This document shows, piece by piece, positions 1 through 64,000 of a stretch of DNA of 64,000 nt. A program made the position numbers and the translations under genes. The notes beneath the pieces were generated by a model. The model was given only the letters and a program-made list of their open reading frames with translations, had not been told where the DNA came from and did not search any database. The first letter of the stretch is position 1. Each line of letters starts with the position of its first letter. Source of the stretch: Xestospongia muta (Eukaryota; Porifera; Demospongiae; Haplosclerida; Petrosiidae); assembly GCA_963693285.1 (NCBI GenBank), contig OY848918.1, positions 6,391,876 through 6,455,875 on the forward strand, read 5' to 3'.

Positions 1-2659
1 TTCAAGAAGAGAGCAAAAAGCCATCAGCTTCAACTCAAATGGTATCTGGTATTGAAGGAGTTGGAAAATTGTTTGATGTTAAGCCTTTTCCATCAATGAA
101 AGATATAACTATTACAGAGCCTACTACACCATATGCAGGTACTACTTTAGAAACAAATGCAAACAATGTCACACTGTATATGTTTTATATTATTTAGGTT
201 ATTCTCTTGACTCCAACTCCCTAAAAGATGTGATATGCAATTCTTCAAATAAAGCCAAAATACGTCCAATCCTATTATCATTTGGTGGCATTCCAGACAG
301 TGGCAAAACAAGAGCAGTTTCTCATCTTTTAAACAACTACGTTGACCAAAGTCCTTTTGAACCAATGACAAAGATAAATGAGAGATTAGAAGCAGAAGGA
401 ATCACTTATTATGAGCTAGTAGCAGCTGGATTCCACCCTTTGAGAAATCTAACTATCACTGAAGTTACAAAGGAGTCCAGTTGTGCTTTTGGTATATTGT
501 CTGCTTTCAAAGAAGAACTTTTGACAAATGGCGTAGTACCACTCTTCAAGTTTTATCCTGGAGGACCTCTCCGTATTTTTGGAGATCCAGATTTAGATGA
601 TCATCTCTATCGTACCTTTAGTTATCTATCCCAGCATGACCACACCCCTAAAGGTTCTGAGGTTACCCCTAAGGAGCAGAAATATGCTACACGTTTAAAG
701 AAGCTGCTTCCAGAAGGCATTGCACTTATCAACATATGAGATATTGCTATTAATAAAACCGTTCGTCATTTTTTGACATCATTACGTGGTCTTCTTTACA
801 ACAGCCATACTTGGCTCTTTCTGGACATTGAGCAAGATCTACAAAAACTCAACAAACCACCAGAAATCCCTGAAGAACCTGATCGAAATGCTGTTAATAG
901 AGATTGGTCTGTTCTGATGAAGTGGCGTCCACGCCTTCATTATTTGCTTCGTTTGAGTAGAATGGGAGTAAGCATCAAAGATCCCAGGAAGAGTGTGTGT
1001 ACTATATTTGCTAAGCACAAAGGAGTTTGCAACAAAGAGTTAGAGCAAAAGGTTGTAGAGCTTGAGGCTAAAGTACAACAAGCTGCCAAGCAAATTGGTG
1101 TGTCTGCTCTAATAGAATCAAAAGTTGTATCAATCAATTTCAATGATTCTAATGATTCTCATATTCATGATGATCGTTCACATCATCTTTATCAGAAGTT
1201 CCAACAAGTCATTTATGAAACACCATACAAAGATGTTCCTCTTTCTTGGGTGTTTCTTCGCAGTTTGTTTTACAGGTCACAAAAGAAATTTATATTGAAA
1301 TCAGAGCTAAAAGAAAAGGCTTACAAATGTGGTATGGATGATAACTCACTTGCAAAGTTTTGTGAGTTCTACACTTCCTTTGGAAGTATATTTGATCTTA
1401 GTCTTGTTAATCCAGACTATCCCTATGTCATAGTGAAACCAATGGGTTTTCTAAAGTCTTTGGATAAATTTTTATGCCCTGATGATAGCACCTGTAAAGA
1501 TTACCCAACATTAGTCAATGGCATTATTCCACAGAAAGCTTGCGAAGAAGCTTTTGGAGAGAGTTGGTCAGCATATATGGAAGCTTTAGTATCTGTCAAT
1601 TTGGCCACAAAAGTGGCTGGTTTCCAAATAGAAGAACCCAATTTTGATAATGATATATATTACTATATCCCTTTAAGTCGTAACGAAAGTCATGTAACAG
1701 AAGCTGATCCTACAGCAGTTCATCTCATTACTAGTATCAATACACCTCATGTCTTCAAACAAGCCACATTTGCTAAGTACCTCCTAGAATCATTGCCAGA
1801 ACCAAAGCTCATACCATGTAGTAACATTAACCAGACAATTATCAAAGAGTACTCTACCAGTACTACCATCACTCTTGTCTCTCACAGTCCTGCTACCAAA
1901 ATAGCCATCGATCCAGCCAACCCTGAAGTATGTTCTCTTATTGTTAAAGCATATAATAAGATTGCTGATACATGTAAAATTGGAACTACAAAGTACAGAT
2001 TTGTCATGATATGTGCCAAAAATGGAGTTCCTGATGCAAAAGATATCCCATCTTGTCAGTACCATGTACTACCAAATGACACACTCTGTGATAAGTGTGA
2101 AGGAGCTGGAAGAATCGATGAGCAATTACAAGCTTGGAATCAAGCATTGAAACAGGTTAGTGACTACATTTGCTAGAGTAAATTAATAAAGCTTAATTTC
2201 AGTGTCCAGTTTCTCCAAATTATGTACCAAGTAGTAAGTTTGTACCTTTATTTTGTTCTAGCACAATATCTATTCTTTTAAATAGAGGTAAAGCTGTCTG
2301 AGCTTGGACATATTGCTGAACAGATTGGTGCATCATGTGAACCAGCTATTGTTGCTAAAGTACTTGGGTTACAAGATTCGAGCCAATTTAAGGAAAAAGA
2401 AGAGGAAGTAATGCTTGAAATGTTACTTGCTTGGAGAAAAGAAAACCAGTCACACGTTGACCCCAGACAGGAGCTAGCAAGGAAACTACTAGAGTTAGAT
2501 ACAAAGTATAATGGAGTACCAGAACAGAAACCTGACTTTAAAACACTTGCACAAGAACTAGATATTCATGGTATGTTGTATGTAGTATGTATTAGTTATT
2601 AATAAATTTACATTTTGTCTTTCTTACCTGTAGCACAACCAACAAATTCAGTGAACTGA
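1..2659 (+). pseudogene. Unit A: pseudo-Roc-COR-Death gene, 5' partial, one nonsense codon
   Basis: Exons by GT/AG and phase: <1-138, 198-2155, 2203-2233, 2286-2570 and 2634-2659 (stop TGA 2657-2659). The large exon carries a P-loop GGIPDSGKT (about 283-309), the conserved block IWD/LFLDI, a COR-like VPLSWVFLRSLFYR block (about 1235), and a C-x10-C-x2-C knuckle near 2055-2100. The 2286-2570 exon is Death-domain-like and the tail reads APTNSVN. One lesion is visible: TGA at 737-739, where every other copy has the TGG of NIWD. The frame on both sides is otherwise intact, so this is a young null copy or allele, or a sequence error. The first exon starts beyond the left edge. The family function is inferred from the canonical Roc-COR relative in unit D. 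Homology across copies is strong. Confidence 0.85.
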
Positions 2660-3100
2660 ACCAGTAGTCACTGTAACTCAGAACTTCATTATCATTAGAA
2701 TATTTAATAAATTGCTGAAACCATTTAATTCTATAAACAACCTGATTTGATAGTGCATATATAGTTCCACCCTGACCCATATGTCTAAGGATATATGTGT
2801 GAAGACCACCACCCTTTAGCGATTATATGAGGAGGATGTGTACATATGGGAGGTGTTATGTTATCATAAGAACATTGACTGGAGGGAGGGTTGTGTACCT
2901 GTTCTACTCTATTACACAGAGGTTATTTTAGTCTCTAAACTATCAGTAAGTAACAGTTTTATGAAGTGTTATTCTATCATAGGAACCACTGACTATAGGA
3001 CTGTGCACATGTTTGTTCTTCTCTACATTATCAGTAAGTAACAGCTTGTATTGATAAGATTATATTAGTAAATCTCTGCTTTACATCCAAACAATCTCCT
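2660..3100. repeat. Array intergenic/promoter segment, copy 1 of 4
   Basis: AT-rich DNA after unit A that recurs downstream of G (about 35976-36320) and twice between H and I (about 39660-40010 and 40135-40524). Shared landmarks are a CAACCTGATT...GATAGTGCATA block, GTGTGAAGACCACC, GAGGAGGATGT and a CTATCAGTAA block. In G/H and H/I the segment sits directly before exon 1 of H or I, so it probably carries the promoter of that subfamily. Confidence 0.6.
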
Positions 3101-4440
3101 ATCAAGTAGAAGAGACAGATTCAACACATTTTTTGTTAGTATCTGGTGTCAACCAGGTTGGAGAAAGTTTTGTTTTTTTATGTACCAAAGCAAAAGGTTG
3201 TAGAGTTGAGGGTAAGCTGCTAAACATATTTGAGTGCATGATCACTGAAATCTAATAGAACCAAAAATTGTATTAATGATCCTAATATTCCTTGTATTCA
3301 TGACACCCATTCACAATATCAGAAGCCAGAAGTTCCAACAAATCATTTACAAACCCCATACAATGATGTTCCTCTCTCTTGGGTACTTGCTCGTATTTTG
3401 ATTTATAGGTTACAGAAGAAATTCATTCAAGTACCTCTAGTTATGATCATTGGCAGAACCAAAGCTTATACTATGTAGTAAGAACAAATGATTATCAAAG
3501 AGTGTTGTAGTACTGGCAGTGGCAGAGGAACCTATGGGGCACCAGGGCCATGTACCCCTACCAAAAATTACAAGATGGTCATTGTGCCTCCCCCCCAAAT
3601 TTTTATACTAAAGTATGCAATATGTAGAGAACAATGAAAAACACTCACTATAATTATAATATAATTGTGGCAATTGGGTATTTGCCACATTCATTGTATA
3701 TAAACATGCAAGCAGTAATCAAATTTATTGTCACGTGGGTTATCACTTGGCCAGTTAAATAAAGTAAAGTCAGTGAACATTCAATAAAATAATTTCTTTC
3801 ACATAATTATATTGTACAAAATTATACCAAAATTGATGTGTATTTAAAGGGATTGAAAGCAAAATATCCTCAGCTTCTGGGGGGCTGTGCCCCAGACCCC
3901 CTCCTTTGGTGTCCCCCCACAAATTCAATTATGTTCCCCCACCCCTGAGTACTAGTACTGTTCTTGTTTCTCAGTCCTGATAATTAAATGTTTGTCAATT
4001 AATCAATGATCTGTTAGAAACCTGTAATCTATCTTTGAATAAGATTAGTAAATTTCCTATTTGAGTTGTCTATTTTATTGATTTCTCCTTTATTTTCATG
4101 TAGCACCCAAGTATGCCTGATAGAAGAAAATATTGTGTTTTTATTTAATATATCATAAAGCTAGCCTATAGTGCTGACCAAATTGTATCATATGATCCAA
4201 CTATTGCTACTAAAACACTCAGGTTCCAGGATTTGACTCCATTTCAAGAAATAGGAGAGGTTTATTAATGAAATGCTACTTATCTAGAGAAGAGGAAACC
4301 AGTCACACATCGAACCCAGACAAGAGCTAGCAAGGAAACTACTAGAGTTAGATTCAAAATATATTGGAGTACCAGAACAGAAACCTGACTATGAAACTCT
4401 TGGAAGAGAGCTAGATATTCACAGTATATTATAATTGTGT
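3100..4440 (+). pseudogene. Unit A': decayed array copy split by a small transposon
   Basis: Pieces of the array gene in order: an exon-1-like stretch (about 3105-3190, resembling H/I exon 1: GAAGAGAC..., TTAGTATCTGGTGTCAA), fragments of the large exon (about 3190-3500, including the CCATACAATGATGTTCCTCTC block), then micro-exon and Death-exon remnants (about 4100-4430, including ACAAGAGCTAGCAAGG). There are many stops and deletions and no usable frame. The middle is interrupted by the element at 3517-3947. This is a relic. Confidence 0.75.
3517..3947. mobile_element. Non-autonomous hAT-like element (431 bp)
   Basis: The left end CAGTGGCAGAGGAAC and the reverse complement of the right end, CAGGGGTGGGGGAAC, match at 11 of 15 positions. 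Flanks are AGTACTGG (3509-3516) and AGTACTAG (3948-3955), a 7/8 match expected for a slightly eroded 8-bp target duplication. CAG-start termini with 8-bp duplications are the hAT signature. No coding region inside. Removing it rejoins the host pseudogene around GTGTTGTAGTACTG. Confidence 0.6.
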
Positions 4441-4802
4441 ATTAATAAGTATGCACAACATTTCTTCTCATTAGTAGCAAAACTCAGTGAGCAAACAGTC
4501 TCAGTAATTCACATCCTTCTGTATTGTTAAAATTAAAAATTTTTTTAATATTGAATTTTGTATACAAGCTAAGGTGATTGTTCCTCCCCTTTCTGTTCTG
4601 AGGTCCACCCATTTGTTGTTACATGGCAGGATGTTTAGATAATTATAAGTGGTAATATTTCTATAGTATATAGACAGTGTATACCACCCATAAAATCAGT
4701 GTTGTTTGTACAATACAATAGTTACATACACGATTGCAGCAAGGTAAGTCTTATTGATATGATTTTACAATTATTAACAATTCATTCTCCATTTATATAG
4801 TC

Positions 4803-7800
4803 ATGTCTGCTAACAACTATGATGAAAGTTTGTCTTCTCAAAATTTCTATGCAACTCCTATTCAAGTTCAAGAGTCTCCTTTTGGATACAACCTCGAATT
4901 TTCTCATCAAGAAAGATGTGTGATGGCTTCAAGTATGTTTCCGGTACCCGGTCTTGATGAAGTGAGTGGATTGCTTGGAATTAAGCCAGTACCTGGAATG
5001 AGGCAAGAATCAATACCAGCTTCTACTGATCCAAGTTTTTCATATGAAGGTAATCAGCTGTATGTAAGGCACTTATGCATTTGACCAAACCTATGCTAGA
5101 TATATTAAAAGTTTAACATGTATTGTGAAAAAAGCTAGATTACAAGAATAGGATTTTTACTAGACAATAAATTTTAAAGTGATTTCTTTGTTTATACATT
5201 GATTGTTAGTATATGTGCAATATTGCTATAAATCTACCCTGTGTACATTGTGGACCTGTTAGAAAGGAACATAAAAGAGTACATATAGAGTGACATACCA
5301 ACAACACTATCACACACAGACATATTATATTATTATATTATATCAATACATTTAAATAATATGCATATTCTTACTTCAATATCAGGTTATCCTATTGATT
5401 CCAAATACCTCAAACATATAATTCTCGACCAGTCAAATAAGGCAAAGATACGTCCAATCTTGTTGTCTTTTGGTGGCATTCCAGAAAGTGGCAAAACTAA
5501 AGCAGTTTCTCATCTTTTGAAACATTATGTTGATTCGAGCCCTTTTAAACCCATGACAAAGATAAATGAGAGGTTAGGAGCAGAAGGAATCACATATTAT
5601 GAACTGGTAGCTGCTGGATTCCATCCGTTGAGAGAGCTTACCATCACTGAGGTTACAAAAGAGTCCAGCTGTGCTTTTGGTATACTGTCAGCTTTTAGAA
5701 AAGAACTTTTAACAAAAGGTCAAGTACCACTCTTCACCTTTACCTCTGAAGGACCATTGTTCAACTTTGAAGATCCTGATCTAGAAGGTCATCTTCAGTA
5801 CATATTTAAGTACATTTGTCAATATGAGCACACTCCTAAAGGTACAGAGGTCACCAGCAAAGAACGGCGTTATGCTAAACGTCTAAACAAGTTGCTTCCA
5901 GAAGGCATTGCACTTATCAATATTTGGGACATTGCTATCAATAAAATGGTCCACAACTTCATAACTTCTTTACAAGGTCTTCTGTACAATAGTCATGCAT
6001 GGCTCTTTCTGGATATGGATCGAGAATTACAAAACCTTGACAAACCTCCAGACATTGCTCAAGATAAAGATCAATCAGTTCTCATGAAAATACACCCTCG
6101 TCTTCAGTATTTGCTTCGTTCTAGTAGAATGTGTGAAAGTAAATACGGTACCAGAAAGGATGTCTGTACGATATTTGCTAAACATGACGGTACTTCCAAT
6201 AATGAATAAAAGCAAAAAGTTACAAATCTTGAAGCTAAAGTGAAACAAACTGCTAAACACATTATTGGTGTATCTACTTTCATAGAACAAAAAATTGAGA
6301 GCATGAGTTCGAATAATTCTGCTATTTCTGATGAATCTTCTAACCGACTTTATCAGAAGTTTCAACAGGTCGTCTATGAAACACCATATGAAGATGTTCC
6401 TCTCTCTTGGGTCTTTCTTCGTAGTTTGTTCTATAGGCCACAAAAGATATTCATATTGAAGTCTGAGCTTAAAAAGAAAGCTATTGAATGTGGTATGGAT
6501 GATGAGTCACTTAAAAAGTTTTGTGAGTTTTATACTTCCTTTGGAAGTATATTTGATCTTAGTCTCATTAATCCAGAATATTCCTATGTCATAGTAAAAC
6601 CAATGGGTTTTTTGAGAACATTTGACATGTTATTATATCCTGAGGATAGTATTTGTCAAAAGTATCCTTCAATAATGAATGGTATCTTTCCAGAAAAAGC
6701 TTGCAAGGAAGTTTTTGGAGAAAGTTGTCCGGTCTTTATGGAAGCCTTAGTATCTGTCAATCTGGGCACAAGAGTGTCTAGTTCACACTTAGATATATCT
6801 GATCTTGATCCCACTGATATATACTACTTTATCCCTTTAAGTCGCAAAGGTAATCTTATAATGGAAGCTGATCCCACAGCAGTTCATCTTATCATTAATA
6901 TAAATGGTCCTCACATCTTTCAGCAGACAACCTTTACCAACTCCCTCTTGAGATCATTGCAAAAGCCAAAGCTTGTACAATGTAATAATCCTAATCAAAC
7001 CATCATCACAGAAACTGCTACTGATATTACTGTCACACTTGTTTCTCATAGCCCGGCTACTAAAATATCCATTAGCCAAGCCAATCCTGATGTTTGTTCT
7101 CTTGTCCTCAAAGCTTATGTCAAAATTGCAGAAAGATGTAAAATTGGAACTGTAAAATATAAATTTGTTATGATTTGTGCCAAAAGTGGAGTTCCTGATG
7201 TACGACATATCCCATCTTGTCAGTACCACATACTACCAGATGACGAGCTCTGTGATGAGTGTAAAAAAGCTGGGTGTGTTAATGATCAGTTAAAATCCTG
7301 GAACAAAGCATTGAGAGAGGTTGGTGACATTGTTTATAACTTAATTTTTATCCACTTTTACTTTAATTTTAGCATTTTAATTCACAACGGGTACCAGTCG
7401 AGGGTAAGTATTAAATTTCTAGTTTCTAGTTATAGAAAATGAACACGTATCTCTTTCTTTAATAGAATTAAAACCTTCAGAGCTCAGTTACATTGCTGAG
7501 CAGATTGCATCATGTGATCCAACCGTTATTGCCAAAACACTTGGGCTAGCCATAGATATGCCTCAATTTGAAGGTTTTAAAGGGGGAAAACTTATTAATG
7601 AAATGTTGTTAGCTTGGGATAAAGATTTTACAAAGCATTCACAAGCAGAGCCCAAACGAGAGTTAGCAAGAAAACTACTCAAGCGTGGTAATGAGTTACC
7701 TCAACAGAAGATTGATTTTGAGAAACTGGCAAGAGAACTGGATATTTATGGTATTCAATTAACATAAAATTATTATCCCTTGAACCAATTTCTTTTTTCT

Positions 7801-7820
7801 GTATAGAACCATTGTTATAA
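4803..7820 (+). pseudogene. Unit B: pseudo-Roc-COR-Death gene with one nonsense codon
   Basis: Exons 4803-5049, 5386-7319, 7373-7403, 7466-7750 and 7807-7820. Lengths sum to 2,511 nt, divisible by three. Exon 1 carries the family motif LLGIKP and ends SYEG across the splice. The large exon has P-loop GGIPESGKT, then the pseudo-Roc and COR-like VPLSW block, and ends in the Cys knuckle. The fourth exon is Death-like (ELKPSELSYIAEQIASC...LARELDIYG). TAA at 6207-6209 replaces a Leu or Lys codon just before the coiled linker; both sides are in the same frame and open. Tail reads EPLL. Closest relatives in the window are E and C. Likely a recently silenced copy, or a null allele. Confidence 0.85.
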
Positions 7821-9568
7821 AGAAGCTGAGTAGTGGTACACAATATTGAACATCATTAGGAACTATAATTATTGTATAATTTAATAATCTAATATTAATA
7901 ATCCTTGGCATAATCATTATTATAGTGTGATTTGTTACATAATAGTTTATAAATATATAATAACTTATATTAATAAATAATTAATTATTTAGCTTTCTAT
8001 ATTGATTAAATCAATGTTGAAGCTACAGAACTCTCCCAGCTAGAACCAACTATACCCACAATGACATCATCACTTCCTACAACATAACTTGACCACACTG
8101 TGATAATGATAATATTATTATAATTAATGTTTAATACAAATTTCTGACTTTTATAAACAATTGATTACAAAATTACATTATTAAGAGCGTTAATAGTAAT
8201 GAAATTAAATTAAAGTAACTGCCTCCAACATGTTATGATAACTAACTAAATTAAGACATAAACAGACTTGACCAATTAGATATAAGGTATGCTAAGTTTG
8301 TATATGAGGTTTTAATGCAATGCTATATGAATGGGATAGAATAAACCAGTCACAAACCCTTGCAAAAGAAATAGATATTCATAGTAGGTTGTGTTTAATC
8401 TTTAAAGACTTATCTTATGTGTCTCTTATCTATAGCATGACCTACAATACAATGAAACAGAACATTTCATAGAACTTCCATATGATACTTTTGTTATTTA
8501 CTACATTGTGTTTATAAAATTAATAATTAGTACTATTTCAGTATTAAATTTGTTTTGTAAATGTTACGAAATATCAATTTGGTAGTATCTCCTTTTCCCT
8601 TCAGTCAATCAGAGATAGATTGACAGTCATCATTGGGAGTTGTTGTATATATGTTCACATATTAGGTAATATGATGTCTACTAAACAAAGTTAATCAACA
8701 TTAATTGTAATGTACTGAGAGAATCAAAGGACTTGATTGAAGGAGATTAGTATGATATGTCAACAGGTAAAATATACTCTTTCATTATTTACATCACATG
8801 TGTGTAACAAAACCACAATATGAATAACGCTATATCATGATAAGCAATGTTTATAATATCAATATGGAATTTCTATCTTTTGAAACACCAAATTATAAAG
8901 AGAGACTTAGTACGTTTGCAAAGTTGAATAAGGTATCATTTATAATTACTGTATATACTATGAGGTAATTACAACAGTGTTAGTCTCATACTAGACAGAT
9001 TGTCTTGTGTAAATGCGTACCTTCTGGGAATGAGGATACAGCAATCAGCATCATCTAACTCAACTAATAAAGGTTAATTCTGAAAGTTTATATATACTAG
9101 ATAATATAAATGATTTAGTGGGGTGAGCCTGAGGCCCTGAGCAAACGAAATATTTAAATGAGTATGTTAAAGCTGTTGTGTTGTATATTTAACATAATTA
9201 GTGAATTCATGAACTAAAAGTAATTTAACAAATCAATGTGGTGAATGAAGATATGTGGACGATTAGAATCCATGTTGTTCCCTACAAAAACTCTGGGATC
9301 TTCATCTATTTGTCATGTGACCTTTAGTATATGATTGGATGGAGTCACGTCACATTGATAACACTAGGATGCAAATACGCCAGACTTTCTTTAGCTCGGA
9401 GGGAGTGGTAGGCTGGGGATAAGACTAATCCCCCTGGGGATGGACAGATTTAACTATAATATCAATAAATGCTCAGGCTCGCCCCACGATAAAACCAAAT
9501 TTTCTGTATACTTTCCAACTTTGGCTACTAACAGCCATTATTTCAGTAGTGAAGTCATCAGTACACAA
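7821..9568. repeat. Intergenic DNA built from array segments, with an orphan Death-exon scrap
   Basis: No gene. About 8000-8140 recurs near 22450-22580 and 28430-28560 (ACAGAACTCTC..., GACATCATCA..., GTGATAATGATAATATTA). About 8320-8400 is a shrunken Death-exon piece (GAATGGGATAGAATAAACC, then CTTGCAAAAGAAATAGATATTC). From about 8540 on it parallels 29040-30060, upstream of F, including TCGCCCCACGATAAAAC near 9480. That shared stretch probably holds the C/F promoter, followed by a 5'-UTR intron (about 9569-9614, GTATGT...CAG). Confidence 0.55.
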
Positions 9569-9624
9569 GGTATGTAGAATGAAATTAACTCCCATGTCTT
9601 AAGAGCTCTCATACAGGATTAATC

Positions 9625-11353
9625 ATGTCTTCCGATGATGTTTCTATGACTCCTGGTAGCATACATAAACCACCTATTAAAGTAGAGAGTAAGGATTTAA
9701 GCTCCAGTAAAATTGTGTCTGGCCTTGCAATTGAAAAAGTTGGAGGTTTATTTGGTGTCTTATACCCTTTCAGTCAATGAAAGAGTGTTCAATACCAACA
9801 GTTTCTCCCACTCCATACGAAGGTACCTCTAATAGTTTACTTATTTTAATAATAGGTAATATATTGTTTTGTTTACAGGTTATCCTATTGATCCCAAATA
9901 TTTCAAAGAGTTGATATTCAATCAATCAAATACAACCAAAATACGTCCAGTCCTGCTGTGTTTCAAAGGCCATCCAGACAGTGATAAAACAAGAGCAGTC
10001 TCTCATCTTTTGGACAACTACATTGATTCAAGTCCCTTTCAACCCATGACAAAGAAAAGTGAGAGGTTACAAGCAGTAGGAATCGCCTATTTTGAGATCG
10101 TTGCTGCTGGATTCTATCCTTTGGAAAAACTCACCATCACCGAAGTTACTAAAGAGTCCAGTTGTGCATTTGGTATTCTATCAGCTTTTAGAAAAGAGCT
10201 TTTGCAAAATCATAAAGTACCTCTCTTTAACTATGATTCAAAAGGGCCATTTTCCAGTTTTGAAGACCACGAATTAGAAGGTGATATTCAGTACATATTC
10301 AGCTATATTTGTCAATATGAACACACTCCTAAATGTACAACGGTCACCCCTAAAGAACAAGAGTATGCTGCACAGCTGAAGGAGTTGCTTCCAGAAGGTA
10401 TTGCCCTTATTAACATTTGGGATATTGCCATCAACAAAACTGTACATTACTTCTTAACTTCACTATGTGGTCTTCTTTATAACAGTTATATGTGGCTTTT
10501 CATGAATATGGATCAAGATTTGGAAAACCTCGACAAACCTCCAGAAATCCTTAATGAAACTACTAGAGTTGCAGTTACTACAAACCATAGTGATTATGGA
10601 GAACACTCATTTCTCATGAAATGGCATCCTCATCTTCATTACTTGCTTAGGTCAAGTAGAATGAGCAAAAGTATACACAGTCGCAGAGAAGGTGTGTGTA
10701 CTATATTTGCCAAGCACAGTGGTACTTAAAATAAAAATCTAAAGTTAAAAGTCTCAGAACTTGAAATCAAAGTAAAGCAAACTGCTAAACATATTGGTCT
10801 GTCTTCTCTTATAGAAATAAAAATTGAAATCATTGATTTTGAGTGTAGTGATCTTGATGATAACTCTCTTCATCTTTATCAAAAATTCCAACAGGTTATC
10901 TGCAAAACACATTATAAAGATGTTCCTCTCTCCTGGATCTTTCTTCGCAGTCTATTTTACAGATCACAAAAAAAATTTATAGCTAAATCAGAACTTTGAA
11001 AGAAGGCTGAAGAATGTGGTATGAATGATGAGTCACTTACAAAGTTATGTGAGTTTTATACTTCCTTTGGAAGTATATTTGATCTTAGTCTTGTTAATGC
11101 AGACTATTCTTATGTTATAGTAAACCAATGGGTTTTTTGAGAACACTGGACGTGTTATTATAACCTGAGGATAGCATTTGTCAAAAGTATCCATCAATAG
11201 TGAATGGCATTGTATCAGAAATAGCTTGCAAGGAAGTTTTTGGAGAAAGCTGGCTGGTCTTTATGGAAGCCTTAGTATCTGTCAATTTGGGCACAAGAGT
11301 GTCTAGTTCACATTTAGATATATCTGATCTTGATCCTAATGATATATACTACT
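9625..11353 (+). pseudogene. Unit C: decayed, truncated pseudo-Roc-COR copy
   Basis: Very similar to unit E. Exon 1 (9625-9822) has a 2-nt gain that shifts frame at GTCTTATACCC. The large exon starts at 9879. The P-loop Gly is mutated (GHPDSDKT instead of GHPDSGKT). TAA at 10727-10729 replaces a Tyr codon, a second stop (TGA, about 10996) replaces Arg, and one base is lost at GTAAACCAATGG near 11124. Homology with E stops at 11353 inside the second COR half, where an unrelated interspersed repeat begins. There is no Death exon. Clearly a dead copy. Confidence 0.9.
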
Positions 11354-11490
11354 GCTGGTAACCATCTCAGAGGTCATAATGCATTGCAGACACTGGCCCA
11401 CAACATAACCTATCCAAGATTGTTTTGGTTCCTTTTATATGTACTTACGATTTTGTCTTCAGGCTATTGTGGGGCGCGATGTGTATCACT
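11354..11490 (-). repeat. Interspersed repeat, inverted relative of 26130-26275
   Basis: This stretch is an approximate reverse complement of about 26130-26275. Shared landmarks are GGTAACCATCTCAGA, AATGCATTGCAGAC and TTTTGGTTCCTTTTATATGT. It starts exactly where unit C homology stops, so its insertion or a repeat-mediated deletion probably truncated C. Family not recognised. Confidence 0.55.
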
Positions 11491-12422
11491 ATGAACTCAT
11501 TAACAATTACTATGAATATAATTATCAGCGTCGGTGAACAAAAGCCTGTAAACTAGAACAACACTACTAAGTATTTATATATATATATATATTTTATTTT
11601 TAAGAGCAAATAAATAAATTAATTAATAAATAAATAAAAAATAAATGAAAGGCACTAAAGTGCCGAACCTCGCTGTAGTTTCTAAGTTATTTATAAATTC
11701 TATGCCAGCTTAGGCCCAGCTATGATGTTGTTATTGCAAGAAAATTTATTAACATTCCAGAAGGTGTGGTTATAAAATGGCAAGCTTTGTCATTCTGTAT
11801 ATGCTCATTAATTGTTGCTTGATTTCTAGCTTTGCCATGTTTGTGAAGCAGTAACTGAATAAGTGATAGTATCATTCAATTCCCAAGCAAGATTAAGTGC
11901 TACTTTCGTGATGAAAAGTTTCTCTGAGTCTTTACATGACCCTTTAAAATCTATCAATATTTCATATACAAATTTTATTGTAACTTGAAGATGAAACCTT
12001 CTTTGGAAACGTCCCGTGGTACAAATATAAATCGATATATTATCTATTAGTAGCAGTCTTTTCAGTGCTTGGAGACGTTTCCTGAATGCGTTACTTCGCT
12101 CCAAGTCCACAAAACATTTCTCAGAACTTTTCTAACGATTACTTCGACCAACGGCCTTCTGTCTTGCTGATCCGTATTCCTCTGAGATTGTTTACAACAT
12201 ACTAAAAAATCTCTACGTTAAGTTTTTTACTTTTCGAGAAACGGCACTTGACCTCTGCAGCCTGAAAATTCTTTTGCGAGTTTTAAGCTTCTGTTTTCCT
12301 TGACGATGTTCTTGACACTACTGTTGTAAAGTCCACATGCTTTTCTATTCGTTGCTAAACGTTGGTAGCTGCTAATGCTTCGGTTGCCAAGTTATAGCAG
12401 TTCAAAAAAAACAGGCAGTGCA

Positions 12423-12459
<37 letters not shown>

Positions 12460-13332
12460 ACTACAGTACCCTCGCTATGCGCCCACGCACAGCGAGGTTA
12501 ATAATAATAGAAGTCAAGTTTATATCTTAAAGTTCCAAGAGAGGAAGGCCTGCACCGTCCTCCATACCTATACCATTCCTCCATTCATTCTAGAACCTTT
12601 TACACACAAGTCTGTTGTACAAATCAATAAGAAAGATAGTCTAGCTCATGTCCAATCCATTACCTCACTATATGATTTATTCCACTTAAAGGGCAATCTC
12701 TTGCCTATTCTTTTCAGAATGACATTTGCTTCACAGCCTTTAGCAGCATTCACAGAAGTATAAATGGGTGGAAGATGCACTATGTATGTACTTCTACTGC
12801 ATGCCTCTGAATTTTTTTCTATTCTTGTTTACAGCATCCATTGTCCTATTGAATACTTGGATACGCAGGGTTTTACTCGCGTAGTGATTGGCTAGATTTA
12901 ATGACAAATGCGGCTTTGGTCTCTAGTCTCTCAAGAATGATAGTAAACTAGCATTTGTAGCATAATTTCTGTATACCTAACTTCTAACTTAATTAGTCTT
13001 TGATCTTTTTTATTCATTTTCACACTATTGTAGATGTTTTTCTACAAATCTTTTAATTGTTTCAAAATATGGCCTGCTTTCTTCCTTTCTTCAAGTTTAT
13101 TGCATCACTAAACATAGAGTAAACATTTTAGCTGTTAACACAACACTGATCATTTGTTTTGCTTACTTTGTGGTTCCAGGTTCCGGTAAAGCAATTATCA
13201 CATTCCTAAGCGTGACCAAACTATATAAATATATAAACTAAGGTGAGATAATGATGCACCGTTCAGATTAGTTGTCTCGCGCGAAGGCTCCCCGTAATCA
13301 GAGACTCAATCTTCAACATCACAACCAAAACG
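11491..13332. other. Gene-poor stretch with microsatellites and a possible inverted-repeat element; upstream region of D
   Basis: Contains a short TA run (about 11576-11594) and a CA run (about 12425-12454). A perfect 11-nt inverted pair, AACCTCGCTGT at 11666-11676 and its complement at 12489-12499, brackets about 834 bp and may mark a small DNA transposon, though part of it also forms a local hairpin at 12469-12498. The last ~100 nt (a TATAAA-like string near 13225, a GC-rich patch at 13270-13300) lead into the D start codon and may be its promoter. No credible coding region seen. Confidence 0.4.
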
Positions 13333-16300
13333 ATGTCTAGTCAACGACTTGTAGCTAAAACTCGAAATGAAGCTATGGATCACTCTTCTACTGTAGCAGA
13401 GGGTCAAAAGTTAACTTCAACCAAAGTTGTATATGATCATCAACATGTTGGAGAACTATTTGGTGTCAAAACCCTTCAGTCAACAGAGGATGTGGCAGCT
13501 ACAGATCTCCCTACTCAATATGAAGGTGACACAACATACACATGAAATAAGTCATGTCTGGGATTGTTATTATATATATATATGGTCTGCTAAAACCCAA
13601 ATAAATTCATGCAGTTGGCTACTTGCCTTGCAGGAAGGTAATACATATATAGCTAATATTTTGGGGGTGGGATCAGTATCATAATACACAATGAAGTATG
13701 GACTTCCTGCCAGACAGATAGCCACTGCCATAAATTTAATATGGTTAACTTTATGAAATTAAGATTGACTTTAACTAAGTATAGTTATCCTGTAGGACAT
13801 TAGTATGTAGACAATATGTTCTGAATCAGTGATATATATAAACTCTATAGCTTTCATGGTGGATTACTATATAATTATGGATGCACAATTAATACGATGT
13901 AGTATAGTTTAACCAATCATTATAGTTGGTATGCTGTACTATTGTACTGCAGGCAGTAGGAAGCCGGACATAGCTCTGAAGTGTGCTGTAAATTTTGAAG
14001 TTAATTAATTTTCATAAGGGTTGTGGCCTTAATTTATGAAATGAAACAATGTCTAGTAGCAATCAGAAAATGAAAGTAGATACGATATTATCGTAATGAC
14101 CAATCATGACACGTAGGTAAACTATAAAATATGTGTGCATTCCATAGTAATCCATCCATATTAGCTATAAATTAGTTCCAATAGTTGCTTCCATTAAGAG
14201 TGCATAATTACAACTTTTTTTGGTATTTCTGTTCTACTGATTCAGAAAATGCTGCCAAGTTGTGGCTTTAAAATGGCTGCCAACTACACTTGTATATGTT
14301 ACTGATTAAATGAAGAAAATTTTACTAGGCAATTGTAATATCTTGTGTCCTTGTAACTTATCAAATGGTACTGTAAAGTTAGTTTTGTCATTTTTCTAAT
14401 AGTGATTTTTATTACTTTATCAATAAGAAGGATAAACTTAATTATGACAACACATCTTTAAGTAGCAGTGGTAATTGGACTCAATTAGGCTGGAATTTGA
14501 GTAGTAGTAGCCACTTAGTAAATACTATTTTGTTTTTCAGGTTTTCCTATTGATCCCAACTACCTCAAAGGACTAATACTCAATCAGTCCAATAAAACAA
14601 AGATACGTCCAGTGTTGTTGTCTCTTGGTGGCATTCCAAAAAGTGGTAAAAGTAAAGCAGTTTCTCATCTTTTGAAACGCTATGTTGATGCAAATTTTTT
14701 TAATCCTATGACAAAAAAGAATGAGAGATCTGAAGGAATCACTTATTATGAACTCATTGCCACTAGTTATCATTCCAAAAGAAATCTCACAATCACTGAA
14801 GTTACTAAAGAGTCCAGTTGTGCATTTGGTATATTATCAGCTTTAAGAAACAAACTTCTAGCAAATGATAAAGTGCCACTCCTAGACATTCCTGAAAGAT
14901 CTCGATACTTTGCTGACCTAGAATTAGATAATCTTCTTTGCCATATGTTCCAATATCTGTATGAATATGAGCATACTCCCAGAGGAAATGAAGTCACTGA
15001 CGATGAACAAGAATATGCTCGACATTTAAACAAGTTCCTTCCAGAAGGCATTGGGTTAATCCACATTTGGGATATAGCCTCTAATAAAATGGTCCTTCAT
15101 TTTTTAAATTCACTACATGGTCTTGTCTATAACAGTCACATGTGGCTCTTTCTAGATATTGAACGAGATCTAAAAAATCTTGAAAAACCACTAAAATTTT
15201 TTGATGAAACAAGAATTGGTGCTTCTAGCAGTGATAGTGGTAGAGCAGATCAATCAGTTTTCGTGAAATGGCGTCCTCGTCTTCATTACTTATTTCGTAC
15301 AAGTAGAATGAGTGAAAGTAAACATGGCCCTAGGATAGGTACGTGTACCATATATGCTAAGCACGAGGGTGCTTATAATGAAGATTTAAAGCAAAGTGTC
15401 AAGAAACTAGAGGGCAAAGTAAAACAAACTGCTAAACAATATGGTATATTTTCTCTCATAGAGCCAAAAATTGAGACCATTAACTTCAACGTCTCTGACT
15501 TTTCTGATGATTCTTCTCTTCATCTTTATCAGAAATTTCAGCAATTAATATACCAGACACCATATGAAAACGTTCCTCTTTCTTGGATATTTCTTCGCAG
15601 TTTGTTTTACCATTCAAGGAAAAAATTCATAGCTAAATCAGAGCTGAGAAAGAAAGCTGAAGAATGTGGTATGGATGATATCTCATTTACAAAGTTTTGT
15701 GAATTCTACACTTCCTTTGGCAGTATATTTGATCTTAGTCTCATTAATCCAGACTATCCCTATGTCATAGTGAAACCAATGGGCTTTCTAAAATCTTTGG
15801 ATAAATTTTTGTGCCCTGATGATAGCACCTGTCAACATTATCCAACATTAATGAACGGTATTATTCCAGAGAAAGCATGCAAAGATGCTTTTGGAGAGAA
15901 TTATTGGTCGGCATATATGGAAGCTTTAATATCTGTCAATTTGGCCACTAAAATACTTAGCTCACAATTAGATGTACCTAATTCTGATCTCGACGATACC
16001 TATTACTTTATCCCTTTAAGTCGCAAAGGAATTTTCGTAATGGAACCTGATCCTTCAGCAGTTCATCTTATTACTGGTATCAATACTCCAGATATTTTCA
16101 CACAGGCCATACTTACTAAGTACCTCTTACGATTGTTGCCAGAACCGAAACTTGTACCATGTAGTAACATTAACAAAACAATTATCAAAGAGTGTTTTAC
16201 TGGTACTATCATCACACTTGTCTCTTACAGTCCTGCTACTAAAATATCTGTCGATCAAGCCAGCCCTGAAATTTGTTCTCTCATTATAAAGGCTTATAAT

Positions 16301-19300
16301 GAGATTGCAAAAATGTGTAAAACTGAAACCCCAAAGTATAAATTTGTAATGATGTGTGCCAAAAGTATAATACCTACTGTAAGAGATATCCCATCTTGTC
16401 AGTATCATGTACTACCAAATGATACACTTTGTGATGAGTGTGTGATAGCTGAAAGAGCTAATGGAAAATTAGTATCCTGGAATGTAGCTTTGAGAACGGT
16501 TAGTAACTGTTTTTGATGTAGTCATTATAAGTGATTGTATTTTTTCAGTACCCAATACCAAGAAAATGTGTACCAAATGAAGGTTAGGTAATTATTTTTT
16601 GTTATAGAGATATTCACTTTTTTGTAGAACTGAAAGGTTCAGAACCAACACAAATTGCCGAAAAAATTACTTCATATTCTTTGGAGGTCATTCCATATCT
16701 TGCTGAAGCACTTCAACTAGACCCATCTCAATGCTCTAGTGTCAGTGCAATGATATCTTCATGGAATAAGAAGCTTGTCAAAAGTAGTCTCACTAATAAT
16801 ATAGAACCAAGACGTATTTTGGCAAGGAAACTTGTGGAGGTGTGTGCTAAGTTGTGTAGTTCATTGGATTATGGCCGTAAAATTGAAGCAGAATTTACTT
16901 TTGAAACACTTGCTAAGGAGTTAGATGTTCATGGTATGTGTACCTAATAAACTATTATAATAATTATATTGCTATATTTATACAGCCCCATCAATCAAAC
17001 AATTGCAAGCTATGGCTCCACATCTAACTGAACAAGGTATTAATAAACCTTTTTGCGATTTTGCTTCTCTCACTTAAAATTATTGTTCCAACCATTAATA
17101 TTTGCAAATAACACAAACAATTTCTTTTTATTTATTGATTTCACACTAACACTTTAACATGTATTTTGTTATTCTAATGGCATCTTGTTTAGTATATGTT
17201 ATCTATAGAATGGCTTCATTTAAGAAGCCTTTGTGACTAATACATACAGTAAATGTCTACTATGTTATAGCCACTGCTACTATGTGCATTATTAGGTTTT
17301 CCATTCAATAATTATAAGATTATCACTATTAAAATATAGTTTGTTGTTTAACTTTGTTATACATGATAACTTAGTATGTATATATGCCTACACATTAAGA
17401 AGTCTGACAATATATACATTAAAACGTTTGGCTAATTAATTGTTGGAACACTAATACTGAGACAATTTTATGCCACAATGATGATTCAATATTGTGGTAT
17501 GTTTTTTTAGCATTCACTAAATTATCTCACATGATATTGCTTTTTAAACAATCACATTGTTTAAATAACCATCAAGTAGTTAACTTAATTTTACTGGGGT
17601 GATGATTCAAGAATATGATGGTTGTTTTGCATTTGTCTTATAGATAATGAAATTACAAGAGATGTCTATGAGAAATACTCTGAAGAGGATGGTGTTATTC
17701 CATTCAAAGCTGTTAAATGGATACTTATCGGACCTCCTCAAGTTGGTAAAACTACAACTAAAATGCGTCTTCTTAACGAGATTCATAACATTGAAAGTGA
17801 AAACATTAATAAAAAACCTGACAGCACAGGAATTGAAAAACCAGTAGAGGTTATGAGCGCTACAATGATTCCTGGAAATGAATCTAAGCATATTTTGTAC
17901 TGGAAAGCATTGAGCGAAGCACAGTTAGATAAAGCTTCACTCTGCTACATCAATTCACAATCAACATTTACTAAAGGGCATTCACCTATTCAAACTCGCA
18001 AGCAATCTCACCTATCTGAATGCATAGATACTATGCTTAAAGAGCCAGCTGAAGATGATGAGAATGATTTTGTGCAAAACAATGGAGACAATATTAAAGA
18101 GGTTTTATCAATGCAATCTCGGAAACGTTCTCGTAACTCAGATTCCTTCGATAGATTATTAAAAAAGCCTACATACTTCGATGAAAATGATTTAGCTCAG
18201 GACTACAAAGGTAGTGTTCAAGAGCACTTCTCAAGTTTTCAGTCTCGAAAACGTTCTCACTCATTTGTTTCCATGACAGTCTTTAAGAAGCCAGCACATT
18301 CTTTTGAAAATGACAAGAACGATTTTCCCCAAAATTACGAAGAATCCCATTTTGATGGTGTTACTATGGATACTGCATGTCTGTCAGATACGTCATCTGA
18401 TATGGAAGTTGATGATTATTCTAATGTTTTACTGGTTTCTGCGCAATTGTCAAAGAAAGAAGAAAAGGGTGCAGTAATGAACTTTATAAAAAAACATTGC
18501 GATGATAAAAACTTTTTAGAACTTTTAGAAGAGGTGAAGGACTCAATATTTGGTAGTACATTTATTTATATTACAGATACTGGTGGTCAACCTGAGTTTC
18601 TTCGCTTACTTCCAGTAATTCTTTCTAAGCCAGCATTTTATTTTGTTTTCTTCAGTTTGGCCCAGTGTCTTGATCAAGCTTATGCTGTACAGTTCACCAA
18701 AGATGGTGAGACTCAAAAGCTTTACCAATCAACCCAAACTATCAAAGAGGTTTTAAGTCAACTATTATCCTCTCTTCATATTCACACAGATGATGAAAAA
18801 TATTCTAAAGTCAAATCAAGAGCGTTATTATTTGGTACTAATGCTGATCATCCTTATAAGGATATAAATGAAATAAATGACGAATTAAAAGAAATTCTTC
18901 CGTCAGATTCAACTTATGTCAGCAGTGTTGAGTCAAAGTTTAAAAATGTTTTTATTCCTGTAAATAACATGAGTGGCACAGAAGATGAAATCATTAGTAT
19001 TAGGCAATATTTTGAAGAGCTTGTCAATGATATTGAGCCTGTTAATATACCTGTTCGTTGGCTTATATTTCATCTTCTACTTCGCAAAAGGTTTAAAGAT
19101 GCTAAAGTCTGTTCTTTGGAGGATTGTGAACGACTTGCTAATAAATGTTCTATTGCTAAACATCATGTAAAAGGAATTATTACCTATATTCATCAACATT
19201 TAGGAACTATTCTCTATTACAGTAAAGTTGACCAAAATGTCATTATATGTGTTCCTGATGTCCTTCTTAAGATTATATCTTGACTCATTTTTGTCTCTGT

Positions 19301-20911
19301 TACTGAAAGTGCAGAGGACAAAAGTACTCATGGTGAAATTCACGAAGATTTTATCAATTCTCTCATGAGAGACAAAGAAACATATGGAATGTTAGATTCA
19401 CAATATGTCATCAAAGTCATGAAGCATTTTCAATTGATGACACAACTCACAGACAAAGATGAGATTTCTAGTGATTGCAATATTAAGGATAGTGCACCAC
19501 TCTTTTTTCCAGGCGTCCTTCGTCCTGACTACAATAATAATATGGCTCCTAGTGATCATGATATTCGTACGACATTACTCATCTCATTTGGAAATGATGA
19601 AATGCCACCTCATTTATTTCAGAACTTGATTGTTGCTCTCAGAGCTCAGGGTATGGAATTGGAATCACGATTAATGTGGACCCTCTCACATGATCATTCT
19701 CACTATAGTGATCATATTTACTTTAACGTTTCGTATTGTAATCAAGAATGGCTTGTTGAGCTCCAGTTAAGGAAACGTGAAACAATGCTGATAGAAGTTC
19801 GTTGTGAACCCACAAAAAATACTTCCAATCAAAGTATACACCATATTGTGTACAAAAACATGAAAAAAGTGTTACATTTGGTTTGTGACATATTTCCTCA
19901 CACTCGTTATCTCAAACCAATGTATGGAGCCTACTGCCAGTTAGATGATGGTCTACATTTCTCTGAATATGATGAAGAAAAATCTAGTTTTTCGTGCAAA
20001 AACTGTGACTGGGATTATAGTCAAGCAATGCATTGGTTTCAACCTTCTGAAGAGGTTTGAATGTCATTCAATTTAATTGATGTTTGATCTGTCATATAGA
20101 TGGATGAAATTCAGACCAAAGATGGTGAGGTTCAATTTGAATCCGCAACCAATGATGCTATAGTTCAGTTTGACTACTTTGTTCCTTTGATAGGTATATA
20201 TATACTATCTATGTTTGTGTTTGTAACAATTAAAACAACATCATTTTATTACCTTACAGATAATCTACCTAATGCCTACATAGCTGGACAGAGACTTTTT
20301 GTTATTCAAGGAGACCTTTTTCAGTCATTTAATTGGGACGAGTGTGGTCTGAGACTGTCTTGTCCTAAAGGAGCTTTATCATCATCAAATGAGAAATGTG
20401 AGGTTGCTATAGTAGCACTAGCTGGTGGTCAGTTTAAACTTCCAGAAAGAACTAAACTAGTTAGTTCTGTATACGCCATCTCGGTTAGCAGGACACTCCT
20501 TAAACCATTGACCTTGGAGTTACAACACTGTGTAGCTTTAGAAACAAAAGCTCAAGCTGACCGTCTCAAATTTGTAAGAGCTTCTGTCTCATACAGAAAA
20601 TTTTCAATAATGGAAGGAAAAGTTTTATCCTGGTAGTTGGTATGGTTCAATTACTCGTTATCACTTTTGCAAATGTGCAATAGTGCAAGAGGAAAACCAG
20701 TCTATTGGACAACATATAGGTATCATCATATTATATATATATATTTAATGCACATAATTCATCATAATGTAGATACTGATCATCAATACGTAACTGCTGA
20801 TCGTATTGCTTATTTTTGCAAAGTATATTATGAAAATGTTGCTTCTTTGGAATGGTCAGTGAAGTTAAGTATTGTGAGACGTCTCAAGGCTCTTGAAGAG
20901 GTACATTTAAG

Positions 20912-20953
<42 letters not shown>

Positions 20954-21826
20954 GTCATTACTTTTCTTAATTTAGTATATGAGACAAAAACATCCTGAAG
21001 CTGTTGCTTATTGCTTTGATACAGTTTTGCCATCAGGAAACTCTTTTAATTTTGTTCTGGACAATAATAAGCCTCCTCAAGGATGGTCTATTTATCAATT
21101 AACTACAAATTCTGAGGTCAGTATATATTATTACAATATTAATTGTTTTATTATTTGCATTCATATTCTTTGTAGTTTGAGTATAAGTTCATTGATAAAT
21201 TTGTAAGTGATGAACTGCCTGAACCACCATCTTGTTCAATGATAATAAAAGCAAAATCAGATGCTGACACAGAAGAGGTTTTTCATTATCCAGTTCCATT
21301 GGATGGTGTTGACAAACCACAGCAGATATTTATTTATTTATCACTGAAAAGTAATAGTGTTTCAACTGCAGGTACACCCGGATGTATTATCTCATACTCA
21401 AATCTACATAATTATATTAATTGTTTTGTAGGTTCTCCAGCTCTTCTAGAAACAGAAAATGTAACTTTTGATGTGGAGAAAGCTAGTAAAATAACAAAAG
21501 AAATTTTAAAGAAACACTTTGCTTCATTGGGTAATCTGTTACACAGAGATCCATTAGAAAAGGTGATACAAAGAATGTATGCAGAAAACCTGGTGTCAGA
21601 GTCTGTCAATAATTCACCAGATTACAAAAACATGATGAGTGAATATAATGTTTTATTGGATATTTGCAGTGATGTTTCTGAGTTTACAGAATACTGTACA
21701 AACTTTATAAGGATTCTTTCCGATCAAGGTGGTCCTTTGCTAAAAATTAGTAACCGAATAGCTGCTGACTGGACTAAGGAAATTGCAAAACAACTTCATG
21801 TAAATTTAAATTTCACTGCTGAATAA
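13333..21826 (+). CDS. Unit D: double Roco protein, pseudo-Roc-COR / Death / Roc-COR / ZU5 / UPA-like / CARD-like (two lesions)
   Basis: Exons 13333-13525, 14541-16498, 16549-16582, 16628-16933, 16986-17036, 17644-20054, 20100-20193, 20260-20719, 20773-20900, 20976-21116, 21176-21371 and 21432-21826; all junctions are phase-compatible, about 2,120 codons. Approximate residues: family N-terminus 1-64; pseudo-Roc (P-loop GGIPKSGKS) and COR-like to 717; Death-like 728-830; 17-residue linker; canonical Roc with G1 GPPQVGKTT (877), G3 DTGGQPEF (1159) and G4-like TNAD (1246); COR from IPVRW (1317); ZU5 about 1690-1800; UPA-like; CARD-like tail. The Roc exon has no ATG before its P-loop, so it must be read as a continuation of the upstream exons. 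Lesions: in-frame TGA 19281-19283 (probably TGG before), and one extra base in the A-run near 20618-20621. Both may be real null changes or sequence errors. Probable role: GTP-controlled death-fold scaffold (inference). Confidence 0.75.
14541..16498 (+). other. Pseudo-Roc-COR module of unit D
   Basis: Open across the whole exon. Block alignment with the second Roc-COR of the same gene: P-loop GGIPKSGKS against GPPQVGKTT; LIHIWDIA against IYITDTGGQPEF; HYLFRTSRM...CTIYAKH against SQLLSSLH...LLFGTNADH; VPLSWIFLRSLFYH against IPVRWLIFHLLLRK; AYMEALISVNLATK and YYFIPLSRKG against VMKHFQLMTQLTD and LFFPGVLRPD; and CQYHVLPNDTLCDEC against C...CKNC. Spacing and order agree throughout. G3 (DxxG) and G4 (N/TKxD) are absent, so GTP hydrolysis is doubtful although nucleotide could still bind the P-loop. 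Confidence 0.7.
17644..20054 (+). other. Canonical Roc-COR exon of unit D with a repeat-bearing Roc insertion
   Basis: G1 near 17730, G3 DTGGQPEF at 18576 and G4-like GTNADH near 18834. G1 and G3 are about 280 residues apart, far more than in ordinary Roc domains. The insertion holds three units starting QTRKQSH (about 17995), QSRKRSR (about 18117) and QSRKRSH (about 18242), each followed by Lys-Lys/Glu-Pro and an acidic Asn-Asp-rich stretch. COR begins at IPVRW (about 19047). The TGA at 19281-19283 sits between two segments of the same open frame; no GT-AG intron that removes it in frame was found. Confidence 0.75.
20100..21826 (+). other. ZU5 - UPA-like - CARD-like C-terminal part of unit D
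   Basis: ZU5 is recognised from GLRLSCPKGAL, QFKLPERTKLVSSVY and KPLTLELQHC (about 20340-20535). After the extra base near 20620 the frame resumes as FYPGSWYGSITRYHFCKC, the strand pattern expected of the region that follows ZU5 in UNC5/PIDD-type proteins. The next exons (SLEWSVKL..., GNSFNFVL..., DTEEVFHYPVPL) form an uncharacterised beta-rich segment labelled UPA-like. The last exon, 21432-21826, is all-helical; its pattern (LLHRDPLEKVIQRMYAENLV, YNVLLDICSDV, FTEYCTNFIRIL) fits a CARD-type death fold. ZU5 is firm, CARD moderate. Confidence 0.65.
20910..20953 (+). repeat. TA microsatellite in a unit D intron
   Basis: An uninterrupted TA run inside the intron 20901-20975. Length is likely polymorphic. 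It does not alter the splice sites. Confidence 0.9.
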
Positions 21827-22788
21827 TGATCATAATTATTATAGGTTGTAGTTTTGTTTGAAACATTATTTTTAGTGCTATTATATAATTGTTGTACAAA
21901 TACTATATTTTAGCAGTTTTGTATTTATTATTGTATTTATTAATTTTGTAATTTGTAATTATTAATAATTTGTATTAATTAATATTGTAATTCAATAATT
22001 TTTACTGCTGTTGTTTTGCTTTATCTATTATCAACTGAACATGCATATAACACAGTATGTCAATGGTATTGCAAGAGAGGCTTCTCTTCCAGTAATATGT
22101 ATACCTGGATTGTTCTATACTGAGATTGGTGTGCCTCTTGTAGCTAGGTCTGTCCATTTTAATTTCTGTTTATTACTGTATCTGTACTTCACTTAATTTC
22201 TCATTTCTTTCTCTATTTCTATGATGCTATAAACACTTCACCCTTGTTTAACCCATCTCCTCCTTTCTTAGTCACCAAATCATTACTTCACCAAGAGAAG
22301 GGAAAACCCCTATCATTATTGTCATCATAACAGAGAGTGGTTATTAAAGTAGGCATTAATGCTAAGTCATTAGTGGAACCTCTTCGTGAGTTAGTCCCTG
22401 AGGTTTTTCATGAAATTGAAAAGGAAGAACTGACTAAATCAGTGACAATGCTACAGAACTCTCATAGCTAGAATTAACCACACCCTCAATGACATCATCA
22501 CTTCCTACAACACAAGTGTTCACCACGCTGTGATAATGATAATATTACTAGTTAATGTTTAATACAAATTTCTGTCTTTTATAAATATTTTGATGATGAA
22601 TTAGGTTATAAAGAGTACTAAATTATTATACTAATACCGCCAAATAGTAATGTGATTAAATTAGAGTAACTGCCTCCACCATGTTGTGATAACTAATTGA
22701 ATTAAGACATAAAAAGACTTGACCAATTAGACATAAGGTATGCTAAAATTGTCCCTGACTGTTTACTGTTGATCCTCATAGATAAATC
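21827..22788. other. Intergenic D-E with a possible orphan coding scrap and an array repeat
   Basis: About 22030-22147 and 22328-22471 read as plausible protein on the + strand (ITQYVNGIAREASLP, VICIPGLFYTEIGVPLVAR, then AKSLVEPLRELVPEVF, HEIEKEELTKSVTMLQ), separated by a possible GT-AG intron. They belong to no family I recognise. About 22445-22700 repeats the array segment seen at 8010-8280 and 28440-28720 and leads into exon 1 of E. Confidence 0.35.
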
Positions 22789-25502
22789 ATGTCCTCTGAT
22801 GATGTTTCTATGACTCCTGGTGGCTTACATAAACCACCTATTAAAGTAGAGAGTAAGGATTTAAGCTCCAGTAAAATGGTGCTTGGCTTTGGAATTGAAA
22901 AAGTTGGTGGTTCATTTGGTGTCTTACCACTTCAGTCAATGAAGGAGTATTCAATGCCAATAGTTTCTCCCACTCCATACGAAGGTACCTTTAATAGTTT
23001 ACTTATTTCAATTATAGGTAATATATTGTTTTGTTTACAGGTTATCCTATTGATCCCAAGTATCTCAAAGAGTTGATATTCAATCAATCAAATACAACCA
23101 AAATACGTCCAGTCTTGCTGTGTTTTGAAGGCCATCCAGACAGTGGTAAAACAAGGGCAGTCTCTCATCTTTTGGACAACTACATTGATTCAAGTCCCTT
23201 TCAACCCATGACAAAGAAAAGTGAGAGGTTACAAGCAGTAGGAATCACCTATTTTGAGATCGTTGCTGCTGGATTCTATCCTTTGAAAAAACTCACCATC
23301 ACTGAAGTTACTAAAGAGTCCAGTTGTGCATTTGGTATTCTATCAGCTTTTAGAAAAGAGCTTTTGCAAAATCATAAAGTACCTCTCTTCAATTATGATT
23401 CAAAAGGGCCAATTTCTAGTTTCGAAGATCACGAACTAGAAGGTCATCTTCAATACATATTCAGCTATATTTGTCAATATGAACACACTCCTAAAGGTAC
23501 AACGGTCACCCCTAAAGAACAAGAGTATGCTGCACAGCTAAAGGAGTTACTTCCAGAAGGTATTGCCCTTATTAACATTTGGGATATTGCCATCAACAAA
23601 ACTGTACATTACTTCTTAACTTCACTATGTGGTCTTCTTTATAACAGTTATATGTGGCTTTTCATGAATATGGATCAAGATTTGGAAAACCTCGACAAAC
23701 CTCCAGAAATCCTTAACGAAACTACCAGAGTTGCAGTTACTACAAACCGTAGTGATAATGGAGAACACTCATTTCTCATGAAATGGCGTCCTCGTCTTCA
23801 TTACTTGCTTCGTTCAAGTAGAATGAGTAAAAGTATACATGGTCCCAGAGAAGGTGTGTGTACTATATTTGCCAAGCACAGTGGTACTTACAATGAAAAT
23901 CTAAAGTTGAAAGTCTCAGAGCTTGAAATCAAAGTAAAGCAAACTGCTAAACATATTGGTGTGTCTTCTCTTATAGAGCCAAAAATTGAAATTATTGATT
24001 TTGAGTGTAGTGATCTTGATGATAACTCTCTTCGTCTTTATCAAAACTTCCAACAGGTTATCTGCAAAACACATTATAAAGATGTTCCTCTCTCCTGGAT
24101 CTTTCTTCGCAGTCTATTTTACAGATCACAAAAAAAATTTATAGCTAAATCAGAACTTCGAAAAAAGGCTGAAGAATGTGGTATGGATGATGAGTCACTT
24201 ACAAAGTTTTGTGAGTTTTATACTTCTTTTGGAAGTATATTTGATCTTAGTCTTGTGAATCCAGACTATTCTTATGTTATAGTAAACCCAATGGGTTTTT
24301 TGAGAACTCTGGACATGTTATTATACCCTGAGGATAGCATTTGTCAAAAGTATCCATCAATAGTGAATGGCATTGTCCCAGAAAAAGCTTGCAAGGAAGT
24401 TTTTGGAGAAAGCTGGCTGGTCTTTATGGAAGCCTTAGTATCTGTCAATTTGGGCACAAGAGTGTCTAGTTCACACATAGATATATCTGATCTTGATCCC
24501 ACTGATATATACTACTTTATCCCTTTAAGTCGCAAAGGTAATCTTATAATGGAAGCTGATCCCACAGCAGTTCATCTTATCATTAATATCGATGCTCCTC
24601 ATGTCTTTCAGCAGACAACCTTCACCAACTCCCTCTTGAGATCATTGCAAAAGCCAAAGCTTGTACAATGTGATAATCCTAATCAAACCATCATTACAGA
24701 GACTAATACCGGTATTACTGTCACACTTGTTTCTCATAGCCCGGCTACTAAAATATCCATCAGCCAAGCCAATCCTGATGTTTGCTCTTTCATTCTCAAA
24801 GCTTATGGCAAAATTGCAGATAAATGTAAAATTGGGACTACAAAATATAAATTTGTTATGATTTGTGCCAAAAGTGGAGTTCCTGACGTACGATATATCC
24901 CATCTTGTCAGTATCACATTCTACCAGATGACGAGCTCTGTGATGAGTGTAAAAAAGCTGGGCGTGTTAATGATCAGTTAAAAGCCTGGAACAAAGCATT
25001 GAGAGAGGTTGGTGACATTGCATATAACTTAATGTTTATCCACTTTTATTTTAATTTTAGTATTTTAATACACAATGGGTACCAGTCCAGGGTAAGTATT
25101 AAATTTCTAGTTATAGACAATGAACATGTATTTCTTTCTTTAATAGAATTAAAACCCTCAGAGCTCAGTTACATTGCTGAACAGATTGCATCATGTGATC
25201 CAACTGTTATTGCCAAAACACTTGGGCTAGCCAAAGATATGTCTCGATTTGAAGGTTTTAAAGGAGAAAAACTTATTATTGAAATGTTGTTAGCTTGGGA
25301 TAAAGATTTTACAAAGCATTCACAAGCAGAGCCCAAACGAGAGTTAGCAAGAAAACTACTCGAGCTCGGTAATGAGTTACCTCAACAGAAGATTGATTTT
25401 GAGAACCTGGCAAGAGAACTGGATATTTATGGTATTCAATTAATATATAAATTATTATCCCTTGAACCAATTTCTTTTTTCTCTGTAGCACCATTGTTAT
25501 AA
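22789..25502 (+). CDS. Unit E: intact pseudo-Roc-COR-Death protein (830 aa)
   Basis: Exons 22789-22984, 23041-25007, 25061-25091, 25147-25431 and 25489-25502; 2,493 nt, open throughout. Residues 1-65 are the family N-terminus (VGGSFGVLP...TPYEG). The P-loop GHPDSGKT is at 96-103, the degenerate G3 block NIWDIAINK near 244, a FAKHSG block where G4 would lie near 343, COR-like VPLSWIFLRSLFYR near 414, and the CQYHILPDDELCDEC knuckle near 688-702. Then comes a ten-residue micro-exon and a Death-like domain about 732-826 (ELSYIAEQIASC, LARKLLELG, LARELDIYG). Tail APLL. Start chosen at the ATG shared with C and F. Cytosolic; no signal peptide or membrane segment. Likely a signalling adaptor or regulator related to Roco proteins (inference). 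Confidence 0.88.
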
Positions 25503-26870
25503 AGAAACTGAGTAGTGGTACACAATATTGAACATCATTAGGAACTATAATTATTGTATAATATAATAATATAATATTAATAACCCTTGGCATAATGATT
25601 ATTATAGTGTGATTTGTTACATAATAGTTTATGAAAATATTGTATGCTAAATAATATTGATGATTTTATTAATGAGGAATACACTTTCATAGAAATATAG
25701 TTCTTTTATAAACAAGAAATAATTATTTTTATTATAATAAATAAGATCACCACAGTTTGTACCAGTGTCTTAACACATTCAGTTGTAGTTCATAAACTTA
25801 TTATTCATGGTCAAGATATTGAAGATCACAAAGCATCCATAAATATTAGAGATATATAGAGTGTGTCTTTTTGAACCATTATGAAAGTGATAGCATATCA
25901 TACAATCTAATATAAATACACAATTAACTATGTGTGACTTAAAAGAATTTTAACTTAATGTTTATAAGATTGTTTCTTTTGTTGTGGTGCCTATAAAATT
26001 AAACAATGATAAAAATGAATGTAATTAGTAGTGTTGTTCTAGTTAGCTTAAAACATAGCTTTAGTTTTAATTATTAAATTTTAAGTCTTTATATGAATAA
26101 TCATATGCTTAGCAATCGTTAATGAGATTCATAAGCGCACACTGTCGCGCCCCACAAGAGCATAAACACAAAATAGTAAGTACATATAAAAGGAAGCCAA
26201 AACAGTCTTGGTTGCCAGTGTGTTGTGGGCCAGCGTCTGCAATGCATCATGACTTCTGAGATGGTTACCAGCATACTCTTCGGAGTACCCGAAAGGCGGA
26301 CTAGGATACGGCTGGTAGTCTCCCTTTAAACGAGATGAGGCTTGGTGTATTGTAGTCCCGGTTTAGTAATGACGATGATTTCCTCCCGAAGCTCGAAACC
26401 CAGTACGGCTGGTTTGAAGTTAGGATTACCTCGCCTTCGGACGAGGGTTACCAAGCCAGGTGGTGGTCCTAGCTAGCGATAGCAGGGAATCCTGGAGCCT
26501 CCTAAATGGAAGCCTGCGTGGAATTGAGTCACGAAAGATCGTTTGGGCAACACACAGGGTTTTTTTTCGAAATTATAATTCTATTTAATTATAAACAAAT
26601 TTAATTATCTATTTATAAATCTATTTTAAGAGTATTAAAGAATAGTCAGTAAGGATGTTCAGGAGGTGAGTAAGTTGGATCATATGAGTAACACAACTAC
26701 ACCTTTTTTAAGAAAGTAAAATGTTGAGCTGGCAGGTCTAGGAGCAATAAATTATTTACAAAGTATCATATGCAGAATATGTGTCAACAATTCTAAAATA
26801 TTTTCTTTGCAATAACTTGAGTAATAAATATAATTTTTAAACTATTAAACTGCCTTCTTCTTGTTGCTGT
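25503..26870. other. Intergenic E to 26.9 kb, with a GC-richer interspersed repeat
   Basis: 25503-26120 is AT-rich with nothing recognised. About 26130-26560 is clearly richer in GC than its surroundings (GGCGGACTAGGATACGGC, CTCGCCTTCGGACGAGG) and its first ~145 nt match the inverted repeat at 11354-11490. It ends near a T-run at about 26562-26569 and looks like part of a retroelement or SINE-like repeat of unknown family. The rest is AT-rich, leading to the - strand dynein fragment. Confidence 0.4.
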
Positions 26871-26879
26871 TGCTGTTTG

Positions 26880-27690
26880 ATTCCTAGTTCTATTAAAAGA
26901 GTATCCTCTAACTTGAGATAATCATCCTATTCCTACCAAAGCAATAGAAATGGACTCATACTTATATTTTCAGACCCAAACTCACTAATTTAGCTTTCTC
27001 TTCCCAACCACTATCTTTGCTCTGTTGAGGTGTCTCCTATAATTACCACATAATAATTATATTTCATTGACTAATATAACCTCTGTAGCAGATATTGCTT
27101 TAGCTTCATCCAGTAGTTTCTTCTCTTCACTACGCATACAATTTCTTTCAGCAACAAATTCTAATCGCTTGACTTCTCTCTCAAAGAATGACTCCATAAT
27201 GGACAACTAGAGGGAGAGAGAATAATCTCTAATTTAAACACTATATCTCTACCTCATTGCTGGAGGGATGACATAGACTCCATGGCACTTCTAATGTATG
27301 TAATGTACCACCACTGTCACCCACTGCTAACATTGATTGACGACCTCCAACAATTAAGAGCTAACAAATAGAATTAGTACAGCTTACTAGAGAGACACCA
27401 TGGGATAATAGAAGTGATTGAAGAGAGGAAATATTTTGGGACAACAATGGTACATGAGATCTAGAGAATGTTTGAATATATGTAATAATAAATGTATTTA
27501 TTCATTACCTATCCATGAGATCCCAGACGTCAATATTCCCATTTTGTTTGCAGATAAAAAATACCACTATAATAATGATGTTATAATTACATCTAATGAC
27601 TCTAATTATAAGGATCTGGTCGAGTAAGTGACCATGTCCCTCCTGTCAACGTCACGGTAGAGCTTCCAGATTTGAGAAGAGCATTTTAAC
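26880..27690 (-). pseudogene. C-terminal fragment of an axonemal dynein intermediate-chain-like WD40 gene
   Basis: Read on the - strand in gene order: LTGGTWSLTRP (about 27650-27615), NGNIDVWDLMDR (about 27555-27515), SITSIIPWCLSS (about 27425-27385), MLAVGDSGGTLHTLEVPW (about 27350-27275) and SFFEREVKRLEFVAERN (about 27215-27140). These are separated by short GT-AG-like gaps. The motif order is that of the WD-repeat C-terminus of axonemal dynein intermediate chains, nearest in memory to the WDR63/DNAI3 type. Only the last ~180 codons are present; the 5' part is missing at the junction with the cystinosin fragment, so it is most likely non-functional. Confidence 0.6.
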
Positions 27691-27699
27691 CATTTTGTG

Positions 27700-28373
27700 G
27701 TCGTTTATGATAATCTCGTTATTTGTGTCGGTGGGACACAAATTGGAATGGCTAGACTTTCTTTATTTTGTTTCCTATGTCAAATTTGCTGTAACATTGA
27801 TCAAATATGTACCAAAGGTACATGTAATATTAATAACTAGTAATAAACTGTCATTATTTGTGTAGACATACATGAACTTTCGGCGTAAAAGTACTGTTGG
27901 ATGGAGCATAGGCAATGTACTATTGGATTTTACTGGTGGAACATTGAGTATCTTACAAATGTTTCTTATCTCTTATAACTATGGTAACTATTTGTCTATC
28001 TTATTGGTCTATCTATCCATTAATATCTTCTGTGTATCTATCCTCATCCTTTTATTCATCCATTCAGATGACTGGAAGTCTATTTTGGAGATCCTACTAA
28101 ATTTGGTCTAGGCACCTTTTCCATATGTTTGATCTTCTTTTTATGACACAACATTATATTCTCTATCACCATCCGCCACCTTCAAAAGAAGGGTACAGTA
28201 AAATTGATTTCAAATGGAATTCCACAAACCCAGAGACTAGACCGTTACTAGGAGATGATTCAGATGATTTTACTCCATCTTTCTTTACAAAAGTCAAAGC
28301 TCAAATTGCATTGCTTCTAGTTAAGTTAAAGTTGAGATCATCAGTACCTGATGTTGGACCATATTCTCCTTAA
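27700..28373 (+). pseudogene. CTNS: Cystinosin C-terminal fragment
   Basis: Exon pieces about 27730-27817 (EWLDFLYFVSYVKFAVTLIK), 27866-27983 ([20 protein letters not shown], then [12 protein letters not shown]) and 28068-28373 ([14 protein letters not shown], then MTQHYILYHH), with matching splice phases. This is the last transmembrane part of the seven-helix lysosomal cystine exporter, including its second PQ-loop region. Only about a third of the protein is present. The last exon needs two one-base corrections (near 28084 and 28120) to read through, so the copy is broken. The C-terminal tail after the last helix is longer than I expect (ETRPLLGDDSDDF). Confidence 0.75.
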
Positions 28374-30104
28374 CTTAGTATCATAATAACTTATATTAAT
28401 AAATAATTAATTATTTAGCTTTCTATATTGATTAAGTCAATGTCGAAGCTACAGAACTCTCCTAGCTAGAACCAACCATACCCACAACGACATCATCATT
28501 TCCTACAACATAACAGTGTTGACAACACCGTGATAATGATAATATTACTAATTAATCTTTAATACAAATTTCTGACCTTTATAATCATATTGATGACAAA
28601 ATTACATTAATAAAAAGCATTAGAAATGTGATTAAATAAAAGTAACTACTCCAACAATTGTTATGATAACTAACTGAATTAAGACATAAAGAGACATGAC
28701 CAATTGGACATAAAGTATGCTCAGTTTGTCTCTGAGATTTTAATACAATGCTGCTAGAATGGGATAGAGTATATCAGTCACAAATAGAAATCAGGCAAAC
28801 TTTGTCAAGGAAACTGTTAGAATTAGAAGAATCATATAATGGTCTACTTGAACAGAAGCCAGACTTTGAAACCCTTGCAAAAGAAATAGATATTTATGGT
28901 ATGTTGTGTATAATTTTTAAAGGCTTATCTTATGTGTCTCTTATCTATAGCATGACCTGCAAATGCAATGAAACAGAACACTTCACACTTTAGAACTTCC
29001 ATATGATACTTTTGTTATATAGTACATTATGTTTATAAATTAATAGTTGGTTGTATTGAATTTGTTTTGTAAGTATTATGAAATATCAATTTGGTAGTAT
29101 CTCCTTTTCCCTTCAGTCAATCAGAGATTGATTGACATTGTCTTTCATATCTAGTTGGGAGTAGTTCTATATATGCTCATATATTAGGTGATGTGATGTC
29201 TACTAAATAAAGTTAATCAACATTAGTTTTAATGTACTGAGAGAATCAAAGGACTCAATTGAAGGAGATTAGTATGATATGTCAACAGGTAAAATATGCT
29301 CTTTTATTATTTAAATCTCATGTGCATGACAAAACTGCAATATGAATAGCACTCATAATAATCAATGTTTATAATATAGAACTTCTATCTTTTAAAATAA
29401 CAAATTATAATGACAGACTTAATTTTGCAAAGTTGAATAATGGATCATTTAAAATATTGTATGTACTGGGAGGTAATTGCAACAGTGTTAGTCTCATACT
29501 AGACAGACTGCTTTGTGTACCATCTGGGTATGAGGCTGTAGCATTCGGCATTATCTAACTCAACTAATAATGGTTAACTCCGAAGTTTATATATGCTAGA
29601 TAATGTAGACAATTTAGTGAGGTGAGCCTGAGGCCCTGAGTAAACGAAATATTTAAATGGGTGTGTTAAAGTTGGTGTGTTGGTTATTTAACATAATTAG
29701 TGAATTCATGAACTAAAAGTAATTTTAACAAATCAATGTGATGAATGAAGATATGTGGATGATTAGAGTCCATGTTGTTGCCAACAGAGATCTTCAGCTA
29801 TGTGTCATGTGACCATTAGTATATGATTGGTTGGAATCGTGTCAGATTTCCTTTCGCACCAAACTTCCTTTCGCTCGGGGGGGGCGTGGTAGTCTTGGGA
29901 CGAGACTAATTCCCCTGGGGACGGACAGATTTAACTATAATATCAACAAATGCTCAGGCTCGCCCCACGATAAAACTAAATTTTCTATACACTTCCAACT
30001 TTGGCTACTAACAGCCATTATTTCAGTAGTGAAGTCATCAATATACAAGGTATGTAGAATGAAATTAACTCCCATGTCTTAAGAGCTCTCATAGCAGATT
30101 AATC
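28374..30104 (+). repeat. Duplicated array segment with an orphan Death-domain exon, upstream of F
   Basis: 28380-28720 repeats the 7960-8280 block. 28735-28901 is the 3' two-thirds of a Death-domain exon (LLEWDRVYQSQ, LSRKLLELEESYNG, PDFETLAKEIDIYG) with its donor and a terminal-exon piece near 28951, but nothing upstream to splice to. From about 29040 the sequence tracks 8540-9620 and ends in a 5'-UTR intron before F exon 1. A purine-rich patch GGGGGGGCG (about 29879) and the TCGCCCCACG block (about 29960) are the strongest candidates for promoter DNA. Confidence 0.6.
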
Positions 30105-31966
30105 ATGTCTTCTGATGATGTTTCTATGACTCCTGGTAGCATATATAAACCACCTATTAAAGTAGAGAGTAAGGATTTAAGCTCCAGTAAAATTGTGTCA
30201 GGCCTTGCAATTGAAAAAGTTGGAGGTTCATTTGGTGTCTTACCATTTCAGTCAATGAAGGAGTGTTCAATGCCAACAGTTTCTCCCACTCTATTTGAAG
30301 GTACTTCATATTACTTTAAATATTTCAATGATATGTAATATATTGTGTTGATTACAGGTTATCCTATTGTTTCTTAATATCTCAAAGAGTTAATATTCAA
30401 CCAATCAAATACAACCAAAATACGTCCAGTCCTGCTGTGTTTTGAAGGCCATCCAGACAGTGGTAAAACAAGAGCAGTCTCTCATCTTTTGGACAACTAC
30501 ATTGATTCAAGTCCCTTTCAACCCATAAAAAAGAAAAGTGAGAGGTCAGAAGCAGAAGGAATCACCTATTTTGAGATTGTTGCTGCTGGATTCTATCCTT
30601 TAAAAAAACTCACCATCACTGAAGTTACTAAAGAGTCCAGTTGTGCATTTGGTATTCTATCAGCTTTTAGAAAAGAACTTTTGCAAAACCATAAAGTACC
30701 TCTCTTCAACTATGATTCAAAAGGGCCACTTTCTAGTTTTGAAGATCACGAACTAGAAGGTCATCTTCAGTACATATTCAGCTATATTTGTCAATATGAA
30801 CACACTCCTAAAGGTACAAAGGTCACCTCTGAAGAACAAGAGTATGCTGCACAGCTGAAGGAGTTGCTTCCAGAAGGTATTGCCCTTATTAACATTTGGG
30901 ATATTGCCATCAACAAAACTGTACATTACTTCTTGACTTCACTGTGTGGTCTACTTTATAACAGTCATATGTGGCTCTTCATGGATATGGATCAAGATCT
31001 AGAAAATCTCGACAAACCACCAGAAATTCTCAAAGAAACTACCAGAATTGCAGTTACTACAAACCATAGGGGTAATGAAGAGCAATCAGTTCTCATGAAA
31101 TGGCATCATGTGATAATCCTAATCAAACTATCATCACAGAGACTGCTACTGGTGTTACTGTCACACTTGTTTCTCATAGCCCAGTTACTAAAATATCCAT
31201 CAGTCAAGCCAATCCTGATGTTTGCTCTCTCATCCTTAACACCTATGTCAAAATTGCAGATAAATGTAAAATTGGAACTGTAAAATATAAATTTGTTATG
31301 ATTTGTGCCAAAAGTGGAGTTCCTGACGTACGAGATATCCCATCTTGTCAGTACCACATTCTACCAAATGACACACTTTGCGATGAGTGTGTGAACACTG
31401 GGAGAGTCAATGATCAGCTGAAAGTTTGGAATGAAGCAATGAGAAAGGTTAGGGAGTTTATATATAGTTATCTTGGTTAATAATATTGTTTTGTGCTTCT
31501 CTTTTCAGTATCCAATTCCTTCAAAATGTCAACCAGACAGAGGTAAGTGCTTGCTAAGATATTAGATTTGAATTTAAAATCCATTATATAGGTTTAAAAG
31601 CTTCAGAGCTTGCTTACATTGCTGAGAAGATTGCATTATGTGATCCAAGTATTGTTGGCAAAATATTTGGTTTCAAGGAATTAAGTCAATATCAAGAAAT
31701 AAAAGGAGCAAAATGTTTTAATGCAATGCTGCTAGAATGGGATAGAATAAACCAGTCAGAGATACAAATCAGGCAAAATTTGTCAAGGAGACTGTTAGAA
31801 TTAGATGAATCATATAATGGCCCACTTGAACAGAAGCCAGACTTTGAAATGCTTGCAAAAGAAATAGATATTCATGGTATGTTGTGTATAATGTTTAAAG
31901 GCTTATCTTATGTGTCTCTTATCTATAGCACGACCTACAAATGCAATGAAACAGAACACTTTATAA
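30105..31966 (+). pseudogene. Unit F: pseudo-Roc-COR-Death copy with internal deletion
   Basis: Exon 1 30105-30300 is intact. The large exon starts at 30358 but meets TAA at 30373-30375 (others read DPKY here). The P-loop GHPDSGKT is present. At about 31109, in the middle of MKWRP, the sequence jumps to CDNPNQTI, removing about 870 nt relative to unit E (the G4-like block, the whole COR winged helix and the first part of the second COR half) and shifting frame. Exon end 31447, micro-exon 31509-31542, Death-like exon 31592-31876 and terminal exon 31929-31966 (ARPTNAMKQNTL) are intact. The Death exon is the apparent parent of the orphan copies at 28735 and 8320. Confidence 0.85.
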
Positions 31967-33233
31967 TTTAGAACTTCCATATAATACGTTTGTTATTTAG
32001 TCCATTATGTTTATAAATTAATAATTAGTAGTTAATAGTATTTCATTATTGAATTTATTTTGCAATTATTACAAAATCCCAATTTGCTAGTATTCTTTTC
32101 CCTTCAGAGATTAATTGACATTGTTATCGCATCTGGTTGGAAAGAGTTTCTGTGTAAACTCACATGCTAAATGATATTGTGTCTGCCAAATTAGGTCATT
32201 TAAAATAGCATTTTGTCATTTCAACTGTTGTCTTCATTACCAGAATCTCATCAATATGATGTAAGCCCAATATTGAGTTACCACAAACCATAATTGGTAT
32301 GTATAAAGCTAACTAGAAACCAAAAAGTACTCTTTGTAGTTTATGTCCAACAACTGAAACTTATGAGGGAAAGGTAGACACTATTTCAACTTAAATAACT
32401 GGGTTAGTTCAGTTGAAATATCATCTGCTTATAGCTTTAATTGAAGCCATGATTCAATTACTATAGCAAAGTGGATGTAAAAGAAATGTGGTTATAGATG
32501 CAACTTGTTGGCTTTATCCATATTCTGTTACACTAGTTTTGGTCTTGTAGCAACTTAGAATCGGACTTACATCATATTGATGAAACTGCAGCAACGAAGA
32601 CCTCAGTTAAAATGACAAAATGGTTCTTTCAGTGAGCTAATCACCAATAATTATGTATCGAGAGAGAATTGGAGGGCTCGATTGAAGGAGATTTGATATG
32701 ATATGTCAACAGATAAAATGTGTTCTTTCAATCTACACATGTGCAAAAAACATGCACAACACGAATATTTGATCACAATATTCAATGTTTATAATTTAAC
32801 AGAAAGAGCTTTGTTTATGAAGTTTGAATAAATCTTAGTCTGTATATCAATGATCATTGTTTAATCAGGAGCCCAATTATCTCAAAATGTAATACTAGTC
32901 TACCAGCTGTTGTGTTAATCAACACTGTCTTTCTCTTATCACCTTGTCATTGGTTTGTAGTATTGTCTATCATAACAATGATAGTCTGATTAAATGCTAT
33001 TATAAACAATAAATGAATCTAATTATGTGTGCAGTATATACCAACCCTAACAGCTAAATTATTTTTATAGCAGGATCCTCCCCTCCTTCCATAAGTCAAC
33101 TTTATAGTAGAAACAAAGGCCTTACCACTCACAATCTACTTCTAATTACATAACACTGCAATCAAGTTCATTTTATGAGAGGTATGTGAACTTTTTCCAT
33201 CATTTTTATCCCATTTGTTATTCTCTCCACAGA
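31967..33233. other. Intergenic F-G
   Basis: The first part (to about 32750) is a diverged copy of the sequence downstream of the orphan Death exons (compare 29040-29330), including TCCCTTCAG and GAAGGAGATTTGATATGATATGTCAACAG. Beyond that nothing is recognised. A 5'-UTR intron probably ends at 33232 (CTCTCCACAG), directly before the first ATG of G. Confidence 0.4.
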
Positions 33234-35975
33234 ATGATGGATCATGATGTCCATGATGTTTCTATTGGAGCAGCCATATATGAGTCACCTATTGATGAAG
33301 AAAGCAGGGAGCCAGCTTCTTCAGCTCAATTGATATCTGGTCTTCAACAAATTGGAGGATTATTTGATATCAAACCTTTTCAGGGAATTAAAGAATCCAC
33401 TGAAGCTACTACTCCATATGAAGGTAAAAGCCTGCCCTTCTTTGACACATAAAAATTATACCTTAGATATGTGTCATAGCTACGTTTATTTTCCTCATCA
33501 GGTTATTCTATTGATTCCAATTACATCAAAAAGGTAATATGCAATCAATCCAATAAAGCCAAAATACGTCCAGTTTTACTGTCATTTGGCGGCATTCCAG
33601 AAAGTGGTAAAACAAGAGCAGTATCGTATCTTTTAGACAATTATGTTGATTCAAGTCCCTTTGTACCCATCACAAAGAAAAATGAGATGAAATTAGGAGC
33701 AGATGGAATCACTTATTATGAACTGGTAGCTGCTGGATTTCATCCATTGAGAGAACTCACTATCACTGAAGTCACTAAAGAGTCCAGTTGTGCTTTCGGT
33801 ATTCTGTCAGCATTTAAGGTAGAGCTTTTGGTAAATGGCCTGGTACCACTCTTCAACTTTAATACTAAAGAATCTACCCACATTTTTGGTGATCCTGAGT
33901 TAGATGATCATCTTAGCCATATATTTAATTACCTGAGTCAACGTGAGCATACTCCTACTGGTTCTGAGGTGACATATAATGAGCAACAATATGCTAGACG
34001 TTTAAAGAAGCTGCTTCCAGAAGGAATTGCACTAATCAACATATGGGATATTGCCATTAACAGAATAGTACTTCACTTTATGACTTCATTACGTGGTCTT
34101 CTTTATAACAACCATACTTGGCTGTTCCTGGACATTGAGCGAGATCTACAAAATCTTGAAAAACCACCGGAAATTCCTGAAGGAAATCATGAAGCTTCTT
34201 TCAGTAGAGATGGGTCAGTTCTTATGAAATGGCGTCCTCGTATTCATTATTTGTTACGTTTTAGTAGAATGAGTGAAAGTAAGTATGGTCCCAGGAAAGG
34301 TGTGTGTACTATATTTGCTAAGTACACAAGCACTTGTAAAAACTTAGAGCAAAAAGTTGTAGAGCTTGAAGATAAAGTAAAGCAAACTGCTAAACACATT
34401 GGTGTGTCTTCTCTTATAGAGCCTCAAATTGTTACAGTCAATTTTAATAGCTCTGATATTCATGATGATCAATCTCTTCATCTTTATCAGAAGTTTCAAC
34501 AGGTTATCTACCAGACACCATATGAAGATGTACCTCTCTCATGGGTATTTCTGCGAAGTTTGTTCTTCAGGTTACAAAAGAAATTCATATCGAAATCTGA
34601 GCTAAGAGAGAAAGCTAAAAAATGTGGTATGGATGAGGACTCCTTTACCAAATTTTGCCAGTTTTATACATCCTTTGGTAGTATATTTGATCTTAGTCTT
34701 GTTAACTCAGGTTATCCCTATGTCATAGTGAAACCAATGGGATTTCTAAATTCTTTGGATAAGTTTTTATGTCCTGATGATAGCACCTGTCAGCAGTACC
34801 CAGAGTTAGTGAATGGTATCATCCCTGAGAAAGCGTTCAAAGAGGTCTTCAAAGAGGACAGGTTAGCATTCATGGAAGCCTTATTATCTATCAATCTAGC
34901 CACCAAAGTGCCTAGTTCGCAGTTAGATATATCTGATCTTGATCCCAATGATACATACTACTTTGTCCCTTTAAGCCGCAAAGGTGATCCTGTAATGAAA
35001 GCTGATCCTACAGCAGTTCATCTCATTACCAGTATCAATACACCACATGTCTTCAAACAAGCCACATTTGCTAAGCACCTCTTACAATCATTGCAAGAAC
35101 CAAAACTCGTACCATGTGGTAACATTAACCAGACGATTATCAAAGAGTGTTCTACTGATACTACCATTTCTCTGGTCTCTCATAGTCCTGCTACTAAAAT
35201 AGCTATCAATCAAGCCAGTCCTGAAGTCTGTTCTCTCATTGTTAAAGCTTATAACGAGATTGCGGAAACATGTAAAATTGGAACTACAAAATATAAATTT
35301 GTCACAATATGTGCCAAAAGTGGAGTTCCTGATGTACAAGATATTCCATCTTGTCAGTATCATGTACTACCAAATGACACACTCTGTGATGAGTGCGAGA
35401 AAGACTTAAGAATTAATGATCAGTTAAAAGCCTGGAATGAAGCTTTGAGAAAGGTCAGCAATTCTCTTATTTGCGATTAAGTTGTAAAGTTTATTGATTC
35501 CTCCTTACTTTTATGTAGCATCCTGTTCCTTTAAAAAGTATACCTGATAAAAGTAAATATTGTTTTTTATTTAATTAGTCATGAAAATATCATTATTCTA
35601 TACAATAGAAGTAAAGATAACAGAGCTAGCCTACATTGCTGAAAAGATTGCTTCATGTGATCCAACTGTTGTTGCTAAAACACTTGGGTTCCAGGATTTG
35701 ACTCCATTTCAAGAAACAGAAAGGGAGAGGCTTATTAATGAAATGTTACTTGTCTGGAGCAGAGGAGACCAGTCACACATTGAACCCAGACAGGAGCTAG
35801 CAAGGAAACTACTAGAGTTAGATACAAAGTATAATGGAGTACAAGAACAGAAGCCTGACTTTAAAGCTCTTGCACAAGAACTAGATATTCACAGTATGTT
35901 TTCTGTACTATCCCATAATATGTTTATATTCATTCTTTCTTATCTGTAGTGCGACCTACAAATCCAGTGAACTAG
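33234..35975 (+). CDS. Unit G: intact pseudo-Roc-COR-Death protein (828 aa)
   Basis: Exons 33234-33423, 33502-35453, 35519-35552, 35609-35893 and 35950-35975 sum to 2,487 nt without an internal stop. Two ATGs (33234 and 33237) lie right after a likely 5'-UTR acceptor; the first is used here. N-terminal motif IGGLFDIKP...TPYEG; P-loop GGIPESGKT; INIWDIAIN in the degenerate G3 place; VPLSWVFLRSLFFR opening the COR-like half; CQYHVLPNDTLCDEC near its end. The Death-like exon reads ITELAYIAEKIASC...LARKLLELDTKYNG...LAQELDIH; tail MRPTNPVN. The large exon is open from its acceptor, but its first ATG is at 33687, so translation must come from exon 1. The 3' end was copied downstream of H (39450, 40020). 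Confidence 0.88.
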
Positions 35976-36320
35976 TAGTATTTATATTATAGAATTGATT
36001 CTATAAAAATCAATTTTTTGTTAGATCTACACTAATTAAAGAATTCTGTAAACAACCTGATTAGATAGTGCATAAATAGTTCCTCCCATACACATCCAAA
36101 GATATGTGTGAAGACCACCCTTAGTTGTTACAAGAGGAGGATGTTTAGATATAGGAGGTGTTATGTTATCATAAGAAAACTGGATAGTGAGTGGGCTGTG
36201 TATCTGTTCAACTCAATTACTCAGAAGCTATTTTAGTCTCTGAACTATCAGTAACTGACAGTAAGTAACAGTTGTTATTGATAGAAGTATATAGTAAACC
36301 TCCATTTTATAGCCTGAACA
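35976..36320. repeat. Array intergenic/promoter segment, copy 2 of 4
   Basis: Matches 2660-3100, 39660-40010 and 40135-40524. It lies immediately before exon 1 of H, so it is probably the H promoter and 5' leader. Confidence 0.6.
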
Positions 36321-39221
36321 ATGTCCTATCAAGTATCTCATCATGAAGAGACTGATGCAGCACGTTCTTTGCTAGTGTCTGGTGTCAATCAAATTGGACA
36401 AAGTTTTGATGTTTTTGTGCCAAACCAAGGAATAAGATGGTCACCAGTAGCAAGAACTGATTCAATCGTTTCATTTTCAGGTATATAATTTTAATGTATA
36501 CAAATATAAACTGTTCATATGTGTGTGTATTTGTTTGCTTTATTATTTGCTAACCTTTTGCCTATTCTTATTATTGGGTTCTTTTGCCCAAAGTATAAAG
36601 AGCTATAAATTAATTATTTGATGCTAAATAGTTGGAACCAATACACTTTAAGTTATATTATGTTGCAGCATTGTTGTTAATGTCTTTGTGTTTATGTTCA
36701 ATAGGGGTTAACGTTAATCCTGAATATATCAAGAGTGTTATACTCAATCAAGAAAACAAGACAAAGATACGCCCTATCTTACTTGCGTTTAATGGCCTTC
36801 CAAAGTCTGGGAAATCAAAGTCAGTTTCACATCTTTTAAAGAATTACATTGATTCAAATCGTGTTACACCTATGACCTATAAACATGATGAACAAAGAGA
36901 AGAGAGTATATCGTATTATGAGCTAGTAGCTGCTGGTTTTCACCCTCTGAGAGAACTCACTATCACTGAGGTCACAAAAGAGTCCAGCTGTGCTTTTGGC
37001 ATAGTGTCTGCTTTTAGAAAAGAGCTATTAGAAAAAGGCGAAGCACCTTTATTTAATGGCAACCCAGAAGGTCTTGTACACGTTTTTGATGATTCTGATT
37101 TAGACGGTCATCTTCAGTATACATTTAGACATCTTCACAAAAACAATCCTAAAGGATCTGATTTGAGTAAAGAAGAACAAGAGTTTGCTCAAGGAATGAT
37201 AAAGTTGCTCCCAGAAGGAATAGCGTTAATCAATATATGGGATGTCTCAATTGATGCGAGAGTTTTACATTGCCTGAGTGGTTTCTTTGGTCATCTTCAT
37301 AACTGCCACTTGTGGTTGTTTCTGGATATTAATCGAGATCTTGAAAATCTTGACTGCATTCCTGAAGTTGATTCTGATCATATCAAAAAGAATGACTCGG
37401 TTCTCATGACAACTCGTCCACGACTTCATTATCTTCTTCGATCAAGTAGAATGAGTCTAAGTAATAAGTATAACAGAGAAGATGTTTGTTCAATATTTGG
37501 AAGACACAGTACCTCTCTTGGTGGCAATTTATTAAAGCGCAAGGTCACAGAGCTTGAAAACAAAATAAAACCAGCTGCTAAACATGTTGGTGTGTCTTCT
37601 CTCATAGAGCAAAAAATTGAGACCGTTGTTTTAGACGATTCTGAAATATCTAATGACATTTCACATCGTCTATACCAGAAGTTCCAACAGCTTATCTATC
37701 AGACACCATATGAAGATGTTCCTCTTTCATGGGTGTTTCTTCGTAGTTTGTTCTACAGATCACCAAAAATATTCATAGCCAAGTCAGAACTGAAGAAGAA
37801 AGCTAAAGAATGTGGTATGGATGACAACTCATTTGGCAAGTTTTGTGAGTTTTATACTTCATTTGGCAGTATATTTGATCTTAGTCTCGTTGATCCAGAA
37901 TATCTGTATGTAATTGTGAAGCCAATGGGATTTCTTAGAAGTTTAGATAAGATCTTATGCCCCGATAAAACCATTCGTCACAAATACTCAGCCATTAATT
38001 GTGGTATTGTTTCTGAAAATGCTTGCAAGGATGTTTTTAAAGAGATTTGGTTAAGATTCATGGAAGCTTTAGAAGCGATTTGTTTAGCAGCAAAGATGAC
38101 GAGCGCATGCATAGACATATCTGATCTCAACCGAAGTGATGTATATTATTATGTCCCATTAACTTGTACAGATTTAATTGTAACATCAGTAGACCCAACA
38201 GCTTTGTATTTGATGACTAGCCTTGATATGCCACACATCTTTCAGCCTCCTATCTTTGCTAAACATTTGTTAGAATTGTTTCCAAATGCTAAACTTATAC
38301 CATGTGCTGCACCAAATAAAACGTTGATTAAAGATTATTCTACTAGTACAACCATCACTATTATCTCTCATAGTCCAACAACAAGGATTCAAGTCGATCA
38401 AGTCAATCCAGATGTATTTTCTCGCCTCATTCAAGCTTGCCACAAAATTGCAAACACTTGTAATGTTGGGCTTACAAAGTATAAATTCATTATTATGTGC
38501 GCCAAGAACCGCAACGTTACTAATGCAAAATGTATTCCTTCTTCTCGATATCATGTTCTACCTAATGATGCTCTTTGTGATGTCTGTGCAAAAAATGATA
38601 GGATTAATGAGACATTAAAGGCATGGAATAAAGCTATAACTGAGGTCAGTAAAAAATTTAAACTTTACATTGACTCAAGTGTATCCTTTTAGTTTCCTGT
38701 TCCTGAGAAATTTATGCCTAATGAGGATAAGCTCCATGAAGGTCCATAACCCACAAGGATCTTTTACTTTTTCTTACAGAAATAACTATATCAGAATTTT
38801 CTATTATTGCTAAGGAACTTGGCACCATTTCATCAGATTGTACGTTCACCCCAAAGTTTGCTAGAATACTGGGAATTAAGGATGCTGCTCAGTTTATAGG
38901 CTTTACCGGAGAAAAGACTGTCATGCAAATTCTGTTAGCTTGGGATAAATCAGCTCATTCTAATGAAAGTCAATCAAAACTTAAACACAGACAAGAGTTA
39001 GCAAGGAAGCTGCTAGAGTTTTGGTACTGAACTCTGTTCTTCAGATGAAACAGTATCGGAAAAAAGCCTTCAGAATCTAGCTAGAGAACTCAATGCCTAT
39101 GGTATGTACCAGTATAGTAACTAATAAACTGATCTTTATCATTTATATAGCTACGCTGGAATCAGAAACAGAAGATGAATCAGAGTCAGATTATGACAAG
39201 TCACAGAGTTTGCAGCCATAG
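36321..39221 (+). pseudogene. Unit H: pseudo-Roc-COR-Death copy with a lost splice donor and Death-exon frameshift
   Basis: Exons 36321-36480 and 36705-38644 are open (P-loop NGLPKSGKS, INIWDVSID, VPLSWVFLRSLFYR, RYHVLPNDALCDVC). The micro-exon 38693-38726 is followed by AT instead of GT at 38727-38728, while its twin I has a proper GT. The Death-like exon 38780-39101 has one extra T (GAGTTTTGGTACTGA against GAGTTTGGTACTGAA in I) and lacks 33 nt. Terminal exon 39151-39221 encodes an acidic Glu/Ser tail. The large exon remains translatable, so a Death-less product is possible. Near-identical to I. Confidence 0.8.
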
Positions 39222-40524
39222 CAATAACATCATTGAACATCTTTATGCACTTCTTACTATCTTGTAGTGTAGTTCAAACATTAGAACTTTAATAATAATA
39301 TTCTTATATTGAAATAGAGAATTTGATTTGGGTGGTTAAATTGTGTTTGGTTTTCTATAATGAAATTAAAAGCTTAGCAATTTTTAAAATTGTAAACACC
39401 ATTTATATATAGTGTCAAAACATTATTAGTATAATTCAAGTGGTCATGGACTGTATTACTTGTCTGGAGTAGAGGAGACCAGTCACACATTGAACCCAGA
39501 CAAGAGCTAGCAAGGAAACTGCTAGAGTTAGATACAAAGTATAATGGAGTACAAGAACAGAAACCTGACTTTAAAGCTCTTGCACAAGAACTAGATATTC
39601 ACAGTATGTTTTCTGTACTATTCTATAATACGTTTATATTCATTCTTCGTTATCTGTAGTGCGACCTACAAATCCAGTGAACTAGTAGTATTTATACTTT
39701 AGAATTGATTCTATAAAAATCAATTTTTTGTTAGATCTACACTAATTAACGAATTCTGTAAACAACCTGATTAGATAGTGCATATATAGTTCCTCCCATA
39801 CACATCTATAGATATATGTGAAGACCATCCTTAGTTGTTACAAGAGGAGGATGTGTAGATATAGGAGGTGTTATGTTATCATAACAAAACTGGATAGAGG
39901 GCCATGTACCTTTTCCACCCAATTACTCAGAAGCTATTTTAGTCTCTGAACTATCAGTAACTGACAGTAAGTAACAGTTGTTATTGATAGAAGTATATAG
40001 TAAACCTCCAGTATATAGTAAACAGAAGCCTGACTTTAGAGCTCTTGCACAAGAACTAGATATTCACAGTATGTTTTCTGTACTATCCTATAATATGTTT
40101 ATATTCATTTTTTTAATCTGTAGTGCAACCTACAAATCCAGTGAACTAGTAGTATTTATACTATAGAATTGAAGTGAACTAGTAGTATTTATACTATAGA
40201 ATTGATTCTATAAAAATCAATTTTTTGTTAGATCTACACTAATTTATGAATTCTGTAAACAACCTGATTAGATAGTGCATAAATAGTTCCTCCCATACAC
40301 ATCCAAAGACATGTGTGAAGACCACCCTTAGTTGTTACAAGAGGAGGATGTGTAGATATAGGAGGTGTTATGTTATCATAAGAAAACTGGATAGAGGGCC
40401 ATGTACCTTTTCCACCCAATTACTCAGAAAGCTATTTTAGTCTCTGAACTATCAGTTACTGACAGTAAGTAACAGTTGTTATTGATAGAAGTATATAGTA
40501 AACTTCCACTACAGAGCCTGAACA
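39222..40524. repeat. Two tandem copies of the G 3'-end plus promoter segment
   Basis: After an AT-rich stretch, about 39449-39605 repeats the end of the G Death exon (ACCCAGACAAGAGCTAGCAAGG...CTAGATATTCACA), followed by its terminal exon and promoter-type segment to about 40010. A second, shorter copy starts at about 40020 (CAGAAGCCTGACTTTAGAGC) and ends at the I start codon. These are unequal-crossover footprints with no complete gene. Confidence 0.75.
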
Positions 40525-43442
40525 ATGTCCTATCAAGTATCTCATCTTGAAGAGACTGATGCAGCACGTTCTTTGCTAGTGTCTGGTGTCAATCAAATTG
40601 GACAAAGTTTTGATGTTTTTGCAAACCAAGGAATAAGATGGTCACCAGTGGCAAGAACTGATTCAACTGTTTCATTTTCAGGTATATAATTTTAATGTAT
40701 ACAAATATAAACTGTTTATATGTGTGTGTATTTGTTTGCTTTATTATTTACTAACCTTTTGCCTATTCTTATTATTGGGTTCTTTTGCCTAAAGTATTAA
40801 GAGGTATAAATTAATTATCTGATGCTAAATAGTTGGAACCAATACACTTAAAGTTATATTATGTTGCTAATGTGTCTGTGTTTTTGTCCATTAGGGGTTA
40901 ATGTTAATCCTGAATATATCAAGAGTGTTATACTCAATCAAGAAAACAAGACAAAGATACGCCCTATCTTACTTGCGTTTAATGGCCTTCCAAAGTCTGG
41001 CAAATCAGAGTCAGTTTCACATTTTCTAAAGAATTACGTTGATTCAAATCGTGTTACACCATTGACCAATAAACATGATGAACAAAGAGAAGAGAGTATA
41101 TCATATTATGAGCTAGTAGCTGCTGGTTTTCACCCTTTGAGAGAACTCACTATCACTGAGGTCACAAAAGAGTCCAGCTGTGCTTTTGGCATACTATCTG
41201 CTTTTAGAAAAGAGCTCTTAGTAAAAGGTGAAGCACCTCTATTTAATGGCAACCCAGAAGGTCTTGTACAAGTTTTTGATGATTCTGATTTAGACGGTCA
41301 TCTTCAGTATACATTTAGACATCTTCATAAAAGCAATCCTAAAGGATCTGACTTGAGTGAAGAAGAACAAAAGTTTGCTCAAGTAATGATAAAGGTGCTC
41401 CCAGAAGGAATAGCGTTAATCAATATATGGGATGTCTCAATTGATGCGAGAGTTTTACATTGCCTGAGTGGTTTCTTTGGTCATCTTTATAACTGCCACT
41501 CGTGGTTGTTTCTGGATATTGAGCAAGATCTTGAAAATCTTGACTGCATTCCTGAAGTCAATTCTGATGATATCAAAAAGAACGACTCGGTTCTCATGAC
41601 AACTCGTCCACGACTTCATTATCTTCTTCGATCAAGTAGAATGAGTCTAAGTAATAAATATAACAGAGAAGATGTTTGTTCAATATTTGCAAGACATAGT
41701 ACCTCTCTTGGTGGCAATTTATTAAAGCGCAAGGTCACAGAGCTTGAAAACAAAATAAAACCAGCTGCTAAACATGTTGGTGTGTCTTCTCTCATAGAGC
41801 AAAAAATTGAGACCGTTGTTTTAGATGATTCTGGAATATCTAATGACATTTCACATCGTCTATACCAGAAGTTCCAACAGCTTATCTATCAGACACCATA
41901 TGAAGATGTTCCTCTTTCATGGGTGTTCCTTCGTAGTTTGTTCTACAGATCACCAAAAATATTCATAGCCAAGTCAGAGCTGAGCGAGAAAGCTAAAGAA
42001 TGTGGTATGGATGACAACTCATTCAGCAAATTTTGTGAGTTTTATACTTCCTTTGGGAGTATATTTGATCTTAGTCTCATTGATCGAAAATATCTGTATG
42101 TAATTGTGAAGCCGATGGGATTTCTAAGACGTTTAGACAAGATCTTACATCCTGATAAAACCATTCGTCACAAATACTCAGCCATTAATTGTGGTATTGT
42201 TTCTGAGAATGCTTGCAAGGATGTTTTTAAAGAGATTTGGTCAAGATTCATGGAAGCTTTAGAAGCGATTTGTTTAGCAGCAAAGATGACGAGCGCATGC
42301 ATAGACATATCTGATCTCAGCCGAAGTGATGTATATTATTATGTCCCATTAACTTGTACAGATTTAATTGTAACATCAGTCGACCCAACAGCTTTGTACT
42401 TGATGACTAGCCTTGATATGCCACACATCTTTCAGCCTCCTATCTTTGCTAAGCATTTGTTAGAATTGTTTCCAAATGCTAAACTTATACCATGTGCTGC
42501 GCCAAACAAAACGTTAATTAAAGATTATTCTACTAGTACAACCATCACAATTATCTCTCATAGTCCAACAACAAGGATTCAAGTTGATCAAATCAATCCA
42601 GATGTATTTTCTTGCCTCATTCAAGCTTGCCACAAAATTGCAAACACTTGTAATGTTGGGCCTACAAAGTATAAATTCATTATTATGTGCGCCAAGAACC
42701 GCAACGTTACTAATGCAAAATGTATTCCTTCTTCTCGATATCATGTTCTACCTAATGATGCTCTTTGTGATGTCTGTGCAAAAAATGATAGGATTAATGA
42801 GACATTAAAGGCATGGAATAAAGCTATAACTGAGGTCAGTAAAAAATTTAAACTTTACATTGACTCAAGTGTATCCTTTTAGTTTCCTGTTCCTGAGAAA
42901 TTTATGCCTAATAAGGGTAAGCTCTATGAAGGTCCATAACCTACAAGGATTTTTACTTTTTCTTACAGAAATAACTATATCAGAATTTTCTATTATTGCT
43001 AAGGAACTTGGCACCATTTCATCAGATTGTACGTTCATCCCAAAGTTTGCTAGAATACTGGGAATTAAGGATGCTGCTCAGTTTATAGGCTCTACTGGAG
43101 AAAAGACTGTCATGCAAATTCTGTTAGCTTGGGATAAATCAGCTCATTCTAATGAAAGTCAATCAAAACTTGAACATAGACAAGAGTTAGCAAGGAAGCT
43201 GCTAGAGTTTGGTACTGAACTCTGTTCTTCAGATGAAACAGTATCGGAAAAAAGCCTTCAGCCTCGTGCATCATATGAGATGTCAGTTTTTGAAAATCTA
43301 GCTAGAGAACTCGATGCCTATGGTATGTACCAGTATAGTAACTAATAAACTGATCTTTATCATTTATATAGCTACGCTGGAATCAGAAACAGAAGATGAA
43401 TCAGAGGCAGATTGTGACAAGTCACAGAGTTTGCAGCCATAG
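40525..43442 (+). CDS. Unit I: intact pseudo-Roc-COR-Death protein (851 aa)
   Basis: Exons 40525-40681, 40895-42834, 42883-42916, 42969-43322 and 43372-43442; 2,556 nt, open. Exon 1 differs from H by one in-frame codon-length deletion. P-loop NGLPKSGKS; degenerate G3 INIWDVSID; COR-like VPLSWVFLRSLFYR; Cys knuckle with CDVC. The COR second half is more diverged from the rest of the family (ALEAICLAAKMTSA, YYYVPLTCTD). The Death-like exon (ISEFSIIAKELGTIS...LARKLLEFG...LARELDAYG) is about 23 codons longer than in E or G. The terminal exon gives an acidic tail (ESETEDESEA). H is its defective twin; together they are a separate subfamily with its own exon 1 and promoter type. Confidence 0.88.
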
Positions 43443-43976
43443 CAATGACATCATTGAATATCTTTATGCACTTTTTACTATCTTGTAGTGTAGTTCAAAC
43501 ATTAGAACTTTAATAATAATATTCTTATATTGAAACGGAAATTTGATTTGGGTGGTTAAATTGTGTTTGGTTTTCTATAATGAAATTAAAAGCTTAGCAA
43601 TTTTTAAAATTGTAAACACCATTAATATATAGTGTCAAAACATTATTAGTATAATTCAAGTGATCATGGACTGTATTGGTTAAACATTTCTAATTGCTTA
43701 ATTATAGATGGTACAACCACCATTGAAGTTACTTATAGTACTAGTGGTGTCTGTGGTGTTGACAGTGCCCATCTAAACAATAATATTAGAATTATGTAGC
43801 ATTATTGTCACCATTCTGTATAACATATTAATATAATTTCATAATGTCTCTCTTAATATCAATAACTTAAACAGCATGAATAGGAGAATGGCTTCAAGTA
43901 AATATATATACATATACATACATACATACATACATACATACATACATACATACATACATACACACATACATACATG

Positions 43977-44010
<34 letters not shown>

Positions 44011-44420
44011 TGAAAGAATGTTAATAAAAACTTTTGTTTCATTCATTGAACAGACTTCTGTATTTTCGTACATAAACTATATTATAAATTGGGAGTGGTA
44101 GATAATTTACATTAATGTGATAGTGGTTATCTATTATAATTATTAGTGTCAATTAATAGAATAACATAGTTATATTATATTTATTATAGTTTTATATATC
44201 TCTTCTTGTTATTACATGAAGCATACATAATAACAATAATTATACTATAACTTTAACAGTAAAAAACATTTTACAGGCTACAAAATAATAAGTTAGATTA
44301 AATTACAAACGTGGAATATGAATCTCGGTATTATTAATATTATTAATTGTATTTGTTGTTGCGGATGTTTATGAATATAATTATACACTAATTAGGGCGG
44401 GGTAAACAATCACAAAAGAG
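43443..44420. other. Intergenic I-J with a CATA microsatellite
   Basis: AT-rich. 43443-43670 mirrors the sequence downstream of H (39222-39445), marking the end of the H/I duplication. About 43900-44011 is a (CATA)n microsatellite flanked by TA runs; the Cys/Tyr/Met-rich open frame across it on the - strand is an artefact. The last ~300 nt are AT-rich upstream sequence of J. Confidence 0.7.
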
Positions 44421-47400
44421 ATGGCTGAGTCGAAGGGTGATTATCCAAGTCCTGATACAGCAAGTAGCGAGGGAATGAAAGGTGACCTGGTCGTGGCAGA
44501 TGTTTCTACTGTTGCTGAATTTATTGGGATCAAGCCTAAAGTTGAAAAACCAGGACTAAAGGAAGATTCACAACAGCCTTCAAATGATACACCTATTCAA
44601 ATCCAAGGTGAATAAAGTATGAATGAGTTATATGTATCAAGGCTTGTTTGGAAATTTAGTCTCATATTAAAATGGTCTTATACGTTTGAAAGGGAGTGAG
44701 TGGCCAGCTTTAAATAGGGCCCAGTCTCCAGTTGTATGAAACTTACTTTGTTGACTAATCTATTAGAGCATATCTAAACATTAATTACTTATGTAGGGGT
44801 TCTCAGAATGTTATGCTATTATCTATACCTTGTTTGTTTGCTTTTGGCATTGTCATCCTTACATCCTCTTTCCTTTTTATAATGATTTTTATTATATTTA
44901 AGCAACCAATTGACCTGCCATTTTCGAGTCTTTACACAACTAATAAGACTTACAAGAATGTTATAAAGTGTTGTTAAAGTGAAGAACTAAATAGACTCTC
45001 TTTCCTTTTCCTGGATTAGCACAATGTTGTATCAAATTTCACAATGGGTTAATTAGGACAACAGGAAGACATTTTATGAGTGCTAGGGAACAGGTTACTC
45101 AGCTTCTTCATAAATCAAATATGTTCTTGGAGTGATAGTTTCTGACAAACTGTAGCCTTTAGTTTAGTTGAGTGACACTTTATCAAAATATCCATGATAA
45201 CTATTCATTGACAATTAAATTTATTAATTTATGACCGAGCATGCACATTACCATGTAGTGATGATTATCTAAAAACATGGTAATATCTGTATAGCTTCTA
45301 TCATTTCATTGACCTGTTCCTATTTGCTTCTAGGCTTAGATAGTTTTCAGTTCATTGGATGTTTTAACTTATTCATAGTTACTAGAGTTACTGGCATCCC
45401 TAAAAGTATTAATTGTTTTAATTATTTACTATTGAACAGACTTAAATGACTTCTCAAAAGGGCATGTATGTTGTATTTAGGGATGTCCTATGATTTATAG
45501 TGTAGTCAATTAATGACAACAGTATACATAAGAATAGCAATGCTACCACAGATTACATTGTGACAGCTTTCGTGCCCACACAGGTCCAGCACCCACGAAG
45601 ACTATTTGTCTAACTGATGAGACAGATATTAAACAGAATTTTCATTGTTTATTATTAGCTACCTGTACATATATCACTATTACTATGTATGAAATAGAGA
45701 CATCATTAAAATAAATAGAATGACAAAAATCAATTATAAAATGAGAATAAAGATGTACGAATGTTAATGCCAAACTACCAAAAATTACTGTAACAAGCTA
45801 GGGGGATGTACCTACATAAGTAGTGGCTATCAAAGATAAATTGTGTTAGTTCAATTATATGAAGCATTGGCACTTATATAAGATTTGTTACATCTCTACC
45901 TGTATTTTCAGATAGAGGTATTTTCTGCAATACTAATTATGTAAGTCAGTAAATTATTTAATGCTTAACTTATATAAACTAAAGTCCTCATGTGTAATCA
46001 CTGTATTGTTATTTTTAGTTTTGATTTGTTTGAATTGTGTCAAAGAAAACACTCTTTTTTGTTATTCTATATAAGGTGGTTAAGTACAATACTGGTCTAA
46101 AATATTATTTTAGTTACTTACAACTTTAATTCATTATTGGACAAGATATCAGTTTAAACACATTTTATTAATTTATAGGTTCTCCATTTGATCACAAGCA
46201 CCTCAAAAAGCTGATATCTAATCAAAATCATTTGACAAAGATTCGACCAGTTTTGCTTACATTGACTGGTCTACCAGATTCTGGTAAGACAAAAGCAATT
46301 AGACATCTTTTGAATCACTATGTCGATGAAAGTCCATTACCTCCAATGTCAAGAAAAAGTTACAGTCGTGAAGCAGAAGGAATCACATATTATGAACTTG
46401 TTGCTGCTGGTTTCCATCCTTTGAGAGATCTTACTGTTGCTGAAGTCACGAATGAAACCAGTTGTGCATTTGGTGTACTATCAGCTTTTCGTGAAAGTAT
46501 TCGAGTTCATAAGAAAGTGCCACTGTTCCTTAGGGAGTCAGAGATTGATGCTGAGCCATGTTTTGAGGACCCAGATTTAGAAGACCATCTCCAATACATA
46601 TATAAATACCTTTGTCGATATGACCAAATACCAAAAGGGCCTAATCTCGGTGACAATGAAAAGGAAATTTTTGCTGATCCTCTCTGTAAGTTGCTTCCAA
46701 GGGGCATTGCACTTATTAACATTTGGGATGTGTCTCTAAATAAAACAGTTCTATATGTTTTGAGGGCTCTCTTTGGTCAATTTTACAACAGCCATACTTG
46801 GCTGTTTTTGGACATTGAGCGTGATTTTGATAATCTTGACCAACCTCCTCAAGTCACAGAAACAACAACTGGTGGTGCTCATAAAGATGATGCAGTTTTA
46901 ATGAAGTGGCGTTCTCGTCTTCAGTATTTGCTTCGTTCTAGTAGAATGAGTGAAAGTAAATATGGTCCCAGAAAGAATGTGTGTACAATATTTGCTAAGC
47001 ATAGTGGTTTGTCTAATGGTAGTCTAGCACAAAAAGTTGCAAAGATTGAAGAGAAAGCACAACAAGCTTCTAAGCATGTTGGTGTGGCATCTCTTCTTGA
47101 ATCTAAAATTGAGCCAATCAACTTGACTGACAATGCTATGGATGATTTCAATGATTATTCTCATCGTTTGTATCAGAAATTTCAGCACGTGATTTGTGAA
47201 ACACCCTACACAGATGTTCCTCTATCTTGGGTCTTTCTACGTAGCATGTTTTACCGAGATCGTCATAAAATGTTTATACTGAAGTCTGAGCTTAAACAAA
47301 AAGCAAGTGAATGCGGCATTGATAATGAATCTTTTACCAAGTTTTGTCTTTTCTATTCTTCTTTTGGTAGCATATTCGATTTCAGCTTACTCAATCCTGA

Positions 47401-48798
47401 CTATTTACACATTATTGTCAGGCCAATAGAGTTTTTAAGATCTCTGGATAAGATATTGCATCCAAATGAAAGTATATTTCTACATTATCCTACCGTACGT
47501 TTTGGTCTTTTCCCTGAAATAGTTTGCATAAGTTTGTTTGAAGGGGACTGGTCAATATATACGGAAGCTTTAACGTCAATTTGTTCAGCAACAAAAGTGT
47601 CTGGTGCATGCCTGAAAATACCGGACATTGATCGCTGTGATATGTTTTACTATATCCCTTTAAGTCGCAATGAATCACTTATAGAAGATGCTGATCCCAC
47701 TTCTGTATACATGATTACAAGTGCTGATACACCTCATATTAATTCTCAAGTAGTGTTTACTAAATACATTTTGAAGTCATTGTCAGATGCTAAACTTGTG
47801 CCATGCTCAGAAATTAACCAAACAATAATTGAAGTTTCTTCATCTAACACCACCGTTTCTCTAGTTTGTCACGGGCCTGTTAATAAGATACACATTAGCC
47901 AACCAAATCCAGAGGTGTATTCAATTGTTGTTCAAGCTTGTCGTAACTTTATCGAAAGTTGCAAGACTGGAAGTCCCAAATGCAAGTTTGTCACAGTGTG
48001 TGTCAAGAGTGGATCTCCTGATGTAAAGTCAATTCCATGTTGCCGGTACCACACTCTACCTAATAATAGGCTCTGTGATGATTGTGAGAAAGCTGGGCAT
48101 GTCAATGATCAATTAGAAGCATGGAATAAAGCCTTAAGTGAAGTCAGTATCACATTAATTCTTGATTATAATTATAACATTATTCACTTGTAGCATCCAA
48201 TCCCTGAATGTTGTAAAGCTAATGAAGGTAAGATGTTACTGGATCCACTACTAAAATGTTATTATTTCTTTTCTATAATTGTAGAGTTGACAGCTTCAAA
48301 TATTCATTGTATTGCTGAAGTGTTTTCAAGACATCCAGACATCATCTTTGATTTTGCCCAAATTCTTGACTTTCAAAATTACCAGAATAACTCTATGTTT
48401 CAAGGTCTCTGTAGTGAAAAACTGATCACACAAATGCTGTTAACTTGGGAAAAACATATCACTAAAGCAAGCCAATTACAAATTGAGCCAAGACGCGAGC
48501 TAGCAAGAAAACTCCTTCTGTTAGGTGATAAAGTCTGTAAACAAGAGCGGAGTCTTGAACCAAAAGCTGAAAATGGTGCTGATCAAAATCAATCCTTAAA
48601 GTATTCTGATTTTGAGCATCTTGCTAGAGAATTAGATCTTTATGGTAAATATAGCTATATTGAATGAATTTGAAACTATTGTTTTTTTATAATTTAGCAA
48701 CAAGCTATAAAAGTGATGTAGTACAAAGGAAAGAAGACAATTATACTTTCACATTAAAGATTGGTGACTTTGCAAAGCCAAAGATGCCCCCTCACTAG
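44421..48798 (+). CDS. Unit J: intact pseudo-Roc-COR-Death protein (881 aa)
   Basis: Exons 44421-44607, 46179-48142, 48194-48227, 48285-48644 and 48698-48798; 2,646 nt, open. N-terminal exon has VAEFIGIKP and ends PIQIQG; this exon type is shared only with K. Intron 1 (44608-46178) is unusually long for the family. P-loop TGLPDSGKT; INIWDVSLN; VPLSWVFLRSMFYR; knuckle CRYHTLPNNRLCDDC. The Death-like exon is long (ELTASNIHCIAEVFSRH...LARKLLLLGDKV...LARELDLYG). The terminal exon is longer than in its relatives, about 33 residues (ATSYKSDVVQRKEDNY, ending MPPH). No ATG precedes the P-loop within exon 2, confirming use of exon 1. The most diverged intact member. Confidence 0.87.
44608..46178 (+). 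other. Long first intron of unit J
   Basis: GT at 44608, AG at 46177-46178. AT-rich; no ORF, RNA gene or recognisable repeat seen. The matching intron of K is 3.4 kb, so both members of this subfamily have expanded first introns. Confidence 0.7.
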
Positions 48799-49565
48799 TC
48801 AGAATTTGAAACAATTTACATTCTTGCTACTTTACTAAATTTAGTATATGAAATTTGGCTTCCTCTTTATCATCTGAGAGTTTTCAATTTGTTTTAAAGA
48901 AGTAGTATCAAAGACAATTGGATGTGTAATGTTGGATTAGTTATAATCAAGAAGGTCAGAGATTTAGTATAGATTGGTATACTTTGTTAAGCTTTATATG
49001 GAACCTGATTAGTTTGAGAAATAGATTAGATTCAATGTCAATGCATATTTGTTGACAAATAATATCTGCAAGCTTTATTCATAGTATTTGTTTATCTGAT
49101 GTATGTATTACACATGCAATGGTCGAGCAGCTCTTGTCTCAGCAGATTTATATAGCATTCATCACAGTCCAGGAGATTGCTTGTGAATGCACTTAACTAT
49201 TGGGACAGCTGAAGTGGACCAGAAAACATTATTGAGCATTAATGAAATGAAGGTGTATTCATTTTTATATGCATATTCTGCTACTACAAGAAACAGTTGA
49301 TAGAAATGAAGGTGATCAAAGCTTTGTGTTTTGTTTTCAATGTTACAGAATCAGTATATAGAAACCTCTCATTGAATAAATCCTTAACTTCTTAGCAAAC
49401 TACACCAACTCAATCCACCTGCTTCAGCATTATAATTTTAGTAGCTATACTATGAGTCTTAAATTGACTCCTCTCACGTGTGATTTTCTAAGTAGATATC
49501 TCAGTTCTGATTTGTGCTATCAGATGGTGCTGGCATAAATTTCTTCTTCGTAGTTATATAGACCT
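48799..49565. other. Intergenic J to minisatellite
   Basis: AT-rich. No coding exon, RNA gene or array repeat recognised. Confidence 0.6.
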
Positions 49566-51071
49566 ATGTCTTTTGTTTCTCCTTGTTGCTGTAGCTCCAT
49601 TTGTCAGTTCAGTATTCTAATGAAGGAGTATGACTTTAATAGTCATGTGCTAAGGATTCTAATTGAGGAGTGTGACTTCAATAATCATGTGCTAAAGATT
49701 TTATTGAAGGAATGTGACTTCAAGAGTGATGTGCTAAGGATTCTAATTGAGGAGTGTGACTTCAATAATCATGTACTAAGGATTCTAATTGAGGAGTGTG
49801 ACTTCAATAATCATGTGCTAAGGATTCTAATTGAGGAGTGTGACTTCAATAATCATGTGCTAAGAATTCTAATTGAGGAGTGTGACTTCAATAATCATGT
49901 GCTAAGGATTTTAATGAAGGAGTGTGACTTAAAGAGTGCTGTGCTAAGGATTCTAATTGAGGAGTGTGACTTCAATAATCATGTGCTAAAGATTTTAATG
50001 AAGGAGTGTGACTTCAATAGTCATATGCTAAGGATTCTAATTGAGGAGTGTGACTTCAATAATTATGTGCTAAGGATTTTAATGAAGGAGTGTGACTTCA
50101 AGAGTGCTGTGCTAAGGATTCTAATTGAGGAGTGTGACTTCAATAATCATGTGCTAAAGATTTTAATGAAGGAATGTGACTTCAAGAGTGATGTGCTAAG
50201 GATTCTAATTGAGGAGTGTGACTTCAATAATCATGTGCTAAGGATTCTAATTGAGGAGTGTGACTTCAATAATCATGTGCTAAGGATTTTAATGAAGGAG
50301 TGTGACTTCAAGAGTGCTGTGCTAAGGATTCTAATTGAGGAGTGTGACTTCAATAATTATGTGCTAAGGATTTTAATGAAGGAGTGTGACTTCAAGAGTG
50401 CTGTGCTAAGGATTCTAATTGAGGAGTGTGACTTCAATAATCATGTGCTAAAGATTTTAATGAAGGAATGTGACTTCAAGAGTGATGTGCTAAGGATTCT
50501 AATTGAGGAGTGTGACTTCAATAATCATGTGCTAAGGATTCTAATTGAGGAGTGTGACTTCAATAATCATGTGCTAAGGATTTTAATGAAGGAGTGTGAC
50601 TTCAAGAGTGCTGTGCTAAGGATTCTAATTGAGGATTGTGACTTCAATAATCATGTGCTAAGAATTTTAATGAAGGAGTGTGACTTCAAGAGTGCTGTGC
50701 TAAGGATTCTAATTGAGGAGTGTGACTTCAATAATCATGTGCTAAAGATTTTAATGAAGGAGTGTGACTTCAATAGTCATGTGCTAGGGATTCTAATTGA
50801 GGAGTGTGACTTCAATAATCATGTGCTAAGGATTTTAATGAAGGAGTGTGACTTCAATAATCATGTGCTAAAGATTTTAATGAAGGAGTGTGACTTCAAT
50901 AGTCATGTGCTAAGGATTCTAATTGAGGAGTGTGACTTCAATAATCATGTGCTAAGGATTTTAATGAAGGAGTGTGACTTCAAGAATGATGTGCTGAGGA
51001 TTCTAATTGAGGGGTGTGACTTATCTATATCCATAACAACTGTGCAATGTCCTTTGTCTACCGGAAAATGA
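49566..51071 (+). repeat. 42-bp minisatellite, open for 501 codons
   Basis: From about 49611 to 51020 the sequence is about 33.5 tandem 42-nt units (consensus starting AGGATTCTAATTGAGGAG), reading as 14-residue repeats. Two alternating types occur: RILIEECDFNNHVL and [RK]ILMKECDFKS[AD]VL, giving a higher-order unit in places. Because 42 is divisible by three, an array of stop-free units stays open without selection. The ATG at 49566 gives 15 lead residues before the first unit; the end after TGA 51069-51071 shows no domain. The repeat would be a Cys- and Leu-containing solenoid-like chain. Calling it a gene is not supported; calling it a minisatellite is. Confidence 0.85.
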
Positions 51072-51645
51072 CAATACTTTGATCATTATATTTTTTAAAG
51101 ACTTAAGTCAAAATGACTTAGCTGATATAATTATGGAAAAGTTTTTTAGGTTGGTAACTTTAGGAAATACATCACCCAATTCTATTATTTTTTTAGGATT
51201 ACAACACAAATGTAGATGAAGTTGAAGGAAAGTAGAAGAAAGCCTAAAGCTGTTCTGATTTGTAAGCTTAATAATTTTTGCTACTCAACTTTGTCTAATT
51301 GTTTATGTAGTTATATAAATAATATTAAATCAATGTATATATGTATATACCTGGTATGTTAACATTATTTTTTCTGTTCAAATGGCAAATTGTGTAACAA
51401 AAAATAATGCAGAATTATAAATGTACTGTAGCAACTAACTTTATTATTTTACTGAGTTATTACTCTGTTTGGATAATTTAGTTTATTTATTTCATGTGAT
51501 CATTTTGAATAACTAAAAGTTATTGGTAATTTATTTACCAAAGAGATGTGTACATGACTTGTAACAGAAACATGGGAGATATCTGGACTTAATTCAATGC
51601 AAATTTCATCAATATCTTATACTAGCAGCACAACGACTCTCAATA
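51072..51645. other. AT-rich spacer before the TLC-like gene
   Basis: Nothing recognised. A weak extension of the next gene's frame continues upstream to about 51600 (Ser/Thr-rich), so an upstream exon boundary may lie here. Confidence 0.4.
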
Positions 51646-53107
51646 GTGAAGTCACCAAACCAACCACACCTCAAACTCCATGTCATTCTTCTATCATTAC
51701 TGCTGTTTACATTGGCATTTATCACAGTTAACATCATCTCATGTCTAACTAGAATATTCCAACAATTAAATCCATCAACAGAAGTGTTTTGGTGTCAAAC
51801 ATTTGTCAGTCTCATTTCTTCAATCTTTATTACACCATTTACACTATGGCTAATTCTAGTAGATGATAACCTCAAGACAGACTTAGGTAACAATACCTCA
51901 CTAATATCTACACTACTCATTTGTATTGGTATTGGAAATAATGTATATGAGATTACAACACAAGTTGCTGCATATGTTCTATTCCAATACAGTAATCCAT
52001 ATCTCCTAATACATCACATGTCTGGTCTACTGAGTGGTAGTCTAATGGTGTATTATAATCAAGGTCATTTCTTTGGATGTGCTACATTACTGATTGAAGC
52101 CTCCATTGCATTCCATTCTCTACCAATAATTTTAAAAGAGATTCAACTATATAGAAGGAACATGGCTATGGAGATTCATCAAATATATCTCCATCTATCT
52201 GGATATATATTGTCCATTGTTAGGTGTGTACTGTCAGGAGCACATGAGCGTCGCGAAGCGACGCGAAGGAGCGTCAAACTGCCATTATATTTGTATTCTA
52301 ACCATTGTCGAAACACGGTGTCAAGGATTATTCCATATAAGGAAATACACTTACTTAGCATAAGTACTGCTAAGTACGTGACGGAGCAATGAATATTATT
52401 ACAATCATATGGCGAGTAAAACGAAGTCGAAACTAAGAAAGAAGTTATGTACGTCGAGAAACGTTTAAAAGAATTATACTTGGAGGTTATGGAGGCTTTG
52501 TCATTAAAGAGGTGGAAACAGTTGAACAACATTAAATCACTTTATTCAACAAGACTAGTTCTCTGGCAATACATGAAGACTAGTCTCAGGCTAGGGAAGT
52601 TGCTGGAGGTCTTAAAAAGAACTTTCTGCCAGCTTTTTTGCATCTATTACAAGGGTAACAAACGTTTTGGTAGTTTCCTTGCTGCATGGACAAGGAAGTA
52701 GGCACTTAAGCCTGTGACACTTTGTCCACACAGAACACCAGGACACTTGGGAGTTACCTTGTGTCTGAATATAATGATATATATATTTTGTTCAAGGTCG
52801 CTTGGCCATTTTCTTGACTTCTTGACTTCTCTTAAATTTATCTATTTAAAGCGCACCTACTAAGAGGTTACAGCCCAGAAGCTATTAAAATGCAAAACAC
52901 TTAGCAGTTATCTCCATATATGGACATATGCTCTAAGCTGTGATTCGACAACAGTTGGTTAAGGGAGTTTGACGCTCCTTTGCGTCGTTTCGCGACGCTC
53001 ATGCGCTCCTGGTACTGTATAGCTCTCTCATATTTATAGTGGGAACATATTTCAGAAGATCTGTTTCTCCCAATATTAGCTGTTGCACTTCCAAGTTTTA
53101 TAACTGA
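51646..53107 (+). pseudogene. TLC/CLN8-like multi-pass membrane protein gene split by a 777-bp element
   Basis: The frame 51646-52234 encodes several hydrophobic segments (VILLSLLLFTLAFITVNI; ISTLLICIGIGN) and a HH...E-x-S pattern (YLLIHHMSGLLSG, then LLIEASIAFHSLPIIL), typical of TLC-domain proteins of the ER membrane. At 52235 a transposon-like element interrupts the exon. Joining across it at the duplicated 7-mer restores the frame (VRCVLYSSLIFIVGTYF) to TGA 53105-53107. Near 53070 an alternative frame (LAVALPSFITELLVIS) is also hydrophobic, so one more indel may be present. The true start is not clear; no ATG lies near 51646, so an upstream exon is likely. Family call moderate. Confidence 0.55.
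52235..53011. mobile_element. 777-bp inverted-repeat element (hAT-like MITE) inside a coding exon
   Basis: Left end CAGGAGCACATGAGCGTCGC and the right end (reverse complement CAGGAGCGCATGAGCGTCGC) form inverted repeats of about 49 bp with few mismatches. The direct repeat GTACTGT lies at 52228-52234 and 53012-53018. The termini contain the palindrome GCGTCGCGAAGCGACGC. No transposase frame inside, so it is non-autonomous. CAG ends suggest hAT, though a 7-bp duplication is one short of the usual eight. Confidence 0.75.
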
Positions 53108-53673
53108 GCTACTTGTCATCTCATCACATTGATCTCATGAATTTATACAAGAGCTGTTTAGAGTTACTGTTGTTATGGAGGATGTTGCCATGACAACTGT
53201 GCTATTACCTTTTCATCTCAAGTAGAGAGACAATGGAAGAAGGAAAAAATTAAGGGTCATATTATACCTGGAGAGAAGATGGAGTGATGACATTTACTTA
53301 TGTAGTTCACCAATTCAGCACACGCGCATGTATATGGCTGCATAATATTATAAAATATATTATAATAATACATTTTATACTAAATGTAGGTGGAGTTATG
53401 ATAGTTACTAGTGGATTACTATTAAGTATGATATCAGTGTAGGATAGTAGGATGCAGCCACTAGTTGTATTGCTGATGTTTCCTGGACACACATTGAAGA
53501 GATAAGTAGTCCTAATGAGAGAGACACATCATTAAAACATAGCTACTGTCATTTTGTCTCCCTATACTTAGCTAGCAACACATGCATGCACAACATGTAA
53601 ACTATGCATAATATGTTAATTGTAGCTGTATCAGCAAAGGTGTGGCCTATGATACATCACTAGAGAAGAAATC
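53108..53673. other. Spacer between the TLC-like gene and unit K
   Basis: AT-rich, no gene recognised. The stretch before 53674 should contain the promoter and leader of K. Confidence 0.4.
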
Positions 53674-56600
53674 ATGAGTGAGGATGAAGCTCCCACCGCA
53701 AAGAAAAAATTTGGGGATGATCTTGTATCAAGTGTTTCCAGTATTGCAGCAATTATTGGTGTTGTACCTAGAGTTGCAGAACCAGGATTGAAACAAGAAT
53801 TACCAAGTCCTTTGAAAGAAATACCCATCCAACTTCAAGGTAATGAATAATACTATAGTTCAGTTTAACTAATTGTCACTTTTATTTGAGTTTTGTTATA
53901 AAACCATTATGTGCTAAAGGTAAAACAGTTCATATTCAAGTAATAAATTTGTCAGAGTTGAGGTTACTTATTTAACTATCTAGAAACCCATCTCATTTAT
54001 TTATTTTTTAAAAATCTTGTCTTTCTATTCTTCATTAAAGCAATAGACAACAAAGATGGCATATTTAAAATTGTACATAATAATATTATTATAGTGAGAG
54101 CAACGAAAAGTGGATTATGATTGTTTAGGTCAAGTAGATAAACTTGATATCAGTATAAGACTAACTGATATAGCTTAACTAGATATACTTTACAAATTGT
54201 GCACGTGTTGAAATCAATACATGTTATTTTGTAAATTTGTTGTCTAAAACTATAATTAATTGCTGGGAAAAATTAAGTTTTGAATTCATAAACTTGTTCA
54301 TAATATACTTTATTATCAATGTACAAAAAATGTATAGGTTTATATTCTTTCTCTATTAAAGTTGTATAGCTGATTTGCAATGAAAATGTAAACAAAAAAA
54401 GTTTATAAAGACTGCATGCAGTCTAGATTAAGCTGTTATGAGAAGTGCTGATAAGAACATAATAACAATTACAGTGCTATATACTTCAAATTAACTTATA
54501 TCCTTCTATGTTACAATCAAGTTATTCTATATATAGTGAATAGTGTCATTCCATGTTAGTGATATAGCTATATCAAAGTAAACTGATATTCTCCTCCTCC
54601 ATACAAATAATGATATAGCTACATGTATAATTATAAAAGTAAACTTATATTATCCTCCTCTACTTTCATATATCTATGTCAAAGTAAACTTATATTACTC
54701 TCCTTTCTCCTCCAATTTCTATAAACAATGATGTAACCATATCAAAGTAAATTACAATATATTCCCACATCTTCTACAAATAATGTCATTATATAATAAT
54801 GATATATTGAGTATTAAAAGTGCTAATCCTTATTACTTTATATATGACCATGATAATATCATTTTTATGTATGTAATATACAAAATAAAACTAATTTTGA
54901 AGTTGGTTTTTCATAGTGAAAGCAGTCACACAAAAGTTATTTATTATCTATTAATCTAACAATGATATATTAAAGAGAATTTTCATTCTCACATTTAACT
55001 GCTTGACTGTCAGTTAGCGTTAAAAACATATACTGTTTTGATTTGCAATTTCATAGTTTATTTTTACCAAATAACTTATCATAAAGAATGTGTAGCTTAA
55101 TGATGAATAGATATAGTGTACAAGTTGTGCATGTGTTGAAAACAAGACAGGGCATTTTGTAAACTTGTTCCACAGCGTAAATCAACCATTAACTGTTGGG
55201 AAAATGTAGGTTTCATACACTCATTCAAACACTTTTTTTCAGTTCAAATATAAATAATTTACAAGTTTATAATCTTTCTTTGAAACTGAATATATAGTTG
55301 ATAAGGAAAATGTAAAATGAAAACATTTAAAAAAGACTCTGCACTCTATTCCACATATAAAGTAGTGATTTTTTTAAAGATTAAACCAAACCAATAATAA
55401 ACCAAGTAATGAGAACAGTAGTGTACACACAAAGAAAGAGAAAAAGATAAACATGACAATGTAGAAACAACTAACTCTTGTGTAATATATAGACCTAAAA
55501 AAATGATTATAGTACTATATAACTTCAAAGTAATTAAGTTATTCCATATATAGTGAATAGTGTCATTCCATGTTAGTGATATAGCTTTATCAAAGTAAAC
55601 TTATATTATCCTCCTTCATGCAAATAGTGCATGTATATATATATATATATAAATTTATAATTCCTCCTTCGTGCAAATAGTGCACATACTTCAAGTAAAC
55701 TTATATCCTTCTATGTTACAATCAAGTTATTCCATATATAGTGAATAGTGTCATTCAATGTTAGTGCTACAGTTATATCAAAGTAAACTGATATATTATC
55801 CTCCTCCATACAAAGAATGATATAGCTACATGTATAATTATAAAAGTAAGCTTATATTATCCTCCTCTACTTTCATATCTACAAAAATAGCAATATAGTT
55901 ATGTCATAGTAAACTTATATTACTCTCCTTCCTCCTCCAAATTTTGTAAACAATGATGTAACCATATCAAAGTAAATCTAAATATTCCCACATCTTCTAC
56001 AAATAATGTCATTCTATAATAACGATATATTGAGTATTAAAAGTGCTAATCCTTATTACTTCATACATGATCATGACAAACATATACTGTTTTGATTTGC
56101 AATTGCATAGTTTATGCTCAACAAATAACTTACCAAAATTTACGTGTAGCCTAATCGTGAATAGATATAGTATACAAGTTATGCATGTGCTGAAAATAAT
56201 GTAATTCATTTTGTAAACTTGTTACACTATGTAAATCAATCATTAATTGTTGGGAATAAGTAGGTTTCATTCATACACTTTATTTTCAGTTCAAACAAGA
56301 ATAATTGACAAGTTTATAGTCTTTCTCTGTTGAAACTGTTGAATGTAAGGAACATGTAAAATGAAAACATTTATAAAAGAGTCTGTATTCCACATATATA
56401 GTAGTGAATACAGTGGTATATAACTTCAAAGTAATTAAGTTATTCCATATATAGTGAATAGTGTCATTCCATGTTAGTGATATAGCTATATCAAAGTAAT
56501 GCAAATAGTGCAAATAGTTCATATGTATGTGTAAACTTATATTTCCTCCTCTATAAGTAGCAATAAAGCTATGTCTAAGTTTACTTACATTACCCTCCTA

Positions 56601-59600
56601 AATTCCTCCTCTATTTTTTACAATAGTTATGTAGCCACATCAATGTAAACATATTAGTCTATTCCATCTTCTATGATCATGAATAAGGTCACTTCCTATA
56701 TACCAATGGCCAATGTGGAAGATGTAGTACCACAATATTATCTGGTAGGAAGTCAATTTCACTCAATGAATTTCTATGTATACAACATGCAAACTATACT
56801 ACATTTGAATCAACACTTTGTAGAGGATAGGATATACTTTGACATAATAGTTAATGGACAATTCTTGTAAAGGATATTATTAGTGTGGATTTATGTTAAT
56901 TGGTGGTGGTAGACTTCCTCATAACATGGGAAACCAGTGGCAGTAGAGGCAAAATTAAATTTTATCTTAACTGATTAACATATTGCCTCACTGATCAATG
57001 ATATTATGATACAAATCTCAATCCAAAGAATATTCCATATTATTAAACTACATGGGAAGTTGAGAAAGTAGATCAACAACATGCATTTGTTATTACTACA
57101 ACTTATACTTACTACCAACAGCACAAATTGGCAACAAACCTAATGCATTAGTTAAGAACATACCCATAACTATTGTATTAATATTTCTGTAATGTGTAAC
57201 ATTACAAATTATTATGAATTATTTCTTTATTTGCATAATTTTACAGGCTTTCCATTTGATCATGAACATCTCAAAGAACTGATATCCAATCAAACGAATA
57301 TGACCAAAATTCGACCAGTTTTTCTTACTTTGAATGGTCTTATGAATTCTGGTAAGACAGAGGCAATTTTATATTTTTTAAAGCACTATGTTGATCAACG
57401 TCCACATCCTACATTGTTGGGTAAAAGTTATGACCAAGAAACAGAAGGAATTGCATGTTATGAACTTTTTGCTGCTGGTTTCTATCCCTTAAGGCATCTT
57501 ACCATTGCTGAATTCCCCAATGAGTCTGCTTGTGCATTTGGTATATTGTCAGCCTTTCGTAAAATAATTCAATTTCACAAGAGAGTTCCTTTGTTCAAAA
57601 AGGACCTTGATTTACCTACCAATGACGTTTTCAAAGATTCAGATTTAGAAAATCATCTTCAATATTTATACAAGTACCTTTGTCAATGTGAACAAGTGCC
57701 AAAAGAAGCTGATTTCAGCAATAATGAATATCTATTTGCTGATCATCTTTGCAAATCACTTCCCAGTGGAATTGCTCTTGTTAACATTTGGGACCTTTCC
57801 TTAGACAAGACAGTTCAGTGTTTTTTAACTCCTTTCTTTGACCTATTTTACAACAGTCATGCTTGGCTATTTCTAGATATTAAGCCTGAAGGTAACCTTC
57901 CTCATGTCACAGAAATTACTCCAGATGGTACAGCTTGGCTCCAACCTCATCTTTATTACTTGCTTCATTGGAGTAGAATGAGTGAAAGTAATCCAAGGGA
58001 GGGTGCAAGCACCATCTTTGCTAGACATGTCATGACCACTTCAAATGAACATTTAAAACAAATGGTCACAACACTTGAAGTTAAAGTAAAACAAGCTACC
58101 AAACATATTGGTGTGTCTTCTCTCATAGAGTCAAAAATTGAGACCATTGAGTTAAGCGATCATGGGATTTCTAATGATGCGTCAAATCGTCTTAATCAAA
58201 AGTTTGAAAAGGTGATTTATGAAACACCATTTGAAGATGTTCCTCTCTCTTGGCTGTTTCTTCGTAGTTTGTTCTATAGATTGGAGAAGATATTCATAGC
58301 CAAGTCAGAACTAAGGAAGAAAGCTAATGAATGTGGCATCAATGATGACTCACTAGCTAAATTTTGCCAATACTATACTTCCTGTGGCAGTATACTTGAT
58401 CTTAGTCTTATTAAACCAGATTGTTCATATGTAATTTTGAAGCCAATATGTTTTTTGAAATTGTTGGATAAAATTTTATGTCCTGGCGAGCACCTCTGTC
58501 AACAGTATCCAACCTTAGTTTATGGCATCTTACCAGAAAGAGCATTTCAAAATGTTTTTGGAGAGAATTGGCCAGCATTTGTAGATGCTTTATCAATCCA
58601 TCTGGCTACAACAGTGCCTAGTTCACAGTTAGACATACTTAATCTTGATTCCAATGAGCTGTTTTACTTTATCCCTTTAAGTCGCAAAGCAGAGAACCTC
58701 ACAAAAGAAGCTGATATGGCAGCAGTTCATCTCATAGTCAATACTCCTCATGTAAATCTCATTCAACATGCAATTCCTTTGCTAATTACCTATTACAATC
58801 ATTACCAGAACCAAAGCTCGTACCATGTTGTAACTTTAACCAAATGATTATCAAAGAATGTTCTACTGGTAGTACAATCACTCTCATCTCTCATGGTCCA
58901 GTTACTACAATATCAGTCAGCCAAGCTAGCCCTGATGTTTGTTCTTTAATTGTTGAAGTCTATAATAAGATTGCAGAAACTAGTAAAGTCAGAATTAAAT
59001 ACAAATTTGTCAAGATATGTTCAAAAAGTTTAGTCGCTGATATACAAGATATTCCATCTTGTCAGTATCATGTACTACCAAATGACACACTTTGTGATGA
59101 GTGTGTGTTAGCTGGGAGAGTCACTGACCAGTTAAAAGCTTGGAATGAAGCATTGAGAGAGGTTAGTAAAATGTATTCATTTACTAATAATTTTATGTTT
59201 TATATAACAGCACCCAATTCCTAGAAATTGTATACCAAATGAAGGTTAGATGGATTAACTTTCCTATATAGAGTCATTAATGAATCCTTACATTTTGCAG
59301 AACTAAAAGGTTCGGAACCTACACAAATTGCTAAAGAGCTTTCTTCATACACTCCAGAGGTGGTCAAGTATCTTGCTGAAACACTAGAGATTCATGATGT
59401 TCAGACTTCTAGTGTTAGTGAACTGATTTCCATATGGAATAAGAAACTTGTCAAAAGTACTAGTAGTAGCACAGGAGAAAGAGAACCAAAACGAATGTTG
59501 GCAAGGAAACTGGTTGAGGTTGGTGCTAAATTTTGCACTTCATTAGATAGTGGTCGAAAATTTGAGGCAGAATCTACTTTTGAAGCACTTGCTAAGAAAT

Positions 59601-61317
59601 TAGATGTTTATGGTAAATACAGTGATTATAAGTACATTGACCTTTTATGTCTTAATTTGTAGCTCCAACTATTAAACAATTTCAAGCCATGACTCTTCAT
59701 ATGATTGAGGAAGGTAATTTACAAAACATTATCTTGGCTGTCACACCTTACCATTAAAACAAAAATGTTTATTTATGTAATTATATTAATATATTTTTTG
59801 TAGATAACCATATTTCTAGAGATGTCTATGAGAAATACTCTCAAGAGGATGGTGTTATTCCATTCAAAGCTGTTAAATGGATCATTGTTGGACCACCTCA
59901 AGTTGGTAAAACTACCACTAAAATGCGTCTTCTTAAGCAAATTAAAAACATACAAAGTGAAGGTGGTAATGTAAAACCTGATAGCACAGGATTAGAAAAA
60001 CCTATAGAAGTTATGAGTGCCACAATCATTTCTTCTGATGACACTGACAACAGTTTGTACTGGAAAGCCTTAACTGTGTCACAGTTAGATCAAGCTTTGA
60101 TGTGCTACATCAATTCACAACCTGCATTCACTACAGAAACTTTATCTTGTCAGACTCACAATGAATCTCATATGCCTGATTACATAAATACATTGTCAAC
60201 AGAGCAAGATGAAATGGATGTTTTTGCCCTAAACAATAAGGAAGAGTATTTATCATTGCAATCTCGCAAGCGTTCCCATACTTTTGACTCCACAGACACA
60301 AATATTAAGAAACAAGCACACTCTTTTGAAAATGATGACAATGATCTCTCTCAATATTGCATACCATTCCCAGAGAGTGCACGTGATAAAGAAGAATTAC
60401 CAATATTTCAATCTCGCAAGCGTTCTCATTCACCTGATTCTATAGCAAATACAATAATTAAGAAACAGGCAATTTTTTTTGATTCTGAAAATGATGAAAA
60501 TGAGTTTCCCCCAAACAGCACAGAATCGCTAAAGTACAGTTCCACATATAGTGAATATCAGACAGAAGAGTCTGATAATATGGAAATTCAGCATTCCTTA
60601 CTATTCATGAGAAACGAGAGGAATGTATCATCAATAGTAATGAATTTTATTAAAAAACAATGCAATGATAAAGACTTTTTTAGTCTTTTTAAAGAGGTGA
60701 AAGACTCAGTGTCTAGTAGTACATCCATTTATATTACAGATACTGGTGGTCAGCCTGAGTTTCTTCGTTTACTTCCAGTAATTCTTTCTAAGCCAGCATT
60801 TTATTTTGTTTTCTTCAGCTTGGCTAAACAACTAGATCTAAAACACCCTGTAAACTTCACCAAAGATGGTGAGACTCAAACACTCTATCACTCGACACAA
60901 ACTGTCAAAGACATTTTGAGTCAATTGCTATCCTCTCTTCATATTCCAATATCATGTGATGAAGAGCATTCTAAAGTCAAATCAAGAGCATTATTATTTG
61001 GTACTAATGCTGATCATCCTTATAAGAATGTAGATGAAATAAGTGATGAATTAAAAGAGATTCTTCCATCAGATTCAACTTATGTCAACAGTATTGAGTC
61101 AAAGTTTAAAACCATTTTTATTCCTGTAAATAACATGAATGGCACAGAAGATGAAATCATTAGTATTAGACAATATCTTGAAGAGCTTGTCAATGATATT
61201 GAGCCTGTTAATATACCTGTTCGTTGGCTTATATTTCATCTTCTGCTTCGCAAAAGATTTAAAGAAGCCAAGGTCTGTTCTTTGGAAGATTGTGAACGAC
61301 TTGCTAAGGAATGCTTT
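53674..61317 (+). pseudogene. Unit K: second double-Roco gene, frameshifted and cut by an LTR retrotransposon
   Basis: Exons 53674-53839, 57247-59161, 59211-59244, 59301-59612, 59663-59713 and 59804 onward. The plan equals unit D: N-terminus of J type (SIAAIIGVVP...PIQLQG), pseudo-Roc P-loop NGLMNSGKT, COR-like VPLSWLFLRSLFYR, Death-like exon, 51-nt linker exon, canonical Roc (G1 GPPQVGKTT, G3 DTGGQPEF near 60739, TNADH) and COR (IPVRW). The G1-G3 insertion again has QSRKRSH repeats (about 60260 and 60413). A 2-nt gain near 58775 shifts frame in the first COR-like part. At 61317, in the COR winged helix (SLEDCERLAKEC), a Ty3/gypsy LTR begins. The remaining COR, ZU5 and CARD exons, if present, lie beyond the window. 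Confidence 0.85.
53840..57246 (+). repeat. Long first intron of K with a roughly 1-kb tandem triplication
   Basis: Three related blocks begin near 54190, 55110 and 56160. Each carries a GTGTTGAAAA...TTTTGTAAA...TTGTT region, then ATAGTGAATAGTGTCATTCCATG (about 54533, 55551 and 56453), then a CAAAGTAAACT/TCCTCC-rich part. The third copy is shortened. Nothing coding. A small open frame at 56673-56870 has no recognisable similarity. Confidence 0.65.
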
Positions 61318-61521
61318 TGTTATATATTTGGGTTGATGGACGGTGAGTTCGATTTAAACTGATTTAAATAGATCTTGTACTAACAGTGACAAACTCAGAG
61401 TAAGTAAAACAACACACTATTGACATGTGGTCTCTGCCACGCATGCGCATATATATATTTATATAAACTAATAACAGTAAATGAATAATAAATCACAATG
61501 CAATATATTTAATACATAACA
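61318..61521 (-). repeat. 3' LTR of the Ty3/gypsy element (204 bp)
   Basis: On the - strand it runs TGTTATGTATT...ATATATAACA: TG...CA ends with TGTTAT/ATAACA inverted tips. A purine tract GGTGAAGGAGGGAT (61522-61535, - strand) lies directly inside, as expected for plus-strand priming. The host sequence before it is GAATGCTTTT of the K COR exon. The other LTR and the duplicated target lie outside the window. Confidence 0.85.
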
Positions 61522-61551
61522 ATCCCTCCTTCACCAGATAGAAAATAGGGG

Positions 61552-64000
61552 TTAGAAAGTAGGGTGATAACGATCAATGGGCGCACGACTTCTCTTGGAA
61601 TACCTTGTAGGTCCTTTTGTCTTGTCATTAGAAATCGTAATATTCCTATCGGATGTTACAGTCGAATCTGTAGTACACGGATTTGGTTGGATTGTCTCTT
61701 CAAGCTGTACAGGTTCCATCTCCTGCATCTCTTCTGATTGATTATTGGTTTCTTCCATTTGATCAGTTGTAGTTTGTTCTTCATTTATTCCTCCAGGCAT
61801 TGTCAGTGGATCCATACTCTCTTCACCTTGCGGTCTACTAAAACTTTCATTTTTATTTTCCTGTGTTTTGTTGACAATCACATGGTCAATATGCCTTCTC
61901 CATATCCTTCCATCAGTCAATTCGATATTTACTACGTTTCTTCCCTCTTTACTTACTATTTTGCCTGGTAACCATTTGTTTCCAGACCCAAAATTATGAG
62001 CCATTACTCTCTCTCCAATATTCAAATATATAGGTTTCTGATTTCGAACAAAATGTTTCTCTTTCTGATTTCTTGCTTTCTGGTGGTTTGTTGGATACAA
62101 AAGGTCTAAATGTGTTCTTATCCTCCTTCTCATTAGCAATTCAGCTGGTGCAGTACCCGTAGTACTTTGGGGTGTCACTCTGTATTTTAACAAGAAACGT
62201 GGAATTCTTGTTTCTAATGGACCCTCCATCTTTCTCAGTCCCTTCTTTACTGTTTTGACAGCACGCTCTGCCAATCCATTCGAAGCTGGGTGATATGGAG
62301 GTGTGAACATATGTCGAATTCCATTTCGTTGCATGAACTCTTTAAATTCTTGACTCGTAAAAGCCGGACCATTGTCAGACACTAGTACTTCAGGGAGACC
62401 GTGTGTAGCAAAAACTGTTCTCAATTTCAAAATAGTAGATTCGGAGGAAGTTGATGGTACACTGAAAACTTCAAGCCATTTTGAGTAGGCGTCAATAATG
62501 ATTAGCAGGGTTTTACCCATAAATGGTCCTGCATGATCCACATGTAGTCGTGTCCATGGCTTCTCTGGCCACTTCCATGCTTGCACTGGTCTTGCTGGAG
62601 GCATTTCCTTTTCTTGTTGACACTTTATACAATCATGTGCTTGTTTCTCCAAATCTATATTCAAAGACGGCCACCACACATAACTCCTGGCAAAATATTT
62701 CATTTTGACAATTCCTGGATGGCCTTCATGAATTTCTTGTAGTACATGTTGTCTCAGCTGATGTGGTATGATAACTCTAGTACCCCATAAGAGACAGCCA
62801 TCCTCAACACTTAACTCATCTTTTCTCTGCTTATACGGTGCTATGTCTTTACTGGTAATGTTTTCTGGCCAGCCCTGTAGGACATATTTCTTAACCTTTG
62901 ACAAAACTATGTCTCTCTCAGTATAAGAATTAACTTGGGATACTGATACTAAGGAATTATCCAGTCTTTCCATAAGTAGTATAGTCTCAGCTGGCTTGGG
63001 TACGTGTTTGAGTGTTGTTGGTAATGGAAGTCTGCTAAGACCATCAGCATTTCCAATGTTTTTACCGGGACGATATTTAATAGAGTAGCAATAGCCACTT
63101 AATGTTAGTGCCCATCTCTGAACTCTGGCAGAGGCAGTTGCTGGAATTCCTCGATTTTCTCCGAATAAATACATTAACGGTTTGTGATCTGAATAAATGG
63201 AAAATGTGCGACCATACAGATATTGGTGGTACCGTTTCACTCCGAATACAATAGCAAGTGCTTCTTTGTCGATTTGCGAATATCTTTTTTCAACAGGTGT
63301 GAGAGCTCGAGAAACATAACTGATAGGACGCTCAGTTCCATCTTCCATTTGGTGAGCTAATACCGCTCCCACTCCTACTGGTGAGGCATCACACGATAAT
63401 ATTAATGGCTTTGAACAATCATAATGAACAAGTAGATTAGGTGACTGCAAAAATGACTTAGCTCGTATGAAGGCATCATCTTGTTCTTTCGACCAACTCC
63501 ATGACACATTTGTCTGCAACAACTTATAGAGAGGTGACAAAATAGTTGACATATTTGGTATAAATTTACTGTAATAGTTAATTAAACCTAGGAATGCTTT
63601 TAATTGAGATCGATTTGTTGGCCTAGGTGCATCACTTATTGCTCTAACCTTTTCATCTGTGGGTTGGAGTCCTTCTTTACTTATTTTGTGTCCAAGATAC
63701 TCAACGCTGGGAAGTAAGAACTGACACTTGGACTTCTTTAACCGCATTCCAGCTCTTTCTAATCTTGTGAGAACCTCATCTAGCGTCTTAAGATGTTCCT
63801 CCTCAGTACACCCTGTGATCAAGATGTCGTCAATATAAACTGCTACGTGCTCTAGTCCTTGCAGTAGATTCTCCATTGTTCGCTGGAATATGGCAGGGGC
63901 AGAGGAGACTCCAAAAGGCAACCTATTATACTCATAAAGACCTTTGTGAGTGTTTATGACCAGGTACTTCTTCGCAGTCTCATCTAGGCTCAATTGAAGA
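61552..64000 (-). CDS. Ty3/gypsy pol: reverse transcriptase, RNase H, integrase (5' part outside window)
   Basis: An open frame of at least 813 codons read right to left. Reverse transcriptase with LPFGVSSAPAIFQ and the active-site box YIDDILITG; the TLDEVL...LGHKIS thumb region; RNase H with LSCDASPVGVGAVLAHQ, DKEALAIVFG and YSDHKPL; integrase zinc box (HEGHPG...CIKCQQ); and core triad in HVDHAGPF, VSDNGPAFTS and NGLAERAVKT. The C-terminal tail is Glu/Thr-rich and ends near the LTR. Gag, protease and the first part of the reverse transcriptase are beyond the right edge. The open frame and crisp LTR tips suggest a fairly young insertion. Interrupts unit K. Confidence 0.93.
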   Translation of the reverse strand, partial: LQLSLDETAKKYLVINTHKGLYEYNRLPFGVSSAPAIFQRTMENLLQGLEHVAVYIDDILITGCTEEEHLKTLDEVLTRLERAGMRLKKSKCQFLLPSVEYLGHKISKEGLQPTDEKVRAISDAPRPTNRSQLKAFLGLINYYSKFIPNMSTILSPLYKLLQTNVSWSWSKEQDDAFIRAKSFLQSPNLLVHYDCSKPLILSCDASPVGVGAVLAHQMEDGTERPISYVSRALTPVEKRYSQIDKEALAIVFGVKRYHQYLYGRTFSIYSDHKPLMYLFGENRGIPATASARVQRWALTLSGYCYSIKYRPGKNIGNADGLSRLPLPTTLKHVPKPAETILLMERLDNSLVSVSQVNSYTERDIVLSKVKKYVLQGWPENITSKDIAPYKQRKDELSVEDGCLLWGTRVIIPHQLRQHVLQEIHEGHPGIVKMKYFARSYVWWPSLNIDLEKQAHDCIKCQQEKEMPPARPVQAWKWPEKPWTRLHVDHAGPFMGKTLLIIIDAYSKWLEVFSVPSTSSESTILKLRTVFATHGLPEVLVSDNGPAFTSQEFKEFMQRNGIRHMFTPPYHPASNGLAERAVKTVKKGLRKMEGPLETRIPRFLLKYRVTPQSTTGTAPAELLMRRRIRTHLDLLYPTNHQKARNQKEKHFVRNQKPIYLNIGERVMAHNFGSGNKWLPGKIVSKEGRNVVNIELTDGRIWRRHIDHVIVNKTQENKNESFSRPQGEESMDPLTMPGGINEEQTTTDQMEETNNQSEEMQEMEPVQLEETIQPNPCTTDSTVTSDRNITISNDKTKGPTRYSKRSRAPIDRYHPTF

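What the first reader, a model, noticed from the sequence alone, without database searches (positions are those of the whole stretch)
13333..21826. A single gene joins pseudo-Roc-COR, Death and a second full Roc-COR-ZU5-CARD-like chain
In D the Death exon leads through a 51-nt linker exon in matching phase into the canonical Roc exon. No stop or terminal exon intervenes, and the Roc exon has no in-frame ATG before its own P-loop. K repeats the arrangement with the same linker length and phases. Two Roc-COR units in one chain, one apparently dead, suggests intramolecular dimerisation, since Roco COR domains normally dimerise between chains. I know of no described protein with this order.
Basis: partly seen in the sequence, partly recalled or inferred. 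Interest (0 to 1): 0.87.

Follow-up and report, generated by a model that had tools for sequence, protein, structure and literature searches.

The report
Fused double-Roco gene in sponge array
A sponge-like genome carries a family of genes in which a degenerate signalling switch, a death-type domain and a second, normal-looking switch appear to be read as one very long protein, although the two copies first noticed here are themselves broken.

Summary
The gene model is real in outline. The same joint occurs at 8 loci of a ~240-kb tandem array. Linkers of 51, 48 and 45 nt all keep frame; in copy F2 the introns around the linker are only 50 and 60 nt. In the short relatives I read, the exon at this place is the last one and carries a stop, so the fusion looks derived: a terminal exon lost its stop and was spliced to a downstream Roc-COR-ZU5 gene. 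But D and K are both broken: D has an in-frame TGA in its second COR and a frame change in its ZU5 exon; K has a frame change in its first COR and breaks off in its second beside a retroelement. Of 9 loci with both units, 3 (F2, F4, F7) are open through both. The first Roc keeps its P-loop, lacks recognisable G3 and G4, and is under purifying selection. No transcripts were available; intramolecular COR pairing remains inference.

The parts
13333..13525 (+). D exon 1 (MSSQRL...; ends phase 1)
   Evidence: ATG-open, donor GT at 13526; 98% identical in near-copy F1
14541..16498 (+). D exon 2: first (degenerate) Roc plus COR; P-loop GGIPKSGKS kept, G3 place reads IWDIASNK
   Evidence: COR-A below cut-off in paralogue G, E 0.0036; Roco COR chains among structural matches of a poor model
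16549..16582 (+).
   Evidence: read from the sequence; same exon seen in F1, F2, F4, K, F7, F9
16628..16933 (+). D exon 4: Death-like domain
16986..17036 (+). D linker exon, 51 nt, phase 1/1 (APSIKQLQAMAPHLTEQ)
   Evidence: resembles the terminal exon of short-class genes
17644..20054 (+). D Roc-COR exon (P-loop GPPQVGKTTT, DTGGQ), with a long insert between G1 and G3
   Evidence: open homologue F2 scores COR-A E 8.4e-8
19281..19283 (+). in-frame TGA in the second COR of D; sense codon in the 8 other copies compared
20100..20193 (+). exon before ZU5 in D
20260..20719 (+). ZU5 exon in D, frame change near 20615-20620 (also in F1)
   Evidence: PF00791 22.2 bits, cut-off 21; frame change
20773..21826 (+). 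remaining D tail exons (UPA-like and death-fold-like by eye)
57247..59161 (+). K first Roc-COR exon, frame change near 58775-58808
59211..59244 (+). K 34-nt exon
59301..59612 (+). K Death-like exon
59663..59713 (+). K linker exon, 51 nt, phase 1/1
59804..61317 (+). K second Roc and start of COR, broken off
61552..63999 (-). retroelement stretch (reverse transcriptase, RNase H, integrase; Ty3/gypsy-like by domain order, recalled) after the break in K; runs off the window
25489..25502 (+). coding end of the terminal exon of short-class gene E (APLL*), at the place of the linker

Best explanation
A tandem array of pseudo-Roc-COR-Death genes contains a derived sub-family in which the former terminal exon lost its early stop, gained a splice donor and was joined to a downstream Roc-COR-ZU5-(UPA/CARD-like) gene. 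The result is one chain: pseudo-Roc-COR, Death-like, linker, Roc-COR, ZU5, tail. Shown by sequence: the joint, its phase, its recurrence, a homologous terminal exon in relatives, constraint on both halves, and open frames through both Roc-COR units in F2, F4 and F7. Inferred: that it is transcribed as one mRNA. Inferred more weakly (my estimate about 0.3): that the two COR units pair within the chain, the first acting as a built-in, non-cycling partner that sets when the second Roc releases the death-fold and ZU5 tail, in an immune or cell-death pathway. D and K are decayed members.
For: Eight loci with the same in-frame Death-linker-Roc joint; linker 51/48/45 nt; canonical sites at 8 of 8; introns of 50 and 60 nt in F2; linker identity 0.56-0.80 between four lineages (6 pairs) against 0.35-0.52 and 0.06-0.38 in the introns before and after it. 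Death exons of seven fused loci form one clade, support 1.000, in a tree of 24 of 30 Death hits. Relatives end at this place, including the 7.08-Mb outgroup whose last exon resembles the linker, and Amphimedon P0071, P0075 and P0110 end just after the Death-like part. dN/dS is 0.14-0.45 for the first unit (13 of 26 units translated) and 0.34-0.49 for the second (27 of 28 pairs of 8 of 10 copies, broken ones included). Open through both units: F2, F4, F7, 3 of 9. Unit 6467909 has the Death-like exon followed in frame by the end of COR-B and the ZU5 part, another fusion after the same exon.
Against: No transcript or protein of the fused form was seen; a search with the F2 chain gave no hit at E 0.001 among 5427 candidates of similar length, although the same database holds relatives of each half. 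Six of 9 loci are broken. The linker has an in-frame ATG in 8 of 8. F10, a Roc copy without the first half, sits inside the fused copies in the Roc tree (with F2, K, F9, support 1.000; 9 of 10 copies), so it either lost its first half or the fusion is not a single event. F2 has no identified first exon, its first P-loop reads SAKT, and one intron in its UPA-like part had to be read through to keep frame. F4 and F7 were held only as far as the ZU5 exon.
Confidence: 0.7

Rival explanations
1. Two neighbouring genes: the Death-like exon or the linker ends the first, and the Roc part has its own promoter and starts at the ATG inside the linker.
For: In-frame ATG in the linker of 8 of 8 copies; short-class relatives end here; Roc-COR copies with other upstream parts exist: F10 and the C13 ankyrin-Roc-COR-Death genes.
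Against: Only 50 and 60 nt of intron flank the linker in F2; the linker resembles the last exon of the upstream gene, keeps its acceptor and phase and has no stop in 8 of 8; unit 6467909 joins the Death-like exon in frame to the ZU5 part with no linker ATG.
Confidence: 0.15
2. Both forms are made from one gene: a short protein when the linker donor is not used and the long fused one when it is spliced. This overlaps with the best explanation rather than excluding it.
For: If the donor is unused, the frame closes after 1 to 14 further residues in 8 of 8 copies; ending here is the likely ancestral state.
Against: No isoform data; the nearby stop may be a relic.
Confidence: 0.3
3. The fused copies are non-functional by-products of unequal recombination in the array and make no working protein.
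For: Six of 9 loci are broken, D and K included; near-identical blocks, mosaic first halves and a direct deletion in F8 show recombination.
Against: Three loci remain open through both units and dN/dS is below 0.5 in both halves; linker length changes keep frame.
Confidence: 0.15

Closest known systems
Roco family (LRRK1/2, DAPK1, bacterial CtRoco)
   Same: A Roc followed by COR; the second unit has COR-A E 8.4e-8; the COR part of the first unit has Roco COR chains among its structural matches at middling Z. Roco COR domains mediate dimers (passages of PMC6337361).
   Different: Two Roc-COR units in one chain, the first without recognisable G3/G4; no LRR and no kinase in the pieces scanned.
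DAPK1-type Roco (Roc-COR plus death domain, metazoa only; PMC6337361 passages)
   Same: Roc-COR combined with a death-type domain.
   Different: The Death-like domain sits between two Roc-COR units; no kinase seen; ZU5 present.
Sponge pseudo-Roc-COR-Death proteins such as Amphimedon P0071, P0075, P0110
   Same: Same first half, 49, 48 and 39% identity to paralogue G, ending just after the Death-like part; P0075 is named Death domain-containing by UniRef.
   Different: They stop there; no second Roc-COR.
Ankyrin-Roc-COR-Death genes on C13 of this genome, and Halichondria panicea P0036 (ankyrin, Roc, COR-A)
   Same: Their Roc-COR is a relative of the second unit (31% identity for C13; 25% over half the query for P0036).
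   Different: Ankyrin repeats come first, not a pseudo-Roc-COR; no ZU5 in the pieces scanned.
PIDD1-type ZU5-UPA-death proteins (recalled; ZU5/FIIND autoproteolysis in passages of PMC8195603)
   Same: ZU5 followed by a UPA-like and a death-fold-like tail, by eye.
   Different: Roc-COR upstream; UPA and CARD not recognised by Pfam here.

Membership tests
Roco (second unit) | G1 and G3 motifs of a Roc GTPase | tested here: met
   GPPxVGKT and DTGGQPEF invariant in 5 of 5 aligned sequences; Pfam Roc itself stays below its cut-off
Roco (second unit) | COR domain directly after Roc | tested here: met
   COR-A E 8.4e-8 in F2 at the right place, 32.7 bits against a cut-off of 35.3; 3dpt and 3dpu are the top two of 9 PDB rows by profile, E 0.007, the next rows unrelated at E 0.02
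Roco (first unit) | G1 P-loop | tested here: met
   G-x4-GK[ST] in 24 of 26 units translated (of at least 32 found); F2 changed, u6290 not covered
Roco (first unit) | G3 DxxG | tested here: not met
   The place reads WDIAINK and variants, no glycine
Roco (first unit) | G4 [NT]KxD | tested here: not met
   The aligned place reads FAKH in 4 of 8 and near variants in the rest; hhalign sets it against the TNAD stretch of the second unit, E 0.0014 but probability 17.6%
Roco (first unit) | COR domain | tested here: inconclusive
Death domain | death fold or Pfam Death match | tested here: inconclusive
ZU5 | Pfam ZU5 above cut-off | tested here: met
   D piece 22.2 bits against 21; but the F2 tail gives 17.8, below cut-off
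CARD | Pfam or PDB sequence match | tested here: inconclusive
   none; resemblance by eye only
DAPK1-type Roco | kinase before Roc | tested here: not met
   No kinase match in the pieces scanned; D exon 1 (64 aa) was not scanned
Roco dimer | COR-COR pairing | not testable with these tools
   model of the first unit too poor

The most novel reading that the evidence does not exclude
A Roco protein that carries its own partner: a nucleotide-binding but non-cycling pseudo-Roc-COR pairs in cis with an active Roc-COR, and the death-type domain held between them is released when the pair opens. It arose by stop loss and splice capture in a fast-evolving array, which has produced at least one more fusion after the same exon (Death straight to ZU5).
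Probability: 0.3. Interest if true: 0.8.

Novelty: new variant of a known kind. Interest (0 to 1): 0.58.

Why it matters
How Roco proteins pair, and what controls it, is an open question for LRRK2 (PMC6337361 passages). A chain with two Roc-COR units, one apparently unable to cycle, would be a natural tethered heterodimer in which each half could be tested. The array also preserves likely steps by which a terminal exon became a linker and made a new multidomain protein.

Tried and rejected
Retrocopy test: the degenerate Roc copy at C2:14.57 Mb (L020) might have been a processed copy proving a spliced fused mRNA, but it aligns to F9 and F2 through their introns and starts inside the Roc exon, so it is a DNA duplicate. 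Structure of the first unit: mean pLDDT 41.6 from 6 aligned window sequences, so its matches carry little weight. Death model: Foldseek gave nothing at E 0.001. The profile of the first unit found no Roco structure in the PDB by sequence. A protein search with the F2 chain found nothing at E 0.001. A guanine deaminase-Roc fusion at F10 was considered: phases fit, but the deaminase frame also closes soon by itself, so it is left as a lead. The first Death query was in the wrong frame; the K Death peptide in the same call replaced it. Papers: searches showed, by titles and abstract starts, nothing describing two Roc-COR units in one chain; PMC8201809 and PMC6320773, which hold the terms 'two Roc-COR' and 'two COR domains', were not opened. 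Only passages of PMC12408332, PMC6337361, PMC11378527 and PMC8195603 were read. The library is open-access only. The species was not identified.

Full report
Place. The window is C2:6391876-6455875 of a 158-Mb genome with 28 contigs. It lies in a tandem array. A search with one first-unit exon (G, 33498-35456) found at least 32 units, some in pieces, between C2:6.285 and 6.507 Mb, all on the + strand (68 of 177 candidates were scored). A search with D's Roc exon found 10 second-unit copies between 6.299 and 6.522 Mb (80 of 637 candidates scored). The relatives that carry a species name are sponge proteins (Amphimedon queenslandica, Halichondria panicea), so a sponge is likely; the species was not identified.

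The joint. For 8 loci I located the end of the Death-like exon, the linker and the start of the Roc exon. All 8 have canonical acceptor and donor sites, and all 8 read from Death through the linker into Roc in one frame without a stop. The linker is 51 nt at five loci (F1, D, F2, K, F9), 48 nt at two (F4, F7) and 45 nt at one (F3), so length changes keep the frame. The introns before and after it are 50 and 60 nt in F2, 50 and 90 in K, 52 and 607 in D. Between four lineages (D, F2, F3, F4; 6 pairs) identity is 0.56-0.80 in the linker, 0.35-0.52 in the preceding intron and 0.06-0.38 in the following one.

Origin. In short-class genes of the array the Death-like exon is followed at the same place by an exon that soon ends, for example APLL* in E, APSLKIN* after 6292927 and ARL* after 6362983. 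At C2:7.08 Mb, outside the array, it reads ALTIKQIRCIRE*, much like the linker APTIKQLQAMTPHMTEE. Amphimedon gene models P0071, P0075 and P0110 also end just after the Death-like part. The fused form is therefore most simply derived. Death exons of seven fused loci (F3 left out as partial) form one clade with support 1.000 (24 of 30 Death hits used). The first 300 residues of the first unit, however, put F2, K and F9 with the J class (0.999) and D, F1, F4, F7 together elsewhere (1.000; 25 of 26 units used). dS tells the same: D-F2 is 1.13 in the first unit and 0.55 in the second, F2-F4 1.12 and 0.69. First halves have probably been exchanged. In the Roc tree (9 of 10 copies) F10, which lacks the first half, sits with F2, K and F9 at support 1.000, so either it lost its first half or the fusion happened more than once.

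State of the copies. By tblastn of the F2 chain against each held stretch: F2, F4 and F7 are open through both Roc-COR units. D has one stop in the second COR, where the 8 other copies compared have a sense codon, and a frame change in the ZU5 exon that F1 shares. F1 also has a frame change in the second Roc. K has a frame change in the first COR, and its second COR stops matching at window 61317, beside a reverse-strand reverse transcriptase-RNase H-integrase stretch. F9 has 6 stops in the first unit. F3 lacks part of the first COR and of Death and has a stop in the second unit. F8 has a deletion that runs the first unit into Roc, out of frame by reading the sequence. F4 and F7 were held only as far as the ZU5 exon; F2 has no identified exon 1 and needs one intron read through in its UPA-like part.

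Constraint. Pairwise dN/dS was 0.14-0.45 for the first unit (78 pairs of 13 of the 26 units translated) and 0.34-0.49 for the second (27 of 28 pairs of 8 of 10 copies, the broken D, K and F8 and the unfused F10 among them; one pair was identical). For the Death exon 19 of 21 pairs lay between 0.27 and 0.80, one was 0 and one 1.45, on few changes. The degenerate Roc is thus a constrained protein part, not debris.

What the second unit is. GPPxVGKT and DTGGQPEF are invariant in 5 aligned sequences. F2 gives COR-A at E 8.4e-8. ZU5 passes its cut-off in D but not in F2. The tail resembles UPA and a CARD by eye only. Elsewhere in the genome, on C13, related Roc-COR genes have ankyrin repeats in front and a Pfam Death domain behind.

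One gene or two. The linker's ATG, present in 8 of 8, keeps a separate downstream start possible. Against it stand the tiny introns in F2, the likeness of the linker to the upstream gene's last exon, and unit 6467909, where the Death-like exon is followed in frame by the end of COR-B and the ZU5 part. A short isoform is also possible, since the frame closes after 1 to 14 residues if the linker's donor is not used. A protein search with the F2 chain found no fused relative, while each half alone found 36 and 101; many of those with source ENA look like single-exon gene calls, so the absence is weak.

How it may work. Roco proteins pair through COR (passages of PMC6337361). A chain holding one apparently non-cycling and one active Roc-COR could pair within itself and expose the death-type domain or the ZU5 tail on a nucleotide change. 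This is inference; nothing here tests it.

Print. Nine listings showed no report of two Roc-COR units in one chain; the library is open-access only and two papers with suggestive terms were not opened, so this is weak.

Noticed in passing
G000 C2:6467909-6471353 (L060): A pseudo-Roc-COR-Death gene runs in frame into the end of COR-B and the ZU5 part with no Roc in between: another fusion after the same exon.
   Followed up: partly
L010 270-1560 (C2:6519351-6520642): The Roc copy F10 follows the only place found for a guanine deaminase-like piece (NCBIfam E 6.4e-18 on a partial stretch), with phase-1 sites and an unrelated 39-nt linker-like exon; a deaminase-Roc fusion is possible.
   Followed up: partly
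window 18000-18320 and 60240-60480: The insert between G1 and G3 of the second Roc repeats a QSRKRS...KK motif (two basic clusters), nuclear-signal-like by eye; untested.
   Followed up: no
window 49485-51071: A tandem repeat with a 42-nt period (34 placements listed), inside an open frame of 505 aa made of a repeated 14-aa unit such as ILIEECDFNNHVLR.
   Followed up: no
C2:6494283-6495220 (F8): A deletion joins the middle of a first unit directly to the Roc exon; its Roc exon shows no difference from that of F7 at the codons compared.
   Followed up: partly
C2:6285387-6317288 and window 197-35456: Several units recur nearly identically 107-110 kb apart (F1 and D; 6304858 and E; 6315330 and G; 6285387 and A), pointing to a block duplication; A carries a stop that its twin lacks.
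   Followed up: no
P0068 (JGI, contig 2912 bases): An 845-aa relative with a first exon, the first unit, an equivalent of the 34-nt exon and a Death-like part in one open frame, so perhaps a cDNA; it would support splicing of the short form.
   Followed up: partly
P0117 (Amphimedon queenslandica): A relative with a Pfam Death domain at the start, before the pseudo-Roc.
   Followed up: no
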